This document shows positions 1 through 64,000 of a stretch of DNA of 64,000 bases, piece after piece (positions within the stretch are counted from its first letter, which is position 1; each line of letters opens with the position of its first letter). Below the pieces are notes generated by a model. That model was not told where the DNA came from. It worked only from the letters and a program-made list of their open reading frames with translations, and made no database searches. This stretch comes from Psychrobacillus glaciei (lineage in GTDB: Bacteria; Bacillota; Bacilli; Bacillales_A; Planococcaceae): NCBI RefSeq assembly GCF_008973485.1, contig NZ_CP031223.1, positions 4,240,001 through 4,304,000 of the forward strand. Direction: 5' to 3'. Both the position numbers and the translations under genes were made by a program.

Positions 1-192
1 TAATAATATGGCTGCCGGAATTGTCATTAACAATGCGATTAAAGGCGGTAATGAACTAATTAATCCAACTTGATAATTAGTCGCCCCTAGTATCGTAATT
101 GCGAAGATGGGAAAAAAGTTATTGGAAAAATTAAGTGCTATAGTAGATGCCATTCCGTGGTAAATACTAATCTTTTCATTATAAGGTCTCAT
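1..192 (-). CDS. MFS transporter, N-terminal fragment (gene runs off the window)
   Basis: Reading the minus strand from an ATG at 192 gives 64 residues with no stop up to the window edge. The product starts MRPYNEKISIYHGM, followed by two hydrophobic stretches (around FFPIFAITILGA and SSLPPLIALLMTIPAAILL) typical of the first helices of a major facilitator permease. No strong Shine-Dalgarno sequence stands before the ATG, and the frame is open upstream to about 280, so the start is not certain. Substrate unknown. It lies on the same strand as the ABC permease gene, 90 bases downstream of it, so it could be read from the mtn operon or independently. Confidence 0.55.
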   Translation of the reverse strand, partial: MRPYNEKISIYHGMASTIALNFSNNFFPIFAITILGATNYQVGLISSLPPLIALLMTIPAAILL

Positions 193-282
193 TCTATCAG
201 CCCATTCAATAAATAATATAGGATATGCTAGAATTATATACTTGCATGCACAGAAAACAAGTACTTCGAGACACAAAATTTG

Positions 283-1302
283 TTAAGTTTGGGTAAATCG
301 TTTTTTTGCGTAAACATACGTAACAGCGAGTGCTGAAACTAAAACGAATCCTTTAATAATATCAAATGCATAGTACGGTAAATTCAAAATGGTTAAACCA
401 TTTAGCAAAATACCAATTACCGCTGCTCCAAAAAATGTACCAATTGCATTTGGTTTTCCCGTTCCAAGGACTGAGTATCCAACAAAGACCGCAGCTACCG
501 CTTCCATTAAAAGCGGTGCTCCCGCGTCAATTTGACCTGAGCCAACTCGTGCCGTAAATAATATACCTGCCATAGAAGCAAATATCCCAGATATCACGTA
601 CGCGGAACATTTTACTTTACGTATACTCACTCCTGATAATGTTGCAGCTTCCGCGTTACCACCCGTCATATAAAGTACGCGTCCCCAACGTGTATGTTGG
701 AGTACAACATATGCGATCAACACCATTACAAGCATAATCCATACGGGAACAGGTAACCCTAGCATCCTACCTTGACCAATCCAAAGAAACGCTTCGGATA
801 ATTGACCATTTGCAGTGCCTCCGGAAGTAAGTGGCATATTATTATAAATAGAGTAACCTTCCGTATATGTACGATGAAAACCCGCAACAATGTACATCAT
901 ACTTAGTGTTGCGAGTAGATCTGGTATGCCTATTACCACGATAAGGAAACTATTGAGTAGTCCAACTAACATGCCAATTAGTATAGGTAAGATTAATACT
1001 AACCAAAGCGGCATTTCGTACCATACCATCAATGAGGCTGTTAGGACCGTTGATAGCGACATAGTGGAACCTACAGATAAATCAAAACCACCCACAACTA
1101 GCGTAAAGGTGACACCTAATGCTAAAAGAGTAACGATGGATATAGAACGTAAAATGTCTGTGAAGTTTGCATAAGTAAAAAAAGCATTGCTAATGGAACT
1201 AAAATACAAAATTATTATTACTAATAATGCAATTGCTCCATATTTAAATAAAAATTGAATTCCTTTCTCTTGTAACCTATTCTTCATTTCCCCCGCTTGC
1301 AT
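283..1302 (-). CDS. Sugar-type ABC transporter permease, probable methylthioribose importer
   Basis: Membrane permease of the ribose/BPD_transp_2 family with about eight to ten hydrophobic helices and the family motifs GGFDLSVGS near the N-terminal third and VAAVFVGYSVLGTG near the C-terminal third. I choose the ATG at 1302 (MQAGEMKNRL) because AAAGGA lies nine bases upstream; the longer frame to 1335 has no such site, and an internal ATG at 1287 is also possible. The gene overlaps the end of the ATPase gene, so the two are translationally coupled. Last transporter gene of the mtnK-mtnA operon under a SAM-I riboswitch, so import of methylthioribose or a related 5-thio-sugar is the likely role; this is inference from context. 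Confidence 0.85.
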   Translation of the reverse strand: MQAGEMKNRLQEKGIQFLFKYGAIALLVIIILYFSSISNAFFTYANFTDILRSISIVTLLALGVTFTLVVGGFDLSVGSTMSLSTVLTASLMVWYEMPLWLVLILPILIGMLVGLLNSFLIVVIGIPDLLATLSMMYIVAGFHRTYTEGYSIYNNMPLTSGGTANGQLSEAFLWIGQGRMLGLPVPVWIMLVMVLIAYVVLQHTRWGRVLYMTGGNAEAATLSGVSIRKVKCSAYVISGIFASMAGILFTARVGSGQIDAGAPLLMEAVAAVFVGYSVLGTGKPNAIGTFFGAAVIGILLNGLTILNLPYYAFDIIKGFVLVSALAVTYVYAKKRFTQT

Positions 1303-2782
1303 ATAACAAAATCCTTTCTTGGGTCGCATCTTCACGTGAAAATTCCTTCACGAATTGACCGTTATACATGACCAAAATACGATCCGAAATACCGATTGCT
1401 TCGTGAATTTCGCTCGAAAAATATAGGCATCCTTTTCCGCTCTCTGCCAGGCCACGAATTAGCTTAAAAATATCTTGTTTTGCACCGATATCGACGCCTT
1501 TTGTCGGTTCATCAAATAAATATAGTTTGGAGTTACGTGAAATCCATTTTCCGATGACTACTTTTTGCTGATTTCCACCACTTAAATGGATAAGCGGTGT
1601 TTCCGTATTATCCGTTTTAATTTGTAATTGATGAATAATATCCTTTGCGAACTGTTTTTCTGCTCTTTTATTCATAAATAGTAGACGCGAAAATTTCCTT
1701 AGATTCGGAAATGAGGCATTCGTTTGTAATGACTCATGCACAAAAAGGCCTTCTTTTCTACGTTCCTCTGGAATAAGTGCCATCCCGACTTTTATTGCAT
1801 CTCCCGGGTGTTTGGCAACTAACTCCTTACCGTTAAACCCAATAACCCCTTTTTTCGTTTGTCCCAATCCAAATAAGGCTTTGGCAAGCTCTGTTTTCCC
1901 AGCACCGACAAGTCCAACAATCCCAACAATTTCTCCTGCTGAAACAGTGAAGGTAAGATCTTTTAGTTTCTGACCGTCTGATAATTTACTTACACCGAGT
2001 AATGTTTCTCCTATAGAATAATTTCTGTCCACTTGCTCATGATTAAAGGAAGTACCTAGCATCGCTTCTATAATCTCTTCTTGTTGGGCATTTTTTGTAT
2101 GAAAAGTTTCTACTAATCTTCCATCACGCATTACAGTAATGCGGTCACTAATTTGGAATACTTCCGGTAGTCGATGTGAAATAAATATACAGCCGACCCC
2201 TTGCTTTTTTAGTTTATGAATAACTGTGAACAGCTTATTCGACTCATAGAGCGACAATGGTGCTGTTGGTTCATCGAAAATAATAATTTTTGCTGAGCTA
2301 ACAAGCGCTCGCGCAATTAATACTAATTGTTTTTCTGCTAAAGTAAGCTTAAATGCTGGTTGTTGCACATCTATATCCTCCGCTTGCAATTGCTTCAGTG
2401 CATTTTTCGCTTCCTTATGTAGCTTTGGTGTTGAGATAAAAAAATGGCTATTAGTAGCGATTGTATCGAGCATTATATTTTCTGCAACCGATAATTCGGA
2501 AACGATTGCCGTATCCACTTCTTGATAAACGCAATTAATTCCATGTTCTTTTGCAGCTTTCGGTGAACGAAGTCGTACACTTTTTCCGTCCAACAAAATT
2601 TCTCCTTCGTCTGGTTCATATACACCTGATAAGATTTTTATTAGCGTGCTCTTTCCCGCTCCATTTACACCGAGTAATGCATGCACTTCACCTTTTGCTA
2701 AGTGAAATTGTGCATCCTCAAGTGCTGTCACATTCCCAAATGATTTATGTATTGAATTCATTGAAAGAAAAGAATTTATCAT
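1277..2782 (-). CDS. Sugar-type ABC transporter ATPase (two nucleotide-binding domains), probable methylthioribose importer
   Basis: 501 residues with two fused ABC domains, as in RbsA/MglA. Domain 1 has Walker A GVNGAGKST near residue 40 and Walker B IIIFDEPTAPL near 165, with a degenerate signature (LAEKQ). Domain 2 has GLVGAGKTE near 290, the signature LSGGNQQK near 400 and Walker B LYLFDEPT. This asymmetry is normal for the family. Start chosen at 2782 with AAAGGAG seven bases upstream. The gene follows the binding-protein gene across a 72-base gap holding an intrinsic terminator and overlaps the permease gene. Cytosolic face of the membrane. Substrate assignment to methylthioribose rests on the mtnK/mtnA neighbours. 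Confidence 0.9.
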   Translation of the reverse strand: MINSFLSMNSIHKSFGNVTALEDAQFHLAKGEVHALLGVNGAGKSTLIKILSGVYEPDEGEILLDGKSVRLRSPKAAKEHGINCVYQEVDTAIVSELSVAENIMLDTIATNSHFFISTPKLHKEAKNALKQLQAEDIDVQQPAFKLTLAEKQLVLIARALVSSAKIIIFDEPTAPLSLYESNKLFTVIHKLKKQGVGCIFISHRLPEVFQISDRITVMRDGRLVETFHTKNAQQEEIIEAMLGTSFNHEQVDRNYSIGETLLGVSKLSDGQKLKDLTFTVSAGEIVGIVGLVGAGKTELAKALFGLGQTKKGVIGFNGKELVAKHPGDAIKVGMALIPEERRKEGLFVHESLQTNASFPNLRKFSRLLFMNKRAEKQFAKDIIHQLQIKTDNTETPLIHLSGGNQQKVVIGKWISRNSKLYLFDEPTKGVDIGAKQDIFKLIRGLAESGKGCLYFSSEIHEAIGISDRILVMYNGQFVKEFSREDATQERILLYASGGNEE

Positions 2783-2808
2783 AGTGTTTCTCCTTTCTTT
2801 TCTTCTGT

Positions 2809-2840
2809 TAAAAAGAAGCTGCCCACTTTGAAGGACAGCT
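2809..2840 (-). terminator. Intercistronic terminator after the binding-protein gene
   Basis: On the minus strand AGCTGTCC, an eight-base loop and GGGCAGCT form an eight-pair stem followed by TCTTTTT. It sits between the binding-protein stop and the ATPase ribosome binding site, so partial termination here would make more binding protein than ATPase/permease. Confidence 0.75.
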
Positions 2841-2854
2841 GCAATTAGTTGATG

Positions 2855-3934
2855 TTATTGATTTTCTAACTCTTTCAATGCATCTGTGTACCCTTGTTCA
2901 CTTGCTCCCCAACCTTCGATATACTTGTGTAAATCGTTCGTCGTCACCGTTTCTTTTGGAAGCTTTTGTGCATCCACAAAAACTGGTTCTAGGACGACTT
3001 TATCTTCCGGTGTCCCTCCATTAATTTTTTGGTATAAATAGCGAACCTGGATTCGTCCTATATCCATTGGATCCACAGCAGCAGATGCAGCCCATGGACT
3101 GTTTTCTTTTTGTATCATTTGTAAATCTTCATCACTCATATCAATGCTATAAACTTTAATATCCGTTCTACCCGCTTGTTCGATAGCGCGTACTGCACCT
3201 TTTGCAAATTCATCCCACGCTGCCCAAACCGCCGTGATATCACCTTTGTTTGGGTATTGTTTTAAAATTGCTTCCATTTGAGCTTGTGTATCTAAAGCAG
3301 TATTTTGAGTAGCAGCTCCGAAAGTAGCAATTTCTTTTATCCCTTGGTTCGCTTGTAGAAGTTGTTTATACGCTGCTTGTCTTCTTTCCATCGGCGCAAA
3401 ACCCGCTACCCATATTTTTACTATGTTTGCTTTTCCATTTGTATCATTTACTAATTTATCTAATGTCATTTCAGCCATCTTTTGGTCGCCTTGTTGTAAT
3501 TCTGTTATTCCTTTCACTTCCACACCTGCATCGAAAGTTACCACTGGTATTCCTTTATCAATTGCATTTTGTACACCTTGGTTAAGCGCTTCTTTTGTAC
3601 CGTGATCGATCAAGATTCCATCTACTCCTTGGTTCACTGCTGCATCGAGATTAGAAGCCATTTTTGCTAAATCCCCTTCAGCAGTAAATACGGTAACAGT
3701 ACCTCCAAATTTCTCCACCTGCTCTTTTATACCTTCAATGTATTGAGCTGAGAATGTACCAAGGTTTTGTTGCATCACTAAAGCAACCTTTTTAGCAGCT
3801 AGTGGATTATTTGAAGTTTTCGACTTAGCAGATGTTAATGCAGCTTCTTTCGCATCTCCTTTTGGCTGACATCCAGTTAAGATGACTCCAATAATTAATA
3901 AAACTGATAGTAACCAACTTGCTTTTCTCTTCAT
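2855..3934 (-). CDS. Sugar-type ABC transporter substrate-binding lipoprotein, probable methylthioribose receptor
   Basis: 359-residue exported lipoprotein. Residues 1-22 are a type II signal peptide ([14 protein letters not shown]... ILTGC) with the lipobox LTGC. The rest is a periplasmic-binding type 1 fold related to RbsB (for example [13 protein letters not shown] and [12 protein letters not shown]). Its ATG overlaps the stop of mtnA in an ATGA, so it is co-translated with the salvage enzymes. Together with the double-ATPase and the permease it makes a complete importer in an operon whose first two genes phosphorylate methylthioribose and isomerise the product. Methylthioribose is therefore the most economical substrate; ribose-like sugars cannot be excluded. 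Confidence 0.88.
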
Positions 3935-4986
3935 GCTATTGCTCCTTTTTCTGTATCCAATATTATGGGAATGTTTTTATTGTATTCTGGATAAATGATT
4001 CCTTTTTCCGTAATGATTGCTGTAATATATTTGCCTGGTGTGACATCGAAAGCAGGATTAAAGACTTTTGTATTTGGCGGGGCAACTTGTTTCCCTGCAA
4101 CATGCGTTATTTCTTCTGCTGGTCGCTCTTCAATCCGTATTTTCTTACCGTTTTGAATCGTCAGATCAAAAGTAGAAGAAGGTGCAGCCACGTAAAATGG
4201 AATGTTAAATGCATGCGCTAATAAGGCTAAATTGAGTGTTCCAATTTTATTCGCTGTATCGCCATTAGCTACGATTCGGTCTGCGCCCACGATAATTGCT
4301 TCAATTCCTTTTGCACCGATTGTATGTGCAGCCATACTATCTGTTATAAGTGTGACATCTACACCAGACTGCTGAAGTTCCCATACGGTAAGTCGTGAAC
4401 CTTGAAATACTGGTCTAGTTTCACATGCGTATACTTGAAACTGTTTTCCTTGTTCACTTCCGAGATGGAATGGTGCTAGTGCTGTTCCATATTTTGCAGT
4501 TGCAATGGATCCTGCGTTACAAATGGTCATAACTCTCGTATGTTTTCCAAGCAAAGATAAAGCAAACTCGCCAATATTTTGGCATGAAGATTCATCTTCT
4601 TTATGGATATTTACAGCTTCCTCTAAGAGACGGTTCTTCGCTTCTTGTATAGTTACAGTTTGTTGAACAGTGTTACTTAAACGATCTAAAGCCCAAACTA
4701 AGTTGACTGCAGTTGGTCTCGAATCGCCTAAATATATTGCGTCTTTTTTTAGTTGTTCTAGAAATTCTTCTATTGTATTCGTTTTGTAATGCTGTGCTAC
4801 TTTAGCTAATCCGTATGCTGCTGTAATACCAATAGCAGGTGCACCTCTTACCTTTAACGTGATAATTGCATCATACACGTCCTCCAATGTTTCCAGTGCT
4901 ACATATTCAATCTCTAGAGGTAACTTCTGCTGATCCAAAATTCTAAGCTGACCATTGCTCCACTCGATAGATAACGGAATACTCAT
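3931..4986 (-). CDS. mtnA: Methylthioribose-1-phosphate isomerase
   Basis: Converts 5-methylthioribose-1-phosphate to methylthioribulose-1-phosphate, the second step of the kinase branch of methionine salvage. 351 residues, the usual length. The catalytic pair is visible: Cys in [10 protein letters not shown] (about residue 160) and Asp in [11 protein letters not shown] (about 236), with the family signature [13 protein letters not shown] near residue 50. The product is cytosolic. Its start overlaps the mtnK stop (ATGA) and its stop overlaps the start of the binding-protein gene, so it is the second gene of a tightly coupled operon controlled by the upstream SAM-I riboswitch. Confidence 0.96.
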
Positions 4987-6173
4987 TTGTGCAACTCCTC
5001 CAGTAACGCAATTACTGCATCAATAGAATGTAAATCATAACGTTTTAAAATAAGTGTCTTTCCTACTTGTAATGCCTGTTTTTTGAAATGAAGTCGTTGT
5101 TCTTCTTCTACAATCGCATCTAAATCCTTCACATGAGCTAACCCGATTGTTCTTCGAATTAATTCACAACCAGCAAAACCGAGCGTATCACGAAAAATTT
5201 TATCTAATACGTACTCTTCAAATCCCTTTGTATCTTTATAGGATTCAATACTTTTTGATTTCCAAAGTGTTGAAAAGGTCGAAGAAAATACTTCCCAGGT
5301 TTGTTCGATATGTTGAAGAATAGTATTTCGTGCTTCTGTTTCTCTAGTAATAGATTGCACGATTAAGTTTGCTAAAAATATCCCAATATCGAATCCAATA
5401 GGACCATAAAAAGCAAACTCTGGGTCAATTACCTTCGTTTCCGTTTCACTAGCAAAAATACTTCCTGTATGTAAATCCCCATGAAGCAAAGCTTCTGCTT
5501 CCGTCAAGAAACTTCTCTTCAATTTCGCAACTTCAAGCTTTAATCGTTCATTATTCCAAATAACCTCCACTTCTGCTCTCAACGAAGGTTCAAAATCATT
5601 TGTTTCATGATCAAAAAATGGATCTGTAAAAATAAGATCTTCTGTGATTTTACATAGCTCCGGATTTGAAAACTCGGAAACCAATCCCTTTTTTTCAAAT
5701 GGGTGTAATGCAAAGTCTGACGTATGAAACAGCGTTTGAGCAAGATACTCACCTATGTCCCTCGACAGTTTCGGGTAGGATTCAAGGTGAATTAATCCTT
5801 CTCGTGCAATTTTCAAATGGGATAAATCCTCCATAACTGTTATTGCAAGATCTTCATCAGTAGCGTATACAGTTGGAACCAAAGTTGGTACATACTCCGC
5901 TTGTTTCTTTAATGCAATCGCTTCAATGGTTGCTCGCTTTAACGTAAGTGGCCAACTTTCCCCAACTACCTTTGCATATGGCAATGCTTGTTTGATAATA
6001 AGGCTTCTTTCACTCTGAGCGTCCTTAATGTGAAATACATAGTTTAGATTTCCATCACCAATTTCTCTGCAATGTAATTCCGCATCCTCTGAAAAAAAGT
6101 GCAATCCTTTTGCATATAAAATGGCATGCACTTTTGTTAATGATTTGTATTGTTTTTTCGTAGCTATCGTCAT
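4983..6173 (-). CDS. mtnK: 5-methylthioribose kinase
   Basis: Phosphorylates methylthioribose at C1 with ATP, committing it to methionine salvage. 396 residues, typical length. The aminoglycoside-phosphotransferase-like fold shows the catalytic loop HGDLHTGS (about residue 233) and the metal-binding [11 protein letters not shown] (about 250), both diagnostic of MtnK. First gene after the SAM-I riboswitch on the minus strand and overlapping mtnA by four bases. The kinase needs free methylthioribose, which must come from MTA nucleosidase inside the cell or from import, consistent with the transporter genes downstream. Confidence 0.96.
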
Positions 6174-6202
6174 TCTTCTCTACCTTTCCTCTACAAAATA
6201 AA

Positions 6203-6226
6203 AAGCCTCTTTCCAAAGAAAGAGGC
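6203..6226 (-). terminator. Riboswitch-controlled terminator of the mtnK operon
   Basis: Minus strand GCCTCTTTC, short loop, GAAAGAGGC followed by TTTTTATTTT, just upstream of mtnK. The 5' arm can pair alternatively with GAGGCGAGAG sequence at the 3' side of the aptamer, the usual S-box expression platform. Confidence 0.85.
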
Positions 6227-6246
6227 GTAGAATAAGAGATCTCTCG

Positions 6247-6403
6247 CCTCTTATCTTTCAGAAAGTTGTCTTTCTGATGGAATTAGCACCGTGCCCTACG
6301 AGATTTTTCATCTCGGCGCGAAATGCGCCCCGTCTCACAACGGTATTACGGTCGGTTGCTGGGCTTCATAGGGCCATTACCCTCAGCCTGCTCTTGATAA
6401 GAG
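6247..6403 (-). promoter_or_regulatory. SAM-I (S-box) riboswitch upstream of mtnK
   Basis: The minus strand reads CTTATCAAGAG, then GGCTGAGGG, CCCTATGAAGCCC, GCAACC and GGTGCTAATTCC, and closes with AAAGATAAGAG, which are the conserved P1 and core elements of the S-box aptamer in order. P1 pairs TCTTATC with GATAAGA. SAM binding should favour the downstream terminator, so the salvage kinase, isomerase and transporter are made when SAM/methionine is low. Confidence 0.97.
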
Positions 6404-6438
6404 TGCTATTACGTAAAACTTTATGCTGTTTGAAATGA

Positions 6439-6468
6439 ATCCTAGCATATTTGAAAAAGAACTGTCAA
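6439..6468 (-). promoter_or_regulatory. Probable sigma-A promoter of the mtnK operon
   Basis: Minus strand TTGACA (perfect -35) and TAGGAT (-10) with 18-base spacing, placed about 35 bases upstream of the aptamer. Confidence 0.55.
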
Positions 6469-6505
6469 CCATTTTTTTAATACAATAAACATTCTAAAAA
6501 CTGTA

Positions 6506-6534
6506 TTGACAATTTTCTAAGAGCATGAAATAAT
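6506..6534 (+). promoter_or_regulatory. Probable sigma-A promoter of mtnWXBD
   Basis: TTGACA and AATAAT with a 17-base spacer, about 45 bases before the S-box aptamer on the plus strand. Confidence 0.6.
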
Positions 6535-6581
6535 CGTAATTAATTTGACAATACAAAGTGAACCCAATTGAATAAATTTTT

Positions 6582-6683
6582 CTTATTTAGAGCAGGTGGA
6601 GGGACAAGCCCTACGATACCCGGCAACCGGTCCAATTAATGGACACGGTGCTAATTCTTGCAGTCATTGGACTGAGAAATAAG
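6582..6683 (+). promoter_or_regulatory. SAM-I (S-box) riboswitch upstream of mtnW
   Basis: CTTATTTAGAGCAGGTGGAG, GGGACAAGCCCTACGATACCC, GGCAACC, then GGTGCTAATTC and closing AAATAAG that pairs with CTTATTT in P1. These are the S-box core elements in order. A terminator hairpin follows at once. Confidence 0.96.
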
Positions 6684-6699
6684 AAGTCGTTAAACCTTT

Positions 6700-6729
6700 A
6701 ACCTCTTCTTATTTGAAGAGGTTTTTATT
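6700..6729 (+). terminator. Riboswitch-controlled terminator of mtnWXBD
   Basis: ACCTCTTC, short loop, GAAGAGGT followed by TTTTATTTTATTTT, lying between the aptamer and the mtnW ribosome binding site. Confidence 0.85.
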
Positions 6730-6754
6730 TTATTTTAAAGGAATGTGATGATGA

Positions 6755-7969
6755 ATGAGTGGAGTGTCAGCGCTTTACCAACTGTATGGTAAGCCCGGTT
6801 CTTTTGAAAAAAAAGCGGACGGTATTGCTCTTGGTTTAACCATAGGATCCTGGACAGACTTACCATTACTAGAACAAGAACAATTAAAAAAACATAAAGG
6901 TCTTGTAGTTTCGATTATTGAATTCGAGCATATTCTACATCCACAGAAATCAGATCAAATCAAAGCAGAAATTAAAATAAATTATCCTAGTGCCAATTTT
7001 TCAGCAGATCTTCCTGCTATTTTAACTACAGTATTTGGGAAACTATCGTTAGACGGTGAAGTGAAGCTTCTTGACTTAGAATTTTCTCCAGAGCTTTTGG
7101 CTAAGTTTCCAGGACCAAGGTTTGGAATCGATAGCATCCGGGACCAACTAGGGGTGTATAATCGCCCACTTATCATGAGTATATTCAAAGGAGTAATTGG
7201 TCGGGATATTCATTACTTAGCAGAACAGCTTCGACATCAGGCTCTCGGTGGAATCGATCTCGTAAAAGACGATGAAATTCTTTTTGAAAATCCACTCACT
7301 CCTTTTGAAAAACGTATTACAACTGCTCAAGAAGTATTGCGCCAAGTGTATGAAGAAACCGGAAATCGGACAATGTATGCCGTGAATCTATCTGGCCGAA
7401 CATCTGAATTGAAAGCAAAAGCACAAAAAGCGAAGGAGCTTGGCGCTGATGCAATACTATTAAATGTTCATGCATATGGACTAGATGTACTGCAAGAATT
7501 ATCAGAAGACAATAATATCCAATTACCTATAATGGCTCATCCTGCTTATAGTGGTGCATTCACTTCTTCTCCATTTTATGGGGTTGCAACTCCGCTTCTG
7601 CTTGGTAAATTGACACGTTATGCGGGGGCAGATTTTTCATTATTTCCTTCCCCTTACGGAAGTGTTGCACTTGAAAAAACAACCGCTCTTTCCCTAGGAG
7701 AAGAATTGACGAAAGCAAGTGCAGTGAAACGAACTTTCCCGGTCCCATCAGCAGGTATTCATCCTGGTTTAGTCCCTCTTTTAATGGCCGACTATGGAAT
7801 CGATAGTATTATCAATGCTGGTGGTGGAGTACATGGTCATCCCAAAGGTGCGATTGGAGGAGTACTCGCTTTTAAACAAGCGGTAGCAGCAGTGCTTGAA
7901 GAAGTTCCTCTTGCAGAAGCAGCGGAACAGCATGCTGAATTAAAAATAGCATTGGAACTATGGGGGTAA
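6755..7969 (+). CDS. mtnW: 2,3-diketo-5-methylthiopentyl-1-phosphate enolase (RuBisCO-like protein)
   Basis: Enolises diketo-methylthiopentyl phosphate in methionine salvage. 404 residues, matching the type IV RuBisCO-like MtnW family. The metal-binding segment [10 protein letters not shown] (about residues 165-174) keeps the carbamylatable Lys and the two Asp/Glu ligands; HPAYSGAF and [10 protein letters not shown] are further family motifs. ATG at 6755 has AAAGGAA about twelve bases upstream. First gene of mtnW-mtnX-mtnB-mtnD behind its own SAM-I riboswitch, divergent from mtnK-mtnA, as in Bacillus subtilis. Confidence 0.95.
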
Positions 7970-7974
7970 GCATT

Positions 7975-8640
7975 ATGAATAAACTAGTCATCTTTTGTGA
8001 TTTTGATGGCACAATTACAAATAAAGACAATATTATCTCCATCATGAAACAGTTTGCTCCTCCTGAATACTTGCCGATTAAGGAGAATATTTTAGGACAA
8101 CGACAATCTATTCGTGAAGGTGTAGCAGAAATGTTTGCTCTATTACCTGTTTCCTTAAAAGATCAACTTATTTCTTATTTGCTCGAGCATGCACAAATTC
8201 GTGATGGGTTTGCTGATTTCGTTTCTTATACAAGAAAAAACAACATCCCACTTTATATCGTTAGTGGTGGAATTGATTTTTTTGTCGAGCCGATGCTTGA
8301 GAGATTCGGCCCATTTTCTGGTATCTATTGTAATGAATCGGATTTTTCAGGGGAAAACATTCAAATCAAATTCCCATATGGCTGTGATGAACAATGTACA
8401 AGCCAAGGTTGTGGTTGCTGTAAACCTTCAATTATTCGTAAGCTTAAAGGAAGTGATGCTTTAAGTATAGTAATTGGTGATTCCATTACAGATCTTGAAG
8501 CAGCCAAATTGGCTGACGTTGTCATTGCTCGAGACTTTCTCATTGAAAAATGCGAGGAATTACATATTTCATATGAACCTTTTGAAAACTTCCGAGATGT
8601 TATAAACACTATTGATACAAGGTTAGGTACACCACTATGA
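7975..8640 (+). CDS. mtnX: 2-hydroxy-3-keto-5-methylthiopentenyl-1-phosphate phosphatase
   Basis: HAD-superfamily phosphatase that removes phosphate from the enol product of MtnW. The nucleophile motif FCDFDGT stands at residues 6-12, with SGG near residue 95 and [11 protein letters not shown] near 170 as motifs II and IV. A cysteine cluster (CTSQGCGCC, near residue 140) is a recognisable MtnX feature. I start at the ATG at 7975 ([13 protein letters not shown]), five bases past the mtnW stop, with GGGGGT upstream; an in-frame ATG at 7960 inside mtnW has no ribosome binding site. The stop overlaps mtnB by four bases. Confidence 0.94.
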
Positions 8641-9254
8641 CAACATTCACAAATAAGTGGGAAGCGTTAGCGGATATAAAAGACGAACTAGCCGCGCGTG
8701 ATTGGTTTATGGGGACAAGTGGAAATTTAGCTATAAAAGTCAGTGACACTCCAATTGAGTTTTTAGTTACTGCTAGCGGAAAAGATAAGTACAAGAGAAC
8801 TTCAGAAGATTTTTTACTCGTAAATGCAAGTGGAATTCCAGTCCAAAATATAGATCTTAAGCCATCAGCTGAAACATTACTACATTGTGCTATCTATTCG
8901 ACGACCTCTGCTGGATGTAGTCTTCACGTGCACACAGTTGCGAATAACGTTATTTCCGAATTGTACGGTGAGCAAGGTAAAATTGATTTTCAAGGTCAAG
9001 AGCTTATTAAAGCTTTTGGAATGTGGGAGGAAGACGATATACTCACTATCCCAATCATTCCAAACCATACCCATATTCCATATTTAGCTGAGGAATTTAA
9101 GTCACATATACATGCCAACAAAGGTGCAGTATTAATTCGTAATCATGGTATTACCGTTTGGGGTAAAGATGGTTTCGAAGCTAAGAAGCTGCTGGAAGCT
9201 TGTGAGTTTTTATTTCAATATCAATTAACATTACGTCAAATACAATCAATATAA
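8637..9254 (+). CDS. mtnB: Methylthioribulose-1-phosphate dehydratase
   Basis: Class II aldolase-fold zinc enzyme that dehydrates methylthioribulose-1-phosphate to the diketone used by MtnW. 205 residues, normal length. Metal ligands are visible as [10 protein letters not shown] (about residues 93-102) and the late [10 protein letters not shown] (about 162). The N-terminal part has the family GTSGNLA motif. The ATG overlaps the mtnX stop (ATGA), so expression is coupled. Note the gene order W-X-B-D, which places the dehydratase after the enzymes that act on its product. Confidence 0.95.
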
Positions 9255-9270
9255 GAGAGGAAGATTTTAA

Positions 9271-9804
9271 ATGGCTATCATTAAATTTCAAGGAAATGAA
9301 GAAACAATTGAAGAGCAGAACGAGGTTGCAACTTTTTTAGAAAAACAGGAAGTTATTTACGAGCATTGGGATATTGAAAAATTACCAGAGCCTCTTCGTG
9401 AAAAATTTGATCTTAGCGATGAAGAGAAAGAACAAATCCTACACGCTTTTAAAGTGGAAATTGATACTATTTCAAAACGTCGTGGCTATAAAGCATCGGA
9501 TGTTATATCTTTATCTGATTCTAACCCTAACTTAGATGAGTTATTAAAAAACTTCGAACGCAAACATCTTCATACAGATGATGAGGTTCGATACATTGTT
9601 AGTGGTCACGGAGTATTCATTATCCAAGGAAAAGACGAAAATTTCTTCGAAGTGCATTTATCACCAGGAGATTTAATTTCAGTTCCAGAAAACATCACGC
9701 ATTACTTCACACTTTCAGAAGACCGTAAAGTAGTTGCCGCTCGTATCTTTGTAACAACAGAAGGCTGGGTACCGGTATATCAAGACGAAGTTGCTCAAAG
9801 CTAA
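9271..9804 (+). CDS. mtnD: Acireductone dioxygenase
   Basis: Cupin dioxygenase that oxidises the acireductone to the keto acid precursor of methionine (iron form) or off-pathway products with nickel. 177 residues. The metal ligands are in HLHTDDEVRY (two His and the Glu, about residues 92-99) and ITHYFTL (the last His, about 137). AAGAGAGGAAG provides the ribosome binding site. Last gene of the operon; an intrinsic terminator follows at once. Confidence 0.95.
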   Translation: MAIIKFQGNEETIEEQNEVATFLEKQEVIYEHWDIEKLPEPLREKFDLSDEEKEQILHAFKVEIDTISKRRGYKASDVISLSDSNPNLDELLKNFERKHLHTDDEVRYIVSGHGVFIIQGKDENFFEVHLSPGDLISVPENITHYFTLSEDRKVVAARIFVTTEGWVPVYQDEVAQS

Positions 9805-9818
9805 ATATAAATATAATG

Positions 9819-9858
9819 AAAAACTCCTGAATTGCTTACAAATGATACAGGAGTTTTT
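9819..9858 (+). terminator. Terminator of mtnWXBD
   Basis: AAAAACTCCTG and CAGGAGTTTTT form an eleven-pair stem with an eighteen-base loop and a T run. Confidence 0.85.
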
Positions 9859-9935
9859 TCATATATTAATTACGTATATATTTTTTCTTTAGACACATTT
9901 TTCTCACTTGTTCAAAAAACAAAGAGTACTTTTAT

Positions 9936-9963
9936 TTTACAAATTCTTTTCAAGAGGTATAAT
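9936..9963 (+). promoter_or_regulatory. Probable promoter of tatC-tatA
   Basis: TTTACA and TATAAT with 16-base spacing, about 120 bases before tatC. The transcript would have a leader of about 115 bases in which I see no known regulator. Confidence 0.5.
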
Positions 9964-10085
9964 GTTTAGGTAGTATAAACTCAACTTCTTCTCTATGTAG
10001 TTGGTTATATTACTTAGTCAAAAAGTTTTTTTATTCACATAATATATTTCACTTTATTTGCACAAAAATGGGGTGGTACAAGCAA

Positions 10086-10838
10086 ATGACACAAGAACCT
10101 GAATTGACACTAGTCGAACATTTAACAGAATTACGTAAAAGGCTCATTATTATAATTGCAACCTTTGTGCTTTCACTCGCTTTGGGATTTTGGATGGCAC
10201 CAAAAACATTACATTTTCTTAAACAACAACCTACAGCTGCTCACGTTGAATGGAATGTATTTGGCTATACAGATGGTTTAATGATATATATAAAATGTGC
10301 ATTAATTTTAGCTATATTAATAACTTTGCCAATTGCAATGTACCAAATTTGGTTATTTGTTAAGCCGGGATTATTGGAAAAAGAAGCAAAAGGAACGATT
10401 TACTTTATTCCGATCTCTTTTTTCTTGTTTTTGGCTGGCATTAGTTTTAGTTATTTTATTTTATTTCCATTAATGTTGAATTTCATGTCTCAAATTAATG
10501 ATTCTATTGGCGCTAGAGAGACATACGGAATGCAACAATATTTTACTTTCATGTTTAATCTAATTACTCCAGTCGGTATCGTTTTTGAGTTACCTGTCAT
10601 CGTTTTATTTTTAACGAAATTAGGAATAGTAACTCCTGATAGATTACGAAAAATCAGAAAGATTTCTTACATTGTACTTGCAGTAGTTGGGGCTGCTATA
10701 ACACCTCCTGATTTTATGTCTGAAATCCTCATTATTATCCCATTGCTAATATTATTTGAAATTAGTGTTTTCGTATCTAACTGGTCTTATAAAAAACAAC
10801 AAACTAAAAAGATATATATAGAGGATTTAGAAGAGTAA
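10086..10838 (+). CDS. tatC: Sec-independent protein translocase TatC
   Basis: Integral membrane receptor of the twin-arginine export pathway. About 250 residues with six hydrophobic helices and the family N-terminus EPELTLVEHLTELRKRL, where the LTELRKR motif is the conserved cytoplasmic signal-binding segment; FELPVIVLFLTKLG is the other signature. The ATG at 10086 is preferred because GGGGTGG lies upstream at proper distance; a frame from 10068 lacks one. It precedes tatA by 89 bases, so the pair makes a minimal TatAC translocase. No obvious Tat substrate gene is adjacent. Confidence 0.93.
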   Translation: MTQEPELTLVEHLTELRKRLIIIIATFVLSLALGFWMAPKTLHFLKQQPTAAHVEWNVFGYTDGLMIYIKCALILAILITLPIAMYQIWLFVKPGLLEKEAKGTIYFIPISFFLFLAGISFSYFILFPLMLNFMSQINDSIGARETYGMQQYFTFMFNLITPVGIVFELPVIVLFLTKLGIVTPDRLRKIRKISYIVLAVVGAAITPPDFMSEILIIIPLLILFEISVFVSNWSYKKQQTKKIYIEDLEE

Positions 10839-10927
10839 TTTAGTATTATGTTTTACTTAAGCAAGTGAACTAATTAGACACTTTCGCCACTGAACAAGTT
10901 ATTACACAACCCAAGGAGGAACACACC

Positions 10928-11125
10928 ATGCAAAACATTGGCTTACCAGGTTTAATAATTATTTTAGTCATTGCTTTAATCGTTTTCGGACCAGCTAAAC
11001 TGCCTCAGTTAGGTAAAGCGGTTGGACAAACATTGAAAGAATTCAAAAATTCCACAAAAGATATAGTAGAAGATGTAAAAGAAGAGTTTAAATTAGAAGA
11101 TAAAGATACAGACACTAAGAAATAA
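10928..11125 (+). CDS. tatA: Twin-arginine translocase pore subunit TatA
   Basis: 65-residue protein with one N-terminal transmembrane helix ([15 protein letters not shown]), the hinge [14 protein letters not shown] and an amphipathic helix followed by a charged tail, exactly the TatA/TatE plan. AAGGAGGA lies seven bases before the ATG. It oligomerises around TatC to form the conduit for folded proteins. A terminator follows the stop. Confidence 0.94.
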
Positions 11126-11140
11126 AACTTAATACCATTT

Positions 11141-11173
11141 GCCAACTATTCTCTAGAGATAGTTGGCTTTTTT
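11141..11173 (+). terminator. Terminator after tatA
   Basis: GCCAACTAT, a short loop and ATAGTTGGC form a nine-pair stem followed by a run of T. Confidence 0.9.
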
Positions 11174-11365
11174 TATTACGATGACACCATATGGAATAAT
11201 TGTGTTTACTGGTATATTAGTTTCAATTAAGTAGTTTTAGAAATAGTTTATAATGCTCAAGACTTAAAATTATGTTAATAATAGATATTTCTTTATAATC
11301 AAAATAAATGTAAAATATTTTCATAATGAGGAACAATGAGTAAATTATAAAGAGGTGGCTGAGAT

Positions 11366-12349
11366 TTGGAGTGTAATAATTGCACAGTAGATGAATTATT
11401 ATTTACGTTTAGAGTAAAAGGAACAGTTAATTTAGCAATGATGCCTGAAGTAATGCAGCATTTGAAAAGAAGGAATATGTGGGTAGATATGCTGGGCAAC
11501 GACTTTAAACTAAAGGAATCTGAAGTAAGTGATTTCGTTGACTTTTGCAAAGACCATATGAATCCAAATGATGTGACTTTTATAGTTCCAAATCAAGAGT
11601 GGAAACCTTTTAGAGAGATTGAGAATGTTTTGGACATGCAGTGGATTGATGAAATCATTAAAAATGAGCAGCTAATTTGTTATTATCAACCCATTGTAGA
11701 TGCAAAGGGAGATACATTTGCTTATGAAATACTTTCTAGATTTCAAAATATAGACGGAACGTTAATTTATCCAAATGAGATTTTCTCTGCTGCGAGGGAA
11801 AGAGGTCGTTTGTATGCTCTGGACCGTGTGTGTAGGATGACTGCAGTAAAATATGCTGCTCGCTTAAAAGATAAGAAAGCATTTATTAACTTCATCCCTA
11901 CCTCTATTTATTCGCCAGAATTTTGCTTGAAATCCACTACTAATCTAGCAAATGAACTAGGCGTGGACCCAGCTCAACTAGTTTTTGAAGTTGTAGAATC
12001 AGAACAAGTAGAAGATAGAGATCATTTAAAGAGAATATTAAATTATTATAAAGAAAAAGGTTTTCAATATGCACTAGATGATGTTGGTGAAGGCTATAAT
12101 ACATTGGACATGTTAGAAGATATTAAGCCAAAATACATGAAGCTCGATATGAAATATGTGCAAGGTGTAGCGAGTGATAATTCCAAACAGGAGATAGCTT
12201 TAAAGTCATTGGAGAAGGCTCTCCAAGTAGAATCTGTCCCTTTAGCAGAAGGAATAGAGGAAAAAGAAGACTTTGAATGGTTGAAAGCAATCGGTTATCA
12301 ACTATTCCAAGGATACTACTTTGGTAAACCAGCTCCTACTCCAATTTAA
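11366..12349 (+). CDS. EAL-domain protein, likely c-di-GMP phosphodiesterase or sensor
   Basis: 327 residues. Residues 1-90 are an unrecognised N-terminal part with two cysteines near the start (ECNNC); residues 95-325 form an EAL domain. The name motif appears as EIL in AYEILSR, and DDVGEGYNTLDML replaces the usual DDFGTGY, but the late glutamate EGIE and the terminal QGYYFGKP are kept, so activity is possible but not certain. There is no membrane segment, so it is cytosolic. Translation starts at a TTG at 11366 with AGAGGTGG upstream. Monocistronic, with a strong terminator just past the stop. Confidence 0.85.
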   Translation: MECNNCTVDELLFTFRVKGTVNLAMMPEVMQHLKRRNMWVDMLGNDFKLKESEVSDFVDFCKDHMNPNDVTFIVPNQEWKPFREIENVLDMQWIDEIIKNEQLICYYQPIVDAKGDTFAYEILSRFQNIDGTLIYPNEIFSAARERGRLYALDRVCRMTAVKYAARLKDKKAFINFIPTSIYSPEFCLKSTTNLANELGVDPAQLVFEVVESEQVEDRDHLKRILNYYKEKGFQYALDDVGEGYNTLDMLEDIKPKYMKLDMKYVQGVASDNSKQEIALKSLEKALQVESVPLAEGIEEKEDFEWLKAIGYQLFQGYYFGKPAPTPI

Positions 12350-12350
12350 A

Positions 12351-12398
12351 AAAAATCTCCTTTATTGCGACTTACAAACCGCAATAAAGGAGATTTTT
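12351..12398 (+). terminator. Strong bidirectional terminator between convergent genes
   Basis: Nineteen-base perfect inverted repeat (arms 12351-12369 and 12380-12398, AAAAATCTCC... and ...GGAGATTTTT), with a ten-base loop. It can serve both the EAL gene and the convergent TraB-family gene. Confidence 0.92.
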
Positions 12399-12429
12399 AT
12401 ACTGTCTATTCTAGCTCAAATAAACCTTA

Positions 12430-13596
12430 CTAAAAATTTTTAAAGAATAACCGAATAACATCTGCCCCGCCTATGAAAGCTCCTAAAGACCCTACTAGAT
12501 TAGTTAATACCACGACTAGTAAAATACGCGTAACCTTATTATGCCAAAATCCTTTTACTGTAAATACATCTTCTGAAAGCGTTTCGAAATCCCCAATATT
12601 TGGTCGACGGTAATACGCTTGGACAATTCCCGATACCCACCCTGATGCTATTAAAGGATGTAAAGTAGTAATGGGAGCCGCTATAAAAGCAGATAATATT
12701 GCAAGCGGATGCCCAAACGCAATGGCTGCTCCAATAGCTGCGGTAGTACCAGTCCATAATATCCAACTCAGTGCTTGGTCAAACCCTGCTGTCGGATTTG
12801 CAATAAACGTGTAAGCTACAATGGTAATAAGAAGAACCGGTATTATCCAACCCAGTATTTTAGGAACAACTGATTTTGGAGGGGTTTGAGCTAAGCCTAC
12901 TAAATCATGTTCTTTATGAATCTCTTTCGTAATACCTGGTACATGCGCAGCACCTAATACAGCAACTACCTTTTTCCCTGGTGCCTCTTTAATCTTTTGT
13001 GCTAAATATTGATCTCGTTCATCGATTAAAGGAGTTTTTAGCTTAGGAAAAGATTCTGTAAACTCAGCAAGAACTGCGTTAAGCGTATCTTGTGATTTCA
13101 TTTTTTCAAGCTCTTCCTCGGAAATCGTTTCTCTGCTAAAAATGCTAAAGAATACAGAAGTGAGAAGCTGTCCCTTTCCTAACCAACCAAGATTATGCCA
13201 AATGCGTGAAAAGGTAATTTGTATATTGCGATCTGCTAGCACGAGATTTGCACCTGTTTCTTTGGCAGATTCAATCCCTTGAATCATTTCCTGTCCCGGC
13301 TTTATCTCAAACTGCTTTGCTAAACGATTTTGAAATGAAGATATAGCTAGATTCATTAATAGCAACGTCGCTTTTTTTTCTTTAATTACCTTAAAAATAT
13401 CTGTTTCTTTCCACTTATTGCTGTCCATAACGGACTGGTATCTTTGTTCATCTAGCTCAATACATACAGAGTCTGGTCTTTCTGCTTCAATCACTTCTTT
13501 TACTTGTTCTGCACTTTGCCTAGATACATGCGCAGTACCAATAAGTATTAATTCTCTACCATCTAGGTTTATACGAGTAATATTATCCTCTTTCAC
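12430..13596 (-). CDS. TraB-family protein (TraB/PrgY/GumN superfamily) with C-terminal membrane domain
   Basis: 388 residues. Residues 10-230 match the TraB/PrgY family, with the conserved GTAHVS near residue 16 and ELDEQRY near 47, metalloprotease-like residues shared with TIKI/TraB proteins, and VLGAAHVPGI near 215. Residues 240-388 hold about four membrane helices. Homologues include PrgY/TraB, which limits enterococcal pheromone activity, but the function of chromosomal members like this is not established. Start at GTG 13596 with AAGGAAG upstream. Single gene facing the EAL gene. Confidence 0.82.
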   Translation of the reverse strand: MKEDNITRINLDGRELILIGTAHVSRQSAEQVKEVIEAERPDSVCIELDEQRYQSVMDSNKWKETDIFKVIKEKKATLLLMNLAISSFQNRLAKQFEIKPGQEMIQGIESAKETGANLVLADRNIQITFSRIWHNLGWLGKGQLLTSVFFSIFSRETISEEELEKMKSQDTLNAVLAEFTESFPKLKTPLIDERDQYLAQKIKEAPGKKVVAVLGAAHVPGITKEIHKEHDLVGLAQTPPKSVVPKILGWIIPVLLITIVAYTFIANPTAGFDQALSWILWTGTTAAIGAAIAFGHPLAILSAFIAAPITTLHPLIASGWVSGIVQAYYRRPNIGDFETLSEDVFTVKGFWHNKVTRILLVVVLTNLVGSLGAFIGGADVIRLFFKNF

Positions 13597-13839
13597 AAGC
13601 TTCTTCCTTCATAGAACATATTTCTTTTGCGCAATTTTATACTTTTAATTACGAAAAGACTGTCTATTATTAATAATGAATTAGATTAGCATAAATTTCA
13701 AATATGTTTTACTAAAAAATGAAGAAAATATAAGTAAATAGCAGTTCAATGACATTTCCTAATAAATCTTAAGAAAAGGCTTTTCTAGGAAAAAGTGATA
13801 TACTAAAAAAATAATTTAACTATAAAGGAGTAATGAGAA

Positions 13840-14178
13840 ATGTTTATCGTAACAAACAGAATTAAAACAAAATTAGGATTTGCAGAGAAAATGGCTCCTA
13901 ATTTCACTAAGCCAGGTGCATTACAAGAAATGGAAGGGTTTGTAAAAGTTGAAGTAACTCTTACACAAAACCTAACAGAATACGATGAGTTAAACGTAAA
14001 TATGTACTGGGAAAACCTTGAGGCCTTTGAAGCTTGGAAAAATAGTGACGCATTTAAAGAATCTCATAAACGACCTGAGCCAGGTTCAAAAGCTGCTTCT
14101 CAAGAATCTCCTCTCCTTGGAAATGAACTTGTTATTTCAAAAGTTGCATCTACCATTGAAGCCATCCCTTCAAAATAA
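13840..14178 (+). CDS. hmoA: HmoA-type heme-degrading monooxygenase (ABM fold)
   Basis: 112-residue cytosolic protein of the antibiotic-biosynthesis-monooxygenase/IsdG group. The Asn-Trp-His triad of IsdG-type heme oxygenases can be placed at TNRI (Asn 6), EAWKNS (Trp about 66) and ESHKRP (His about 77). B. subtilis HmoA has nearly the same length. It would release iron from heme. AAAGGAG stands before the ATG, and TATACT at 13798 may be its -10 box. No heme-uptake gene is adjacent. Terminator follows. Confidence 0.78.
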   Translation: MFIVTNRIKTKLGFAEKMAPNFTKPGALQEMEGFVKVEVTLTQNLTEYDELNVNMYWENLEAFEAWKNSDAFKESHKRPEPGSKAASQESPLLGNELVISKVASTIEAIPSK

Positions 14179-14191
14179 TAGTGTTTTAATT

Positions 14192-14237
14192 AATACTCCT
14201 ACTTAAGTGTTCTAGATACTTGAGTAGGAGTATTTTT
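14192..14237 (+). terminator. Terminator after hmoA
   Basis: ATACTCCTACTTAAGT and ACTTGAGTAGGAGTAT pair over about sixteen positions and are followed by TTTTTAT. Confidence 0.88.
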
Positions 14238-14285
14238 ATGAAGAGCCTCTTTACTTTTCATCCGTTAAACTTTTTGTTACACTGA

Positions 14286-14324
14286 ATTAGTTACTTAAGC
14301 TAACTATTATTCACGGTAACTAAT
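14286..14324 (+). promoter_or_regulatory. Candidate MarR operator with three half-sites
   Basis: ATTAGTTAC at 14286-14294 and its exact complement GTAACTAAT at 14316-14324 flank a further TAACTA at 14301-14306. The three related half-sites lie right before the marR gene, so autoregulation of the marR-MFS operon is likely. Confidence 0.55.
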
Positions 14325-14338
14325 TTCTTTAGTGAGGA

Positions 14339-14779
14339 GTGATTCTAATCAACATATCTCGAGAATTTTTTCAACAGTTAATTCAGCTGTATCGCCCATT
14401 TGAAAATCATTTGAATATCCAACTCGCGAAACATGATTTATATAGAGCGCAGTGGACTATTTTATTCTACTTATCCAACAATGGTTCTACGTCACTTGTT
14501 GAGCTTTCTAATTATCACGGTGTAGAAAAGCCCACTATTACGAGAACGATTAATCGTTTAGAAGAATTAGGATATGTAGAGCAGCTACCTAGCCATGATA
14601 AGCGTGAAAAAAGAATGCAATTAACGTTAATTGGCAAAAATGTTTATGAAGACGTTCGGGTAACAATAGATGCATACGAGCAAAATATTCTAAAAGGGAT
14701 ATCTGAGACCGATCAACTAAAAGCAATTCAGACTATGGATGAAATACGGAATAATATTTTAGAACAAGGAGCTAAATAA
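14339..14779 (+). CDS. MarR-family transcriptional regulator
   Basis: About 146 residues with a winged helix-turn-helix (LVELSNYHGVEKPTITRTINRLEELGYVEQ, followed by the wing SHDKREKRMQLT), typical MarR. The start is unclear: the frame opens at a GTG at 14339 that overlaps the only good Shine-Dalgarno (GAGGAGTG, 14334-14341), while no ATG, GTG or TTG lies at the proper distance after it. A non-standard ATC or ATT start near 14342-14348 is possible. It ends one base before the MFS gene and probably represses the pair from the inverted repeats upstream. Confidence 0.88.
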   Translation: MILINISREFFQQLIQLYRPFENHLNIQLAKHDLYRAQWTILFYLSNNGSTSLVELSNYHGVEKPTITRTINRLEELGYVEQLPSHDKREKRMQLTLIGKNVYEDVRVTIDAYEQNILKGISETDQLKAIQTMDEIRNNILEQGAK

Positions 14780-14780
14780 C

Positions 14781-15971
14781 ATGGATCAATCTAGACCCAA
14801 ACTATGGACGAGAGATTTTATCGTTGTATCTTCCATTAACTTTTTAATAACGTTAATTTTTTATTTATTAATGGTGACAATTGCTGTTTATGCTGTGAAT
14901 GAATTCAATGCTTCCACCAGTGAAGCAGGTTTAGTAACCGGCATTTTTATCATTGGAACGTTAATTGGGCGTCTTTTCATCGGACGTGTAATTGATTTGA
15001 TTGGTCGCAAAAAAACCTTGTTTATTGGGTTAGCTCTATTTACGCTAACGACATCTTTATATTTTGTAAATCTAGGTTTAACTTTCTTACTAATAAATCG
15101 ATTTCTTCATGGTTTAACTTTAGGAATAGCGAGTACGGCAGCAGGAACGATTGTTGCACAAATCATTCCAATGACAAGAAAAGGAGAAGGAATTGGCTAT
15201 TTTAGTATGAGTGCAACACTCGCAGCTGCAATTGGACCTTTCATCGGCTTGTATATGAGCCAGCATACAACTTTCCACTTGATTTTTGGATTTTGTCTTG
15301 CATTAGGAATATTTAGTCTCATCACTTCGTTCTTCCTGTATGTTCCTGCAATTGAAAAACTAACAAAAACAGCTGAAACAAAAGGATTCAAACTATCTAA
15401 CTTTGTAGAAACAAAGGCATTGCCTATTGCATTCATTACATTAGCGATTGCTTTTTGTTATTCTAGTGTCCTTTCCTTTATCAACTTTTATGCAATTGAA
15501 ATTAACCTAGTGAATGCAGCAAGTTTCTTCTTTATTATATATGCTATGGCAATTCTAGTATCCCGCCCATTTACTGGTCGCCTTATGGATGCCAAAGGTG
15601 CAAACTATATTATGTATCCGGCCTTTTTTATTCTCGGTACAGGTATGCTACTCTTAAGCACAGCAAGCACTAGCTTCACATTATTATTAGCAGGTGCACT
15701 TATTGGTCTTGGGTTCGGTAATATGCAATCTACTACTCAAGCGGTAGCTGTAAAGCTAAGCCCTCCTCATCGTATTGGACTTGCCACTTCTACTTTCTTT
15801 ATTTTCTTCGATGCAGGACTCGGTTTCGGACCATATGTACTTGGATATATTATTCCTCTAACCGGTTATAGCACGCTATATGTAATTTTAGGAATAGTAG
15901 CTATTATTACAATCATTCCATATATCTTCTTACATGGTCGAAAAGAAAAAGCAAGCTTACTTCCTGAATAA
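14781..15971 (+). CDS. MFS drug/metabolite exporter
   Basis: 396 residues with about twelve membrane helices; the motif A-like loop between helices 2 and 3 is GRLFIGRVIDLIGRKK. Belongs to the DHA1-type drug:H+ antiporter group of the major facilitator superfamily. The gene begins one base after the marR stop, so the two form an operon in which the MarR protein probably senses a compound that the pump exports. The compound cannot be told from the sequence. A terminator shared with the convergent copD gene follows. Confidence 0.9.
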   Translation: MDQSRPKLWTRDFIVVSSINFLITLIFYLLMVTIAVYAVNEFNASTSEAGLVTGIFIIGTLIGRLFIGRVIDLIGRKKTLFIGLALFTLTTSLYFVNLGLTFLLINRFLHGLTLGIASTAAGTIVAQIIPMTRKGEGIGYFSMSATLAAAIGPFIGLYMSQHTTFHLIFGFCLALGIFSLITSFFLYVPAIEKLTKTAETKGFKLSNFVETKALPIAFITLAIAFCYSSVLSFINFYAIEINLVNAASFFFIIYAMAILVSRPFTGRLMDAKGANYIMYPAFFILGTGMLLLSTASTSFTLLLAGALIGLGFGNMQSTTQAVAVKLSPPHRIGLATSTFFIFFDAGLGFGPYVLGYIIPLTGYSTLYVILGIVAIITIIPYIFLHGRKEKASLLPE

Positions 15972-15977
15972 AACAAG

Positions 15978-16016
15978 AAGAGGCTATCCTATATATTTAG
16001 GATTGCCTCTTTATTA
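15978..16016 (+). terminator. Terminator between MFS gene and copD (probably bidirectional)
   Basis: AAGAGGC-ATCCTA and TAGGAT-GCCTCTT pair with a one-base mismatch bulge; T-rich on the plus side. Confidence 0.8.
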
Positions 16017-17096
16017 TTTAATACTCCATATTAACGCTAAATAGCTAGAAAACACGAATAAAATACTCAGTAAAAACGTTATGAATGGTGGAGCTTTTTT
16101 AAGAAACGCGTAGACTGTTAATCCAATGAACAGAATCGCTAATAATAACAGGGATAAGCCTGTCGCATTTATCGTTAGCTCTACACGAAACACTTGTAAA
16201 CTTTGTCCTTGATAAAAATAGCTGAATAATTTGGAAGGTCCTTCATTTTTGAACGTATTTTCACTTGGTGGTGATTGGTGGCCAAGTGCCGCAGTGACAG
16301 AAAAAATGAGTAACACTAATAAGCTTTCTACTCTAGCCCAAGGTTTCGGATTAAAGCTAGAATCATTTTGTAGTTTCTTTTTGATGAATACGCCATTTAT
16401 AATTGCGTACAGAAGTAATGGAATGATTAATAGATGTTTAATCAACAGAAGTTGGCCGTATGGTAGCATCCAAGAGTCTGTATAAGCAGCAAAATCAACT
16501 ACAAACGTCATGAGCAGCAATCCAGAAATAATAGTTATACCGAAGCATGCTGATGCAACCGGTGTAAACCATTTTAAGAAGTTCAACCAATTTGAAAAAC
16601 CTCTTGAAAACCAACTTACCATTAGTAAAATACCAATCCAAACTGTAACCACTGTAAAATGGGTAGTATGTGTAATAAACCCTTTAAAGTGCTCAATAGA
16701 AGTAGCATGACTTGCCCAACCTAATCCTAATATTAAAAGAAAGGTAAGGGTAAGCCCCGCAACCAGAAACTTACGGTTTGTTTGATCCTTAAACAAGATA
16801 AGAAAGATGAATAATATACTAGCTACTAGAAAAGTAAAAATCCACGCTTTCCCAACTTCAAACGTATAAAGAACCATTTGAAGTGTTCCGCCAAAATCAT
16901 TTCCTCTATTCAAATTTAACACTAGTAGTAAAATCGGAATAAAAGAAAAGAACGCAATTCCTATTGTTGCAGCGATTTGTAACCATCTCTGTACATGTAT
17001 TTCTGGTTTCAAAGAGCTTGGCACAAACGCAATAAGAAAACTACCCGTTAAAAGAGAAAAACAAAGATATACTAAAATCTCACTAATTGTAATCAT
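16014..17096 (-). CDS. copD: CopD-family copper resistance membrane protein
   Basis: 360 residues, eight to nine hydrophobic helices, with conserved His in membrane-edge positions such as GWASHATSIEHFKG (near residue 125) and ITHTTHF (near 140). CopD-family proteins are thought to move copper across the membrane together with CopC. Here it follows copC by nine bases on the minus strand; in B. subtilis the two are fused as YcnJ, so this organism keeps the split form. Its stop reaches into the terminator shared with the MFS gene. Confidence 0.85.
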   Translation of the reverse strand: MITISEILVYLCFSLLTGSFLIAFVPSSLKPEIHVQRWLQIAATIGIAFFSFIPILLLVLNLNRGNDFGGTLQMVLYTFEVGKAWIFTFLVASILFIFLILFKDQTNRKFLVAGLTLTFLLILGLGWASHATSIEHFKGFITHTTHFTVVTVWIGILLMVSWFSRGFSNWLNFLKWFTPVASACFGITIISGLLLMTFVVDFAAYTDSWMLPYGQLLLIKHLLIIPLLLYAIINGVFIKKKLQNDSSFNPKPWARVESLLVLLIFSVTAALGHQSPPSENTFKNEGPSKLFSYFYQGQSLQVFRVELTINATGLSLLLLAILFIGLTVYAFLKKAPPFITFLLSILFVFSSYLALIWSIK

Positions 17097-17105
17097 TAAT
17101 CTATC

Positions 17106-17636
17106 TTATTTCTTTCTACGCAATAATAAGAAAACCCCACCAATGATTACAATTAACCCAACAACTACGAAAGGTACTACATTAGAAGATGATTTAACTT
17201 CCTCTGTCTGTTCTACTGTTGTAGGCTTAGCTGTAGGAGGTGTCGCTTGTTCTATTTTCTCACCATCTTCTTGTTTTTCAGATGCAGCAACTTCTACAGT
17301 GAAAGGAATATCCCCTTCGATCTGATGTCCGTCTACACCAACAATGTTCCAGTTTATTTCGTAATTTCCGTTGTCCAAAGGAGTAGATAAAGTACCTGCT
17401 AGTTTTTCTTCATCTATCGTAATATTGTCGACCGGAATCGTTTCGCCAGTTGAATTTTTTAGTTCAAATGTGCTGCTTTGTTCTAATTTCCCTTCAAAAG
17501 TTAACGTAATTTCATTCAGTTGTTCTGTCACTACTTCTCCATTTGCAGGATTGGAATCCTCTAACCCCGTATGTGCAAACGCACTATTTGCAGTTGCAAA
17601 CATAAAAACAAATGCAATGATTATTATCTTTTTCAT
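17106..17636 (-). CDS. copC: CopC-family copper-binding protein, membrane anchored
   Basis: 176 residues. Signal peptide 1-22 ending ANSAFA, so the mature protein starts AHTGLEDSNPANG with the Cu(II)-binding N-terminal His. The CopC domain (about 22-115) has GHQIEGDIPF with a second His; a Pro/Thr/Glu-rich linker leads to a C-terminal transmembrane helix and RRKK stop-transfer, so it is anchored outside the cell membrane. AGGAGGAG ribosome binding site. First gene of copC-copD, with an inverted repeat in its promoter region that could bind a copper-responsive or other regulator. Confidence 0.88.
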   Translation of the reverse strand: MKKIIIIAFVFMFATANSAFAHTGLEDSNPANGEVVTEQLNEITLTFEGKLEQSSTFELKNSTGETIPVDNITIDEEKLAGTLSTPLDNGNYEINWNIVGVDGHQIEGDIPFTVEVAASEKQEDGEKIEQATPPTAKPTTVEQTEEVKSSSNVVPFVVVGLIVIIGGVFLLLRRKK

Positions 17637-17694
17637 AAAAACTCCTCCTAAATTAAATTTACATCACTTAGTATAACCAAACTTTGTGTTAAAA

Positions 17695-17714
17695 GTATGA
17701 AATACGTTTCATAC
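17695..17714. promoter_or_regulatory. Inverted repeat in the copC promoter region
   Basis: GTATGAAA at 17695-17702 and TTTCATAC at 17707-17714 are perfect inverted arms around TACG. A possible -10 (TATACT on the minus strand, 17670-17675) puts this palindrome over the -35 region. It does not resemble the usual CsoR or CopY boxes. Confidence 0.45.
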
Positions 17715-17783
17715 GAAAAAGAGGAGACTCATTCGCATCCTCTACATAATAAATAAAGCTTCCTCTTCGTGTTGAAGGGAAGC
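17715..17783 (-). terminator. Tandem terminators after the lysine ABC operon
   Basis: On the minus strand GCTTCC-CTTC...GAAG-GGAAGC followed by TTTATTTATTA (17758-17783), then AGAGGA...TCCTCT followed by TTTTTC (17715-17742). Both lie downstream of the ATPase gene and upstream of the copC promoter. Confidence 0.7.
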
Positions 17784-17820
17784 AATAAAAATATCTTGTA
17801 AACTCAAAGAATTCACACGT

Positions 17821-18555
17821 TTATTTTAATGTACGTTTTAAAAATTCTCTCGTACGCTCTTGAGTAGGGTTATTAAAAATTTGTTCTGGTGGCCCTTCTT
17901 CTGCGATAACGCCTTTATCCATAAATACAACTCGATCCGAAACTTCTTTTGCAAACTCCATTTCATGCGTAACGATTAACATGGTAAGTCCTGTTTCAGC
18001 TAGTTCCTTCATGACTTTCAGAACTTCTCCTACCATTTCAGGATCGAGTGCAGAAGTTGGTTCATCGAATAGCATGACATCTGGTTCCATCGATAATGCT
18101 CGAGCAATTGCGACACGCTGCTTTTGACCACCTGATAATTGGCTTGGTTTTGCATTCACGTATTGTTCCATACCAACGACTTTTAAATATTTTAGCGCTG
18201 TTTTTTCAGCTTCTTCTTTAGAACGTTTCAGTACTTTCACTTGTCCAACAACACAATTATTTAAGACATTATGATTATTGAATAAGTTAAACTGTTGGAA
18301 AACCATTCCTAATTTTGTCCGATATGCATGAATATCATGTTTGTTATCTAAAATGTTTTCTCCATTATAAATAATTTGACCGCCACTTGGTTTCTCCAAA
18401 AGATTAACACAACGAAGAAGAGTAGATTTACCAGATCCTGAAGAACCGATGATGCATACAACTTCACCTTTGTTCACTGTAAAGTCAATATCTTTTAATA
18501 CTTCATGGGTTCCGAAAGATTTACTTAGATGCTCAATTGCAATTACCTTTTCCAT
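17821..18555 (-). CDS. Polar amino-acid ABC transporter ATPase (lysine importer)
   Basis: 244 residues, GlnQ/HisP type. Walker [10 protein letters not shown] near residue 37, signature [15 protein letters not shown] near 138, Walker [15 protein letters not shown] near 160 and the switch His in [11 protein letters not shown]. It follows the permease by 20 bases. Third gene of a binding protein-permease-ATPase operon under a lysine riboswitch, so it should energise lysine uptake. Confidence 0.93.
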
Positions 18556-18575
18556 ACTATTAACACCTCCGTTTA

Positions 18576-19331
18576 CTAATTTCCTGCATTATTTATTGGT
18601 TGTGTAACTTGTGCTGGTTGTCCAATCATGCTGTAATTTGCAGGACCATCTAGCTTTCTTTCAAAATAACGTAGGATAAGTGTAACTGTATACGTCATGA
18701 CGAAATACAAAATACAAGCTACGAAAAAGGATTCAAAGTAACGGAAGTTATTTCCCGCAATTGATTTCGTTTGAAAAAATAATTCCGATACACTAATAAC
18801 GTTTAGTACGGATGTATCTTTAATATTAATAATAAACTGGTTCCCCGTTGCTGGTAGAATATTGCGAATCACTTGTGGTAGGACAACGTGAAACATTGTT
18901 TGTATATGATTCATACCAATTGCTTGTGCAGCCTCAAATTGCCCCTTTTCAATGGAAATGACGCCACCACGTACAATTTCCGCCATATATGCTCCCGTAT
19001 TAATCGATACGATAAAAACTGCTGCCATAATAGGATTCATATCAATATTAAACGCTAGCATAGATCCATAGTATATGACCATCGCTTGCACAATCATTGG
19101 TGTTCCACGGAAAAACTCTATATAAATAGAAAGAATGATATTCACTGTTTTTAATATTACTTTTTTTAATGTTCTTTCAGGCACGGGAATTGTACGTATA
19201 ACTCCTGCCAATAAACCAATAACCGAACCGACTACAGTACCAATAATAGAAATTAATAATGTGATACCCGCTCCACGAAGGAACATCGGCCAGTTATTGG
19301 TAACAATTGATACTACCCACTCGAAACTCAT
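18576..19331 (-). CDS. Polar amino-acid ABC transporter permease (lysine importer)
   Basis: 251 residues of the HisM/GlnP family, with about five membrane helices and the EAA-type loop [21 protein letters not shown] (near residues 150-170) that docks the ATPase. A single permease gene implies a homodimer. It is separated from the binding-protein gene by an intrinsic terminator. Substrate assignment to lysine comes from the upstream L-box riboswitch. Confidence 0.92.
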
Positions 19332-19351
19332 CGTATTCCTCCTTTAAGTGT

Positions 19352-19384
19352 AAAAACCGGCTGCAAAAAAGTTGCAGCCGGTTA
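19352..19384 (-). terminator. Intercistronic terminator between binding protein and permease
   Basis: Minus strand AACCGGCTGCAA, short loop, TTGCAGCCGGTT followed by TTTAC: a twelve-pair GC-rich stem inside the operon, likely to limit permease/ATPase expression relative to binding protein. Confidence 0.82.
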
Positions 19385-19394
19385 TACTAAATCA

Positions 19395-20243
19395 TTATTC
19401 TGCAGCTGGTTGATTTTTTATTGCATTATCCATAATTTCTTGACGTTCTTCTTCTGATATTTTTGCTAGTATTTCATTAATCTTTTCTGTTAAATCACTG
19501 TCTTTTCTAAGCCCCACTGCAACCGCCGTTTCTTCTTCCGGTGCAACAAATCCATCAGTAAAGTCTACCATCGCAAAATTATTATTAGCTGAAGAGGCGC
19601 TAATCCCTTCTGGACGTTCTGATACATAACCATCAATTTTTCCTGATTCCAATGCAACACGCATTGCAGGGAAGTTATCCATAGCTGTTTGTTTCTTCAC
19701 ATCTTTAATTTGATCGATTACTCCGTAATGAGATGTATTTAACTGACCAGTTATTTTAGCCCCTTTAAAGTCTTGTATAGATGTTGCTCCTTCATAAGGT
19801 CCACCTTTTTTTACGACCATAACAAAATTAGATGTGTAGTAGTTATTAGAGAAATCGATTGTTTTTTTACGTTCTTTCGTTGGTGACATCCCTGCCATAA
19901 TTGCATCAATTTTTCCAGAAGTTAATGCTGGAACAAGTCCATCCCATTCCGTTTTCACAATCACTAATTTTTTGCCTAAACCATCCGCAATCTTTTTAGC
20001 AATTTCTACGTCGTATCCTCCAGCGTATTCTGCATTACCATCAAGCTTCACGCCACCGTTAGAATCATTCATTTGTGTCCAGTTGAATGGTGGATATCCA
20101 GCTTCCAATCCTATCGTAAATGTATCTTTTTCTTTTGTATTAGAAGAACCTGTACCATTATTTGAACTCGTTCCACATCCTGCCAATAACAACATTGTCG
20201 TAAGGAATAGCCCAATAAATATTGATAATTTCTTTTTCATCAT
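19395..20243 (-). CDS. Lysine ABC transporter substrate-binding lipoprotein
   Basis: 282 residues. Signal peptide with lipobox LLAGC (Cys near residue 23), then a low-complexity Ser/Thr/Gly linker and an SBP_bac_3 domain (TIGLEAGYPPFNW near 45, GGYDVEIAKKIADGLG near 75, DAIMAGMSPTKER near 115). First gene behind a lysine riboswitch, which makes lysine the expected ligand rather than glutamine or cystine. AGGGGAG precedes the two adjacent ATG codons. Confidence 0.92.
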   Translation of the reverse strand: MMKKKLSIFIGLFLTTMLLLAGCGTSSNNGTGSSNTKEKDTFTIGLEAGYPPFNWTQMNDSNGGVKLDGNAEYAGGYDVEIAKKIADGLGKKLVIVKTEWDGLVPALTSGKIDAIMAGMSPTKERKKTIDFSNNYYTSNFVMVVKKGGPYEGATSIQDFKGAKITGQLNTSHYGVIDQIKDVKKQTAMDNFPAMRVALESGKIDGYVSERPEGISASSANNNFAMVDFTDGFVAPEEETAVAVGLRKDSDLTEKINEILAKISEEERQEIMDNAIKNQPAAE

Positions 20244-20302
20244 TGTTTCTCCCCTTTTAATTTTAGTTTATGTGTTTAGGTACGAAAAAAGGACAATCTA
20301 TA

Positions 20303-20332
20303 CAAAAAAAGACCTGAGATGAACTCAGGTCG
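20303..20332 (-). terminator. Lysine-riboswitch terminator
   Basis: Minus strand GACCTGAG, loop, CTCAGGTC followed by TTTTTTTGT, directly after the aptamer. Confidence 0.9.
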
Positions 20333-20339
20333 CAATATG

Positions 20340-20552
20340 CATAGTTGCCCTAAATCCTCTACTTTTCCCAAATGAGATAGCACACCATTATAAACCGGGA
20401 TGTTTATAATGGCAGTCCTGCAGTTCTTAACTACAGACCCAGCAAGTAATACGGAGAACTATTACAAACTTCGGCGACATTTCCTTCTCCCTAGAATCAT
20501 GGCTTCTCAAACTCCACTAAGGACTGTTAAATATCGCGCCTCTACCCCACAA
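20340..20552 (-). promoter_or_regulatory. Lysine (L-box) riboswitch
   Basis: The minus-strand leader shows GTAGAGGCGCGA, GTGGAGTTTGAGAAGCCA, AGGGAGAAGG, GTCGCCGAAG, TTACTTGCTGGGTCTG, AGGACTGCCA and GGTGTGCTATC in the order known for L-box RNAs. A terminator follows. Lysine binding should switch off the ABC operon. Confidence 0.93.
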
Positions 20553-20584
20553 ATAAAGTGAGGTTGTATTTAATTATTGTTCAT

Positions 20585-20613
20585 AGTCTACAATAATAAT
20601 AGATTACTGTCAA
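20585..20613 (-). promoter_or_regulatory. Promoter of the lysine ABC operon
   Basis: Minus strand TTGACA and TAGACT with a 17-base spacer, about 35 bases before the aptamer. Confidence 0.65.
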
Positions 20614-20667
20614 CGAAAAGGGAGATTTTATCCATAGATAACCCCTATAAATTACATATAAAATTCT

Positions 20668-22383
20668 TTATACTTTAAATCTACTAATCTGTTCTTGTAA
20701 ACTATTAGCCATATTAGCTAACGATTCAGCTGATGCTGAAATTTCCTGCATGGATGCCAATTGTTCTTCAATAGATGCAGCCACATTTTGTGTTCCAGAT
20801 GCAGCTTCATCTGCTATTTCAGCTAATAGTTTTTCCGCTTGAAGGACTTGATCTGAACCAATTGATAAGTGCTGAGCTGCAGCCGACACATCCTGCAATT
20901 GATTCGCTACATCATCCACAGAAGTTCGTATTTGTTCGAATGACTTGCCTGCTTTATGGACGACTTCTATTCCACCAGCAACTTCACTAGTTGTTTTTTC
21001 CATTGATTGAACAGCTATTTTAGTTTCCGTTTGTATTAATGCTATGAGATCTGAAATACTTTGAGCCGATTTGGCAGATTGCTCTGCTAATTTACGAACC
21101 TCATCTGCTACAACAGAAAATCCTTTTCCGTATTCTCCTGCTCTTGCAGATTCAATTGCCGCATTTAAAGCTAATAAATTTGTTTGCGTCGCTATACTTG
21201 TAATTTCTTCCACTATATTACCTATATCTTGAGAGCGATCTCCCAATCCTTTTACAACATGTGATAATTCTGAAACAGTAACATTTATCGAACTCATTTG
21301 TTCAATAGTAGATTGAATTGCTTCATTTCCATCCGATGCTTTTCGGGAAGTTTCGAGCGCATTTGTCGAAATATCTTTTGCATTAGTTGCTATTTGGTGA
21401 ATACTACTAGCCATTTCTTCCACTATTTTTGTACTCTCTAACGTACTTTTAACTTGAAGCTCAGCTCCAGATGCAACCTCTTGAATAGTAGAGGCGACTT
21501 CTTCACTTGCCTTCGTAGATTCTTCAGCACTTGCCGTCAATTCTTCCGATGATGCCGCTACTTGCTCGGAAGTCCCATTTACCAGACGCATTAACTCTCT
21601 TAATCTAGACATCATACTGTTAAAGGAAGAGGTTAAAACCCCTATCTCATCATTCGAATGATACTTTCCTACGACCGTTAAATCACCATTCTCCGCTTGA
21701 ACCATCAGATCTTGAATAATTTTCAGTGGATTTACTATCATGCGCACAATTACAATTCCTAGACCAACACTAAATACAAGTGAAATGATAAAAACAACTA
21801 ATATAATTATTTTACTTGTAGTATCACTCTTTAAGGTATTGTTATTTAACGCTTCTGCGTTATTTTCTAAATCATTTCCTAATTCCTTCATTATTACATT
21901 TAGTTTTTCTCGAATTGGTTTAACATCTTTCTGATATCGAGTATTACCTACAGTTGCATTCCCATTCATAGCAAAATTCACAATTTTGTTTAATTCACTT
22001 ACATATTTTTCGTTCTGTTCTTTATATTGAGTAATTTTTTTCTTTTCTTTTTTATCCAAGTCACTATTCTCCAACTTGACTACTAACTCTTCGTTATCAT
22101 TTATATAACCCTTAATTTCTTCATTTAATTCAGATCTAGTATTTTTATTAGATGTAAGTAACATTTCTAATGCTAGACCGTCTACAGCTCGATTATTAAT
22201 GCGGATTTGCGCTTGCCATTTTATAGGAAGAACAGCATCTTCGTACATCGCCGTTGAGTCCTTACTCATTTGTCCCATAAAATAAAAGCCAGTACCACCA
22301 ATTAAAACAAAGATGAAGATGGAAGAAAATATTAATGTAAATAACTTCCTCGCTATTCGAACATTGCGTAATTTAGCCAACAA
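20668..22383 (-). CDS. Methyl-accepting chemotaxis protein
   Basis: 571 residues. Transmembrane helix 1 at about 12-32, an extracellular four-helix-bundle sensor region of about 150 residues (4HB_MCP type), transmembrane helix 2 at about 190-212, a HAMP domain to about 265, then the long cytoplasmic coiled coil. The hairpin tip is recognisable in the stretch [19 protein letters not shown] and [22 protein letters not shown]. It would signal to CheA/CheW. Ligand unknown. Monocistronic; no che gene is adjacent. A flagellin gene lies 27 kb away in the same window. Confidence 0.93.
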
Positions 22384-22605
22384 TATTACCCCTTTTCTAT
22401 AACCATTGATCTTTTACTTATATACGTGATTATTTCCAACACTTAACACAAAGTACATAAAATGGCCAACATAATTTTTTCTTTTATAGTTCAAAATATA
22501 TACTTCGTGAGTGTATCATAAATCCTTTGAATCTTTAATCTTTTGAATTTTGAAAAGACTTTTTACCCGCAAATATTTTACATAAATCCTATAAAAGCAT
22601 AAATA

Positions 22606-22649
22606 AAAAATCTCTCTTCAGCATCATTGCGTGCTAAAAGAGAGATTTT
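22606..22649 (-). terminator. Terminator after phnE
   Basis: AAAATCTCTCTT-AGCA and TGCT-AAGAGAGATTTT inverted repeat abutting the second phnE stop; T-rich on both sides, so possibly bidirectional. Confidence 0.85.
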
Positions 22650-22650
22650 C

Positions 22651-23445
22651 TTATATAATTTTCTTTCTGAAATATCCAGAAATTATATCTATTAACGTAA
22701 CCATTACAATAATACCCAACAAGATAATCCCTACTCGGCTCCAGTCACGAGAACTTAACGCAAATATTAAAGGTGTACCTATCCCACCCGCTCCAATAAT
22801 ACCTAAAATGGCTGCAGAACGTACATTAATTTCAAAACGATATAACGTGTACGATAAGAAGCCCGGTAATACTTGCGGTAAAACGGCAAACCATAGAATC
22901 TGAAATCGATTAGCTCCAGTAGTAAGTAAAGCTTCGGAGGGTCCCATATCGAGGTTTTCAATTTCTTCGGAGAATAATTTACCTAACATCCCTATTGAGT
23001 GTAGCCCTAAAGCCAGTACCCCTGCAAACGAACCAGGTCCTACTGCTTTTATAAACAATATAGCCATTACTATCTCTGGAAAAGTACGCACGAAGCTAAG
23101 AACAAACTTACCCACTGCGGGATTAGCCTTTCCTTTACTCATATTATTCGCTGCCCAAAAGGCAAATGGAACACATAAAAAGCATGAAATAAATGTTCCT
23201 AAAATTGCGATCATTAATGTATCTAATAAACCTCGTAGAAGATCCTCCCCTTCAGGAAGATATACGTAATCCCAATCTGGATGAAAAATTCCACTAAAAA
23301 TAGATTTTGAAATTTGACCAGCAGTTTCTTTAAAGCCATTCAATGGCATACCGGAAAACGCCCAAATATATAGAAGAATCAACAAACCTATGATAACGTA
23401 TCTCTGCAAATGCTTCTTCTTCGGTTTAGTTAATTTCTCTGTCAT
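22651..23445 (-). CDS. phnE: Phosphonate-type ABC transporter permease (second)
   Basis: 264 residues, about six helices, PhnE family. EAA loop: GPSEALLTTGANRFQILWF near residue 175, and the C-terminal RSAAILGIIGAGGIGTPL typical of PhnE. Its ATG overlaps the stop of the preceding phnE by four bases. Two different phnE genes in tandem imply a heterodimeric channel. Last gene of phnD-phnC-phnE-phnE; the substrate may be phosphonate, phosphite or a phosphate ester. Confidence 0.92.
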   Translation of the reverse strand: MTEKLTKPKKKHLQRYVIIGLLILLYIWAFSGMPLNGFKETAGQISKSIFSGIFHPDWDYVYLPEGEDLLRGLLDTLMIAILGTFISCFLCVPFAFWAANNMSKGKANPAVGKFVLSFVRTFPEIVMAILFIKAVGPGSFAGVLALGLHSIGMLGKLFSEEIENLDMGPSEALLTTGANRFQILWFAVLPQVLPGFLSYTLYRFEINVRSAAILGIIGAGGIGTPLIFALSSRDWSRVGIILLGIIVMVTLIDIISGYFRKKII

Positions 23446-24236
23446 ATTAACTTCTCCCGTAACTTCATACTAATATAATCTATTAATAAAACCACAACAA
23501 GTGTATATATAATAATTGTAGAGGTTTTATCATACTCCAAAAACCCTAGTGTGCGATCATAATACAGACCTATTCCTCCTGCTCCTACAAGTCCCAGAAC
23601 AGCCGCAGCCCTAACATTAACCTCAAAGGTATATAAAACATACGATGTATAATGTGCTAAAATTTGCGGAATAACACCGAAGAATATCCACTGTATTTTG
23701 TTTGCACCTACGGCCGTCATTGCTTCCAGTGGCCCTGGATCAATAGATTCAATTGCCTCATATGTAAGCTTTGCAACTAAACCAATTGAGAAGATAGATA
23801 ATGCTAAAATACCAGGAAGTGGACCTAATCCAAAGATTGCTACAAAAATAGCAGCCAATAATAAATCCGGTACTGTACGAATTAAATTTAGAATAAAACG
23901 CACAGGATAATTCCACTTAGTAGCTTTAACAATGTTACTAGCACACAGTAAAGCAATTGGAATAGCAATAATAGAACCAAAAGTTGTCCCCAAAACAGCC
24001 ATTCTAATTGTTTCAAGCATGGCTGGTGTAATGTTATCTATATAGCCCCAATTAGGCGGGAACATCTGTTTTAATAAGTCCCACATATTCGGAATACCTG
24101 TCCATAACTCCGAAAGAGATGCTTCTGTTCTTACTCCACTCAACCAGATTATCAATAGAACAAATACAGCAGTAAATATATGTTTTGTTTTTGTAGGAGG
24201 ACTCGGAATGGTTTTATTACTTTTTTCATTCGTCAT
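23442..24236 (-). CDS. phnE: Phosphonate-type ABC transporter permease (first)
   Basis: 264 residues, the same length as its neighbour and clearly a paralogue ([20 protein letters not shown] loop near residue 170; [19 protein letters not shown] near 220). It overlaps phnC by four bases and the following phnE by four bases. Cytoplasmic membrane. Confidence 0.92.
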
Positions 24237-25003
24237 GATTGTTCACCCAGTAGCTCGTCTTTTTTAATCGCACGACCATAAATTTCAGAGAACATTTCGT
24301 CCGTGGCCTCTTCGACGGGACCATCAAAAACAACTTTCCCAGCTCTTAACCCAATAATTCTAGTTGCGTATTCTCTTGCTAAATCAATGAAGTGTAAGTT
24401 TACGATTGTGGTAATTCCATCCTCTTCATTAATTCTTTTTAAATCGTCCATTACTTGCTTAGTAGTTAAAGGATCCAAGGAAGCCACTGGCTCATCAGCA
24501 AGAATAATTTGTGCTTCTTGTGCTAAAGCGCGGGCAATCGATACGCGCTGTTGTTGACCACCAGAAAGCTCATCCGCACGTGAATAGCATTTTTCAAGAA
24601 TATTTACTCGTTCTAATGCCTTCATCGCAAGTTGAATATCCTCTTTTGGAAAAAGACCAAGAACTGTTCTTAAAGTTGAATGGTAACCAACTCTACCAGA
24701 AAGTACATTTTTTAATACCGTAGAACGTTTCACCAAATTAAAACTTTGGAAAATCATTCCAATGTCTCTTCGTATTCTACGGAGCTCGGATCCTTTTGCA
24801 GCTGTGATAGATTTTCCATTTATTAAAATTTCGCCATCTGATATTTCATGTAGGCGATTGATTGATCGAAGTAACGTCGATTTACCTGCACCTGACAACC
24901 CTACAATGACAACAAATTCACCTTTATGAATGGTTAAGTTAATATCGTTTAGACCCTTTGTCCCATTCTGGTAAACCTTTGTAACATTTTTAAACTCAAT
25001 CAC
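24233..25003 (-). CDS. phnC: Phosphonate-type ABC transporter ATPase
   Basis: 256 residues. Walker [10 protein letters not shown] near residue 36, signature [15 protein letters not shown] near 145 and Walker [14 protein letters not shown] near 165, where [10 protein letters not shown] is characteristic of PhnC. Overlaps the first phnE. It is separated from phnD by an intrinsic terminator. Confidence 0.93.
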
Positions 25004-25035
25004 GTCACAACCAACTTTCTTCTGTTATAAAATTT

Positions 25036-25076
25036 GAAAAAAAAACTCAACCATTCCGTTAATATCAGAATGGTTG
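25036..25076 (-). terminator. Intercistronic terminator between phnD and phnC
   Basis: Minus strand CAACCATTC, eleven-base loop, GAATGGTTG followed by AGTTTTTTTTT. A strong intrinsic terminator lying inside the operon, just past the phnD stop. Confidence 0.9.
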
Positions 25077-25104
25077 GGCAATGTTATTCAAAAAAATTTG
25101 TTTT

Positions 25105-26028
25105 CTATTCCGTTTTTACTTTTTTAGCGTACTCGCTAACGATATCAAATTTACTATCGTCTGACTTCACATAACCTTCATGTGAGTAGATATCACGAAC
25201 GATCGCATGTCCTTCTTCGCTTTCACCAATTTTAATGAAAGCTTCTTGAATTTTTGTTTTCCATTCTGGACTCATATCTGTACGCACAGCAATCGTATCA
25301 TTCGGAATATTTTCTGTATATTGAATAACTTTAGTGTCTTCAAATACAGTTGGATAGTCACCTTTTACTATATTACGAGCATCTTGGAATATTACCGCTG
25401 CATCCACATCGCCGTTTAGAACAGCAAGAACTGCTTGGTCATGTCCTTTTACTGTAACCCCTTGTACATCTTTAAGAGGATCGATACCATTATCCATTAG
25501 CATTGCTGCGGGCCACACATAACCTGCTGAAGATGTAACATCTTGGAACGCAATTTTCTTTCCTTTTAAATCTTTCACACTATTAATGTTTGAATCTTTT
25601 TTAACGATAAATAATGATTTATAAAAATCCACTAATTCCGAAGACGGTGTCCCATCTTCATTTACACCAAGACGTTGCGCTTGAAGAATAACTTCTGCTG
25701 CATTTTTCTCTTTAGCTAATACATAAGCAGTTGGTGGCAAAAATCCAACATCTACTTTTTTAGATGCCATTGCTTCAATAATCGTATTGTAATTTGTAGA
25801 AACACTAACTTTTACTGGAATTCCTAATTGATCGGATAATAGCTTTTCAAGTGGTTTGGCTTTTGCTTCAAGGGAGCTAGCATTTTGGGATGGAACGAAT
25901 TGAACTGTAAGCTCTTTTGGTTCATAACCAGAAGCAGTTTTTCCATCTTCGTCCGAAGATCCACAACCAGCTAAAATACCCGCAATTAAAGCGAATGATA
26001 AAACAAGTATTGATAATTTCTTAATCAT
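25105..26028 (-). CDS. phnD: Phosphonate-type ABC transporter substrate-binding lipoprotein
   Basis: 307 residues. Signal peptide with lipobox LAGC (Cys near 22), then a PhnD-type domain: TVQFVPSQNASSLEAKAKPLEKLLSD near residue 43, VDVGFLPPTAYVLA near 95, and IAFQDVTSSAGYVWPA near 160, which is the typical ligand pocket segment. First gene of the operon; extended -10 promoter upstream. Divergent from a metallophosphatase gene. Ligand not assignable between phosphonates, phosphite and small phosphate esters. Confidence 0.92.
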   Translation of the reverse strand: MIKKLSILVLSFALIAGILAGCGSSDEDGKTASGYEPKELTVQFVPSQNASSLEAKAKPLEKLLSDQLGIPVKVSVSTNYNTIIEAMASKKVDVGFLPPTAYVLAKEKNAAEVILQAQRLGVNEDGTPSSELVDFYKSLFIVKKDSNINSVKDLKGKKIAFQDVTSSAGYVWPAAMLMDNGIDPLKDVQGVTVKGHDQAVLAVLNGDVDAAVIFQDARNIVKGDYPTVFEDTKVIQYTENIPNDTIAVRTDMSPEWKTKIQEAFIKIGESEEGHAIVRDIYSHEGYVKSDDSKFDIVSEYAKKVKTE

Positions 26029-26068
26029 TTACGTAGCCTCCAAAGTTGTTTTTGTTTTGCAAAATAAA

Positions 26069-26080
26069 TTATACCACAGG
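26069..26080 (-). promoter_or_regulatory. Extended -10 promoter of phnDCEE
   Basis: Minus strand TGTGG-TATAAT, a TGN extended -10 about 40 bases before phnD; no good -35. Confidence 0.45.
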
Positions 26081-26212
26081 ATTATTGTAAATAAATTAAA
26101 TTTTTTGTAAAGAATTTGAAGAAATATTCGGATTTTTCGTTATGATTGAAGATATCAGGCTAGTCTATTATTATTTAAAATAACCCTAAAAAGAAAGTAG
26201 AGATAATTATTT

Positions 26213-27766
26213 ATGAAGAAAATTACCATACTTCAAACAAGCGATATTCACGGAAGCATCTATCCTTTAAACTACGGAAATAATAAAGCGGCAGACCTAG
26301 GTTTTGGAAAACTAGCTACAAAAATTATGCAGGAACGCTCGCTAGATGACCAGCTAATTCTGATTGATAATGGCGATTTAATCCAAGGTACCCCTTTAAC
26401 ATACTATTATGTACAATTTCTAAAAGATAAAAAAAACCCCATGATTCAACTATTAAATCACATGTCTTATGATGCTGCAGTTATTGGAAATCACGAATTT
26501 AACTATGGTATGGACGTATTAGATCATGCTGTCAGTGAATCTAACTTTCCGTGGCTTTCTGCAAATATTGTGAGTGAAAGTTCTGATCAGCCTTATTTCG
26601 GCCGCCCATATATAATAAAAAATATTGATGAAGTGAAAATAGCCATTTTAGGCGTCACGACTCACTACATACCAAATTGGGAAAATGAACATAATATAGC
26701 GGGTCTGAATTTTAAAGATTGTCTAAATGAAACGAAGAAGTGGGTTGCATATATTAATGAAAATGAAAATCCAGATGTTCTGATCGTTTCATATCACGGT
26801 GGCTTTGAACGAGATTTAGAAACAGGTGAACCGACTGAAAATTTAACCGGTGAAAACCAAGGTTATGCCATATGCCAAGAGGTTGAAGGAATCGACGTTT
26901 TACTAACAGGTCACCAACATCGCTCTTTAACCGGCAATATTAACGGCGTAGAAATTATCCAACCTTCTAATAACGGGCAGTTTTTGGGCAAAGTAGTCCT
27001 TACTTTGAATGATCAAAATGAAATTGTAGACAAAACCTCTGAGTTGTTAACGGTAGATGATGTCAATGGCGACGAAGAGATTCTAAAAATGACTTCCTAT
27101 TTTGAAGAAGAAACACAGAAGTGGCTTGACCAACCGATCGGAATGATTGCAGGCGATATGTTGATCAAAGACCCGCTACTAGTTAGAACTAGCGATCATC
27201 CACTTATCGAATTTATAAACAAAGTACAAATGGAAACTGCTGGAGTAGAAATTTCAAATACATCACTATTTAATAACTCTTCTCCAGGTTTTGAACCAAA
27301 TGTAGCAATGCGCGACATTATTTCTAACTATATGTTTCCAAATACATTGAAGGTTCTTCGTTTATCTGGACAAGATATTAAAGATGCGTTAGAACAAAAT
27401 GCTCGTTATTTTATTTTAAACGAGGAAGGTAAGCTTGAAGTAAACCCAGCTTATATTCTTCCGAAACCTCAGCATTATAATTATGATATGTGGGAAGGCA
27501 TTGAGTATATCCTAGATATTCGAAATCCTATTGGAAGCCGAGTAACCACTTTAAATTATAAAGGAGCTCCTTTAAACCTTGATGGGGAATATGATGTCGT
27601 CATGAATAATTATCGTGCTGGAGGCGGTGGAGATTATATGATGTTTAAAGATAAACCAATAGTCAAAGATATTCCTATGGATATGACCGAAATCCTTGCT
27701 AACTATATCCTCGAAAGGCAAACCATTAAGGCAACCGTTAATCATAATTGGAAAGTTATTTGGTAA
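26213..27766 (+). CDS. Cytosolic 5'-nucleotidase / cyclic phosphodiesterase-like metallophosphatase
   Basis: 517 residues, UshA/YfkN-type architecture: a calcineurin-like domain (about 1-300) with metal ligands in TSDIHGSIYP, DNGDLIQGTP, GNHEFNYG and ILTGHQHRSL-like segments (LLTGHQHRSL, near 235), then a 5'-nucleotidase C-terminal domain with the GGGGDY loop near residue 470. It begins directly MKKITILQTSDIHG, so there is no signal peptide, unlike UshA; the enzyme should act in the cytosol on nucleotides, cyclic nucleotides or other phosphoesters. It is divergent from phnDCEE, which suggests that it processes what that importer brings in. Confidence 0.85.
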   Translation: MKKITILQTSDIHGSIYPLNYGNNKAADLGFGKLATKIMQERSLDDQLILIDNGDLIQGTPLTYYYVQFLKDKKNPMIQLLNHMSYDAAVIGNHEFNYGMDVLDHAVSESNFPWLSANIVSESSDQPYFGRPYIIKNIDEVKIAILGVTTHYIPNWENEHNIAGLNFKDCLNETKKWVAYINENENPDVLIVSYHGGFERDLETGEPTENLTGENQGYAICQEVEGIDVLLTGHQHRSLTGNINGVEIIQPSNNGQFLGKVVLTLNDQNEIVDKTSELLTVDDVNGDEEILKMTSYFEEETQKWLDQPIGMIAGDMLIKDPLLVRTSDHPLIEFINKVQMETAGVEISNTSLFNNSSPGFEPNVAMRDIISNYMFPNTLKVLRLSGQDIKDALEQNARYFILNEEGKLEVNPAYILPKPQHYNYDMWEGIEYILDIRNPIGSRVTTLNYKGAPLNLDGEYDVVMNNYRAGGGGDYMMFKDKPIVKDIPMDMTEILANYILERQTIKATVNHNWKVIW

Positions 27767-28015
27767 TTAAGTAACAAAACGCAATTGTCCTTTAACTGCA
27801 TCTTGTCATTACTATTTCCAGAATGCTTTGGACGAAACACTGGCTATACTATTACCGAAGATTTTTATGGAGGATCTTGTGACGGATGTTAGTCCGTCGC
27901 CCTCTTGAAACTTATAGAGACACGGTGCATTGGGTTTGGTTAATGAGAAATTAGATTCTTTCCTATTCTTTTAAAAGCAGACGAAGATACAATTTCGTCC
28001 GCTCAGCACTTTTTT
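27767..28015 (+). ncRNA. Unidentified structured leader-like region without a gene
   Basis: Between the nucleotidase stop and the mobile-element segment lies a region with a perfect GACGGA/TCCGTC hairpin (27881-27898), phylogenetic-looking G-rich and purine-rich single-strand stretches, and at 27976-28015 a terminator-like stem (AGCAGACGAA with TTCGTCCGCT, one mismatch) ahead of a T run. It has the layout of a transcription-attenuating leader, but no gene follows on this strand before the IS110 element. I do not recognise the family. Confidence 0.3.
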
Positions 28016-28131
28016 ATCAATAGATACTACCTATTTTTTCTCTTTTTCCGCTTGCTATATTATTTAACAAAGGAAAGTACATGCTAACCAACATATATTT
28101 CAACAGCAAATTTGCAATATAAATGACGAGT

Positions 28132-28160
28132 AAAAACGTTCACGAATATGAGCGTTTTTT
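28132..28160 (+). terminator. Terminator-like hairpin
   Basis: AAAAACG-TC...GA-CGTTTTTT stem; no gene lies directly upstream on this strand, so it may belong to the leader region or to a lost gene. Confidence 0.5.
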
Positions 28161-28184
28161 GATGTAATATTTTACTATCCTTTT

Positions 28185-28203
28185 TGAACTAAAGCACCCG
28201 TTC
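28185..28203 (+). repeat. Dispersed AACTAA...CACCCGTTA-type repeat, solo half
   Basis: GAACTAAAGCACCCGTTC. It matches the sequence that the group II intron has split at 30.5/31.2 kb and the right arms of copies at 31.8 and 32.87 kb. Confidence 0.6.
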
Positions 28204-28210
28204 GTATTAT

Positions 28211-28246
28211 AAGGTTAGCCAGATATTTCTGGTTGACCTTTTTTTA
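28211..28246 (+). terminator. Terminator-like hairpin left of the IS110 element
   Basis: AAGGTTAGCCAGA and TCTGGTTGACCTT pair with one internal mismatch and are followed by seven T. Confidence 0.65.
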
Positions 28247-28254
28247 TATCGATA

Positions 28255-28429
28255 TATGATTGCGGTAGCCGGGGTAGAACGTAAGCACCCGTGGGGCTAT
28301 TGATCCCGTCAACTAAACAGTTCGCCCCCTACTTGTAGAAACATGATTGAGGCTGGTTGGGACTCTGATCTCGTATAACAAGCGAAGCTATGATACTACA
28401 TGGAGGAATAGGGGTTACCGGTTAATTGT
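28255..28429 (+). ncRNA. Candidate bridge-RNA region of the IS110 element
   Basis: IS110-group elements such as IS621 encode a bridge RNA in the left-end noncoding segment ahead of the recombinase. Here that segment is 180 bases, GC-richer than its surroundings, with hairpin potential around GGGGTAGAACGTAAGCACCC and GGGGCTATTGATCCC, and a purine-rich 3' part. This is position plus structure only; the target- and donor-binding loops have not been shown. Confidence 0.45.
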
Positions 28430-28447
28430 ATGACAAGGAGGAAAATA

Positions 28448-29660
28448 ATGATGAATCCAGTAATTGGTCTGGATGTGGCAAAAGGCGAAAGTCAGGTTCA
28501 AGCATTCTTAGATAAAAAACAACCGTATAAAAAGAGCTTTAAAGTAGCACACACACTGGAAGGGCTGACAATTCTTTTAGAGTTTATTAGAGAAATAGAA
28601 GTGGCTTCTGGAGAAAGGCCCCCCATTGTTTTGGAATCCACTGGCCACTATCATACACCAGTTGTCCAATTTTTCGAAGACAGAGGTTATTTAATAATCA
28701 TGGTTAATCCACTCGTTTCGTATCGAGCAAAAAGTTCCAGTTTACGTAAAGTAAAGACAGATATCATAGACGCTCGTCATCTCTGCGAGATGTTTTATAA
28801 AGAGGACTTAGAGCCTTATAAACAGCGAGGAATCCAGCTCTTAAATTTACGTCATCTTACAAGACAACATGAAAATATTACAGGTATGTATGTACAAACT
28901 AAACTACAATTCCAATCCGTTTTAGATCAAGTATTTCCTGAATACTGTGGGGTCTTTGGAGATCTTTATTCAGATGTCTCCTTACTGACCTTACAAGCAT
29001 TTCCTACTTCTGAGGAAGTGATTGCAACACGTGAAGAAACAGTCGCCAAAAAAATAAAGGAATTCTGTAAAAGTCGTTCTCAAAAATGGGCAAACAGTCA
29101 GTCAGAAAAGTTAAAGGCTGCCGCAGATCGCAACCCATTCCAGAAAACCTTATACAATAGTCTTATCTTAAGCATAAATATGTATATTAAGATGCTTCTA
29201 GAATATAAAAAACATCTATCAGATCTGGAAAGAGAGATAGATGCTTTAGCAAAAAGCATGGAAGAATATAAGATTCTCCAATCCATCCCCGGTATTGGTG
29301 AGAAAATCGCAGCAACGATTATTTCGGAGATTGGGGAGATCGATCGGTTTAATCATCCTAAAAAGTTAGTTGCCTTTGCAGGAATTGATCCAAGTGTTTT
29401 TGAATCGGATTACCAAAAGAGGTTCTAGTAGACTACGACATGCCTTATATATGGCCGTTAAAAGTGCCATTCGTGATAGTCGCAAGAAGAAAACGACAGA
29501 TGAACTCATTCCTCGAAATAAGAGGTTAAGGGAGTTTTATGATAAGAAACGTGAAGAAGGAAAGCCCTTTAAAGTAGCTGTAATAGCATGTGCAAATAAG
29601 CTTTTACATTGGATTTATGCACTTTTAAAAAACAAATCATTTTTCCAAGATCTTACCTAG
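28448..29660 (+). pseudogene. IS110-family DEDD transposase, disrupted by internal deletion/frameshift
   Basis: The first frame (28448-29428) has the RuvC-like DEDD domain: Asp in GLDVAKGES, Glu in LESTGHYH, and two Asp in KTDIIDARHL. It continues to FAGIDPSVFESD and then runs into YQKRF-stop. The second frame (from about 29402 to 29660) resumes with NRITKRGSSRLRHALY, containing the serine of the Tnp domain, and ends KNKSFFQDLT. Intact family members have a few residues (usually GKF plus a short stretch) between ES and NRITKRGSS; those codons are missing, so a small deletion has fused and frameshifted the gene. AGGAGG stands before the ATG at 28448. Confidence 0.85.
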
Positions 29661-29825
29661 TTTTAAAATATAACTAAAAAGCCTAAACCTTTCCAAAAGC
29701 AGAAAATTGAAAGGTTATTTGGCATGCACAATTTTAGTATAGCATGAACTAATTTTTTTTTTATTAATAAATATTGACAAACTATTGGCTGGTTTAGTTG
29801 AAAAACAAAGTCATTGTTCAATTGC

Positions 29826-30380
29826 TCATTGTGTCAATATATATGAAAAGCCGTTGTCATTTCCGTAACTAAATCTCCCGATTTTCCCTTCTTCTTTTGT
29901 AGAGAAAAGGACTTCACCTTCTACATTTATAGTTTTTTCTTCACCACCATTTTTTTGATAACCTACCTTTGCTATGAAGGTATAACGATTCGGAATTTTC
30001 TCACTTCGATCGATCGAGACTTCTTTAAAACTTAACTTATATCCATTAAAATCAGCAACACTTTGATATGAAGTACCGAACGCCATCATAAAGGAATCTA
30101 GTTCGCTCTCTGTGAAATAACCTCCATATACCTTTTCTAAATACTTAGATAATTCCAGATTTTCTCCTATTCCATTATTGACAGTCTTGTATTTAGGATT
30201 CCACAATAAGTCCATAAACTTCTCGTCTGGTCCAGTAAATTGAAGCTCTAGAACTTTTTGAATTACTGTCTTATTCGGATCCTCTGTTTCATCTTGGGAG
30301 CAACCAGAAATTAAAAATCCTGATATTAAAATAATTAATGTCAAAAAAACAATAAGTGTTTTGTTCTTACGTTGATACAT
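29826..30380 (-). CDS. Hypothetical lipoprotein
   Basis: Starting at the ATG at 30380 (AAAGGGGG upstream), the product has 184 residues with a signal peptide MYQRKNKTLIVFLTL and lipobox ISGC (Cys near 27). The mature part has mixed alpha/beta character with WNPKYK and a terminal segment rich in Glu/Lys; I do not recognise a named family. A frame extends upstream to 30485 but without a ribosome binding site. First of several small lipoprotein genes in this plastic segment, which may be surface or stress proteins. Confidence 0.75.
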   Translation of the reverse strand: MYQRKNKTLIVFLTLIILISGFLISGCSQDETEDPNKTVIQKVLELQFTGPDEKFMDLLWNPKYKTVNNGIGENLELSKYLEKVYGGYFTESELDSFMMAFGTSYQSVADFNGYKLSFKEVSIDRSEKIPNRYTFIAKVGYQKNGGEEKTINVEGEVLFSTKEEGKIGRFSYGNDNGFSYILTQ

Positions 30381-30522
30381 TACATAACCCCCTTTGAAAT
30401 TAATACGTTTTACACTCCAAGAAGATTCAAAAATTCTTATTTTTTGAATTTCACTATCACTTCCTGATACTCTCACATTTACCAATTTTCATAACATTAA
30501 CAAACTTTTCCTTATTAAACTA

Positions 30523-31202
30523 GTCGAGTAGAAGGGAACCTTTCTACCTTGTGGTAGATTGTGTTCCTCCCCCCTCACAGAACCGTGCTTGCGCTATTTA
30601 CGCACACGGCTCCTCCAAGTCACCATTCACAAGATGTACCTAATCTCTTTCGATCAGATTTGCTTATTCTGCTATCCTTAATAGTTTAGTTTCCACTTAT
30701 TATCTCTACCTCTGCGTGTAGTAAATGTGTCACTAGTAAGGGTGATAACCTGGTAGCAGCCTTTCCTCCATCGGCATTACCCAACTTCATAGGTACTACG
30801 CTGCTATCCGACTCCCTACAACGGCATTTGGTTTCCTTGCTTATTATCGCTTGTACACCATACTCTTCTATAGGAAGAGACCGGTAGGGTCTCCCGAGTT
30901 GCCGTATCATATCCATGTGTGACGTGCCAAGGTCTCTGACCCCAGAGAGGTTTTATCCTTCTTGCCTTTAACGATGGATAAAATATAGCTTTCTGATGTG
31001 CTTAAGGCATCAGCCCTCTCAATTTACTAACATTATGGAGCTCAATCCCTTCAACCATTTGGCTTTCGGCCCGCCACCTAACTGTCTACGCCTAAAGGCT
31101 ACTGTTACCATTAGCCCTCCAAGACTCGCTACGAGTGAATGGCTAGTTCTTTCTCGACGGGAATCCCACCCGCTATATGATACGACCTAGGCTCGGCCGC
31201 AC
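30523..31202 (-). mobile_element. ORF-less group II intron, apparently full length (about 680 bases)
   Basis: On the minus strand the element begins GTGCGGCC at 31202, the group II 5' consensus (GTGYG), and ends just after domain VI at 30523. Domain V is clear at 30580-30612: GAGCCGTG pairs with CACGGTTC and keeps the AGC triad position and a two-base bulge. Domain VI follows (GGAAC...TCTACC-ACAA-GGTAGA-AA-GGTTCC), with unpaired A residues on its 3' side as branch-point candidates. No reverse transcriptase/maturase is encoded. Joining the flanks rebuilds AACGGGTGCTT-TAGTTTAAT, which matches the repeat at 28.19 kb, so both ends are defined by the target. Confidence 0.82.
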
Positions 31203-31252
31203 AAGCACCCGTTACTTTAAGTTCACTAATTCACTAACTTTTGTTTTCAATT

Positions 31253-31696
31253 TTATTTAGATTGTTTAATCCAAATTTTCCAATCAGAAATCCCTTCAAC
31301 CATAAAAATGTTTAAATTCTCAGTAACCGGAACTCCGCTTTTAATATAACCCACTTCATATCCAAATTCGTCACTTATAATTACGGTTTGAATGTCACCA
31401 CTTTCCTCAAATGGTCCATTCATTTGAACTATTTCTTTAGCTACCCATTGACCGTCTTCTTTATGAACGTCAGCTACCCAAATATCCTTATCATTCATTG
31501 CACCTCTAAAAACAATTAAAACTAACTCTTTATTCACTTTATGAGAACCATACACATTTATTTCTCTTTCTTCGTTTCCAACCTCTATCGTCTTTAAAGC
31601 ATCTTCTGGATTATTAACTAAATTTTGATTACTTTCAGTACACCCTGCAATTAAAAAACCAAATGATATAACTATAATGATTAATTTTAACTTCAT
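31253..31696 (-). CDS. Hypothetical lipoprotein
   Basis: 147 residues from the ATG at 31696 (GAAAAGGGTG upstream). Signal peptide MKLKLIIIVISFGFL with lipobox IAGC (Cys about 18). The mature domain has beta-rich stretches such as ELVLIVFRGAMNDKDIWVADV and a Trp-containing C-terminus SDWKIWIKQSK. No recognised family. The stop lies 50 bases upstream of the group II intron insertion. Confidence 0.72.
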   Translation of the reverse strand: MKLKLIIIVISFGFLIAGCTESNQNLVNNPEDALKTIEVGNEEREINVYGSHKVNKELVLIVFRGAMNDKDIWVADVHKEDGQWVAKEIVQMNGPFEESGDIQTVIISDEFGYEVGYIKSGVPVTENLNIFMVEGISDWKIWIKQSK

Positions 31697-31750
31697 TTTT
31701 TCACCCTTTTCAATTATTAAAATAGGTGCTCGGTTCATTACAAATCAATT

Positions 31751-31831
31751 ACACTAAACTGCTGCGTTAGTTCAACAAGCAAAAAGGCTTTACTCCTTCT
31801 GAAAGTAAAGTTAGCACCCATTAGTTGAAGA
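31751..31831. repeat. Dispersed repeat element with internal terminator arms
   Basis: ACTAAACTGCTGCGTTAGTTCAAC on the left and TTAGCACCCATTAGTTGAA on the right enclose GGCTTTACT...AGTAAAG. It lies between two lipoprotein genes, downstream of the one at 31833-32207. Confidence 0.6.
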
Positions 31832-31832
31832 A

Positions 31833-32207
31833 TCAGGGGTTGAATATTTGCCTCAATTCCTTTGGGACAATCATAACATTTACAATTTTATATTCCGATT
31901 GATTGTCTAATAGGGGTGCAAATTCAACCAATAACATTTCCCCGTTCTCCATTGTAATTAGTTCGTAATCTTTAAAATTAGAACCCTCTATTAAAATGTC
32001 CTTAAAATGATTAAATTCAATTTCTGAAATCGAATTCTCTGCACCTTCATAAAATAACGATTGAAATCCGTCGTAATTTTGAATATCAATTTGATACTTC
32101 ATCAAGGATGCTGCATTCATTGGCGAATCTGGTCTTACTCTCTCCTCATCGCTACAACCAACTAACAATAATGATAAAAGTAACAATACTGCAAATTGCC
32201 TTTTCAA
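31833..32207 (-). CDS. Hypothetical small lipoprotein
   Basis: 124 residues. Signal peptide MKRQFAVLLLLSLLLVGC with lipobox LVGC (Cys 18), followed by SDEERVRPDSPMNAASL and an otherwise unrecognised domain ending in MIVPKELRQIF. Two upstream purine-rich stretches (GGGGGGAAATG) give the ribosome binding site. No function assignable. Confidence 0.72.
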   Translation of the reverse strand: MKRQFAVLLLLSLLLVGCSDEERVRPDSPMNAASLMKYQIDIQNYDGFQSLFYEGAENSISEIEFNHFKDILIEGSNFKDYELITMENGEMLLVEFAPLLDNQSEYKIVNVMIVPKELRQIFNP

Positions 32208-32270
32208 TCATTTCCCCCCTCTTTTATCTCACCTTAACTATTCCAATTCAATGTTATACCTTTATTTTCC

Positions 32271-32295
32271 TTGTTGAACTAAACTGCCCCATTAG
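32271..32295. repeat. Dispersed repeat, left half only
   Basis: TTGTTGAACTAAACTGCCCC followed by ATTAG, a partial copy of the family seen at 31.75, 32.81 and 33.41 kb. Confidence 0.5.
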
Positions 32296-32475
32296 CCTTC
32301 TATGAAGTGCAAAGAATGAAAATGGGTAGTGGAGTCAATATTAATAGTCTACCGAAAACAATAGACCGCTTAATCTCCGCTCTCCCCTTTTTTAACGATT
32401 AAGGAGGGGTCTTCTTAAGTATTGTCATTTTTCTTTTCTTGAAGAAATTAATTTTCATGGTAGCTCAACATTTCC

Positions 32476-32775
32476 TTAACTTTCACGACTGTATGAGGTC
32501 CAAATTTTATAAATGTATTTGCCATTTCTCTCAGTTACTTCTTTAATTACTGTCACCTTTACATTTAGGTAATCTGCCCATTTAGGTATAAAATCAGTTA
32601 AATAATCTATTATTTTTTCATCAGGAGTTGCATACCCCACATTAACTTTATTAACTAAGTAAATTAAAAATTCCGGATATAATGAATCCGTCCATTCATA
32701 AGCTTCAAACAACGAATCAAAGATTCTATTATCTTCTGAATATTGCCCACTTAGCCATTGTATTTCCATAAGCAT
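32476..32775 (-). CDS. Hypothetical protein
   Basis: 99 residues or slightly fewer (a second ATG lies two codons in, with AAAGGGGC upstream). Acidic, aromatic-rich, without signal peptide or membrane helix; contains WLSGQYSEDNRIFDS near the start and KIWTSYSRES at the end. I do not recognise a family. It lies on the same strand as the small lipoprotein genes. Confidence 0.55.
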   Translation of the reverse strand: MLMEIQWLSGQYSEDNRIFDSLFEAYEWTDSLYPEFLIYLVNKVNVGYATPDEKIIDYLTDFIPKWADYLNVKVTVIKEVTERNGKYIYKIWTSYSRES

Positions 32776-32807
32776 TGCCCCTTTGGTTCTTCGTTTTAAT
32801 TCTGTTT

Positions 32808-32876
32808 GTTCAACTAAACTGCTGCGTTAGTAAAAAAAGCTTTACTCCTCATTGAAGTAAAGCACCCATTAGTTGA
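32808..32876. repeat. Complete dispersed repeat acting as a terminator
   Basis: TTCAACTAA at the left and TTAGTTGAA at the right are exact inverted ends. Inside, GCTTTACT and AGTAAAGC form a stem that on the minus strand is followed by TTTTTTTAC, so the element is a ready-made terminator for the gene ending at 32903. Confidence 0.7.
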
Positions 32877-32902
32877 ATAAATTGCATTACCTTACTTATC
32901 CT

Positions 32903-33352
32903 TCAAAATATGAACTTCTTGATTTTGATATGCTGACACCGTTTGGAGAGAATTTTTATGAACCCCTTTCTATCAAAAGGAGAAATGAGTACAGAATTAT
33001 ATTGACCGTATACAATCTCAAGCCTTTTTATAGATAACGCAGGACTTGATAATGGGTTCTTTGTTTTTTCTACAGACGTTATATTGTCTAATGGAATATT
33101 TCTTTTAAAAGGACCAAACCTGATAATTAAGTTGTTATCTTCTATGACATAAAAGGTGGTTAACCACATCCATAAAATAAAAATTGGTAAAATAATAGAA
33201 AGAGAAAATGTAATTATAAATCCCAAAATATCCAGTGTTTTATCAACAAGTACATAAACACCACTTCCTAGAACAAAAATCATAGCTATCCAAACGATAA
33301 TGGATAACCACCAATCTTTTCGTGACTTAAATTTCAATAAGTTCACCTCCAA
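32903..33352 (-). CDS. Membrane protein with bacterial PH-like domain
   Basis: 149 residues with two N-terminal membrane helices (about 17-38 and 42-66) and a C-terminal beta-rich domain, starting TTFYVIEDNNLIIRFGPFKRNIPLDNITSVEK, which is the typical bPH_6/YyaB-like pattern (strand, IPL-x-I-SV turn). AGGTGAAC serves as ribosome binding site. These domains are common in Bacillus near the membrane, without assigned function. It ends in a repeat-borne terminator. Confidence 0.7.
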   Translation of the reverse strand: MEVNLLKFKSRKDWWLSIIVWIAMIFVLGSGVYVLVDKTLDILGFIITFSLSIILPIFILWMWLTTFYVIEDNNLIIRFGPFKRNIPLDNITSVEKTKNPLSSPALSIKRLEIVYGQYNSVLISPFDRKGFIKILSKRCQHIKIKKFIF

Positions 33353-33410
33353 GAAATTCGAAACTTCTATCTTTCTTACGATTAACCTAAATCAAGAGAT
33401 TCATGTGCGT

Positions 33411-33440
33411 ATTCAACTAAACTGCGGCATTAGTTCAAGT
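33411..33440. repeat. Dispersed repeat, partial copy
   Basis: TTCAACTAAACTGCGGCATT followed by AGTTCAAG, upstream of the PH-domain gene. Confidence 0.55.
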
Positions 33441-33983
33441 AAAAGTTTTCGCAATACTCAGATTTATATTAACATATAATTTCAAATTTCTCTCAAAAAA
33501 TAAGTCTAGTATATCTAAATCGCAACAATTTTAGCATTTGTTTCAACAACACCCTACAAATTTATGCGGTGTCTTCAATTATTGTGTGTATTGATGCGTT
33601 AATTAGTCTGCCAAATTGACTAAAGCATTAATATAACTACCTAAAGGAAGGCAACAATTCATATGCGAATTGTGTCCCCCATTAGGTAGTTATTAAATGT
33701 TTTCTCCCCTAAAAACGAACCTATTACCAGAAGCATATTGTCTTTCTATTGTGTGCTGTTGATTGGAGCGGAAGGGGCGACTCCAGCGGGAAAAGCGTGT
33801 CCAAGTGAGACCCCTCAGCGAAGTGAGGAGGCTCACGGACCTTCCGCCTGAAGCGGAAATTAACCTGTTAATGCATAAAAACTCATATACTTTCATATTC
33901 CTCTAGTACATACAATTAAACATAATCTTCTAGAGAGTTGAGCTTAGCAACTCTCTTTTTTCATGGTTACTAATTAAACTTTT
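33441..33983. other. Intergenic region with a second repeat type, no gene
   Basis: No coding frame with a ribosome binding site. Contains the GC-rich repeat at 33753-33870 and a hairpin AGAGAGTTG/CAACTCTCT at 33932-33956 followed by six T on the plus strand, which has no plus-strand gene to serve. Confidence 0.5.
33753..33870. repeat. GC-rich intergenic repeat (GATTGGAGCGGA type)
   Basis: Begins TTGATTGGAGCGGAAGGGGC and closes near GAAGCGGAAATT, with inner inverted arms such as GTGAGACCCCTCAGC/GAAGTGAGGAGGCTCAC. It is far richer in G+C than its surroundings. A shortened copy starts TTGATTGGAGCGACAGG near 58.46 kb. Similar intergenic sequences are common in Bacillaceae and Planococcaceae as far as I recall. 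Confidence 0.65.
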
Positions 33984-35759
33984 TCAAGACATATCAGAAA
34001 ATTCCCCACTTTTTGGTGAAAGCCTTTTTTGCTTACATTGTTCTTCCAGCATTTTTATTAATATTTGTTGGATAATGATCGATTCGGATGTTGCAAGTAA
34101 AGAGTCTGCTAGATTTACCCGTTCTAACGGATCTCTTGTAACATTATATAACTCAAATTGCTCTGGGACCGGCTCTTCTTTTATAGTCGTCACACAGAAG
34201 TTGTTTTTTTCAGTTATCGTTATGTCAACATTACACGGACTCGACCAAAACTGTGGATTATCGAAGTAGCGAGCTAGTTTCCAAGTCTCTTTTTCTTTCA
34301 TTATTCCCGTCTCTAACGTCGTAATCACTGCTTCGATATGGTTTGGTTGGACTACTGATTCATAAGGTATTCCAGTTACTGGATTTGTTTGATTCAAACC
34401 TTTCGAGACATCATCATCTGTCATAAAGTAGATAGGTTCATTTGCTCGTAAGAAGTGTTCATTTCCTTTAATTAGTGGTGTTAAATTTCTTCCAACTAAT
34501 AATTGTGCCTCCAAATGATCGTTTGAAAGTTTTTTACGAATCTCTTCTACGTTTATATCTGCTAGTCCCAACAATGTAGGAAGGATATCGACATGACTTG
34601 TTAACATTTCGGTGCCAATTTGTTTAGGGAAAAGAGTAGGACTATGAATAATCAATGGGACATGAATGGATTCTTCATACATGTTATACCACTTTTGATA
34701 GAGACCACCATGTGCCCCCAGTTGTTCTCCATGATCGGATGTAAATAGTATTATCGTATTATCATAAAAACTGGATTGTTGAAGTGCCTTGAAAACCTTA
34801 TGCATTTCCTGATCTGCCTTTTTTGTTAAGCTATAGTATAGTTGGCGATAGAAATTGTTATCTATGATTGGTTGTAATACCTTGGGGTATGTGGTGCGGT
34901 AACTTTCTTGAGCCGTAGGTTTAGTAAGAAGAGACTCCCCAACTGTAGGAGCAGGCGGAATGTATGGAAGCATTGGATCCACTTCAAAGTTAAAGTTTGG
35001 GGAAATTGCTGATAGTACCCCGTAAATCGCAATATCGTGAGGGTTTACAAAAGAACACATGATAAACCAGGGATTATCCTCATGATGGCACGTTGACTTT
35101 TCATCCAGTGACTTGATTAGTTGGACAGTTTCACTAGCGTACACCTCGTCTCGTCCACTCGTACCAGTTCCTGCGGAGGAGGCAGAGTTTCGTGGATTTG
35201 CTCCGTGGGGCTCTGGTCCAATCCAACCGGAATATCCAAAAGAATCGAGACGGTTTGCCTTTTCATACATTTTTTCTTTTTCTTTATCTGGAACTCCTGT
35301 TATCGGATTATAGCTTACAACTTGGTTTTTTGTACCTGGAATTAATATATCTTCATCCGAAGCATGCCATTTCCCTTTCCAAAAAGTATTATATCCCGCA
35401 GCTCGAAAGTAATCTCCCATCGTTGGCACCGTGTTTGGATCAAGCCAAAATAGATCTGGATCAAATGAACCTTTTGCGCCTCCGGGAGTTTGTGTTACCC
35501 CGTGAAGTGAGGGATATTGCCCGGTATATAATGTTGCTCTACTTGGAGAGCAGGCGCTGCTCCCTGCATAATGATTTAAGAATTCCATTCCGTTCTTTTT
35601 TAATAGTTCATGGGTCGGTAAATGTTCTTTCCGCCATTCCTTTAATTCCTGCGTTTCATAAACAGTAGGAAAGCGCTCTTGATCAACCATTAAAAAGAGA
35701 AAATTCGGTTGTTTTTTTCGCTTGTTTGGAGGATTGTGCTTTCTTTTATTGTCATCCAT
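33984..35759 (-). CDS. Sulfatase-family (alkaline phosphatase superfamily) hydrolase
   Basis: 591 residues. The sulfatase signature SACSPSRATLYTG (about residues 66-78) contains the Cys that becomes formylglycine (C-x-P-x-R). Other marks are LMVDQERFP near the N-terminus (metal site), GKWHASD near 133, and FTSDHGEQLGAHG near 345. There is no signal peptide; the N-terminus is strongly basic, so the enzyme appears cytosolic. It would hydrolyse a sulfate ester or a related phosphonate/phosphate ester. No maturase is adjacent. Single gene facing no partner; downstream is the GC-rich repeat. Confidence 0.85.
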   Translation of the reverse strand: MDDNKRKHNPPNKRKKQPNFLFLMVDQERFPTVYETQELKEWRKEHLPTHELLKKNGMEFLNHYAGSSACSPSRATLYTGQYPSLHGVTQTPGGAKGSFDPDLFWLDPNTVPTMGDYFRAAGYNTFWKGKWHASDEDILIPGTKNQVVSYNPITGVPDKEKEKMYEKANRLDSFGYSGWIGPEPHGANPRNSASSAGTGTSGRDEVYASETVQLIKSLDEKSTCHHEDNPWFIMCSFVNPHDIAIYGVLSAISPNFNFEVDPMLPYIPPAPTVGESLLTKPTAQESYRTTYPKVLQPIIDNNFYRQLYYSLTKKADQEMHKVFKALQQSSFYDNTIILFTSDHGEQLGAHGGLYQKWYNMYEESIHVPLIIHSPTLFPKQIGTEMLTSHVDILPTLLGLADINVEEIRKKLSNDHLEAQLLVGRNLTPLIKGNEHFLRANEPIYFMTDDDVSKGLNQTNPVTGIPYESVVQPNHIEAVITTLETGIMKEKETWKLARYFDNPQFWSSPCNVDITITEKNNFCVTTIKEEPVPEQFELYNVTRDPLERVNLADSLLATSESIIIQQILIKMLEEQCKQKRLSPKSGEFSDMS

Positions 35760-35849
35760 TTTTACACCTTCTTTTCTATTTTTTAATACTATATGTACAT
35801 GACAAAAATAATGGCCTCGCTATTGTCACCTTTTATTTCATAACACACG

Positions 35850-35886
35850 AAAAAACCGACTTCCAAATTGGATAGCCGGTTTTATT
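35850..35886 (-). terminator. Terminator after the symporter gene
   Basis: Minus strand AAACCGGC...GTCGGTTTTTTC, stem with one mismatch, between the symporter stop and the sulfatase promoter region. Confidence 0.75.
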
Positions 35887-35905
35887 TACATTCTAATTTG
35901 TGTGC

Positions 35906-37171
35906 TTATTTTAAGGAAGAATAATATTCCTCTTTTTTCACCGTGTCAAACCGCCCTTCCCACTTAGACATAACAATGGTAGCAAGAGAATTACCTACTA
36001 CATTTACCACTGTCCGTGCCATATCAAGAAGTCGGTCAATACCAGCAATGAATGCAAGTCCTTCAGGAGGAATACCTACAGTTCCTAAAGTAGCTAGTAA
36101 GACAACGAAAGAAACTCCTGGCACCCCAGCGATTCCTTTGGATGTAAGCATCAACACTAGAACCAATGTAATTTGCTGCGTAATACTCAAATCAATATGA
36201 TACATTTGCGCGATAAAAATCGCTGCAATAGCTTGATATAGAGTTGATCCATCCAAGTTGAAAGAATATCCTGTTGGTACGACAAAAGATACAATATCTT
36301 TTGGAGCACCGAACTTCTCCATTTTCTCCATTACTTTCGGCAATACTGTTTCAGAGCTTGAAGTGGAATAAGCTAATAGCAGTTCGTCTTTTAATACTTT
36401 CATAAGATGAAAAATATTTATACCGACCAACTTTGCTATGCCACCTAGCACAAAAATTATAAAAAAGATCATCGTAGCGTAGACGAGTATCATTAGCTTT
36501 CCAAGTGGCAGCAACGATTCCAATCCAAACTTTGAAACAGTAACACCAATTAAAGCAAATACGCCAAATGGAGCAAACTTCATAATTAGATTCGTCACCC
36601 AAAACATGGCATCCGCGGTACCTTGAAAAAATGCAAGCACCGGTTTTCCTTTTTCACCAATCGCTGCAATACCTAACCCAAAAAGTACAGAAAAGAAGAT
36701 AATCGCTAGCATATTACCTTCCGACATTGCTTTCACAATATTGCTTGGCACAGCATTGACAATTACATCCGCAAAACCATGATGTTGTACTTCTTCACTC
36801 GTTTGAACATATTGATCTATATCACCTTTGGATAATGTTGACATATCCAATCCAGCTCCTGGATGGAAGATGTTTGCCGCCAGTAAACCAACAACAATCG
36901 CGATTGTTGTAACAATTTCGAAGTAAATTAGCGTTTTTCCACCCAGTTTACCTAACTGCTTTATACTTCCCGTCCCCGCAACTCCTAAGATTAAAGTAGA
37001 AATAATAATTGGGACTACAATCATTTTAATCATGTTTATAAATATGGTTCCAATCGGTTGCAAATAAGTTTCTACTGCAGGATTTCCGAAAAAAATTGCT
37101 CCTACAAAGATTCCTAGTATGAGCCCGACAAGAATTTGATATGCCAAAGTAAACTTAAACTTTTTCTTCAT
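35906..37171 (-). CDS. Dicarboxylate/amino acid:cation symporter (glutamate/C4-dicarboxylate type)
   Basis: 421 residues of the DAACS family (GltP/GltT/DctA). Serine-rich hairpin LLAYSTSSSETVLPKVMEK (near 275), the NLDGSTLYQAIAAIFIAQ helix (near 305) with the conserved Asn-Asp-Gly, and the MARTVVNVVGN helix near 385 whose Asp/Arg/Asn side chains hold the carboxylates. It imports glutamate, aspartate or C4-dicarboxylates with protons or sodium. It is 107 bases downstream of a GlnL-like regulator gene on the same strand, so it is probably its target. Confidence 0.92.
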   Translation of the reverse strand: MKKKFKFTLAYQILVGLILGIFVGAIFFGNPAVETYLQPIGTIFINMIKMIVVPIIISTLILGVAGTGSIKQLGKLGGKTLIYFEIVTTIAIVVGLLAANIFHPGAGLDMSTLSKGDIDQYVQTSEEVQHHGFADVIVNAVPSNIVKAMSEGNMLAIIFFSVLFGLGIAAIGEKGKPVLAFFQGTADAMFWVTNLIMKFAPFGVFALIGVTVSKFGLESLLPLGKLMILVYATMIFFIIFVLGGIAKLVGINIFHLMKVLKDELLLAYSTSSSETVLPKVMEKMEKFGAPKDIVSFVVPTGYSFNLDGSTLYQAIAAIFIAQMYHIDLSITQQITLVLVLMLTSKGIAGVPGVSFVVLLATLGTVGIPPEGLAFIAGIDRLLDMARTVVNVVGNSLATIVMSKWEGRFDTVKKEEYYSSLK

Positions 37172-37278
37172 CTAAAACACCCCTTTTTATATTGAAAACG
37201 CTTTCTTATATCCAAAATAGCTTTTACAATATTATAAAAGGGACTTATAAAATCCGACAAAATCCGACGTTTATAATT

Positions 37279-38181
37279 TTATTTATTTTCACCTTGAAGG
37301 TTGAATTTGTCCTTTGTTTCTAAATACAGCACTTGAAGAAATTTTTTACTATTAACTTTTATCTTTGCCTCCTCTTTGCTACTTTCTCTTATATGTATCA
37401 TTTGATTTCTAATTTCTTGAAAGTCAAAATACCGAGGAGCATAGTATTCAAATTCGGGATTTGTATAATCAATTGAGCCTAAAGAAGCTAAATTATTTAC
37501 CGCTACCAGAATCGTTCTACGTATGCGTTGCTCAATTGCCTTGCTTTCCTTTCTCACATCAACTTGATGGGACTTTGTCTTGGTAGCAACAGACTCGTAT
37601 AAATCTTTTAAAGGTGGTAATTGAGCAGCTACTTCACGTTGGTTCATGAGAAATTCAATAATAGATACAATATCGTCGCTTCCTGATTCTCCAATAATCC
37701 CCATATCGTTGAGTATAGACAGTACGATTTCCTTTACACTTTGCTTTCTCTTCCCAATTTGACTCGGACCAATTTTTTCTAATGATTCCCGAATAGATAG
37801 TATAGAATCTCTTAGACGAAATTGCTCAGCAGTTTTTTTTAGAATACTTTGTACCTCCACGCGATTTATGGGCTTATGTATAAAAAATTCTATCCCTTTT
37901 TCATAAGCTTCTCCCACCATTTCTTTGTTAACAATTTGAGAGATCATAATGAATTGACCTTGATATCCTTGATTCCTTAATTGTTCAATGGTTTCAATAC
38001 CGTCTAATACTGGCATTAATAAATCGATTAAAACTACATCTGGTTGCATTTTAATGACAGAGGATATACAACTTGCTCCGCTTTCAGCCTCCCCTATGAC
38101 AAAACCAAGATCTCCTTCCGTTATTATTTTCTTTAGCATAGTTCTACTAGCTTTATCATCATCTACTATAAAATAACGCAG
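37279..38181 (-). CDS. GlnL-like response regulator (receiver plus YcbB domain)
   Basis: The conventional ATG at 38139 would omit the phosphorylation pocket. The open frame continues upstream to encode RYFIVDDDKASRT before that ATG, starting after CTG at 38181, with GAGTGGA upstream; so a CTG start is most likely, giving 301 residues. Receiver domain: DDD at the start, phospho-Asp in VVLIDLLMP (about residue 54), Lys in FIHKP. The C-terminal part (about 155-300) resembles the YcbB domain of GlnL, a DNA-binding regulator of glutamine use. Only two bases separate it from the kinase gene, so the pair is translationally coupled. Confidence 0.85.
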   Translation of the reverse strand: MRYFIVDDDKASRTMLKKIITEGDLGFVIGEAESGASCISSVIKMQPDVVLIDLLMPVLDGIETIEQLRNQGYQGQFIMISQIVNKEMVGEAYEKGIEFFIHKPINRVEVQSILKKTAEQFRLRDSILSIRESLEKIGPSQIGKRKQSVKEIVLSILNDMGIIGESGSDDIVSIIEFLMNQREVAAQLPPLKDLYESVATKTKSHQVDVRKESKAIEQRIRRTILVAVNNLASLGSIDYTNPEFEYYAPRYFDFQEIRNQMIHIRESSKEEAKIKVNSKKFLQVLYLETKDKFNLQGENK

Positions 38182-38183
38182 TA

Positions 38184-39473
38184 TTATTCCACTCGCTTTC
38201 GTATGTTTTCAGTTGGAATGGAGATTCGAAAAATAGTGCCTTGTGCTGGTGTTTCGATCTCAATTTGTCCTTTCAGCATATAAATAATCTCTTTTACATG
38301 AGATAGTCCAATACCCGTTGCGGCAACGCCTTTATCGTTAAATTTTGTTGTATAACCCGGTTCAAAGACTATGGGTATATCCTCTTTTAGAATACCCTTG
38401 CCTGAATCTTTTATAATGAAATTAGTATTTATCGACTCCTCGAATACTTCAACACTAATCTGACCATTGTCTATGATGGATTCAACGGCATTTGCAGTTA
38501 AGTTATTTAACAAAGCAAGAAGAGGAATTTGCTTATCGGTTTCAAAATTAGTCGGTATCGTTCGTTGAAAGGTAATCTTTTTTCCTAATAGTTCGCTGTA
38601 TTTTTCATTTGCATCAATAACAAGGTTTATAATATCCGAAAGAAAAGGAGGCTGATTTTTATTTTGTACAGTTATTTTCGTAAGCCCTGATAAAATCCGT
38701 TGGGAATCTTTTTTAACTTCATGAATTTCCTGTGCAATACGTAATGCTTGAATACTTAGTGGTTGCAATTCTATCTTTTTTAATTGCCGATACAAATCAT
38801 AACTAGAGGCAGTAATTTGTTCAATATGATTCATAGATTTTTGTAAATAAAGCGTTTCAGCATATAAATCAGAACCGACTCTCAGCATTTCTTGCATCCG
38901 TTTCTTTTGTTCAGAAATTGTAATGGAACTATATAACCCCACTACAAAATAGCTACGAAACAATGCAACCCCACTTATCAAGGACAAATCCCAAAAATCT
39001 ATATTTGTATGGTGCAACAATCCATACCTCGTAAGCTGTTCAGAACAGTTTCCGATAAATTCAAACAACGCGGCCCATGCACCTAAAACAAATGGGAACG
39101 TTTTATACTTTTCAATTTTAATCCAGTGTAAACCCGCTGAAAATAAAAAATAAAATAAAAAAGCAGGTAAGTGGTTTTTTAAACTAATAGTTATATGCAC
39201 CTCATCAAATAATATATCCTCAAATAGACGAAAACAAACAACTGTTAAACCAGTAACGATACCTGTCCTTATAATAGAGGCTGGTGTCCAGATCAGAATT
39301 AGCAGAAAAAAAGCAATACCGCCTAGCCCAAAACGAAAAGCTTCTTCGTCAAAGGGAATTACTTTAATTTCACTTGCTACCATTGTGAAAAGGGCAGTAA
39401 GGATCAATGTAACTCCTTCTGGCCTATTAAAACTCTTATTAAAAATTTTAGTTAGAGAAAACATTAGTATCAC
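38184..39473 (-). CDS. GlnK-like sensor histidine kinase
   Basis: 429 residues. About six hydrophobic helices in residues 5-190, then a short coiled coil with the H-box region, LQKSMNHIEQITASSYDLYRQ near 215, and a HATPase domain with NLTANAVES (N box, near 335), DSGKGI (G1, near 362) and GIGLSHVKEI (G2, near 398). This layout is that of the GlnK/YcbA (DUF4118-free, SpoOB-like) kinases. Together with the following regulator it probably senses glutamine or a related nutrient and controls the symporter gene. Confidence 0.85.
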   Translation of the reverse strand: MILMFSLTKIFNKSFNRPEGVTLILTALFTMVASEIKVIPFDEEAFRFGLGGIAFFLLILIWTPASIIRTGIVTGLTVVCFRLFEDILFDEVHITISLKNHLPAFLFYFLFSAGLHWIKIEKYKTFPFVLGAWAALFEFIGNCSEQLTRYGLLHHTNIDFWDLSLISGVALFRSYFVVGLYSSITISEQKKRMQEMLRVGSDLYAETLYLQKSMNHIEQITASSYDLYRQLKKIELQPLSIQALRIAQEIHEVKKDSQRILSGLTKITVQNKNQPPFLSDIINLVIDANEKYSELLGKKITFQRTIPTNFETDKQIPLLALLNNLTANAVESIIDNGQISVEVFEESINTNFIIKDSGKGILKEDIPIVFEPGYTTKFNDKGVAATGIGLSHVKEIIYMLKGQIEIETPAQGTIFRISIPTENIRKRVE

Positions 39474-39616
39474 CTGAAATGAATTTTTTTCTTTCTTATA
39501 TAAGATACAGTATTTTGTTATGCTTTACTCTACTTTGCTTTACTATACATTGTCTGCCCCTTTGATCTAAACTTGAACTATTAGCATTCATCCAAAATAG
39601 AAAGTAGCTGAAAAAC

Positions 39617-40150
39617 ATGAAGAAATTCCATTTAAAAGATGGCCATGAAGTAAAGATAATAGAGGCGACGAAAGAATATGCCCAACAGATAATCGATTTC
39701 TATAATGTCGTAGGTGGAGAAACAGATTTTCTTTCATTTGGGAAAAATGAATTTAACCGTAATTTAGAGGAGTATAAAGAGTTTATAGAATCTACACGTC
39801 TAGAACAGAACTCCATAATATTGCTGGCAATTTTTCAGGACGAAATTATAGGTATTTCGTCTATTAATTCTAGTCAAAAAAAGAGAATGAAGCATGTAGG
39901 AACGTTAGGAATTGTTGTTAGTGAAAAGTTTATTGGACAAGGTATAGGCAGAAAATTAATGAAACAATTAATTCATTGGGCCACCTTAAATCGGATGACG
40001 AAAAAAATTAGTCTCGTCACTCGAGAAGATAATACTCATGCAATCGAATTGTATGAAAAGCTCGGATTTGAAAAAGAAGGCCTCATGAAAAAAGACAGTT
40101 TCATTAATGACTCATACTACAACACATTTGTGATGGCATTATTTCTTTAA
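39617..40150 (+). CDS. GNAT-family N-acetyltransferase
   Basis: 177 residues. The acetyl-CoA binding motif A is at GIVVSEKFIGQGIGRKLMKQL (about 98-118, Q-x-x-G-x-G/A pattern VSEKFIGQGIGRKLM) and motif B at LVTREDNTHAIELYEKLGFEKEGLMKK, typical of RimI/RimJ-like or YkkB-type enzymes. Cytosolic. Acceptor unknown. The gene is divergent from the kinase gene. Confidence 0.85.
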   Translation: MKKFHLKDGHEVKIIEATKEYAQQIIDFYNVVGGETDFLSFGKNEFNRNLEEYKEFIESTRLEQNSIILLAIFQDEIIGISSINSSQKKRMKHVGTLGIVVSEKFIGQGIGRKLMKQLIHWATLNRMTKKISLVTREDNTHAIELYEKLGFEKEGLMKKDSFINDSYYNTFVMALFL

Positions 40151-40608
40151 ACGTAAGCGTCGAACTCTCCCTTGCCTCATTTAAACTAATATTTATGAAC
40201 TCATTGGCTCTGTTGCCTGTAACTATGCCTTCCTTAACGAGCCTCGGATCTGGATAATACGGCGGGTAATTGCTTGACGAAACTAGTTTGGCAGCGTGAG
40301 CCAGTTGAATGAGCAACCTTGTGAGAGAACTAGACAGCACGAAAACGACTCCCCATCCACATAGATTTATCAGTTTTCAAATTATTTCATTTTTTTTGAT
40401 ATTGAGAAGTAAGTCCATCTTCTGTGACCCCTATTTCTTTATTAGCATAGCATCATCGATACAATCGATCGGCTTCCTCCTTTCATGATTTAACACTCAA
40501 ACTTTCCGATTTTTCTACAAACTGACACCTACATTTTTCTCTATATTGATACTTTTAAATATACCAATCCTTTGCTAAGGTTATCAGTAAATGTGAAACT
40601 GATTTAAA
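40151..40608. other. Gene-free region of unclear content
   Basis: A minus-strand frame in 40104-40340 encodes LIQLAHAAKLVSSSN and PYYPDPRLVKEG-like text but overlaps the acetyltransferase gene, has no good ribosome binding site and is more GC-rich than its surroundings. It may be a fragment of a dispersed repeat or a decayed gene. Nothing else is recognisable. Confidence 0.35.
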
Positions 40609-40676
40609 AAGTAAGGATCCCAAGGGAACAATTATCCCTTGAACCTTATAAAAAAAAATAAGGAAGGATTTTGACT
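40609..40676 (+). promoter_or_regulatory. Structured leader able to hide the ribosome binding site of the ECF gene
   Basis: CAAGGG/CCCTTG hairpin at 40621-40641, then CCTTAT (40644-40649) that can pair with ATAAGG (40658-40663), which overlaps the Shine-Dalgarno AAGGAAGG. This suggests a translational riboswitch or other on/off fold. It resembles the compact preQ1 layout but lacks its consensus loop bases, so the ligand is open. Confidence 0.4.
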
Positions 40677-41210
40677 ATGCCTAAAACAAGAAGTTATACA
40701 AACTCACGCACTTTTGATTTAATCCTAACAGCAATGTTAATAGCACTCGTATTCGTTTCAACTCTCATTTTAAATATTAGACTACCAATCGCTGCAAATG
40801 GGGGGTTGGTTCATCTTGGAACAGCTATGCTCTTTATCGCGTCCATTGTATTTGGTCCTAAAAAAGGAGCACTCGCCGGTGCTATAGGAATGGGTATATT
40901 TGACTTAGTATCTGGATGGACATTGTGGGCACCCTTCACCTTTGTGGCACGTGGCCTGCAAGGATATATAGTTGGAAAAATTGCATGGTCGTTCGGACGC
41001 AAAGGAAACAGTATTATTTTCAATCTCCTAGCTACTATTATCTCGATTCCTGTTATGTTAGGTGTTTATTACATTTGTGAACGAGTTCTATACGGTAGTT
41101 GGATTATACCCTTGGCCTCTATTCCTGGAAACATCGTTCAAAATGTTGTGGGGATCATTATAGCCATTCCAGTTTCTGTTTTGCTGAAAAAAGTTCCCGT
41201 TTTTAAATAG
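40677..41210 (+). CDS. ECF transporter substrate-capture (S) component
   Basis: 177 residues from the ATG at 40677 (AAGGAAGG eight bases upstream). Six predicted helices; N-terminal helix LILTAMLIALVFVST and the segment ANGGLVHLGTAMLFIASIVFGPKKGALAGAIG are typical of vitamin S components. It needs the shared EcfA/EcfA'/EcfT module encoded elsewhere. The substrate is not clear; the family covers several vitamins (pyridoxine, hydroxymethylpyrimidine, queuosine precursors). The structured leader supports feedback by the transported vitamin. Confidence 0.8.
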   Translation: MPKTRSYTNSRTFDLILTAMLIALVFVSTLILNIRLPIAANGGLVHLGTAMLFIASIVFGPKKGALAGAIGMGIFDLVSGWTLWAPFTFVARGLQGYIVGKIAWSFGRKGNSIIFNLLATIISIPVMLGVYYICERVLYGSWIIPLASIPGNIVQNVVGIIIAIPVSVLLKKVPVFK

Positions 41211-41248
41211 TTAGCAAAAGGTTTAAAACTTTATTTTAAACTAATAGG

Positions 41249-41298
41249 AAGTAAGCTATTACCATAAAAGTATATAACTTTATGGTAATAGCTTACTT
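41249..41298 (+). terminator. Terminator after the ECF gene
   Basis: Twenty-base perfect inverted repeat (AAGTAAGCTATTACC... and its complement) with a ten-base loop, then TTTTC. The rest of 41300-41536 holds no recognisable gene. Confidence 0.9.
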
Positions 41299-41536
41299 TT
41301 CAATAATAATAACTTTGTCTAGTATTTAGTTATTTTCATAACTCTGTACAAACACCATTCGAGCGACTTTTTGTCATTATTTTTTCAAGTTGTAAATACA
41401 TTATTCTAGTACTCAATTTTCTCCTGATTTTATCCACTTCCTATCCTATGTAATAGTTAATGGATATCACTTCAGACTGTACAAACTAGAAAAAATGAAC
41501 TTCCCTATACTCAAGAATAATACCGTGGCTTGTTTT

Positions 41537-42385
41537 TTAATATCTTCCTTGCTGATAATATTCAACACCCTGGTTATCCACTAAAATACGTTCACCTTCT
41601 CTCGTAAAGGTGATGTCAAATCCATCTGCTGATAATTGCAAAACCTTCCCATTGTCTTTGTAGACAAGGCGGGGGTGCTGATATTGTTCAAACATGGATT
41701 CCTCGCCAATCTCTTTTAAGTACAACTCGATGGTTGATTCCATTTTATTATAGGAACGGGAGCCGCTTACAAGCAATTTACCTTTATTAATTGCCACAAA
41801 TTGACTGTTATTACGATATCCACCGAAACCAAAAACAGCTTGCGCCTGTGCTTCTTCCATATCAAAATGCTTATATATGTAAAACGGATGGTCATATACG
41901 TGGTCATATATTTTGCCATCTACGATTTGATAGTACGTAACAACATCATCCCACTTTTCACCTTCATTATCCAACACCACAAATTTCATCCAAATGATGC
42001 CATCAAGTTCGCTTAAAAATTCAGCTTTTGAAAAATCCATATGTTCATATTTGTTATATAGCTCCTCGACAGTAGCACCGTATGCTGGTGATGCTACTTG
42101 ATTTAGCGTTTCTGCATCTTTTGCATCAATTGCTTCAAAATAAGTATTAAATAGTTCTCCGTGAACACCAAGCTCCTTTGTTGTAGCAGTACTTAAAATC
42201 CCTAGTTGGGCTGGCCATAATGTAATCGTAAGAAATAAGGCGGCAATTGAAACGAAACTTACCATTGCGTATATCGGAGTATGCGTAGATTTTTTTCTTG
42301 GTTGGGCCATTTTCCTTGCGAGGTCCTCCGTCATCCAAAGCTTTTCGCCAATCACTTCATCAATACCCGTTTTCAATCGTTCCAT
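41537..42385 (-). CDS. Membrane-anchored anti-sigma-like protein
   Basis: About 282 residues from the ATG at 42385; the in-frame ATG nine bases earlier touches the Shine-Dalgarno AAAGGAGG and is a poor start. A basic cytosolic N-terminus (about 1-38) with LARKMAQPRKKS leads to one membrane helix (YAMVSFVSIAALFLTITLWP) and a large extracellular domain of unknown type. Its start overlaps the end of the sigma-factor gene, the arrangement typical of a cognate anti-sigma factor that holds the sigma factor at the membrane. Confidence 0.75.
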   Translation of the reverse strand: MERLKTGIDEVIGEKLWMTEDLARKMAQPRKKSTHTPIYAMVSFVSIAALFLTITLWPAQLGILSTATTKELGVHGELFNTYFEAIDAKDAETLNQVASPAYGATVEELYNKYEHMDFSKAEFLSELDGIIWMKFVVLDNEGEKWDDVVTYYQIVDGKIYDHVYDHPFYIYKHFDMEEAQAQAVFGFGGYRNNSQFVAINKGKLLVSGSRSYNKMESTIELYLKEIGEESMFEQYQHPRLVYKDNGKVLQLSADGFDITFTREGERILVDNQGVEYYQQGRY

Positions 42386-42875
42386 CAAAGCCATCCTCCT
42401 TTAGCACTGATTTAAGTTTTTCACGACTACGCGCAAGTCTTGTACGTACCGTTGCCGGTGAACAATTAAGCAACGTGCCAAGTTCCTCTGACGAATAATC
42501 TAAGTAATACGTAAATACAATGACTTCACGGTATTTCAGCGGTAATGCAAGAACAGCTTGTACGAGTTGACGTTTTTCTGATTGTGTTTCGACATCTTGC
42601 TCCGTCGATCGACCAAATAAACGTTGAATTTTTTCGCTGACAGTCGTATTTTTATAATGCCAACTTCGCAAATAGTCGTAACTACGATTAATCGTCATTC
42701 GATACAAATAAGTACAATACGTGGCCTCCCCACGAAATGATGCTTGCTTTTCAAATGCTTTGAGTAGCACATCTTGTACAATGTCTTCTGCGGCTTGCTT
42801 ATTTTTCACATAGATATAAGCAAGCCTCAATAACTCCTCACCATGCTCATGTATAAACTTTTCGAGTTGCGTCAT
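42360..42875 (-). CDS. ECF-type RNA polymerase sigma factor
   Basis: 171 residues from the ATG at 42875, which has AAAAGGAGGTG upstream; the longer frame to 43058 lacks one. Region 2 is LLRLAYIYVKNKQAAEDIVQDVLLKAF (residues about 16-42) and region 4 is LALPLKYREVIVFTYYLDYSSEELGTLLNCSPATVRTRLARSREKLK-like text (residues about 105-155). It directs polymerase to stress or envelope promoters and is probably inhibited by the overlapping anti-sigma gene. Confidence 0.9.
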   Translation of the reverse strand: MTQLEKFIHEHGEELLRLAYIYVKNKQAAEDIVQDVLLKAFEKQASFRGEATYCTYLYRMTINRSYDYLRSWHYKNTTVSEKIQRLFGRSTEQDVETQSEKRQLVQAVLALPLKYREVIVFTYYLDYSSEELGTLLNCSPATVRTRLARSREKLKSVLKEDGFDGTIENGY

Positions 42876-42972
42876 AGAGCACCTCCTTTTATTGTTAAAC
42901 GTTAGACGAAGCAATGGTAATTTCTGTTTCAAAAATGAGTAAAAAGAATAAATAGATTCAGGGGGGGACGAA

Positions 42973-43071
42973 ATGTTAGTATCATTCAATGTGGAAGATG
43001 TTTCGCAAATAGATGCCCACGAACTATATGGATTACTTGATGGAACAAAGCGTGGCATATTTATAGGTTGA
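42973..43071 (+). CDS. Possible 32-residue ORF or gene fragment
   Basis: ATG after GGGGGGGACGAA; product MLVSFNVEDVSQIDAHELYG... ending GIFIG. The segment DVSQIDAHELYGLLD looks like the start of a rhodanese-type domain that is cut off. It may be a truncated gene. It lies opposite the upstream part of the sigma-factor region. Little else can be said. Confidence 0.25.
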   Translation: MLVSFNVEDVSQIDAHELYGLLDGTKRGIFIG

Positions 43072-43318
43072 TCCTCAAAATTTGCTTGATCAACTTGGAC
43101 TGCACTTAAATTGAAGGCAGTAATTCATTTTTCATTTATCTGTCTTTTTGTTGAACAAAAAATTTATTTATGTTTTCTATATAATGATTCAACACATATC
43201 AAGGAAGTACCCTTTATTGAAAATAAGGTATGTGAAATAACTATTTTTCACATACCCTTTGTTCGTTATTATTTATAAAAATAAAATTTTGAAGGATATT
43301 CTTTTGAAAAAACTGCAC
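43072..43318. other. Gene-free stretch left of the outermost att-like repeat
   Basis: AT-rich, with an inverted pair ATAAGGTATGTGAAATA/TATTTTTCACATACCTT around 43224-43256 that looks like a terminator. No coding frame is supported. Confidence 0.4.
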
Positions 43319-43350
43319 TTACTTATGATAAGGCTCACCGTAACATGTCT
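43313..43350 (-). repeat. rlmH-3'-end-like att repeat, copy 4
   Basis: On the minus strand 43319-43339 encodes GEPYHK-stop (GGT GAG CCT TAT CAT AAG TAA), the usual C-terminus of RlmH, followed by GTGCAGTTTTTTC as at the true rlmH end (GTGCGGTTTTTTTC). No rlmH body lies upstream. Confidence 0.75.
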
Positions 43351-43398
43351 AAATGCGGTTTTAAGAACAATTTACGGCTTATGAAAAAAGATTAAGAG

Positions 43399-43682
43399 AA
43401 AGACCCCACTTTAGCAGCTACTAATGTACTGAAGTCTTCAAAATATTTCATCGCATATGCCTTATGAGCAACCCAACTCATGAGTCCATCCATTTCCTCC
43501 TGAATTTTAATTTGTCCTACTAAAAAATCATCTTTTTTTAAGAAATTATCCTCAACATACTAAATTGCATCATGGTGCTTAATGACTTTTAAATGCTCAC
43601 GTATTGTTTTACTGTCGACCGTGATTCCCTCAAGCCCCACTTTTATTTCACTAATCGTCAGCGTATTACCTTCAATCGCATC
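43399..43682 (-). pseudogene. Fic-family protein relic
   Basis: The minus frame reads DAIEGNTLTISEIK, LEGITVDSKTIREHL and KVIKHHDAI, then an in-frame TAG, then YVEDNFLKK and IQEEMDGLMSWV. AIEGNTLT...LREHLE..NHRDAI.YVED is the typical N-terminal pattern of Fic AMP-transferases, including the inhibitory-helix motif. The start is missing, there is an internal stop, and the catalytic HPFxxGNG motif is gone. It lies just inside the outermost att-like repeat. Confidence 0.65.
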
Positions 43683-43834
43683 TTATTGAAATTTAACACT
43701 GAATGATTTAGGTTTTTAAGAAGACTAAAGTAAACTCTAGAATTTTAGCATTTTCACCTATGATTTCCCCTCGATGCTAATACAAGTTGGTACATGTTAC
43801 AATAAATGTATGAAGAACAGTTGGAGTGACGAAA

Positions 43835-44464
43835 ATGAGTAAACGAGAAAAACAAAAGCAACAACGCCGTCAAAATATTATCCAGATTGCAAAGGATTTA
43901 TTTTTGGAGCAAGGTGTGAAAAATATACAAATGCAAGATGTTGCCGATGCTGCTGGCGTTGGTATTGCGACGTTATTTCGCTATTTTCCTAAAAAAGAAT
44001 ATTTAGTGATTGCGGCTTCGAATGCGATTACTGATGAAATGGCCAAGTATATAGGGCAGATTGTCGAGCAGACGATAACTGCATACGAAAAAATCGAGCA
44101 AATTTTGGATTATTATATAAACGCTACGAATGATCCACAGCTACGTTTAGCGAAATTTTTCGAGTCCTTTGATTTAAATGAAAAATTAGCTGCGGAATCG
44201 ACTGAGCAATATGCGGAATACTTATTTGCACGAAGCAGATTAGCCAGTATTTTGTTTACATTGGCTGAGCAGGGTAAGCAGGATAGCTCTTTAAGACCAG
44301 ATGTAGATTTGGATGTATTTATCATGACGATGGTCCAAAATTTCAGCTTATTCACATACAAATCAAGCCTGGCAATCCATGATACCAATCTCACCATGCT
44401 TCTTTCTACGGACAAGCAGCTCGCGATGATGAAGGATGTATTTTTATGCTATATACAGCCATAA
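43835..44464 (+). CDS. TetR-family transcriptional repressor
   Basis: 209 residues from the ATG at 43835 (TTGGAG upstream; a GTG at 43826 is also in frame). The helix-turn-helix is IQMQDVADAAGVGIATLFRYFPKKEYLV (about residues 30-57). The C-terminal ligand/dimer domain is unspecific. The next gene, an SDR dehydrogenase 113 bases downstream on the same strand, is separated by a perfect 28-base palindrome, its likely operator. Confidence 0.88.
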   Translation: MSKREKQKQQRRQNIIQIAKDLFLEQGVKNIQMQDVADAAGVGIATLFRYFPKKEYLVIAASNAITDEMAKYIGQIVEQTITAYEKIEQILDYYINATNDPQLRLAKFFESFDLNEKLAAESTEQYAEYLFARSRLASILFTLAEQGKQDSSLRPDVDLDVFIMTMVQNFSLFTYKSSLAIHDTNLTMLLSTDKQLAMMKDVFLCYIQP

Positions 44465-44483
44465 TAAATAACAGCCGTTTGGA

Positions 44484-44512
44484 TTGACTTTCGAACCGGA
44501 AAGTTGTTTACT
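44484..44512 (+). promoter_or_regulatory. Possible promoter of the SDR gene
   Basis: TTGACT and TTTACT with a 17-base spacer; the spacer carries the small inverted repeat ACTTTC...GAAAGT. Confidence 0.4.
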
Positions 44513-44522
44513 AGGAAGTGTA

Positions 44523-44550
44523 AAAAAGTGATAGTTAACTATCACTTTTT
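44523..44550. promoter_or_regulatory. Perfect 28-base palindrome, candidate TetR operator
   Basis: AAAAAGTGATAGTT and AACTATCACTTTTT are exact complements meeting at 44536/44537, directly between tetR and the dehydrogenase gene and downstream of a possible promoter. It could also act as a terminator, but the absence of a loop favours protein binding. Confidence 0.6.
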
Positions 44551-44577
44551 AAAAATATATTTTAAGGAGCTTTTTAA

Positions 44578-45312
44578 ATGAGTCGTTTATCAGGTAAAGT
44601 AGCAATTATTACGGGAGCAGCACAAGGTATGGGTGCGGCACACGCAAAGTTATTCATAGAAAACGGTGCAAAGGTTATTTTAACAGATTTAAATGAAGAA
44701 AAAGGCAACGCTCTCGCGGCTGAATTAGGTGAAAATGCCCTTTTCATTAAACAAAACGTAACATCTGAAGAAGATTGGGCAACAGTTATTGCGAAAGCTG
44801 AAAAAGCTTTCGGTCCAGTAAACGTATTAGTAAACAACGCTGGTATTACTATGGCGAAAAATATGCTTGATGTTACTGTCGAAGAATACCGTCGCATCGT
44901 AGATATTAACCAAGTGTCTGTATTCTTAGGTATGAAAACTGTAGCAGCGTCAATGATGAAAGCTGGAGGCGGTTCAATCGTCAACATTTCTTCAATGAAC
45001 GGCTTAGTTGCTGGTGCTATAGGTTACACAGATACAAAATTCGCAGTACGTGGGATGACAAAAGCAGCTGCTATCAACTTAGCACCAATGGGTATCCGCG
45101 TAAACTCTGTACACCCAGGTGTAATCGCTACACCAATGGTAGTACAAGAAGATACAAAAGCAGCAGTTGAAGAATTTTCTAAACACATTCCATTAAAACG
45201 TGTTGCTCAACCAGAAGAAGTTTCAAAAATGGTATTATTCTTAGCTTCTGATGATTCAAGCTACTCAACAGGCTCTGAATTCATTATCGATGGCGGATTA
45301 ACTGCACAGTAA
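44578..45312 (+). CDS. Short-chain dehydrogenase/reductase (SDR)
   Basis: 244 residues, classical SDR. Cofactor motif TGAAQGMG (residues 12-19) with Asp in LTDLNEE (NAD preference), NNAG near 88, catalytic Ser in NISSMNG near 140, and Tyr/Lys in YTDTK near 152-156 (the position usually YxxSK). C-terminus DGGLTAQ is typical of hydroxysteroid or glucose dehydrogenase-like SDRs. AAGGAGC upstream. Substrate unknown; probably controlled by the TetR upstream. Terminator follows. Confidence 0.88.
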   Translation: MSRLSGKVAIITGAAQGMGAAHAKLFIENGAKVILTDLNEEKGNALAAELGENALFIKQNVTSEEDWATVIAKAEKAFGPVNVLVNNAGITMAKNMLDVTVEEYRRIVDINQVSVFLGMKTVAASMMKAGGGSIVNISSMNGLVAGAIGYTDTKFAVRGMTKAAAINLAPMGIRVNSVHPGVIATPMVVQEDTKAAVEEFSKHIPLKRVAQPEEVSKMVLFLASDDSSYSTGSEFIIDGGLTAQ

Positions 45313-45348
45313 TAAAAGTTCCTGAAAAAATCTTTATATGATTTATAA

Positions 45349-45390
45349 AGGCCGGTTTTCTAAACTAATAGAAAATCGGCCTTAGTTTTT
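45349..45390 (+). terminator. Terminator after the SDR gene
   Basis: GGCCGGTTTTCTA and TAGAAAATCGGCC pair with one G-T, then TTAGTTTTTT. Confidence 0.88.
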
Positions 45391-45400
45391 TATTTAATTA

Positions 45401-45440
45401 AAAACCTCACTTACTTATGGTAAGGTTCTCCGTGATATAG
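45401..45440 (-). repeat. rlmH-3'-end-like att repeat, copy 3
   Basis: Minus strand 45411-45434 encodes HGEPYHK-stop, followed by GTGAGGTTTTTA. The stem formed at the true rlmH end (ACCGTAC/GTGCGGT) is kept here by a compensating change (ACCTTAC/GTGAGGT). Confidence 0.75.
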
Positions 45441-45573
45441 CAAAGTTCGGTTTTTACTTCTGTTTCACCAAATTACAAATTAAGTAGTTCTGTACTCAAT
45501 TTATCCTGCAATAACGGGCATTAGCACGTCCTACATGTCAAAACCCCCACTAATTGAAGGTTCACTTTATCAC

Positions 45574-46641
45574 TTACTGCTGGGCATCTTTTTTAAGCTG
45601 TTTACTTCGTAACTGTCCACAAGCTGCATCAATATCCGTACCGTGTTCTTGACGGATCTTACAATTGACGCCATTCTTTTTCAACGTATCATAGAAAGCT
45701 AACACCGATTCCTGCTCACTTCTTTGATATTGACTATGTTCATCCACCGGGTTGTACGGGATTAAGTTTACATACAATCGGTCCTTAATATCACTGAAAA
45801 GTTCAGCAAGTTGTTCCGCTTCCTCTTTATGATCATTTACATCTTTCAGTAAAATATATTCAATCGTAATTCTTCGGTTATTTTTGGCTAAATAATACTT
45901 CAGGGATTCCATTAGCTTTTCAATCGGCATGGCACGATTTATTTTCATAATACGCGTTCTCAGTTCATTATTTGGTGCATGTAGTGAGATCGCTAAGTTT
46001 ACAGGGATTGCCGCATCCGTAAATTCATAAATTTTATTAACAATTCCACTTGTCGAAACAGTAATTCTTCTACCTGCAATCGCAAGTCCCTTGTGGTCTA
46101 TAACAACATTTAAGAAATCTAATAGATTATTGAAGTTATCAAATGGTTCGCCAATTCCCATTACGACAATATGACTTACAAGTTCGTCTTTTTCTAATTG
46201 ATCGAGATGAAGTTGAACATTCATAATCTGTTCGACAATTTCTCCAGCTGATAAATCGCGACTTTTTGCTAATAATCCGCTCGCACAGAAACTGCAGCCA
46301 ATGTTACAGCCTACTTGTGTCGTAACACAAACAGATAACCCATATTTATGTCGCATCATGACCGTCTCGATCAAACTGCCATCCTGTAATTTAAATAAAA
46401 ATTTAACCGTTCCGTCTGCGGCTTCTTGCTTAATGTGTTGTGTTAATGTTTGAATCACAAAGGTATCCGCCAATAATTGAACACATTCCGAATTTACCTC
46501 ATTCATGTCAGAAAAATCCGTTACACGTTTTCTATAAAGTAAATCCCACACTTGTAATGCTCTAGACGGTTTGTGACCATGCGCTAAAAGCCACTCCTTC
46601 AATTGATCTAATGTTAATCCATAAATGGATGGTTTGTTCAT
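45574..46641 (-). CDS. RlmN/Cfr-family radical-SAM 23S rRNA methyltransferase
   Basis: 355 residues. The radical SAM cluster motif is CNIGCSFC (about residues 112-119, CxxxCxxC), preceded by the RlmN-type Cys in SVCVTTQVG, with GEPFDN near 162 for SAM binding and the catalytic mobile-loop Cys in DIDAACGQL near 340. It methylates adenosine in 23S rRNA (A2503) and possibly tRNA. Overall more RlmN- than Cfr-like, but ends with a Lys-rich tail and lies alone between two att-like repeats rather than in the usual rlmN neighbourhood, so an acquired paralogue is likely. A long leader precedes it. The C2 or C8 specificity cannot be told. Confidence 0.88.
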
Positions 46642-46930
46642 AATGTGCCTCTTTCCTTGAGCTTAAAAATCACTTCTATTATTAATATTTATACCGTGAT
46701 AACGGGTAGTATAACTCCCTCGAGCTAGGCTTATTTGTAGCAAGAAGCATAAATGGGAGATCCACAGTCCTTAATAGCCCGATTGGTTAACTTTATGATC
46801 AGGCGCCTCTTTACTAATCTAATCATATTACATATAAGGCTGAAAAAAAACAATTCGAATTGTAATCGCCAAAATTGGGGGCTTTTAGAGAAATTGATAT
46901 ATTCACATTAACTAATAAATCACACTGCAA
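46642..46930 (-). promoter_or_regulatory. Leader region of the RlmN/Cfr-like gene
   Basis: About 220 bases upstream of the gene with hairpin potential (TTATAC...GTATAA; GGGCTATT.../...) and a short frame starting ATGCTTCTTGCTACA that would encode a 22-residue peptide ending in RYKY. Such uORF-plus-hairpin leaders precede many ribosome-protecting genes. The peptide frame has no good ribosome binding site, so this is tentative. I see no other gene here. Confidence 0.35.
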
Positions 46931-46933
46931 ATA

Positions 46934-46980
46934 AAATTAGAGCTACTCTTGTTTAATATTCACAGAGTAGCTCTAATTTA
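46934..46980. terminator. Terminator hairpin upstream of the RlmN/Cfr-like gene
   Basis: AAATTAGAGCTACTCT and AGAGTAGCTCTAATTT, a sixteen-pair perfect stem next to att copy 2, T-rich on both flanks. Confidence 0.8.
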
Positions 46981-46984
46981 TTTA

Positions 46985-47022
46985 TAAACCGCATTTACTT
47001 ATGGTAAGGTTCACCGTGACAG
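46985..47022 (-). repeat. rlmH-3'-end-like att repeat, copy 2
   Basis: Minus strand 46995-47018 encodes HGEPYHK-stop (GGT GAA CCT TAC CAT AAG TAA) followed by ATGCGGTTT, close to the true end of rlmH at 56.2 kb. Confidence 0.75.
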
Positions 47023-47092
47023 TAATAACAGCAAAATTTTATACGAATAGCTCATTACAACTGGATGATTTTGATAAACCGGTACCCGGGAT

Positions 47093-47644
47093 CTACTTTA
47101 ATTCTTTTCCTGCATATTTCTCCAACTCTAGGTACCGATTCTTGTTACGCGCACGTTTCACAATGACACTGAATAAGGAGCGCTGCAACCTAAGTGAAAT
47201 ACCCACAATTAACGTATTTTACATCGATAAAATCAATGCTGTGTGTGCCAATGATTTCGGATTCCCTTTTTTATCCACTAATCTATCTTCAATCAAACCA
47301 TAATGGATACGTACAGATTGTTCAAATTGACTTGGTGGTGTCAAACGTACACGGAACACTACTGACTCATCATGATTATTTGTAAATGTATGTGCTACAC
47401 CTAATGTAACAAGTCGATGGTCGCCTCCATCTAAAATATGTTGCTCTTTCCCTAATGTAACTGTCAGCTTCCCAGAAACAACCTCAAACTTCTCTTCGGA
47501 TTCATCATGCATATGTAAGGGTGTTCCATTTCCTTGAGGTGGAAGAGCCGCTTCTATAGATAGGTATTTCCCATCGGTTTCTTCAGCTGTTTGTAAAAAA
47601 GTGATTTTTTCACTCGTAACCTGATTAACTACAGTACGTTTCAA
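47093..47644 (-). pseudogene. Cupin-domain protein, probably frameshifted near its end
   Basis: The intact part (47219-47644, 141 residues) is a single cupin: GNGTPLHMHDESEEKFEVVSGKLTV (about 38-62) holds His, His and Glu metal ligands, GVAHTFTNNHDE near 82 the late His. It stops at ALILSM. A second minus frame just downstream reads FSVIVKRARNKNRYLELEKYAGKELK before a stop at 47093, which looks like the normal C-terminal tail of such cupins. A frameshift between about 47165 and 47219 is therefore likely. Function unknown. Next to att copy 2. Confidence 0.6.
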
Positions 47645-47870
47645 TTTATAGTCTTCTTTCTAAAAAAACATGTTTCTTCAATACATTTTATTATACTCCT
47701 ATTTGATCCAAAAGGAAGTATTGGATGAATTACCGATTAAAAATTGAAGTTACATATAAATGCTTTATCTCGAGCACAAACTTAAAGTTTTCTTTAAGTT
47801 TGATTAATAAGCTTATCTACCATGATAAAATACAAGGAGTATAATCTATATAAATTATCTTACTCCAGTG
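47645..47870. other. AT-rich gap, no gene seen
   Basis: Contains the ribosome-binding and promoter region of the cupin gene and an inverted pair AAACTTAAAG/CTTTAAGTTT near 47777-47800. Nothing coding. Confidence 0.4.
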
Positions 47871-47899
47871 CGAAAACCCTATAAAATGCGATGGTAAGT

Positions 47900-48140
47900 T
47901 TGTGTTTAACGTTACTACTGAGCATGTCCCTCCCAGCCGCCTACGCTGCAAGCGAGGGTACGAAGTCAGACGTCCACTGGGCATTTGGCGTAGAAACAGC
48001 TGGAGGATTGGATCGGCAAAGGGCTTATTAAAGATTATGAGAATGGCTCATTTAAGCCGGACGGCATGATCACAAAGGCAGAATTCATGGCTCTTGTGAA
48101 CCGATAGTTCGCGTTGAATGACAAGTCAGAAGTGACAATA
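47900..48140 (+). pseudogene. S-layer-homology (SLH) domain protein relic
   Basis: The first part reads LSMSLPAAYAASEGTKSDVHWA, the end of a signal peptide (cleavage AYA) and the start of an SLH domain. A frameshift follows, then KQLEDWIGKGLIKDY, ENGSFKPDGMITKAEFMALVNR, a TAG, and FALNDKSEV. DG-x-ITKAEFMALVNR-F is the classic SLH ending. Base composition is markedly GC-richer than neighbouring DNA and resembles Paenibacillus-like genes. Remains of a surface protein gene, broken by at least one frameshift and one nonsense codon. Confidence 0.7.
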
Positions 48141-48220
48141 AAAATTGAGTGAATTATGGTAATTCTCGTGAAAGATGTTTAAATCATATAAAAATCCTTC
48201 ACGGCAAAGGAGTGAGTCTG

Positions 48221-48376
48221 ATGCTGGTACTTGGAAGAAAACCCGGACAATATATTGTGATCAACGAAAAAATTATTGTAAAAGTAGTTAAAAGTGAAGA
48301 GGGGCACTTACGCTTGGCTATTGAAGCACCAATAGATATCTCTATCGTTCGCGGAGAATTGCTTAATCAAGAATAA
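48221..48376 (+). CDS. csrA: CsrA RNA-binding regulator, short form
   Basis: 51 residues from the ATG at 48221 with AAAGGAGTGA upstream. MLVLGRKPGQYIVINEKI and HLRLAIEAP show the CsrA fold, and the RNA-binding motif ISIVRGELL is at the end. It lacks the usual last 10-20 residues that form the C-terminal helix and, in Bacillus, the FliW contact, so it may be truncated or autonomous. One kb upstream of a second csrA and the flagellin gene. Confidence 0.85.
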   Translation: MLVLGRKPGQYIVINEKIIVKVVKSEEGHLRLAIEAPIDISIVRGELLNQE

Positions 48377-48535
48377 GCACATGTATCTCGGTTTTTAATG
48401 CAAGCTTTCGTTTCGGAACACCTTGGATTCCTGTATTTTTTGAATGAGCCGAGTATAAGATGCTCCACTTGGAATTCGATTAGAACCAGTAAAGCCACAA
48501 TCCAAGCTGGAATCTCCACTTCTCTTCAATCGATT

Positions 48536-48814
48536 TCAGAGACCCTTAATCGTTGAAATGCGCTCCACAATTCGAATGAATAGCGATTGTAGCATAACTG
48601 CGTAATTGAGTTGTATCGGTGCGCCTAGAAATGCCTTCCTCGATACAATTCGTAAGAATGGAGTACTCCCTAATATTTCGAACAGGTAACCGTGGGCCTC
48701 CCTAAGCGGCATTTCTAATAAATTTTCCAAGGAAAACAGGCTTTCCTGTTGAATACTACTATATCTGGAGTCCTTCCTATCTTTTCTCAGGTGTGTATTA
48801 GGTGTACTTAACAC
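48536..48814 (-). pseudogene. Transposase fragment (IS5/IS1182-like N-terminal domain)
   Basis: The minus frame has SIQQESLFSLENLLEMP near the start and LNYAVMLQSLFIRIVERISTIKGL at the end, the pattern of the DUF772-type N-terminal domain of IS5/IS1182-group transposases (short helix, then a Leu-rich stretch, then R-IPTIKDL). The DDE part is absent. It shows that the space between the two csrA genes has been hit by insertion and decay. Confidence 0.5.
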
Positions 48815-49110
48815 TTCGAGATTTGGAGAAGTACTCCTTTTTTCATGCGTAAAAAACTCAAACCTAGTAAGGCTCTCGAATTATGAAACTCCCTCAACTT
48901 CAAAAAAAGATTTCTCCAAAAGGCTAAACGTTTCAAGTAAACTGTCGATACATAAAGTAATCACATATCTGATTACTCATGGACGAGTAAATACGCATGT
49001 AGTTTCAAGGAGGAATACTTGAAACTGATGTCTATTTATTCGTCTTTTTTACTGTTTAATTTTAATTTTTTAACAATTTAATAATTTATAAAATAATTAT
49101 GAGACTTAGG
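48815..49110. other. Gap before the second csrA with possible promoter
   Basis: No gene. TTAACA (about 49067) and AAAATA/TATAAA-rich sequence about 17 bases on may be a promoter for csrA2 and the flagellin gene. A hairpin TAGTTTCAAGGAGGA/...TACTTGAAACT-like pair around 49000-49028 is also visible. Confidence 0.35.
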
Positions 49111-49178
49111 ATGAGCAAATAAGTCGCCGTCATTTCTTCAGGAGGAAGAAGGGCAGCGACCTGTTTGCTCATTTTTTT
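49111..49178 (+). terminator. Leader terminator upstream of the second csrA
   Basis: ATGAGCAAATA-GTCGC and GCGAC-TGTTTGCTCAT pair around a loop that contains AGGAGGAAGAAGG, followed by seven T. It either ends an upstream transcript or attenuates csrA2-flagellin transcription; the GGA-rich loop could bind CsrA. Confidence 0.7.
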
Positions 49179-49214
49179 ATGTACATTTAATAAACCGGAT
49201 AAGGGGATGAGCCA

Positions 49215-49400
49215 ATGCTCGTGTTAGGGAGAAGACCTGGGGAATATGTAATGATTGACAACAACATTATGGTAAAGGTCATTAGAAGCGATGAAGGCCA
49301 TTTACGCTTGGCGATTGAAGCACCGAAGCATATTTCTATTGTTCGTGGAGAGTTATGGGAAGAAAACAATATAGCCTTAGGAATGACAAAAAAGGCCTAG
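49215..49400 (+). CDS. csrA: CsrA RNA-binding translational repressor
   Basis: 61 residues, MLVLGRRPGEYVMIDNN start, HLRLAIEAPKHISIVRGELWEE, then a full-length C-terminal tail. AAGGGGATG gives the ribosome binding site. In B. subtilis CsrA represses flagellin (hag) translation by binding GGA sites in its leader, and FliW relieves it. Here csrA is directly followed by the flagellin gene after 180 bases of GGA-rich leader, but no fliW is visible. Differs from the copy one kb upstream at about 15 positions. Confidence 0.92.
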   Translation: MLVLGRRPGEYVMIDNNIMVKVIRSDEGHLRLAIEAPKHISIVRGELWEENNIALGMTKKA

Positions 49401-49528
49401 GTCTTGGCCCCCACCATTTAAGGACGAGTGGTGAAGTCAAGGAAGATAACAATTTGACTTACAAATCCTTGTTTTGGATTAGCGCGCAATCCATCAATGA
49501 TTTGTTAGTACAGGGTATGCGCTACAAA

Positions 49529-49570
49529 GGATGCAAACGGATAGGCATCCTAAAACACACCACATGGAGG
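49529..49570 (+). promoter_or_regulatory. Probable CsrA-binding sites in the flagellin leader
   Basis: GGATGC and GCATCC (49529-49534, 49545-49550) form a hairpin whose ten-base loop AAACGGATAG presents GGA, the preferred CsrA target; a second GGA lies in the Shine-Dalgarno ATGGAGG (49564-49570). This two-site layout is that of the B. subtilis hag leader. Confidence 0.65.
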
Positions 49571-49579
49571 TAATGAGAA

Positions 49580-52500
49580 ATGAGAATTAATCACAACATC
49601 GCAGCACTTAACACGCACCGTCAGTTGAACAGTGCAACAAGTGCCCAATCTAAATCAATGGAGAAATTGGCTTCAGGTCTTCGTATTAACAAAGCTGGGG
49701 ACGATGCAGCTGGTCTTGCAATCTCTGAGAAAATGCGCGGACAGATTCGTGGGTTAGACCAGGCTTCTAAAAACGCACAAGATGGGATTTCGTTGATCGC
49801 AACTGCTGAAGGTGCATTAAATGAAACGCACGACATTCTTCAACGTATGCGCGAACTAGCTACACAAGCATCAAACGATACAAACACATCAACAGATCGT
49901 GGCGAAATTCAAAAAGAAATGAACCAATTAACATCTGAAATTAACCGTATTGGTAATACAACAGAGTTTAATACGCAAAAACTACTTGATGGTGGAGCAA
50001 AAACAACAAGTACTGGTAAACTAGCAGTTACTACAAATGCATATGAAGTATCTGGTAAAACTGGAATTGATACTTTGGATATTACTGGTGGAGCTGCAAC
50101 AGGCGATATCAGTCTTCTACACGCATCTAAAGACAGCGTAAAAGCAGGAACATTGAAATTTGGAGCGGTAGCTGAAACAACGGCAAGTAAATTAGCTGCA
50201 ACTGCTGGGAAAATCGGATCAGATCTAACTGAAATCACAGCAAGTAATGCAGGCGGTACAGGGGCTATTAATGCTGCCAATCAGACAACTATTGGTAGCG
50301 CTGCTGCTAAGTCAGAATACACTTTTAAAGTGGATGCTCAGTTTGCTGTTGGAAATACAATTTCAATAGGTGGACAGACGTTTACAGCAAAAGCTGTTGG
50401 TGACGCAAATTTGAATGCAAATGAGTTTGAAATTGGTACGGATGTTGATACTGGTGTAGCAAGCTTAGTACTTGCAATTAATAATAATACTAATATCAAC
50501 GCTAATTATACTGCCGCTTCCACAACAGGTACTGTCACTATTACAGCCAACAATAATGTAGACGATTCTGCGGTTGCAGCTGACTACTTTACTAATGTAA
50601 TTAGTACAGGGACGATTTCTGGTAAAGCCCAAACAACTGTGGGTAGCGCTGCTGCTAAGTCAGAATACACTTTTGAAGTGAAAAGTCAGTTTACTGATGG
50701 AGATACAATTACAATAGGTGGACAGACGTTTACGGCAAAAACTGACGACGGAATCACCCCCGCTGGAACAGATGAGTTTTTAATTGGTGCAGATATTGAT
50801 GAAACTGTAACAAACTTAATGGGCGCAATTAATGATAATACTATAATCAAAGCTGATTATGTTGCCACTGTGGGTAGCCCAGCGTGGAATGCTGATTCAA
50901 ATAGTATCACTATTACACAAAAAGTGGCTGGTGATGATTCGGCGCTTGCAGCTGACTTCACTACAAATGTATTAGTTACTAAGGCTTTGACGCAAGTAGG
51001 TCAATATAAATTTGAGATTGCCAATAATTTTGAAGTAGGGCAAAAGATAACGATTGCTGGACAAGATTTTGAAGTAAGAGCTTCAGATGGAGATACTGAT
51101 GGTACTGGATTTGCAGTTGGTGCAGATAAAGATGAAACAGCTGCCAACTTATTAAAAGCTATCAATGCTAGTGGTAAATTTGATGCAGTAAATCAAAGTA
51201 CTGGTACAGATAGCGCTGGTGCTACGGTTACCGGTATTACAGGAACTGGTTTAGAAACAGATTTAGATACGATTATACTACAGGAAAAAACAGCTAGTGG
51301 AGACACAATGGCAAATGTAGTTGGTATTGATGTAACCAACCAATCTGCAGTTGCAGGTGTATATAACTTCGATATCACTGAAAACTTCTCTGCCGGTGAC
51401 TCTATAGAAATTGGTGGAACAAAGTACACAGCAATCGCAGCAGGTGGCACAGCAGGAACTAATGAATTTGTAGCTGGCGCGACTATATCCGATTCAATCG
51501 ACGCTTTAAAAGTTCTAATTGATGCAGAGGGAACTTATACTGCAACTAAAGCAAATTCACCATTCATTAGTAATAATCGAATTGTATTGACAGAAAATAC
51601 AGCTAGTGGAGCAACTACTGGTCCATCACTTAGTGGTACTAATGTCGGCGATATTAAAGGTGTAAATGAATTTAGAATTACAGCTAACCTTGCTGATGGT
51701 GATGTCTTAAAAGTTGGAGCCAACTTATTGTTGGCAGGTGGTAAAAATGCATCGGCTGGACTAACAGGTGATTTTGAAGTAGGCACAACAGCAAGTGATA
51801 CTGCTACAAATATCGCAGCTGCTATCACTGGTGCAGATACTACTAGCTCGCAACATTTGCAAGACTTACAAGCAAAATACACTGTTACAGTAGATAAAGT
51901 AGATACAGCTAAGCTTATCTTTACAGAAAAAAATGCAAGTGGAACGAACCTTAAAACTGCTGATATTGGAATCGGTAAAAACACAGATAATCGCGCTGCT
52001 GGTGCTCCAAGTCCACAATCATATGAAATTACTGCACAAGCACTTGATGTAGGATCAAAAGTGAAAATTGGTAATGCTGAAATTACATTAGCTGGTCAAA
52101 ATGGTACAGCAAAACAAGTTGCTGAAGAATTGAAAAATCAAATTACAAATGCAGATTCTAATAGTTCTGCAGAATTACAAGCCTTAAAAGCAAAATATAA
52201 TGTATCGGTAACTGGTGATAAATTAACATTAGAACAAAAGACTGCTGAAAGCGGTGAAAAACCACTTACTGCAGATTTTAGTACTAGTGCGTCAACAGGC
52301 TTTACTGCTAATTTGCAAATTGGAGCCAACACAAGTCAAAAAATGAGTTTAGGTATCAATGATATGCGCTCATCTGCATTAGATATTGTTGGTGGTGTTA
52401 ATGGCACTATTACGGTAAATGAAAATGGTACTGATTATACAGCTAAATTCACATCTACAAGTAATGTAACAGATGGAACAGCTGGGGAAGCAGCATTGGA

Positions 52501-52795
52501 TATATCTACACATGAAAATGCTACCGCTGCAATCAAAGTTATTAACAATGCGATTGAAAAAGTATCCGCAGAGCGTTCTAAATTAGGTGCATCCCAAAAT
52601 CGTTTAGAACACACAATCAATAACCTAAGTACATCATCTGAAAACCTAACAGCTGCGGAATCTCGTATCCGTGATGTTGATATGGCAAAAGAAATGATGA
52701 CTCAAACGAAGAACTCAATTCTAGCACAAGCAGCACAAGCGATGTTGGCTCAAGCGAACCAACAACCACAAGGAGTTCTACAACTTCTTCGTTAA
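49580..52795 (+). CDS. hag: Giant flagellin with tandem repeats in the variable domain
   Basis: 1071 residues, against about 270-500 for usual flagellins. The N-terminal D0/D1 part (1-140: [38 protein letters not shown]) and the C-terminal part (about 985-1071: [19 protein letters not shown], ending [10 protein letters not shown]) are canonical, so the protein should polymerise. Between them lie about six repeats of roughly 115 residues (starts near 235, 351, 471, 590, 692, 810), each with Y-x-F-x-I...F-x-x-GD-x-I-x-IGG-x-TFTA, like Flagellin_IN motifs. Repeats 1 and 2 are nearly identical at DNA level, so duplication is recent. Exported by the flagellar apparatus; no HExxH protease motif. 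Confidence 0.93.
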
Positions 52796-52811
52796 TATAA
52801 GAATATTTTAA

Positions 52812-52857
52812 CTGCCCCGCAAATGTTAGACACCAACTAACATTTGCGGGGTGTTTT
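52812..52857 (+). terminator. Terminator after the flagellin gene
   Basis: CCCCGCAAATGTTAG and CTAACATTTGCGGGG are perfect arms with a short loop, then TGTTTTTAT. It also forms the left end of the IS remnant that follows. Confidence 0.9.
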
Positions 52858-52915
52858 TATGTCTAAATATACAGTAGAAGTTAAATTACAAGCGGTGGAA
52901 CGCTATGTTCGCGCT
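52844..52915 (+). mobile_element. IS3-type transposase start, remnant
   Basis: ATG followed by SKYTVEVKLQAVERYV, the usual N-terminus of IS3/IS150-group OrfA proteins, cut off after about 18 residues where GC-richer DNA encoding the response regulator begins. It marks a recombination junction. Confidence 0.55.
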
Positions 52916-53607
52916 TTAAACGAACTTCTGGCAACCAGCATATATCCGGCCCCCCGAATCGTAACGATTCTTTCAGGATTGACAGGGTCAGCCTCGATTT
53001 TTTTACGTAAATTACTAATGTGTACAGCGACCGTTCTCGTATCCTCCAGACTCTCCATCCCCCAGATGAGCTGAAACAACGTATCGGCAGTGACGACACG
53101 ATTAACGTTTTGTGCCATATAGGACAGCAGACTGAACTCTTTTTTCGATAAAAAGATGGGTTCACTACCCATGGTGACGGATTGTGTATAGAAATCCAGT
53201 GTCAAACCCGGTAATTCCAGCAGTTGTTCCCTTCTGCCCGTTGACACCCTACGAAGGTGAGCCTTGATCTTGGCCATGAGTACTCCAGGACTGAACGGCT
53301 TGGTCACATAATCGTCGCCGCCATAGGATAATGCGCTGATTTTCACCTCGTCTTCCTCACAGCTGCTCAGAAACACAATCGGCGCATTCGTGTAGCTACG
53401 TGCGTTCATGCACCAATCTATGCCGTTTTCATTAGCCAGCAGTACATCCAGTACAATCAAATCCGGCTCGAAAGACGCAAGCAGCTCCATGGCTTCTGTT
53501 CCGCTATGACTGTAGGAGGATATGAAACCCTCCCTCTCGCAATACACCTGAACAATTTCGCATATATGGGGATCATCATCGACAATCATAATTTTGTGCG
53601 TGTCCAT
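52903..53607 (-). CDS. OmpR-family response regulator
   Basis: 234 residues. Receiver with DDD at 10-12, phospho-Asp in LIVLDVLLAN near 53 and Lys in VTKPFSPG near 102, then a winged-helix DNA-binding domain (LSKKEFSLLSYMAQN and RTVAVHISNLRKKIE). Follows the kinase gene by seven bases. GC-richer than the rest of the window, like its kinase, so both were probably acquired together. The C-terminal codons (FKART) run into the IS remnant and may not be the original end. No target gene is adjacent. Confidence 0.88.
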   Translation of the reverse strand: MDTHKIMIVDDDPHICEIVQVYCEREGFISSYSHSGTEAMELLASFEPDLIVLDVLLANENGIDWCMNARSYTNAPIVFLSSCEEDEVKISALSYGGDDYVTKPFSPGVLMAKIKAHLRRVSTGRREQLLELPGLTLDFYTQSVTMGSEPIFLSKKEFSLLSYMAQNVNRVVTADTLFQLIWGMESLEDTRTVAVHISNLRKKIEADPVNPERIVTIRGAGYMLVARSSFKART

Positions 53608-53614
53608 TACACCT

Positions 53615-55759
53615 TCACCTTCCTTCTACAATACAAGGAAGCGATACATGGAATATCGACCCCGTCTTACCGTCGCTCTCCGCACGAACCGTCCCTCCAT
53701 GCGCTTGTACGATTTCCCTGCAAATCGCCAGCCCGAGCCCGCTGCCCTCTACTTCATTCTCCACGCCCGGTCGACCATACCTGTAATTGCGATCAAAGAT
53801 TTGCTCGAGCTGATCTTGAGGAATACCTGTGCCGGAATCTTGTACACTAATTATCGCATAGCGGGTATGATTCACCTCGTCCACAGTTAGCGCAATACGA
53901 ACCAGCCCACCCATAGAGGTGAACTTCATCGCGTTCGACACCAGATTAAACAAAGCCTGATTTAATCTTTGCGCATCCATCTCGACAACAGGCAAGTTAG
54001 GTCGTTGATCTTCTGCATCTCCGATATCCAGCATGAAATCCAATCCTGCGTCACGCACAACCAGCTCATATTGTTCAAAAAAACCACACAAGAAGTGTAT
54101 GACATGAACCGGCTCCATTACGAACGAGACTTGTCCCGTCTCCAAATGTGACAAGAAAGACAACTCCTCGATCATGCGGTTAATCCTTATCGTGTTATCC
54201 CGGATATACTTCAGGTACTGTTCATTACGTTCCGGCTTGACCCTGTCCTGCACAGCCTCGACGTAACCAAGCATGCTGGACAACGGCATACGCAGATCAT
54301 GCGTAATATAGGCAAGAAGCTTTTTTCTCCCGTGCTCGGAGTGAAGCAATCGGTCATACGAAGTCCGGAGATCATCATGAGCTGCGGATAAAGCCTGTGT
54401 GCGTTCCTGCACGGTCCTCTCCAAACTCATATTCATATCAGTCAGCTTGTCGTTAGCAACCTGCAGCTCAAGTGCAATTCTCTCTTCGTTCGATGCCGCC
54501 CTCGTAAATCTCGAAGAAAGTAGAATCATCTGTGCGATCGTAAACACCAACAGACCAAGCGGAGATGTATTTCCAATTCGTGACCATTCATTGTAATATA
54601 AAAAATCGTTGACGACAGTAACTAAACCAACCACCGACACGAGCAGGAAGATTAGCGCTCCCTCCATACGCCGTATAGCCGCTTTGACTAGCCCAACCAT
54701 CAGATAAACCATATGGAAAACTACCATCACACCGATCATCGGTAACATTTTTGTATAAATAATGGCAGGGGTCACCACAACAACGATACAGAATGCGCCG
54801 GTAACGATCCGCGTGACAAGATGAAACCAACGCGACACATAATTCGGAAAAATGCTATCAAAGTACATCGTTATGATATAACCAATGATGCAAAGAATCA
54901 GGTATTCGATCTTGAACTGCAATCCCCATGGAAAAGATGGCCACAATTGTGTGAGTAAGAGCTCGCCGACCAGCAAGGATCGGATACCGGACAACGTGGT
55001 GAACAGACCGAAATACAACGGCGCCATGTCTTTGCGTCGTAGTACATACAACAGCAAGTGATATACACCAATTACCAGAAGGCTTGCGGTGATGAACATT
55101 TCAGCGGCGATTTTCAGATTTTTCCTGACCGTTAACACATCACTGCCGCCCAACTCAATATACTTGGTGATGCCGCCACGCTTATGATGAAAGTTGGCTA
55201 CTTGCATTACCAGCTCCACCCTATCATTCTTGGGCTGGAAGAACACCAGATTCGTTGCCAGCTGCGGGGTCACTTCACTCCTGTCCTGACCAACTACACC
55301 AACTTCTTCCAGCAATTCGCCATTAACCCATAATTTATACGCATTAAAGATGGTAGGAAGTCGCAAAGCAAGGCGCTCATTCCTATCCTGCTCGCTAAGT
55401 TGGATAACCACCCGAAAGGTTGCAAAGCCTGTACCGTTCAACTGCTGACCATCTAACCGATAGCCTAGCCAGGAGCCCGGGATGTTGATCCAGCGGTCAT
55501 TATTTCCGTCCCTTGCCGAACGAATCTGTATGTCCGCAGGCGACAGTAGCTCTTGCCAGTAGAACGCCCACTCCCCTTTTAACTTTATCGGATTCTCACT
55601 GACATGAACCTGCGTTAAATCCAGAATGCCTTCTTCACTTTGGAACTCAGGGGGTGCCGGTGAAGAGATGACGGCATAGCTTATAACCAAACCAACAACA
55701 ACGGCAACAACTATATGAAGCAAGATCGTACGCGAACCGATTCGGTGAATACCCCTCAT
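53615..55759 (-). CDS. Membrane histidine kinase of the 7TMR-DISM type
   Basis: 714 residues. One N-terminal helix, an extracellular galactose-binding-like (DISMED-type) domain of about 40-215 (KLKGEWAFYWQELL, WINIPGSWLG, FRVVIQL), seven helices in about 220-410 (7TMR-DISM), a coiled coil, HisKA with YITHDLRMPLSSM (phospho-His near 485) and HATPase with NLVSNAMKFT, DSGTGIP and GSGLGLAIC. It should sense a carbohydrate or small ligand outside the cell. Strong Paenibacillus-like GC content, unlike the AT-rich host DNA, points to horizontal transfer. Paired with the OmpR-type regulator downstream. Confidence 0.9.
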   Translation of the reverse strand: MRGIHRIGSRTILLHIVVAVVVGLVISYAVISSPAPPEFQSEEGILDLTQVHVSENPIKLKGEWAFYWQELLSPADIQIRSARDGNNDRWINIPGSWLGYRLDGQQLNGTGFATFRVVIQLSEQDRNERLALRLPTIFNAYKLWVNGELLEEVGVVGQDRSEVTPQLATNLVFFQPKNDRVELVMQVANFHHKRGGITKYIELGGSDVLTVRKNLKIAAEMFITASLLVIGVYHLLLYVLRRKDMAPLYFGLFTTLSGIRSLLVGELLLTQLWPSFPWGLQFKIEYLILCIIGYIITMYFDSIFPNYVSRWFHLVTRIVTGAFCIVVVVTPAIIYTKMLPMIGVMVVFHMVYLMVGLVKAAIRRMEGALIFLLVSVVGLVTVVNDFLYYNEWSRIGNTSPLGLLVFTIAQMILLSSRFTRAASNEERIALELQVANDKLTDMNMSLERTVQERTQALSAAHDDLRTSYDRLLHSEHGRKKLLAYITHDLRMPLSSMLGYVEAVQDRVKPERNEQYLKYIRDNTIRINRMIEELSFLSHLETGQVSFVMEPVHVIHFLCGFFEQYELVVRDAGLDFMLDIGDAEDQRPNLPVVEMDAQRLNQALFNLVSNAMKFTSMGGLVRIALTVDEVNHTRYAIISVQDSGTGIPQDQLEQIFDRNYRYGRPGVENEVEGSGLGLAICREIVQAHGGTVRAESDGKTGSIFHVSLPCIVEGR

Positions 55760-56187
55760 TATGAACCCAACCCCAATCTACGAGAGCGCAATAAGTACTT
55801 TTATTATCTAAATAATATCATCATTAAAGGAAAATGTATCCTGCAATTATTTGCAAGGCGTTGAACACAAACATCACGATGAGGTTCCTTTTTGAACATA
55901 AGGCGAAACGCGCCATCCTTTATTTCGTTCCGGGAAATATAAGTTCGGTATAAAGTAAAACTTATACTTTCTTACCTTTTAAGAAAAAACCATCCAGCCT
56001 GATGCAGATCACAGCGGTAGATTCAGACGCCGTTTTCTTACTCCACAAATACAGGATGGAGCCACTATGGAATTTGATATATACGTCGTCCAGAACAAAC
56101 TCGAAAATTTTTATATAGATACTAGTCAGACTGCAATTTTTTAGCAACAAATTAATTTTAAACATAGATTTTAATACAAGAAAAAAA
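55760..56187. other. Gene-free region between the kinase gene and rlmH
   Basis: No supported gene. A minus-strand frame ending at 55962 contains HSGSILYLWSKKTASES-like text without family resemblance; it starts inside the rlmH end and lacks a ribosome binding site, so I treat it as debris. The region spans the change from GC-richer to host-like DNA. Confidence 0.35.
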
Positions 56188-56214
56188 CCGCACCTACTTA
56201 TGGTACGGTTCATT
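56188..56214 (-). repeat. True rlmH 3' end: att copy 1 and overlapping terminator
   Basis: Minus strand encodes NEPYHK-stop, then GTGCGGTTTTTTTC. ACCGTACC and GGTGCGGT form an eight-pair stem across the stop codon with loop ATAAGTA and a T run, so the last codons double as terminator. Confidence 0.7.
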
Positions 56215-56673
56215 TCTAATAATGCGAAATGCTCGATAAATCTGCTCGATTAATACTAACTTCATTAATTGATGTGGCAACGTCATCTTCCCAAATGAGA
56301 GTTTTTCATCTGATCGTTTCAGTACTTCTTCGTGTAAACCTAGTGAGCCACCAATGACAAATGCAATTTTACTTTTTCCATACGTCATTAAGGATTCGAG
56401 ATCACTTGCTAGTTGCTCAGAAGATTTCATTTTACCATCAATTGCAAGTGCAATAACATATGTATCTGCACTGATTTTTGCTAAAATACGTTCTCCTTCT
56501 TTTTTCTTAACGATTTCCATATCAGCATCACTTAGATTTTCTGGTGCCTTCTCATCTGCCACTTCTACCAAATCCATTTTTGCATAACTACTTAATCGTT
56601 TTGCATATTCTTCTATCCCCAGTTTTAAGTACTTTTCTTTTAATTTTCCAACCGAGATAATTTGTATATTCAC
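56194..56673 (-). CDS. rlmH: 23S rRNA pseudouridine-1915 N3-methyltransferase (orfX)
   Basis: 159 residues of the SPOUT family. SAM-knot motif [24 protein letters not shown] (about 103-126) and C-terminal [19 protein letters not shown] are diagnostic. It methylates helix 69 of 23S rRNA in the 70S ribosome. Standard near-origin neighbour of walJ and htrC. In staphylococci its 3' end is the integration site of SCCmec; here three further copies of these last codons lie downstream. Confidence 0.96.
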
Positions 56674-56760
56674 AGGTTATCCACCTTCACAATTCATTTA
56701 CAAACAAGTTATCCACAAGAGTTATCCACATACCCACAACACTTATCTACATATTGTGTT

Positions 56761-56928
56761 CTATTTTTCACTCCCTACAATATATACTGCTTGATCATCA
56801 CAGTATGTGCAATTTGTGGATAACTTTTCTTCGTCCAATAATTTTTCTAACATTGGAAAGGTTTTTTGTTCTGCTACAAACATGTCTAAAGCTTGATTTA
56901 TATGAATTTCACAACTGAATATTCTCAA
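56761..56928 (-). CDS. CxxH/CxxC micro-protein
   Basis: 55 residues starting at a TTG at 56928 (AAAGGAAG upstream): MRIFSCEIHINQALDMF... with the metal-binding pairs C-x-x-H near residue 6 and C-x-x-C (CTYC) near 40. A conserved small protein family known to me from Bacillus genomes next to rlmH; probably binds zinc. Function unknown. It sits between htrC and rlmH on the same strand, inside the DnaA-box cluster. Confidence 0.75.
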   Translation of the reverse strand: MRIFSCEIHINQALDMFVAEQKTFPMLEKLLDEEKLSTNCTYCDDQAVYIVGSEK

Positions 56929-57015
56929 TTTTTCACTTCCTTTTATTTACGAATAATTCACTAAGTTATGCACAAATCACTCTTTGTTATCCACAACCTA
57001 TTTTACCAAACGAAA

Positions 57016-57056
57016 AGCGAGTAGGAAAGAACAGCTTTTCTTTTCCTACTCGCTGT
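57016..57056 (-). terminator. Hairpin after htrC
   Basis: AGCGAGTAGGAAA and TTTCCTACTCGCT, perfect arms; minus-strand tail TTTTCGTTTGG is only moderately T-rich. Confidence 0.65.
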
Positions 57057-57094
57057 GTAAATCTTTTATTTACACTATAAAGTTATCCACATCT

Positions 57095-58300
57095 TTATAA
57101 ACTGTCTGTAGCTACTAATTTAAGCATCAGATCCACAATTTTTCCTTCTCTATACACTTTTACTTTTAATTCATCACCAATTTCTTTTTCGTTATATAAA
57201 TGCTTTCTTAATTCAATTGTATTTTCTATTTTTTCTCCGTCCATCTCTACAATAACATCATAAGTCTTCATTCCAGCTTTTGCGGCAGGTGAATTTGGAA
57301 CGACTTCATTTACCACTACTCCTGTAGTCACTTCCGCTGGTAACTTCAAAGTATCTTTTTGATGAATTGCAGGTACATTTGTAACATCAACTAATGTAAT
57401 TCCCATTGAGGGACGATTAACTTTACCATTATGCTCCAAGTCCTCAATAATTGGGATTGCGGAGTTAACAGGAATTGCGAGACCTATCCCTTCAACAGCT
57501 GCTTCGGATATTTTCATGGAATTAATCCCAACAAGTTGACCAGCTAAATTTATTAACGCCCCACCACTATTACCAGGGTTAATGGCTGCGTCTGTTTGTA
57601 AAACTTCTGCTTGCCAATCTACCACACCATCTCCATTTATATCAACTGGTATTGCACGATCTTTACCAGATACAACCCCAGTGGTAACAGATCCATAAAA
57701 ATCGAGTCCTAGTGGGTTACCAATGGCAATTACAGTTTCTCCTTGTTTTAATGCATCTGAGTCACCAAATGTAATGACGGAATCTACTCCTTTAGCATCA
57801 ATTTCAAGCACTGCTAAATCCGTCCAAATATCGGTACCTACAAGTTTTGCTTCTACCTTTGTTCCATCTACTAATGTTACTTCTAATGATTTCGCACCTT
57901 CAACAACATGGTTATTCGTAATGACGTACGCCTTTCCACCTTCTTTTTTATAAATTACTCCTGACCCTGTTCCCGCTTCTTGCGTAGACTTTGAATGACT
58001 CCAAAAGTCGGTAACGGATTGAATATTTGATACACCAACTACAGCACCCGAAGCCTTTTCTACAGCTTCCGTCACACCCGTGTTCACATCAACAGAAAGC
58101 TGTTGCATTTCCATAGAAGTCTTGGTTGCTTTTGTTCCGTTATTAGTTGGTAAATTGGTTAACACAGAAGGTATTAAAAACCAAACCAACAATGCACCTA
58201 CCATTACTCCTGCCAAAGCACTAAAGAAGTATCCTGCCAAACTTTTTTTCTTTTCCTTTTTAGGTTCTTCCTGTGGTTCATATGGATTGTAATCGTCCAT
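57095..58300 (-). CDS. htrC: HtrA/DegP-family membrane serine protease
   Basis: 401 residues. Short acidic cytosolic start, one membrane anchor (about 20-45), then a trypsin-like domain with the triad His in ITNNHVVEG (about 120), Asp in TDLAVLEID (about 150) and Ser in INPGNSGGALIN (about 235), and a C-terminal PDZ domain (about 300-395, GVVVNEVVPNSPAAKAGM). Degrades or refolds damaged exported proteins. In B. subtilis YyxA/HtrC closes the walRK-yycHIJ operon; here an IS3 element separates it from walJ, so it may need its own promoter. Confidence 0.93.
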   Translation of the reverse strand: MDDYNPYEPQEEPKKEKKKSLAGYFFSALAGVMVGALLVWFLIPSVLTNLPTNNGTKATKTSMEMQQLSVDVNTGVTEAVEKASGAVVGVSNIQSVTDFWSHSKSTQEAGTGSGVIYKKEGGKAYVITNNHVVEGAKSLEVTLVDGTKVEAKLVGTDIWTDLAVLEIDAKGVDSVITFGDSDALKQGETVIAIGNPLGLDFYGSVTTGVVSGKDRAIPVDINGDGVVDWQAEVLQTDAAINPGNSGGALINLAGQLVGINSMKISEAAVEGIGLAIPVNSAIPIIEDLEHNGKVNRPSMGITLVDVTNVPAIHQKDTLKLPAEVTTGVVVNEVVPNSPAAKAGMKTYDVIVEMDGEKIENTIELRKHLYNEKEIGDELKVKVYREGKIVDLMLKLVATDSL

Positions 58301-58673
58301 TTTTCATCTTCCTTTCATTTCACATATATGTTTATGTTATTAATTTACCCAATTAACATTAAAATAAGATGAAAATCAATTAAAAGTTTCATAAAACATA
58401 CGAGTTAATTTCATAAATAGCGCTTAATTATTAAAACAAGAACAATACTTAATTTATTGATTGGAGCGACAGGTGATGGCTCATCGCTCACCCCGCGGAA
58501 ATCATACTTATTTATTATGAAGAGTATATGATACATATTCTCACATTTCACATTAATATTGTTCGTGTTTTATATTCTAAATTTGAATCATGATGTTGAT
58601 TCATACATGTAGGATTTTAGAAAAAATAAAAAAGCTCCAAAGACTAAAATAGCCTTGGACTAACCTAAAATAC
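58301..58673. other. Upstream region of htrC with repeat fragment
   Basis: No gene. Contains the short copy of the GATTGGAGCGG repeat (58459-58505, TTGATTGGAGCGACAGG... CCGCGGAAATCAT) and AT-rich DNA up to the IS left end. Confidence 0.5.
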
Positions 58674-58742
58674 TGAGACAATATAAAACACCTTCGGTAA
58701 TGGTACACTTAAAACAAGTACTTAAATCGGAGGTGTTTTTGC

Positions 58743-59060
58743 ATGGGCAAAAACGTGTATACAAGCGAGATTAAATGGGCAGTCGTCAAAGAAAAAATGA
58801 GTGGTAAACTAACAACGAAAGAAATTATGGAGAAATACGGAATTAAGAATAAATCTCAAGTTGAGACATGGATGAGATGGTATAGAGCGAATGAAATTCA
58901 TCGTTTTGACCAACCGATTGGGAAACAATATACGTTTGGGCATGGGCCTGATTTTAAAAGTGAAGAAGAGAAGAAAGATACGCAGATGAACCATTTAAAA
59001 ATGGAGAATGAGATTCTAAAAAAGTATTTGGAAATGATAAAGGAGTTGAAAAACACATAG
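58743..59060 (+). CDS. IS3-family transposase OrfA
   Basis: 105 residues with a helix-turn-helix (KEIMEKYGIKNKSQVETWMRWYR, about 27-50) that binds the IS ends, and a C-terminal leucine-rich coiled coil (MENEILKKYLEMIKELKN). AAATCGGAGGTG upstream. OrfA overlaps the reading frame of OrfB, which begins before its stop by a -1 shift near GAAAAAC (59048-59054). Confidence 0.9.
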   Translation: MGKNVYTSEIKWAVVKEKMSGKLTTKEIMEKYGIKNKSQVETWMRWYRANEIHRFDQPIGKQYTFGHGPDFKSEEEKKDTQMNHLKMENEILKKYLEMIKELKNT

Positions 59061-59071
59061 TTCTTCAAATC

Positions 59072-59908
59072 GTGGAAAAGTTCCGGAAAAACTATACAGT
59101 AAGTGTCATTTTATCAGCCTTAGAAATACCACGTTCCAGCTTTTATCGTTGGTTAGCTGAAGGTGTTGAGAAGATTTTAACCTTAGCAGAAGAAGCAATC
59201 ATCGAACTATGCAAGAAAACGAAATACCGCAATGGTCATCGTAAAATAAAGGCGTTATTGAAAAGAGATTATGGAATTAAATTAGACCGCAATACCGTTC
59301 AGAAAACCATGCAAAAGTTTCATCTTCAATGCAAAGTAAAGCAAAAAAGAAAATGGAAATCTCAAGGTGAGTCAGTAGTAATTGCCCCAAATGTATTGAA
59401 TCGTAACTTTATAGCTAGTAAACCGAACGAAAAATGGGTAACGGATATTACGTATATTCAATATGGTAGCGTCACATTATATCTTTCGACGATCATGGAT
59501 TTATATAACAATGAAATTGTCACTTATAAGCTTTATAATCACCAACAGACTCCGTTAGTCATGGATACGTTGCGTGAAGCGTTAATAGCTCGCGGAAACC
59601 CCCAAGGAGTTATTGTTCATTCTGATCAAGGAAGTGTCTATACATCGTATGCTTATCAAAATGCCTTGAAGGAAAACCATTTAGTTAGCAGTATGTCCAG
59701 ACGTGGAAACTGTTGGGATAATGCAGTAATTGAGTCCTTTCATTCTAGTTTAAAAACAGAAGAGTTTAGCCTAGCCAAGTTTAATTCATTAAGTAATGTC
59801 AGTGTTGTGCAAAGAATTGACGAGTATATTCATCATTACAATGAAGAACGGATCCAAGAAAAATTAGGCTACCTTACGCCAAAAGAATTTGGCATTGCGG
59901 CAGCCTAA
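59072..59908 (+). CDS. IS3-family transposase OrfB (DDE integrase domain)
   Basis: 278 residues from a GTG, although it is normally made as an OrfAB fusion by -1 frameshifting; the open frame extends upstream into orfA (VEKHIVLQIVEKF). N-terminal HTH_21 region (about 35-85) and rve integrase core with catalytic Asp in WVTDITYIQ, Asp in HSDQGSVYTS and Glu in NAVIESFHSSLKTE. All three acidic residues are kept, so the element may be active. Confidence 0.92.
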   Translation: MEKFRKNYTVSVILSALEIPRSSFYRWLAEGVEKILTLAEEAIIELCKKTKYRNGHRKIKALLKRDYGIKLDRNTVQKTMQKFHLQCKVKQKRKWKSQGESVVIAPNVLNRNFIASKPNEKWVTDITYIQYGSVTLYLSTIMDLYNNEIVTYKLYNHQQTPLVMDTLREALIARGNPQGVIVHSDQGSVYTSYAYQNALKENHLVSSMSRRGNCWDNAVIESFHSSLKTEEFSLAKFNSLSNVSVVQRIDEYIHHYNEERIQEKLGYLTPKEFGIAAA

Positions 59909-59966
59909 AAAGGTGTTTTATATGTGTCTCATATCGCTAGGTCAGTTCACCTTGGAACTTTCTCTT

Positions 59967-60755
59967 TTACACAACAACTAATTCAGTTGGTACATTTGCA
60001 TCTGTATCATGGAGATGTACATATTCTCCCGTAATAATCCCGCAAGATTCAAGTGTTTGAGTAACACTCATACGAGCAAGATCTTTCATATTATTGTCTT
60101 TACTTAAATGAGATAAATAAATATTTGTCTTCTTAATATCCACAACTTCACTCATCGCAACAGCGGCATCCTCATTGGATACATGTCCTACATCACTTAA
60201 GATTCGTCGCTTTACAGACCAAGGATAGCGTCCCATTTGAAGCATACTTACATCATGATTACTCTCAAAGACAAAGGAATCGGCTCCCTTAATATGTCCT
60301 TTCATACGGTCACTTACGTAACCAGTGTCCGTAATCAAGACAAGTTTGCGACCATTTTCATGAAAAATATAAAACATAGGATCTATCGAATCGTGGGATA
60401 CTGCAAATGACTGTATATCGATTGAACCAAATGTTTTGACCGTTTCCATGTCAAATTGAAATCTTTGGTTTACGGATACATTTCCAATTAGCGAATCCAT
60501 CGCTGACCATGTTTTTTCATTAGCAAAAATAGGCACCCCGTGTTTCCTTGCAACTACACCAAGTCCTTTAATATGATCACTATGCTCGTGTGTAATAAAA
60601 ATACCTGAAAGTTTTTTTATATCGCGACCAATTTCACTAAAGAGTTGCTCCATTTTCTTACCGCTTAGTCCCACATCTACTAAAAAGGAATGCTCATCAC
60701 TTTCCACGTAAACTGCATTTCCACTACTGCCACTTGCTAATACACTAAATCTCAT
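59967..60755 (-). CDS. walJ: WalJ metallo-beta-lactamase-fold exonuclease-like protein
   Basis: 262 residues. MBL motif [10 protein letters not shown] (about 55-64) plus LVDVGLSG near 27, [10 protein letters not shown] near 137 and LSHLSKDNN near 215 provide the two-metal site. YycJ/WalJ is a 5'-3' exonuclease-like enzyme linked to the WalRK pathway and replication/cell division coordination. Follows yycI by twelve bases. Its stop is followed after 35 bases by the IS3 element. Confidence 0.93.
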
Positions 60756-60767
60756 TGTTAGAACTCC

Positions 60768-61571
60768 TTACTTTACTTCTGTTTGTTCCGACTCTTTTGG
60801 AATTTCAATTATTCTTCCTTCGACTGCATTTACAAAGTATTCTTCCGACGTTTCATCTGAAAGTTTAACTAATATATGCCAGGTGGGTGCAAATACTTGC
60901 GTTCCCTCTAGTTGGGCTAATGTAGAGTATCCTAAATTAGCTTCTTTTACTGTAGAATCAGGCTTTAGTATCCCGCGTTTATATAGAACTTTAATCGCTT
61001 GCATAGATGACAATAAGCTTTTCGATTCATTATAGTCTTCTAGATTATCCAAGAGACTTTGTTCATAACTAACGAGCTCTTGTTTATCATTAAAATGAAC
61101 AATTAACTTTGCATATTTATTATTATAAACTAGTCGATTATTTACTTTTTGAAAGAATGTAACGGAGTGATTTTCCTCATCTATGCTCCATAATCCATAA
61201 GAATTTCCACGTATTATATTTTCTTGAAGTACTTTTTCCAACTTGTTTTCTTCCGTAATTGGAAGTGGTTTATCAAATGTACTAGTAAGTTGATAGCTGC
61301 TTTTTACTTCTACTTTTTGGTTTGGTAAGTTATCTAATTCTTCTGTACTAAAAGTATGAAGATTTCCTGAAACATAAGATGCTCCTAAAATGTCAGATTC
61401 CATTTTTGGAACTTTAATATTATCAAGTAAGAATCGTTCCTCTATTGGAGTATCGCTACGAACTTCTATATCCTGCGCATCATTATATCTATTTAAGTAA
61501 AGAGAAAATAAAAATACATTTAAAATAGAAAAAACAATAATAAATATAGTTTTTGTTTTATTCCAATCCAA
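60768..61571 (-). CDS. yycI: Two-component accessory protein YycI
   Basis: About 267 residues; I take the TTG at 61571 (MDWNKTKTIFIIVFSILNVFL) because AGGAGG stands eight bases upstream, rather than the GTG at 61580 that overlaps it. One N-terminal membrane helix, then an extracellular YycI domain. With YycH it forms a membrane complex that controls WalK activity. Overlaps the end of yycH. Confidence 0.92.
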   Translation of the reverse strand: MDWNKTKTIFIIVFSILNVFLFSLYLNRYNDAQDIEVRSDTPIEERFLLDNIKVPKMESDILGASYVSGNLHTFSTEELDNLPNQKVEVKSSYQLTSTFDKPLPITEENKLEKVLQENIIRGNSYGLWSIDEENHSVTFFQKVNNRLVYNNKYAKLIVHFNDKQELVSYEQSLLDNLEDYNESKSLLSSMQAIKVLYKRGILKPDSTVKEANLGYSTLAQLEGTQVFAPTWHILVKLSDETSEEYFVNAVEGRIIEIPKESEQTEVK

Positions 61572-62895
61572 ATTTGCCACCTCCTAGTAATTCCGGAGAT
61601 ACTCGAACCCATATACCCTTAGATAAATAAAACCAAGATGGCTCTAGATTTAAAAATAGCTGTTGATCATCTTGCGACAAATAATAACCCACTACCATGT
61701 CATCCACAGATGACATTTTTAAATCTGGAATGGTAGATATCAAATCATACGTGTCTTGACCAGATGGCAATTGTATTTTTCTTGTTTTAATAGGAGAAGA
61801 ATTATTTAGTGTATAATACGGCCTAATATATCGATATACTCGATTCATACCCCAATATTGAGTGATTTCAGTAGACGTATCATTACTAAAAACAGGTACA
61901 CCTTTTAAGTAAAGTTGATAACTAACTTGTTGAGTAGCAGGATTTATTCGATTATATCGATATTCGTCCGTCCAACCACTGTGCTCGTTAACAAAATCCA
62001 AACTATGCTGAATGAGTTCGGTAGGATTACCAGAATTCTGACTTTCCGATGCAGGGTGTACATAACTTAATCTTTTTAGCAAAAAGTTAACGGTCATTAA
62101 CGCGTTATCGTCGGTATATTGCTGTTCTCTTGTTCCTTTAGAATTACTACGAACGAGACTCGGAAAACTAAATAGAGCATTTTTAAACTTTTCTGGAGCA
62201 ATTTCAATTTCCTCTAAAATATACGTATACCCTTTTACATTTTCTTGATTGTTAGTAACATACAAAGATAGTTTACCTGGTCTTTTTATTTCATTATACG
62301 GTGGAAAATTACTAGTTTGCTTAATAATACGCTCCGAAAATGCTTCTTTATCTACTTTATCAACAAGTGTTTTATATATCTTTTGGTTGGTTGTACTAAT
62401 AAAATAAAATACCAGTTCATCTTCAGAAGGACCATTCCAGTCAATTACTAAACGATTAAAAGAGATATCTGGTAGATTATGATCAGCAAATGAAAAGATG
62501 CTGCCAAATATCTTAATAGGAACTTCTGTAGGATAGAAGAACGTTACCCGATTGGAAGTAGTGATAAAATCATTTATTTGCTGTAAACTAGCTTTGGTGT
62601 TTACAGGTTCTAATGATTGTGGTTCCCAAGTTTTCATGGAATTAAATACTTTCTCAATGTTAAGCGGGGTCTCTGAACCAGTCAACGTTTCCCCACGACT
62701 ATATAATATACGATAAGGCATCACTAAATCTTCTATCCTCTTTTTCTCCGCAATGGAGATATCAACTATTGGAGGAGTATCAATCGTATTGTAAGTTGGA
62801 GAATAGGTCCATATAGTAAAGGTTAGCGTCAAACTTAGCAGGATGAGCAAGAGTAAAATGACAGATTTTACTTGTTCGATATACTTCAATCCCAC
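61558..62895 (-). CDS. yycH: Two-component accessory protein YycH
   Basis: 445 residues. MGLKYIEQVKSVILLLLILLSLTLTFTIW gives an N-terminal membrane anchor, typical of YycH (V-x-LL-x-LS-x-T); the rest is the extracellular YycH domain (for example WTYSPTYN and DNALMTVNFLLKRLSYV). Regulates WalK together with YycI. The start overlaps the walK stop by ten bases. Confidence 0.93.
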   Translation of the reverse strand: MGLKYIEQVKSVILLLLILLSLTLTFTIWTYSPTYNTIDTPPIVDISIAEKKRIEDLVMPYRILYSRGETLTGSETPLNIEKVFNSMKTWEPQSLEPVNTKASLQQINDFITTSNRVTFFYPTEVPIKIFGSIFSFADHNLPDISFNRLVIDWNGPSEDELVFYFISTTNQKIYKTLVDKVDKEAFSERIIKQTSNFPPYNEIKRPGKLSLYVTNNQENVKGYTYILEEIEIAPEKFKNALFSFPSLVRSNSKGTREQQYTDDNALMTVNFLLKRLSYVHPASESQNSGNPTELIQHSLDFVNEHSGWTDEYRYNRINPATQQVSYQLYLKGVPVFSNDTSTEITQYWGMNRVYRYIRPYYTLNNSSPIKTRKIQLPSGQDTYDLISTIPDLKMSSVDDMVVGYYLSQDDQQLFLNLEPSWFYLSKGIWVRVSPELLGGGKFGLE

Positions 62896-64000
62896 TCACC
62901 TTCCTCATCCTGTTCAATGTTAAGTGTGAAAAATACCGTTGTTCCAAGACCTTCTTCACTTTCTGCCCAAATGGAACCTCCATGTGCTTCAATCATTTCC
63001 CGGGCAATCGCTAATCCTAGACCAGTTCCTCCCATAGATCTTGCCCTAGCACGATCTACTCGATAAAAACGATCGAAAATACGCTCTACATTTTCAGAAG
63101 GTATTCCCATACCATCATCCGATATCATAACTTTCAACTCTTGGTCCTTCCCAACTATACCAAATCGTATATTTCCACCATCTGGTGAATACTTTAATGC
63201 ATTAGAAATAATATTATCAATTACTTGCGTTAGTTTATCGGTGTCTATCTCTACATAGTATGGTACATCCGGAAGGATTCGATGAAAAGTTACATTTTGT
63301 GATTTAGATAACTCAAAACGATCAATGATTCGATTGAAAAATTGATTGAAATTCACAACATCACGATTTAATTCATAATCTCTACTATCCATTTTTGATA
63401 ACTGAAGTAGATCATTTACTAGGCGAATCATTCGTTGTGTTTCTGTTTGGGTAACTTGTAGGAAGGATGGTGCAATTCCCTCGTCTTTCCAAGCTCCATC
63501 CGCAAGTGCTTCTAAATAACTACTCATGGTCGTAAGAGGCGTCCGCAATTCATGAGAAACATTTGCTACAAATTCTCTCCGTTCCATATCAATTTTCTCT
63601 TGTTCGGTATTGTCATGAAGAACTGCTATGAATCCATTCACAAAACCTGTTTCTTTTTGAATAACGGAGAAATTTACACGCAATATAAAAGGTCTTTCTT
63701 GTGTGCTAAAATCGAGTGTCATGGATTCCTTGGAGTGAATTAAGTCTTCAAATGATTGCGCCATGTCGATTCCTAATACAGAAATAATAGGACGATTTAA
63801 GACCATTTCTCTAGGAATACGGAGAAATTGAAGCGCTGGATCATTGATTAAAATAACTCTTCCTTTCCTGTCTGTTGCAATTACACCATCTGTCATATTG
63901 GTAAGAACAGAAGCAAGCTTTCTTCTTTCCGCTTCAGTCGTAGATTGGGCTTCCTGTAATCGATTGGTTAAATGGTTAAAGGCAATTGCAAGTTGACCAA
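62886..64000 (-). CDS. walK: Essential cell-wall sensor histidine kinase WalK (C-terminal part; start outside window)
   Basis: 371 residues are visible on the minus strand, from FGQLAIAFNHLTNRLQEAQS (end of HAMP) through a PAS domain (MTDGVIATDRKGRVILINDPALQF) to HisKA with VSHELRTPLTTM (phospho-His) and HATPase with NIISNALKYS, SDDGMGIP and GTGLGLAIA. The last residues are EQDEEGEWD. It controls peptidoglycan hydrolase genes with WalR. The PAS domain and the two HAMP/sensor parts lie partly or wholly outside the window. Confidence 0.95.
   Translation of the reverse strand, partial: GQLAIAFNHLTNRLQEAQSTTEAERRKLASVLTNMTDGVIATDRKGRVILINDPALQFLRIPREMVLNRPIISVLGIDMAQSFEDLIHSKESMTLDFSTQERPFILRVNFSVIQKETGFVNGFIAVLHDNTEQEKIDMERREFVANVSHELRTPLTTMSSYLEALADGAWKDEGIAPSFLQVTQTETQRMIRLVNDLLQLSKMDSRDYELNRDVVNFNQFFNRIIDRFELSKSQNVTFHRILPDVPYYVEIDTDKLTQVIDNIISNALKYSPDGGNIRFGIVGKDQELKVMISDDGMGIPSENVERIFDRFYRVDRARARSMGGTGLGLAIAREMIEAHGGSIWAESEEGLGTTVFFTLNIEQDEEGEWD

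Follow-up and report, generated by a model that had tools for sequence, protein, structure and literature searches.

SCC-like cassettes probably stacked behind rlmH in Psychrobacillus glaciei, and rlmH-type attachment sites across its family

The DNA behind rlmH in Psychrobacillus glaciei is very probably a stack of SCC-like cassettes, to judge from its sequence and from that of its relatives. Our window was a stretch of 64,000 nucleotides of this organism (NZ_CP031223.1, 4,240,001 to 4,304,000; positions below count from the window start), in which the 3' end of rlmH recurs three times downstream of that gene, on the minus strand and in direct orientation. The preliminary description had taken these copies, all of which we recover together with the true rlmH end, as marks of SCC-like cassettes stacked at rlmH. 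This reading is supported by dyad-shaped sites with a central GA, by breaks of homology at that GA, by the terminal arms of the cassettes and by the CcrB-like neighbours of such sites in relatives. On the best reading, the window units would be ccr-less, pseudo-SCC-like elements placed by CcrB-like recombinases that either acted in trans or have since been lost.

The extra rlmH ends are one half of a longer site, an imperfect dyad of about 52 bp around a central GA: beyond the C-terminal codons, each copy displays a left half and a right half flanking the GA. Searching the window with a 19-base core and tolerating no more than 3 mismatches gives 3 matches against 0.01 expected (100 shuffles); with its fourth mismatch, the copy at 46995-47018 escaped this search and was seen in the site alignments and in the matrix scoring. 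All the sites lie on the minus strand. Att 3, at the distal end of the stack (43309..43362; central GA 43336/43335), scores 69.9 with the site matrix (left half 29.6, right half 40.2), att 2 (45401..45454; GA 45428/45427) 66.3 (19.2 and 47.1), att 1 (46985..47038; GA 47012/47011) 57.9 (12.4 and 45.4), and att 0, at the rlmH end (56184..56238; GA 56211/56210), 27.5 (-14.7 and 42.2), the left half of the last being gene sequence; these scores are not independent, as the matrix was built from the window sites and related sites. The R1 model recovers att 1, att 2 and att 3 (E=5.3e-12, 2.4e-14 and 9.6e-16, respectively), each of which was in its own alignment. When the reversed loci of relatives (552,849 bases) were scored as a control, they contained no site at 10 or more. 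The anchor gene, rlmH (ORF at 56194..56673, minus strand), is present in all 19 genomes of the genus, and its last codons fall within the att site's right half; in att 0 the left half is rlmH and the right half is the start half of the adjoining interval A. Across the window and the genus loci, EPYHK-stop forms the last codons at 47 of 69 sites, and at 32 of the 50 with a cassette-like left half.

The units delimited by these sites in the window carry cargo only: an SDR and TetR pair, an RlmN paralogue and a mosaic 9-kb interval. The last of these, interval A (47012..56210, 9.2 kb), encodes a cupin, a very long flagellin, a response regulator and a histidine kinase, and has a GC content of 0.412, rising to 0.477 in its two-component part. 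Its two ends match at 7 of 16 arm positions, and on account of this mismatch it is probably a fused or eroded unit. Cassette B (45428..47011, 1584 bp) has one notable gene, a second RlmN-family methyltransferase of 355 aa (45574..46641, minus strand), which reaches 404 bits with TIGR00048 (cut-off 290), as opposed to 240-248 bits with three Cfr models, below their cut-offs of 468-550. This paralogue occurs in 7 other genomes of the genus at 85-88% identity, with homology to the window limited to the gene; six of these seven loci are without an over-threshold site and at the seventh (L324) a weak site lies about 2 kb off, so the gene may have moved by cassette capture or in some other way. Cassette C (43336..45427, 2092 bp) holds an SDR family oxidoreductase of 244 aa (44578..45312) and a TetR family regulator of 212 aa (43826..44464), both on the plus strand and identified by ORF and profile scan, along with a remnant adjoining att 3. 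The SDR gene is mostly found outside cassettes, with 53 of the 61 fetched loci of relatives being without a scored site; in two genomes (G010 and G011) it sits behind rlmH with no scored site adjoining. The flanking region distal to the stack (40481..41219, plus strand) includes an ORF (40671-41210) that resembles an ECF-type transporter component by eye only. In five further genomes of the genus (L075, L079, L081, L088 and L091) this flank likewise lies downstream of rlmH, at a distance of roughly 5 to 16 kb. An exact empty rlmH site for the stack, the junction in relatives that the preliminary description had proposed to look for, was absent from the 18 rlmH regions of the genus, one of which is only 2.9 kb long.

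Comparison between genomes tends to place the limits of homology at the centre of the sites. Homology to cassette C starts exactly at the GA in a locus away from rlmH (L110 of G018) and, for the SDR part only, in Lysinibacillus contaminans (L247), and within 10 bp of the GA at rlmH in G002 (L075); between the window's cassette C and its relatives the divergence is about 15%. In a wider test of 452 HSPs between different genomes that did not cover rlmH (843 usable ends), 31 ends had a site centre no more than 35 bp away in both partners, whereas 500 shifted controls gave a mean of 0.056 and a maximum of 2, and 17 of the 20 start-side ends were within 6 bp of the GA. The terminal arms, too, tend over the whole set to follow the cassette more than the site. 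In the 46 cassettes measured, which span 0.2-9.8 kb with a median near 2.3 kb, paired ends match at 10.8 of 16 positions versus 10.2 at random, a small excess that none of 2000 re-pairings attained. The window's own units, with 11, 10 and 7 of 16 against the random mean of 10.2, are at chance or below. In both tests the related genomes and cassettes are not independent of each other. The same cassettes are found at rlmH, elsewhere in the chromosome and in different genera.

The sites are widespread in the genome and in the family. The preliminary description had proposed to check whether the repeat occurs only downstream of rlmH; it does not, as 9 of the 13 sites of the window's genome are away from the rlmH stack. 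It had also suggested that repeats scattered elsewhere would speak against SCC-like cassettes; such repeats do occur, yet the SCC-like reading is not thereby refuted, because several of the copies away from rlmH bound DNA that sits behind rlmH in other species. A search of 261 genomes of the family yielded 937 site matches in 226 of them (with rlmH's own end counted), with two or more matches in 175, ten or more in 19 of the 226, and a highest count of 23 (22 places); an order-wide search likewise covered 261 genomes, the listed ones being the same, and added nothing. We mapped sites in the window's genome and 24 selected single-contig genomes, a subset of those existing, in which 150 listed sites of 169 matches, less one palindromic duplicate, gave 149. 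Among these listed matches, 76 of the 149 are away from the rlmH region, and 21 of the 25 genomes have a listed site where rlmH ends.

A scan of seven larger ORFs of the stack found no recombinase, and the whole genome of the window yielded no match to PF07508 and none at E<=1e-15 to a large serine recombinase (LSR) protein query; judged by these two queries, one for a protein family and one with a protein, the earlier statement that no ccr gene is visible extends to the entire genome. Relatives do have such enzymes: a remote protein query, with its matches sorted by type, revealed CcrB-like genes in 22 of the 261 family genomes, and the CcrB model was the best one for all 10 of the relatives' LSRs scanned, at 63-454 bits, all under its cut-off of 900. 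All 38 LSR matches are covered by 34 loci, which we typed by hand as 24 CcrB-like and 10 resembling the LSR pair of G003. A site is present in 19 of the 34; the first 20 loci were chosen partly for nearness to listed sites (15 of 20 with a site) and, to offset this choice, the remainder was added thereafter (3 of 13). In the CcrB-like group, 18 of 24 loci hold a site, 4 more lack one and abut rlmH, and the 2 with neither are both on short contigs; six CcrB-like LSRs end at the rlmH end itself. The LSR pair of G003 (L092) was considered as the recombinase of the system and rejected, since a site is found in one of the 10 loci of its type, that of G003; a PDB search with the G003 LSR returned no match.

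These observations allow the competing explanations to be weighed. The preliminary description had offered copied terminators as an alternative, under which the repeats would be transcription terminators that were copied or arose by convergence, or else REP-like hairpins, with ordinary islands of genes lying between. The right half does include the stem and T-run behind rlmH, and copies do exist away from rlmH; moreover, listed sites outside rlmH mostly point with replication (25 genomes, with lengths rounded for 16 of them and the origin taken as just upstream of rlmH), and the halves of one site are slightly more complementary than chance (38 sites; reached by 60 of 2000 shuffles for the outer arms and 176 of 2000 for the full arms). 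However, it is at the GA, midway through the element, that homology between genomes breaks; over the whole set, arms at opposite ends of a cassette match each other better than arms within a site do, and the same cassette occurs at rlmH and elsewhere; the breaks and the arms in particular make this explanation highly improbable.

Another explanation is that SCC-like insertion built the stack and that its units are now moved only by homologous recombination between flanks and repeats, for example during natural transformation, with no site-specific movement in the species today. It is compatible with the main reading of the stack's origin. The failure to find an LSR in the window's genome, the divergence of cassette C from its relatives and the unmatched ends of interval A all fit it; nevertheless, a whole site-to-site unit, inside a 4139-bp stretch, is shared at 99.66% identity between two genera (G070 of g8 and G084 of g11), which speaks for recent transfer within the family, and together with the CcrB-like genes of 22 family genomes it renders the explanation rather unlikely. 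The resemblance of these arrays of small cargo cassettes to integron arrays might also point to another class of recombinase, an integron-type or other tyrosine integrase, with the LSRs as mere passengers. Against this stand the dyad with a central GA, as described for CcrAB sites, and the CcrB-like LSRs beside such sites, including the six ending at the rlmH end, and we consider it very unlikely.

Returning to SCC-like insertion, each unit would open with the right half of an att site and close with the left half of the next, and this right half also serves rlmH as its terminator and final codons. A Ccr-type LSR is predicted to cut at the GA and so insert a circular cassette at the rlmH site; such insertion would place the newest cassette next to rlmH, where it would supply the last codons of the gene and push older cassettes outward. 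As no recombinase was found in the genome, the window units would now be either immobile or moved only in trans by the recombinase of another element.

The SCC-like kind of element is itself known, and what is new here is the scale, the small size of the units and the arrays away from rlmH. The present elements resemble the staphylococcal cassette chromosome (SCC), including its composite and pseudo-SCC forms, in that the end of rlmH is the attB, that direct repeats hold the gene's last codons, and in the GA dyad and tandem stacking. SCC typically bears ccrAB or ccrC on the element, neither of which was found in the window stack; in this the stack is like the ccr-less members that exist among SCC, namely pseudo-SCC. 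Unlike SCC, the units here are small, those of the window carry cargo only, and about half of the mapped sites are away from rlmH. A central GA and a dyad of about 50 bp have been published for the att sites of SCC and of the Enterococcus cassette chromosome (ECC) (PMC10581047, PMC6222049). The ECC too have att sites of about 50 bp at rlmH with TATCATAA and a dyad, and multiple attR in 16 of 32 ECCs; however, their description gives fewer than five att hits per genome, as opposed to the ten or more in some of our genomes, and reports no ECCs in tandem that hold multiple sets of ccr (PMC6222049). The LSR-bearing SCC-like islands of other Bacillota, whose table includes Planococcus antarcticus, are mostly at rlmH and had their second ends located by the last rlmH bases, with composite tandem islands noted among them; they carry recombinase, polymerase and helicase genes, whereas, set against the part of that study available to us, ccr-less cassette arrays and secondary loci are features of the present set (PMC10061031). 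The CI ccrDE islands in rimL are SCC relatives outside rlmH, and their description notes an action of CcrAB on less conserved sites as well; these islands are of a single kind, sit in a single gene other than rlmH and bring their own ccr, in contrast to the many dispersed rlmH-type sites here (PMC10581047). No ccr-less cassette arrays in this family are described by title or abstract in the literature searched, outside whose scope lay many subscription papers and all preprints.

Like the cassette arrays of chromosomal integrons, the present ones consist of small cargo cassettes that are exchangeable and share a single orientation; they differ in their site, in a presumably different class of recombinase and in cassettes that hold multiple genes in either direction. 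We tentatively raise, as somewhat less than probable, a family-wide trans-acting cassette system built on SCC chemistry, in which many small recombinase-less cassettes would use the rlmH end as their main port and further arrays elsewhere; a few ccr-bearing elements would provide the CcrB-like enzymes that pass them from locus to locus and across species and genera. If true, Gram-positive bacteria would have in it their own counterpart of chromosomal integrons. SCC is best known for carrying methicillin resistance in staphylococci, and the formation and origin of its cassettes pose an open question. A non-staphylococcal family with hundreds of rlmH-type att sites, cargo-only cassettes and CcrB-like enzymes in relatives would be a natural reservoir and a convenient model for how SCC-like cassettes arise, gain genes and spread, and its ccr-less cassettes make mobilisation in trans testable.

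The true rlmH of this 4.35-Mb genome (two contigs, rated 100% complete) lies on the minus strand at 56194-56673 and its terminal NEPYHK-stop leads into a GC stem and a T-run. This end recurs three times in direct orientation, at distances of 9.2, 10.8 and 12.9 kb past the gene. Of these four ends, rlmH's own included, the core pattern matches three in the window versus 0.01 expected by chance, and the remaining one, the copy at 46995-47018, is seen by sequence comparison; the extra rlmH 3' ends of the preliminary description are real in number, orientation and position. The position matrix, built from 51 of the 66 sites in the window's own and the genus loci (leaving out 15 judged to lie at rlmH), is that of a symmetric element with a left arm AAAACC(T/G)CATTTAGATG..TTACGGT, a central GA and a right arm ACCGTATCATAAGTAAGTG(A/C)GGTTTTT. 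It gave no match at score 10 in 552,849 bases of reversed relatives' loci. The left half consists of gene sequence in the site at rlmH (score -14.7) and of a cassette end in the three window copies (scores 12.4, 19.2 and 29.6). Of 50 cassette-type sites, 32 retain the EPYHK-stop codons in the right half; such retention is expected if every cassette start can be called on to provide the end of rlmH. The SCC-type sites of 60-70 bp with a central GA (PMC10581047) and the ECC sites of about 50 bp with dyad symmetry (PMC6222049) are of the same kind.

If each unit extends from one GA to the next, intergenomic homology is expected to end at the GA. Across 64 loci, and with matches covering rlmH removed, 452 homology segments of 300 bp or more linked different genomes and had 843 usable ends. 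Thirty-one of these ends, which stem from 27 genome pairs and are not independent, were at most 35 bp from a site centre in each partner; 500 shifted controls gave a mean of 0.056 and a maximum of 2. On the cassette-start side 17 of 20 fell within 6 bp of the GA, and on the cassette-end side 11 extended 13-32 bp further, through the conserved right half. Homology to cassette C (43336..45427; SDR and TetR genes) begins at the GA in one relative (G018) at a locus other than rlmH and within 10 bp of it behind rlmH in another (G002); in Lysinibacillus contaminans, homology to its SDR part begins at the GA and lies between two sites separated by 2069 bp. However, 53 of 61 relatives' loci have the SDR gene but no scored site, and in two genomes (G010 and G011) the cassette C genes lie behind rlmH with no scored site adjoining them; these arrangements speak against a simple picture. 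The clearest apparent recent transfer is in relatives: two genomes of different genera (G070 and G084) have in common 4139 bp at 99.66% identity, spanning both bounding sites and encoding PrimPol/helicase-like and Fic-like proteins (PADLOC models).

The repeats could instead be copied terminators or hairpins, and the two halves within one site do match at 10.2 of the 16 outer arm positions versus 9.8 by chance (38 cases; 60/2000 as high), a signal above nil. However, when the opposite ends of a cassette were compared as inverted repeats, using the 46 of 55 adjacent site pairs in which both halves were good, 10.8 of 16 positions agreed versus 10.2 (sd 0.14) on random re-pairing, with 0/2000 reaching the observed value. 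This effect is small and related cassettes are not independent; its direction favors cassettes, leaving the hairpin reading disfavored. The window's own units match at 11, 10 and 7 positions, the effect being absent there, and because they are at chance we regard it as slightly less, though still highly, probable that the stack is made of SCC-like cassettes, which are putatively mobile. The preliminary proposal to this effect gains support from the dyad with its central GA, the homology breaks at the GA and the CcrB-like large serine recombinases beside relatives' sites.

The lowest value, 7/16, belongs to interval A (47012..56210), which is a mosaic and probably not one intact unit, since its two ends do not match. 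Its response regulator and 7TMR-DISM histidine kinase genes (52903-55759) have a GC content of 47.7% versus 36.5% for the window, and a very long flagellin ORF of 1071 aa (49580-52795) has the usual N- and C-terminal domains. The one gene of note in cassette B (45428..47011) is an RlmN paralogue, above cut-off for the RlmN model and below it for the Cfr models; the genome has another RlmN, 70% identical to it. Upstream of rlmH, the second of two ORFs at 58743-59908 is an IS3-family transposase by model and the first its likely partner.

The lack of ccr noted for the window extends genome-wide to the extent covered by PF07508 and by the large serine recombinase of the relative G003 as query, neither of which had a match; the proposed search for such recombinases found CcrB-like ones in relatives only. 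PF07508 matches occur in 9 of 19 genus genomes, and the G003 query gave 38 matches, which are distributed over 30 of the 261 family genomes and represent 34 loci; all of these were scanned for sites, with flanks of about 10 kb, or shorter where the contig ended. The CcrB model was the best fit for all 10 recombinases scanned with it, at 63 to 454 bits, below the curated 900. Among the 24 CcrB-like loci, 18 contain a site in the scanned DNA, against a chance expectation of about 0.02 per random 20-kb stretch (from 937 matches across 261 genomes, each of some 4 Mb); four have no scored site and a recombinase gene ending at the rlmH end, and the remaining two, both on short contigs, show neither feature. 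Six loci (L229, L230, L234, L235, L342, L347) have a CcrB-like gene that is convergent with rlmH and overlaps it at the 3' end, so that the recombinase gene itself extends into the attachment site. In two others (L344, L348) the end of the CcrB-like gene adjoins a site not at rlmH. By eye, ORFs adjoining the CcrB-like gene resemble SCC DUF1643- and RadC-type genes in L221, and one adjoining it in L228 (G054; L210 2982-3920) might be a tyrosine recombinase. Relatives of the CcrB-like protein are found on Staphylococcus plasmids (e.g. NZ_AP024743.1; 41% identity) and a Paenibacillus replicon (38%). A link of the G003-like type to the cassette system was rejected, as only 1 of its 10 loci, G003 itself, has a site. 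In G003 (L092, 12960-17150), a CBASS-type SMODS/AGS_C nucleotidyltransferase and an HD-CE/HATPase gene lie between two att-like sites, the first weak.

Confinement of the repeat to rlmH-downstream DNA, as earlier envisaged, does not hold: of 13 sites in the genome four are in the rlmH stack and nine elsewhere, namely an array of six at 1.404-1.428 Mb (one weak and inverted), a pair at 3.02 Mb and a lone weak site at 2.24 Mb; part of the 1.4-Mb array is, however, homologous to DNA behind rlmH in four relatives (G004, G008, G009, G016). Counting rlmH's own end, matches occur in 18 of 19 genus genomes (E<=0.01) and, under a stricter filter with 20 candidates scored per genome, in 226 of 261 family genomes and 19/19 genera (E<=0.001); 51 of the 226 have one only, 175 at least two, 65 at least five and 19 at least 10. 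In 25 hand-picked genomes, the 150 matches listed out of 169 gave 149 distinct sites: 21 at rlmH, 52 within 30 kb downstream, of which 50 share the strand of rlmH, and 76 elsewhere, grouped into 47 clusters. The latter include 58 co-oriented with replication (58/71 placeable), 13 against, eight of these in a single array in G150, and five unplaceable. Fragments of the rlmH C-terminus also occur far from rlmH in three relatives (G012:C1:1149166-1149438, which terminates in an att-like core; G004:C5:111305-111517; G013:C4:122182-122394).

Strict SCC membership calls for ccr on the element and fails here because ccr is missing; pseudo-SCC and composite SCC are the closest published terms for the stack. 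In the literature searched, we did not find a description of the scale seen in this family, with many small cassettes arrayed both at rlmH and away from it. In records of Cytobacillus, Lederbergia and Neobacillus, relatives of the SDR gene have sites in their vicinity, which suggests spread beyond the family.
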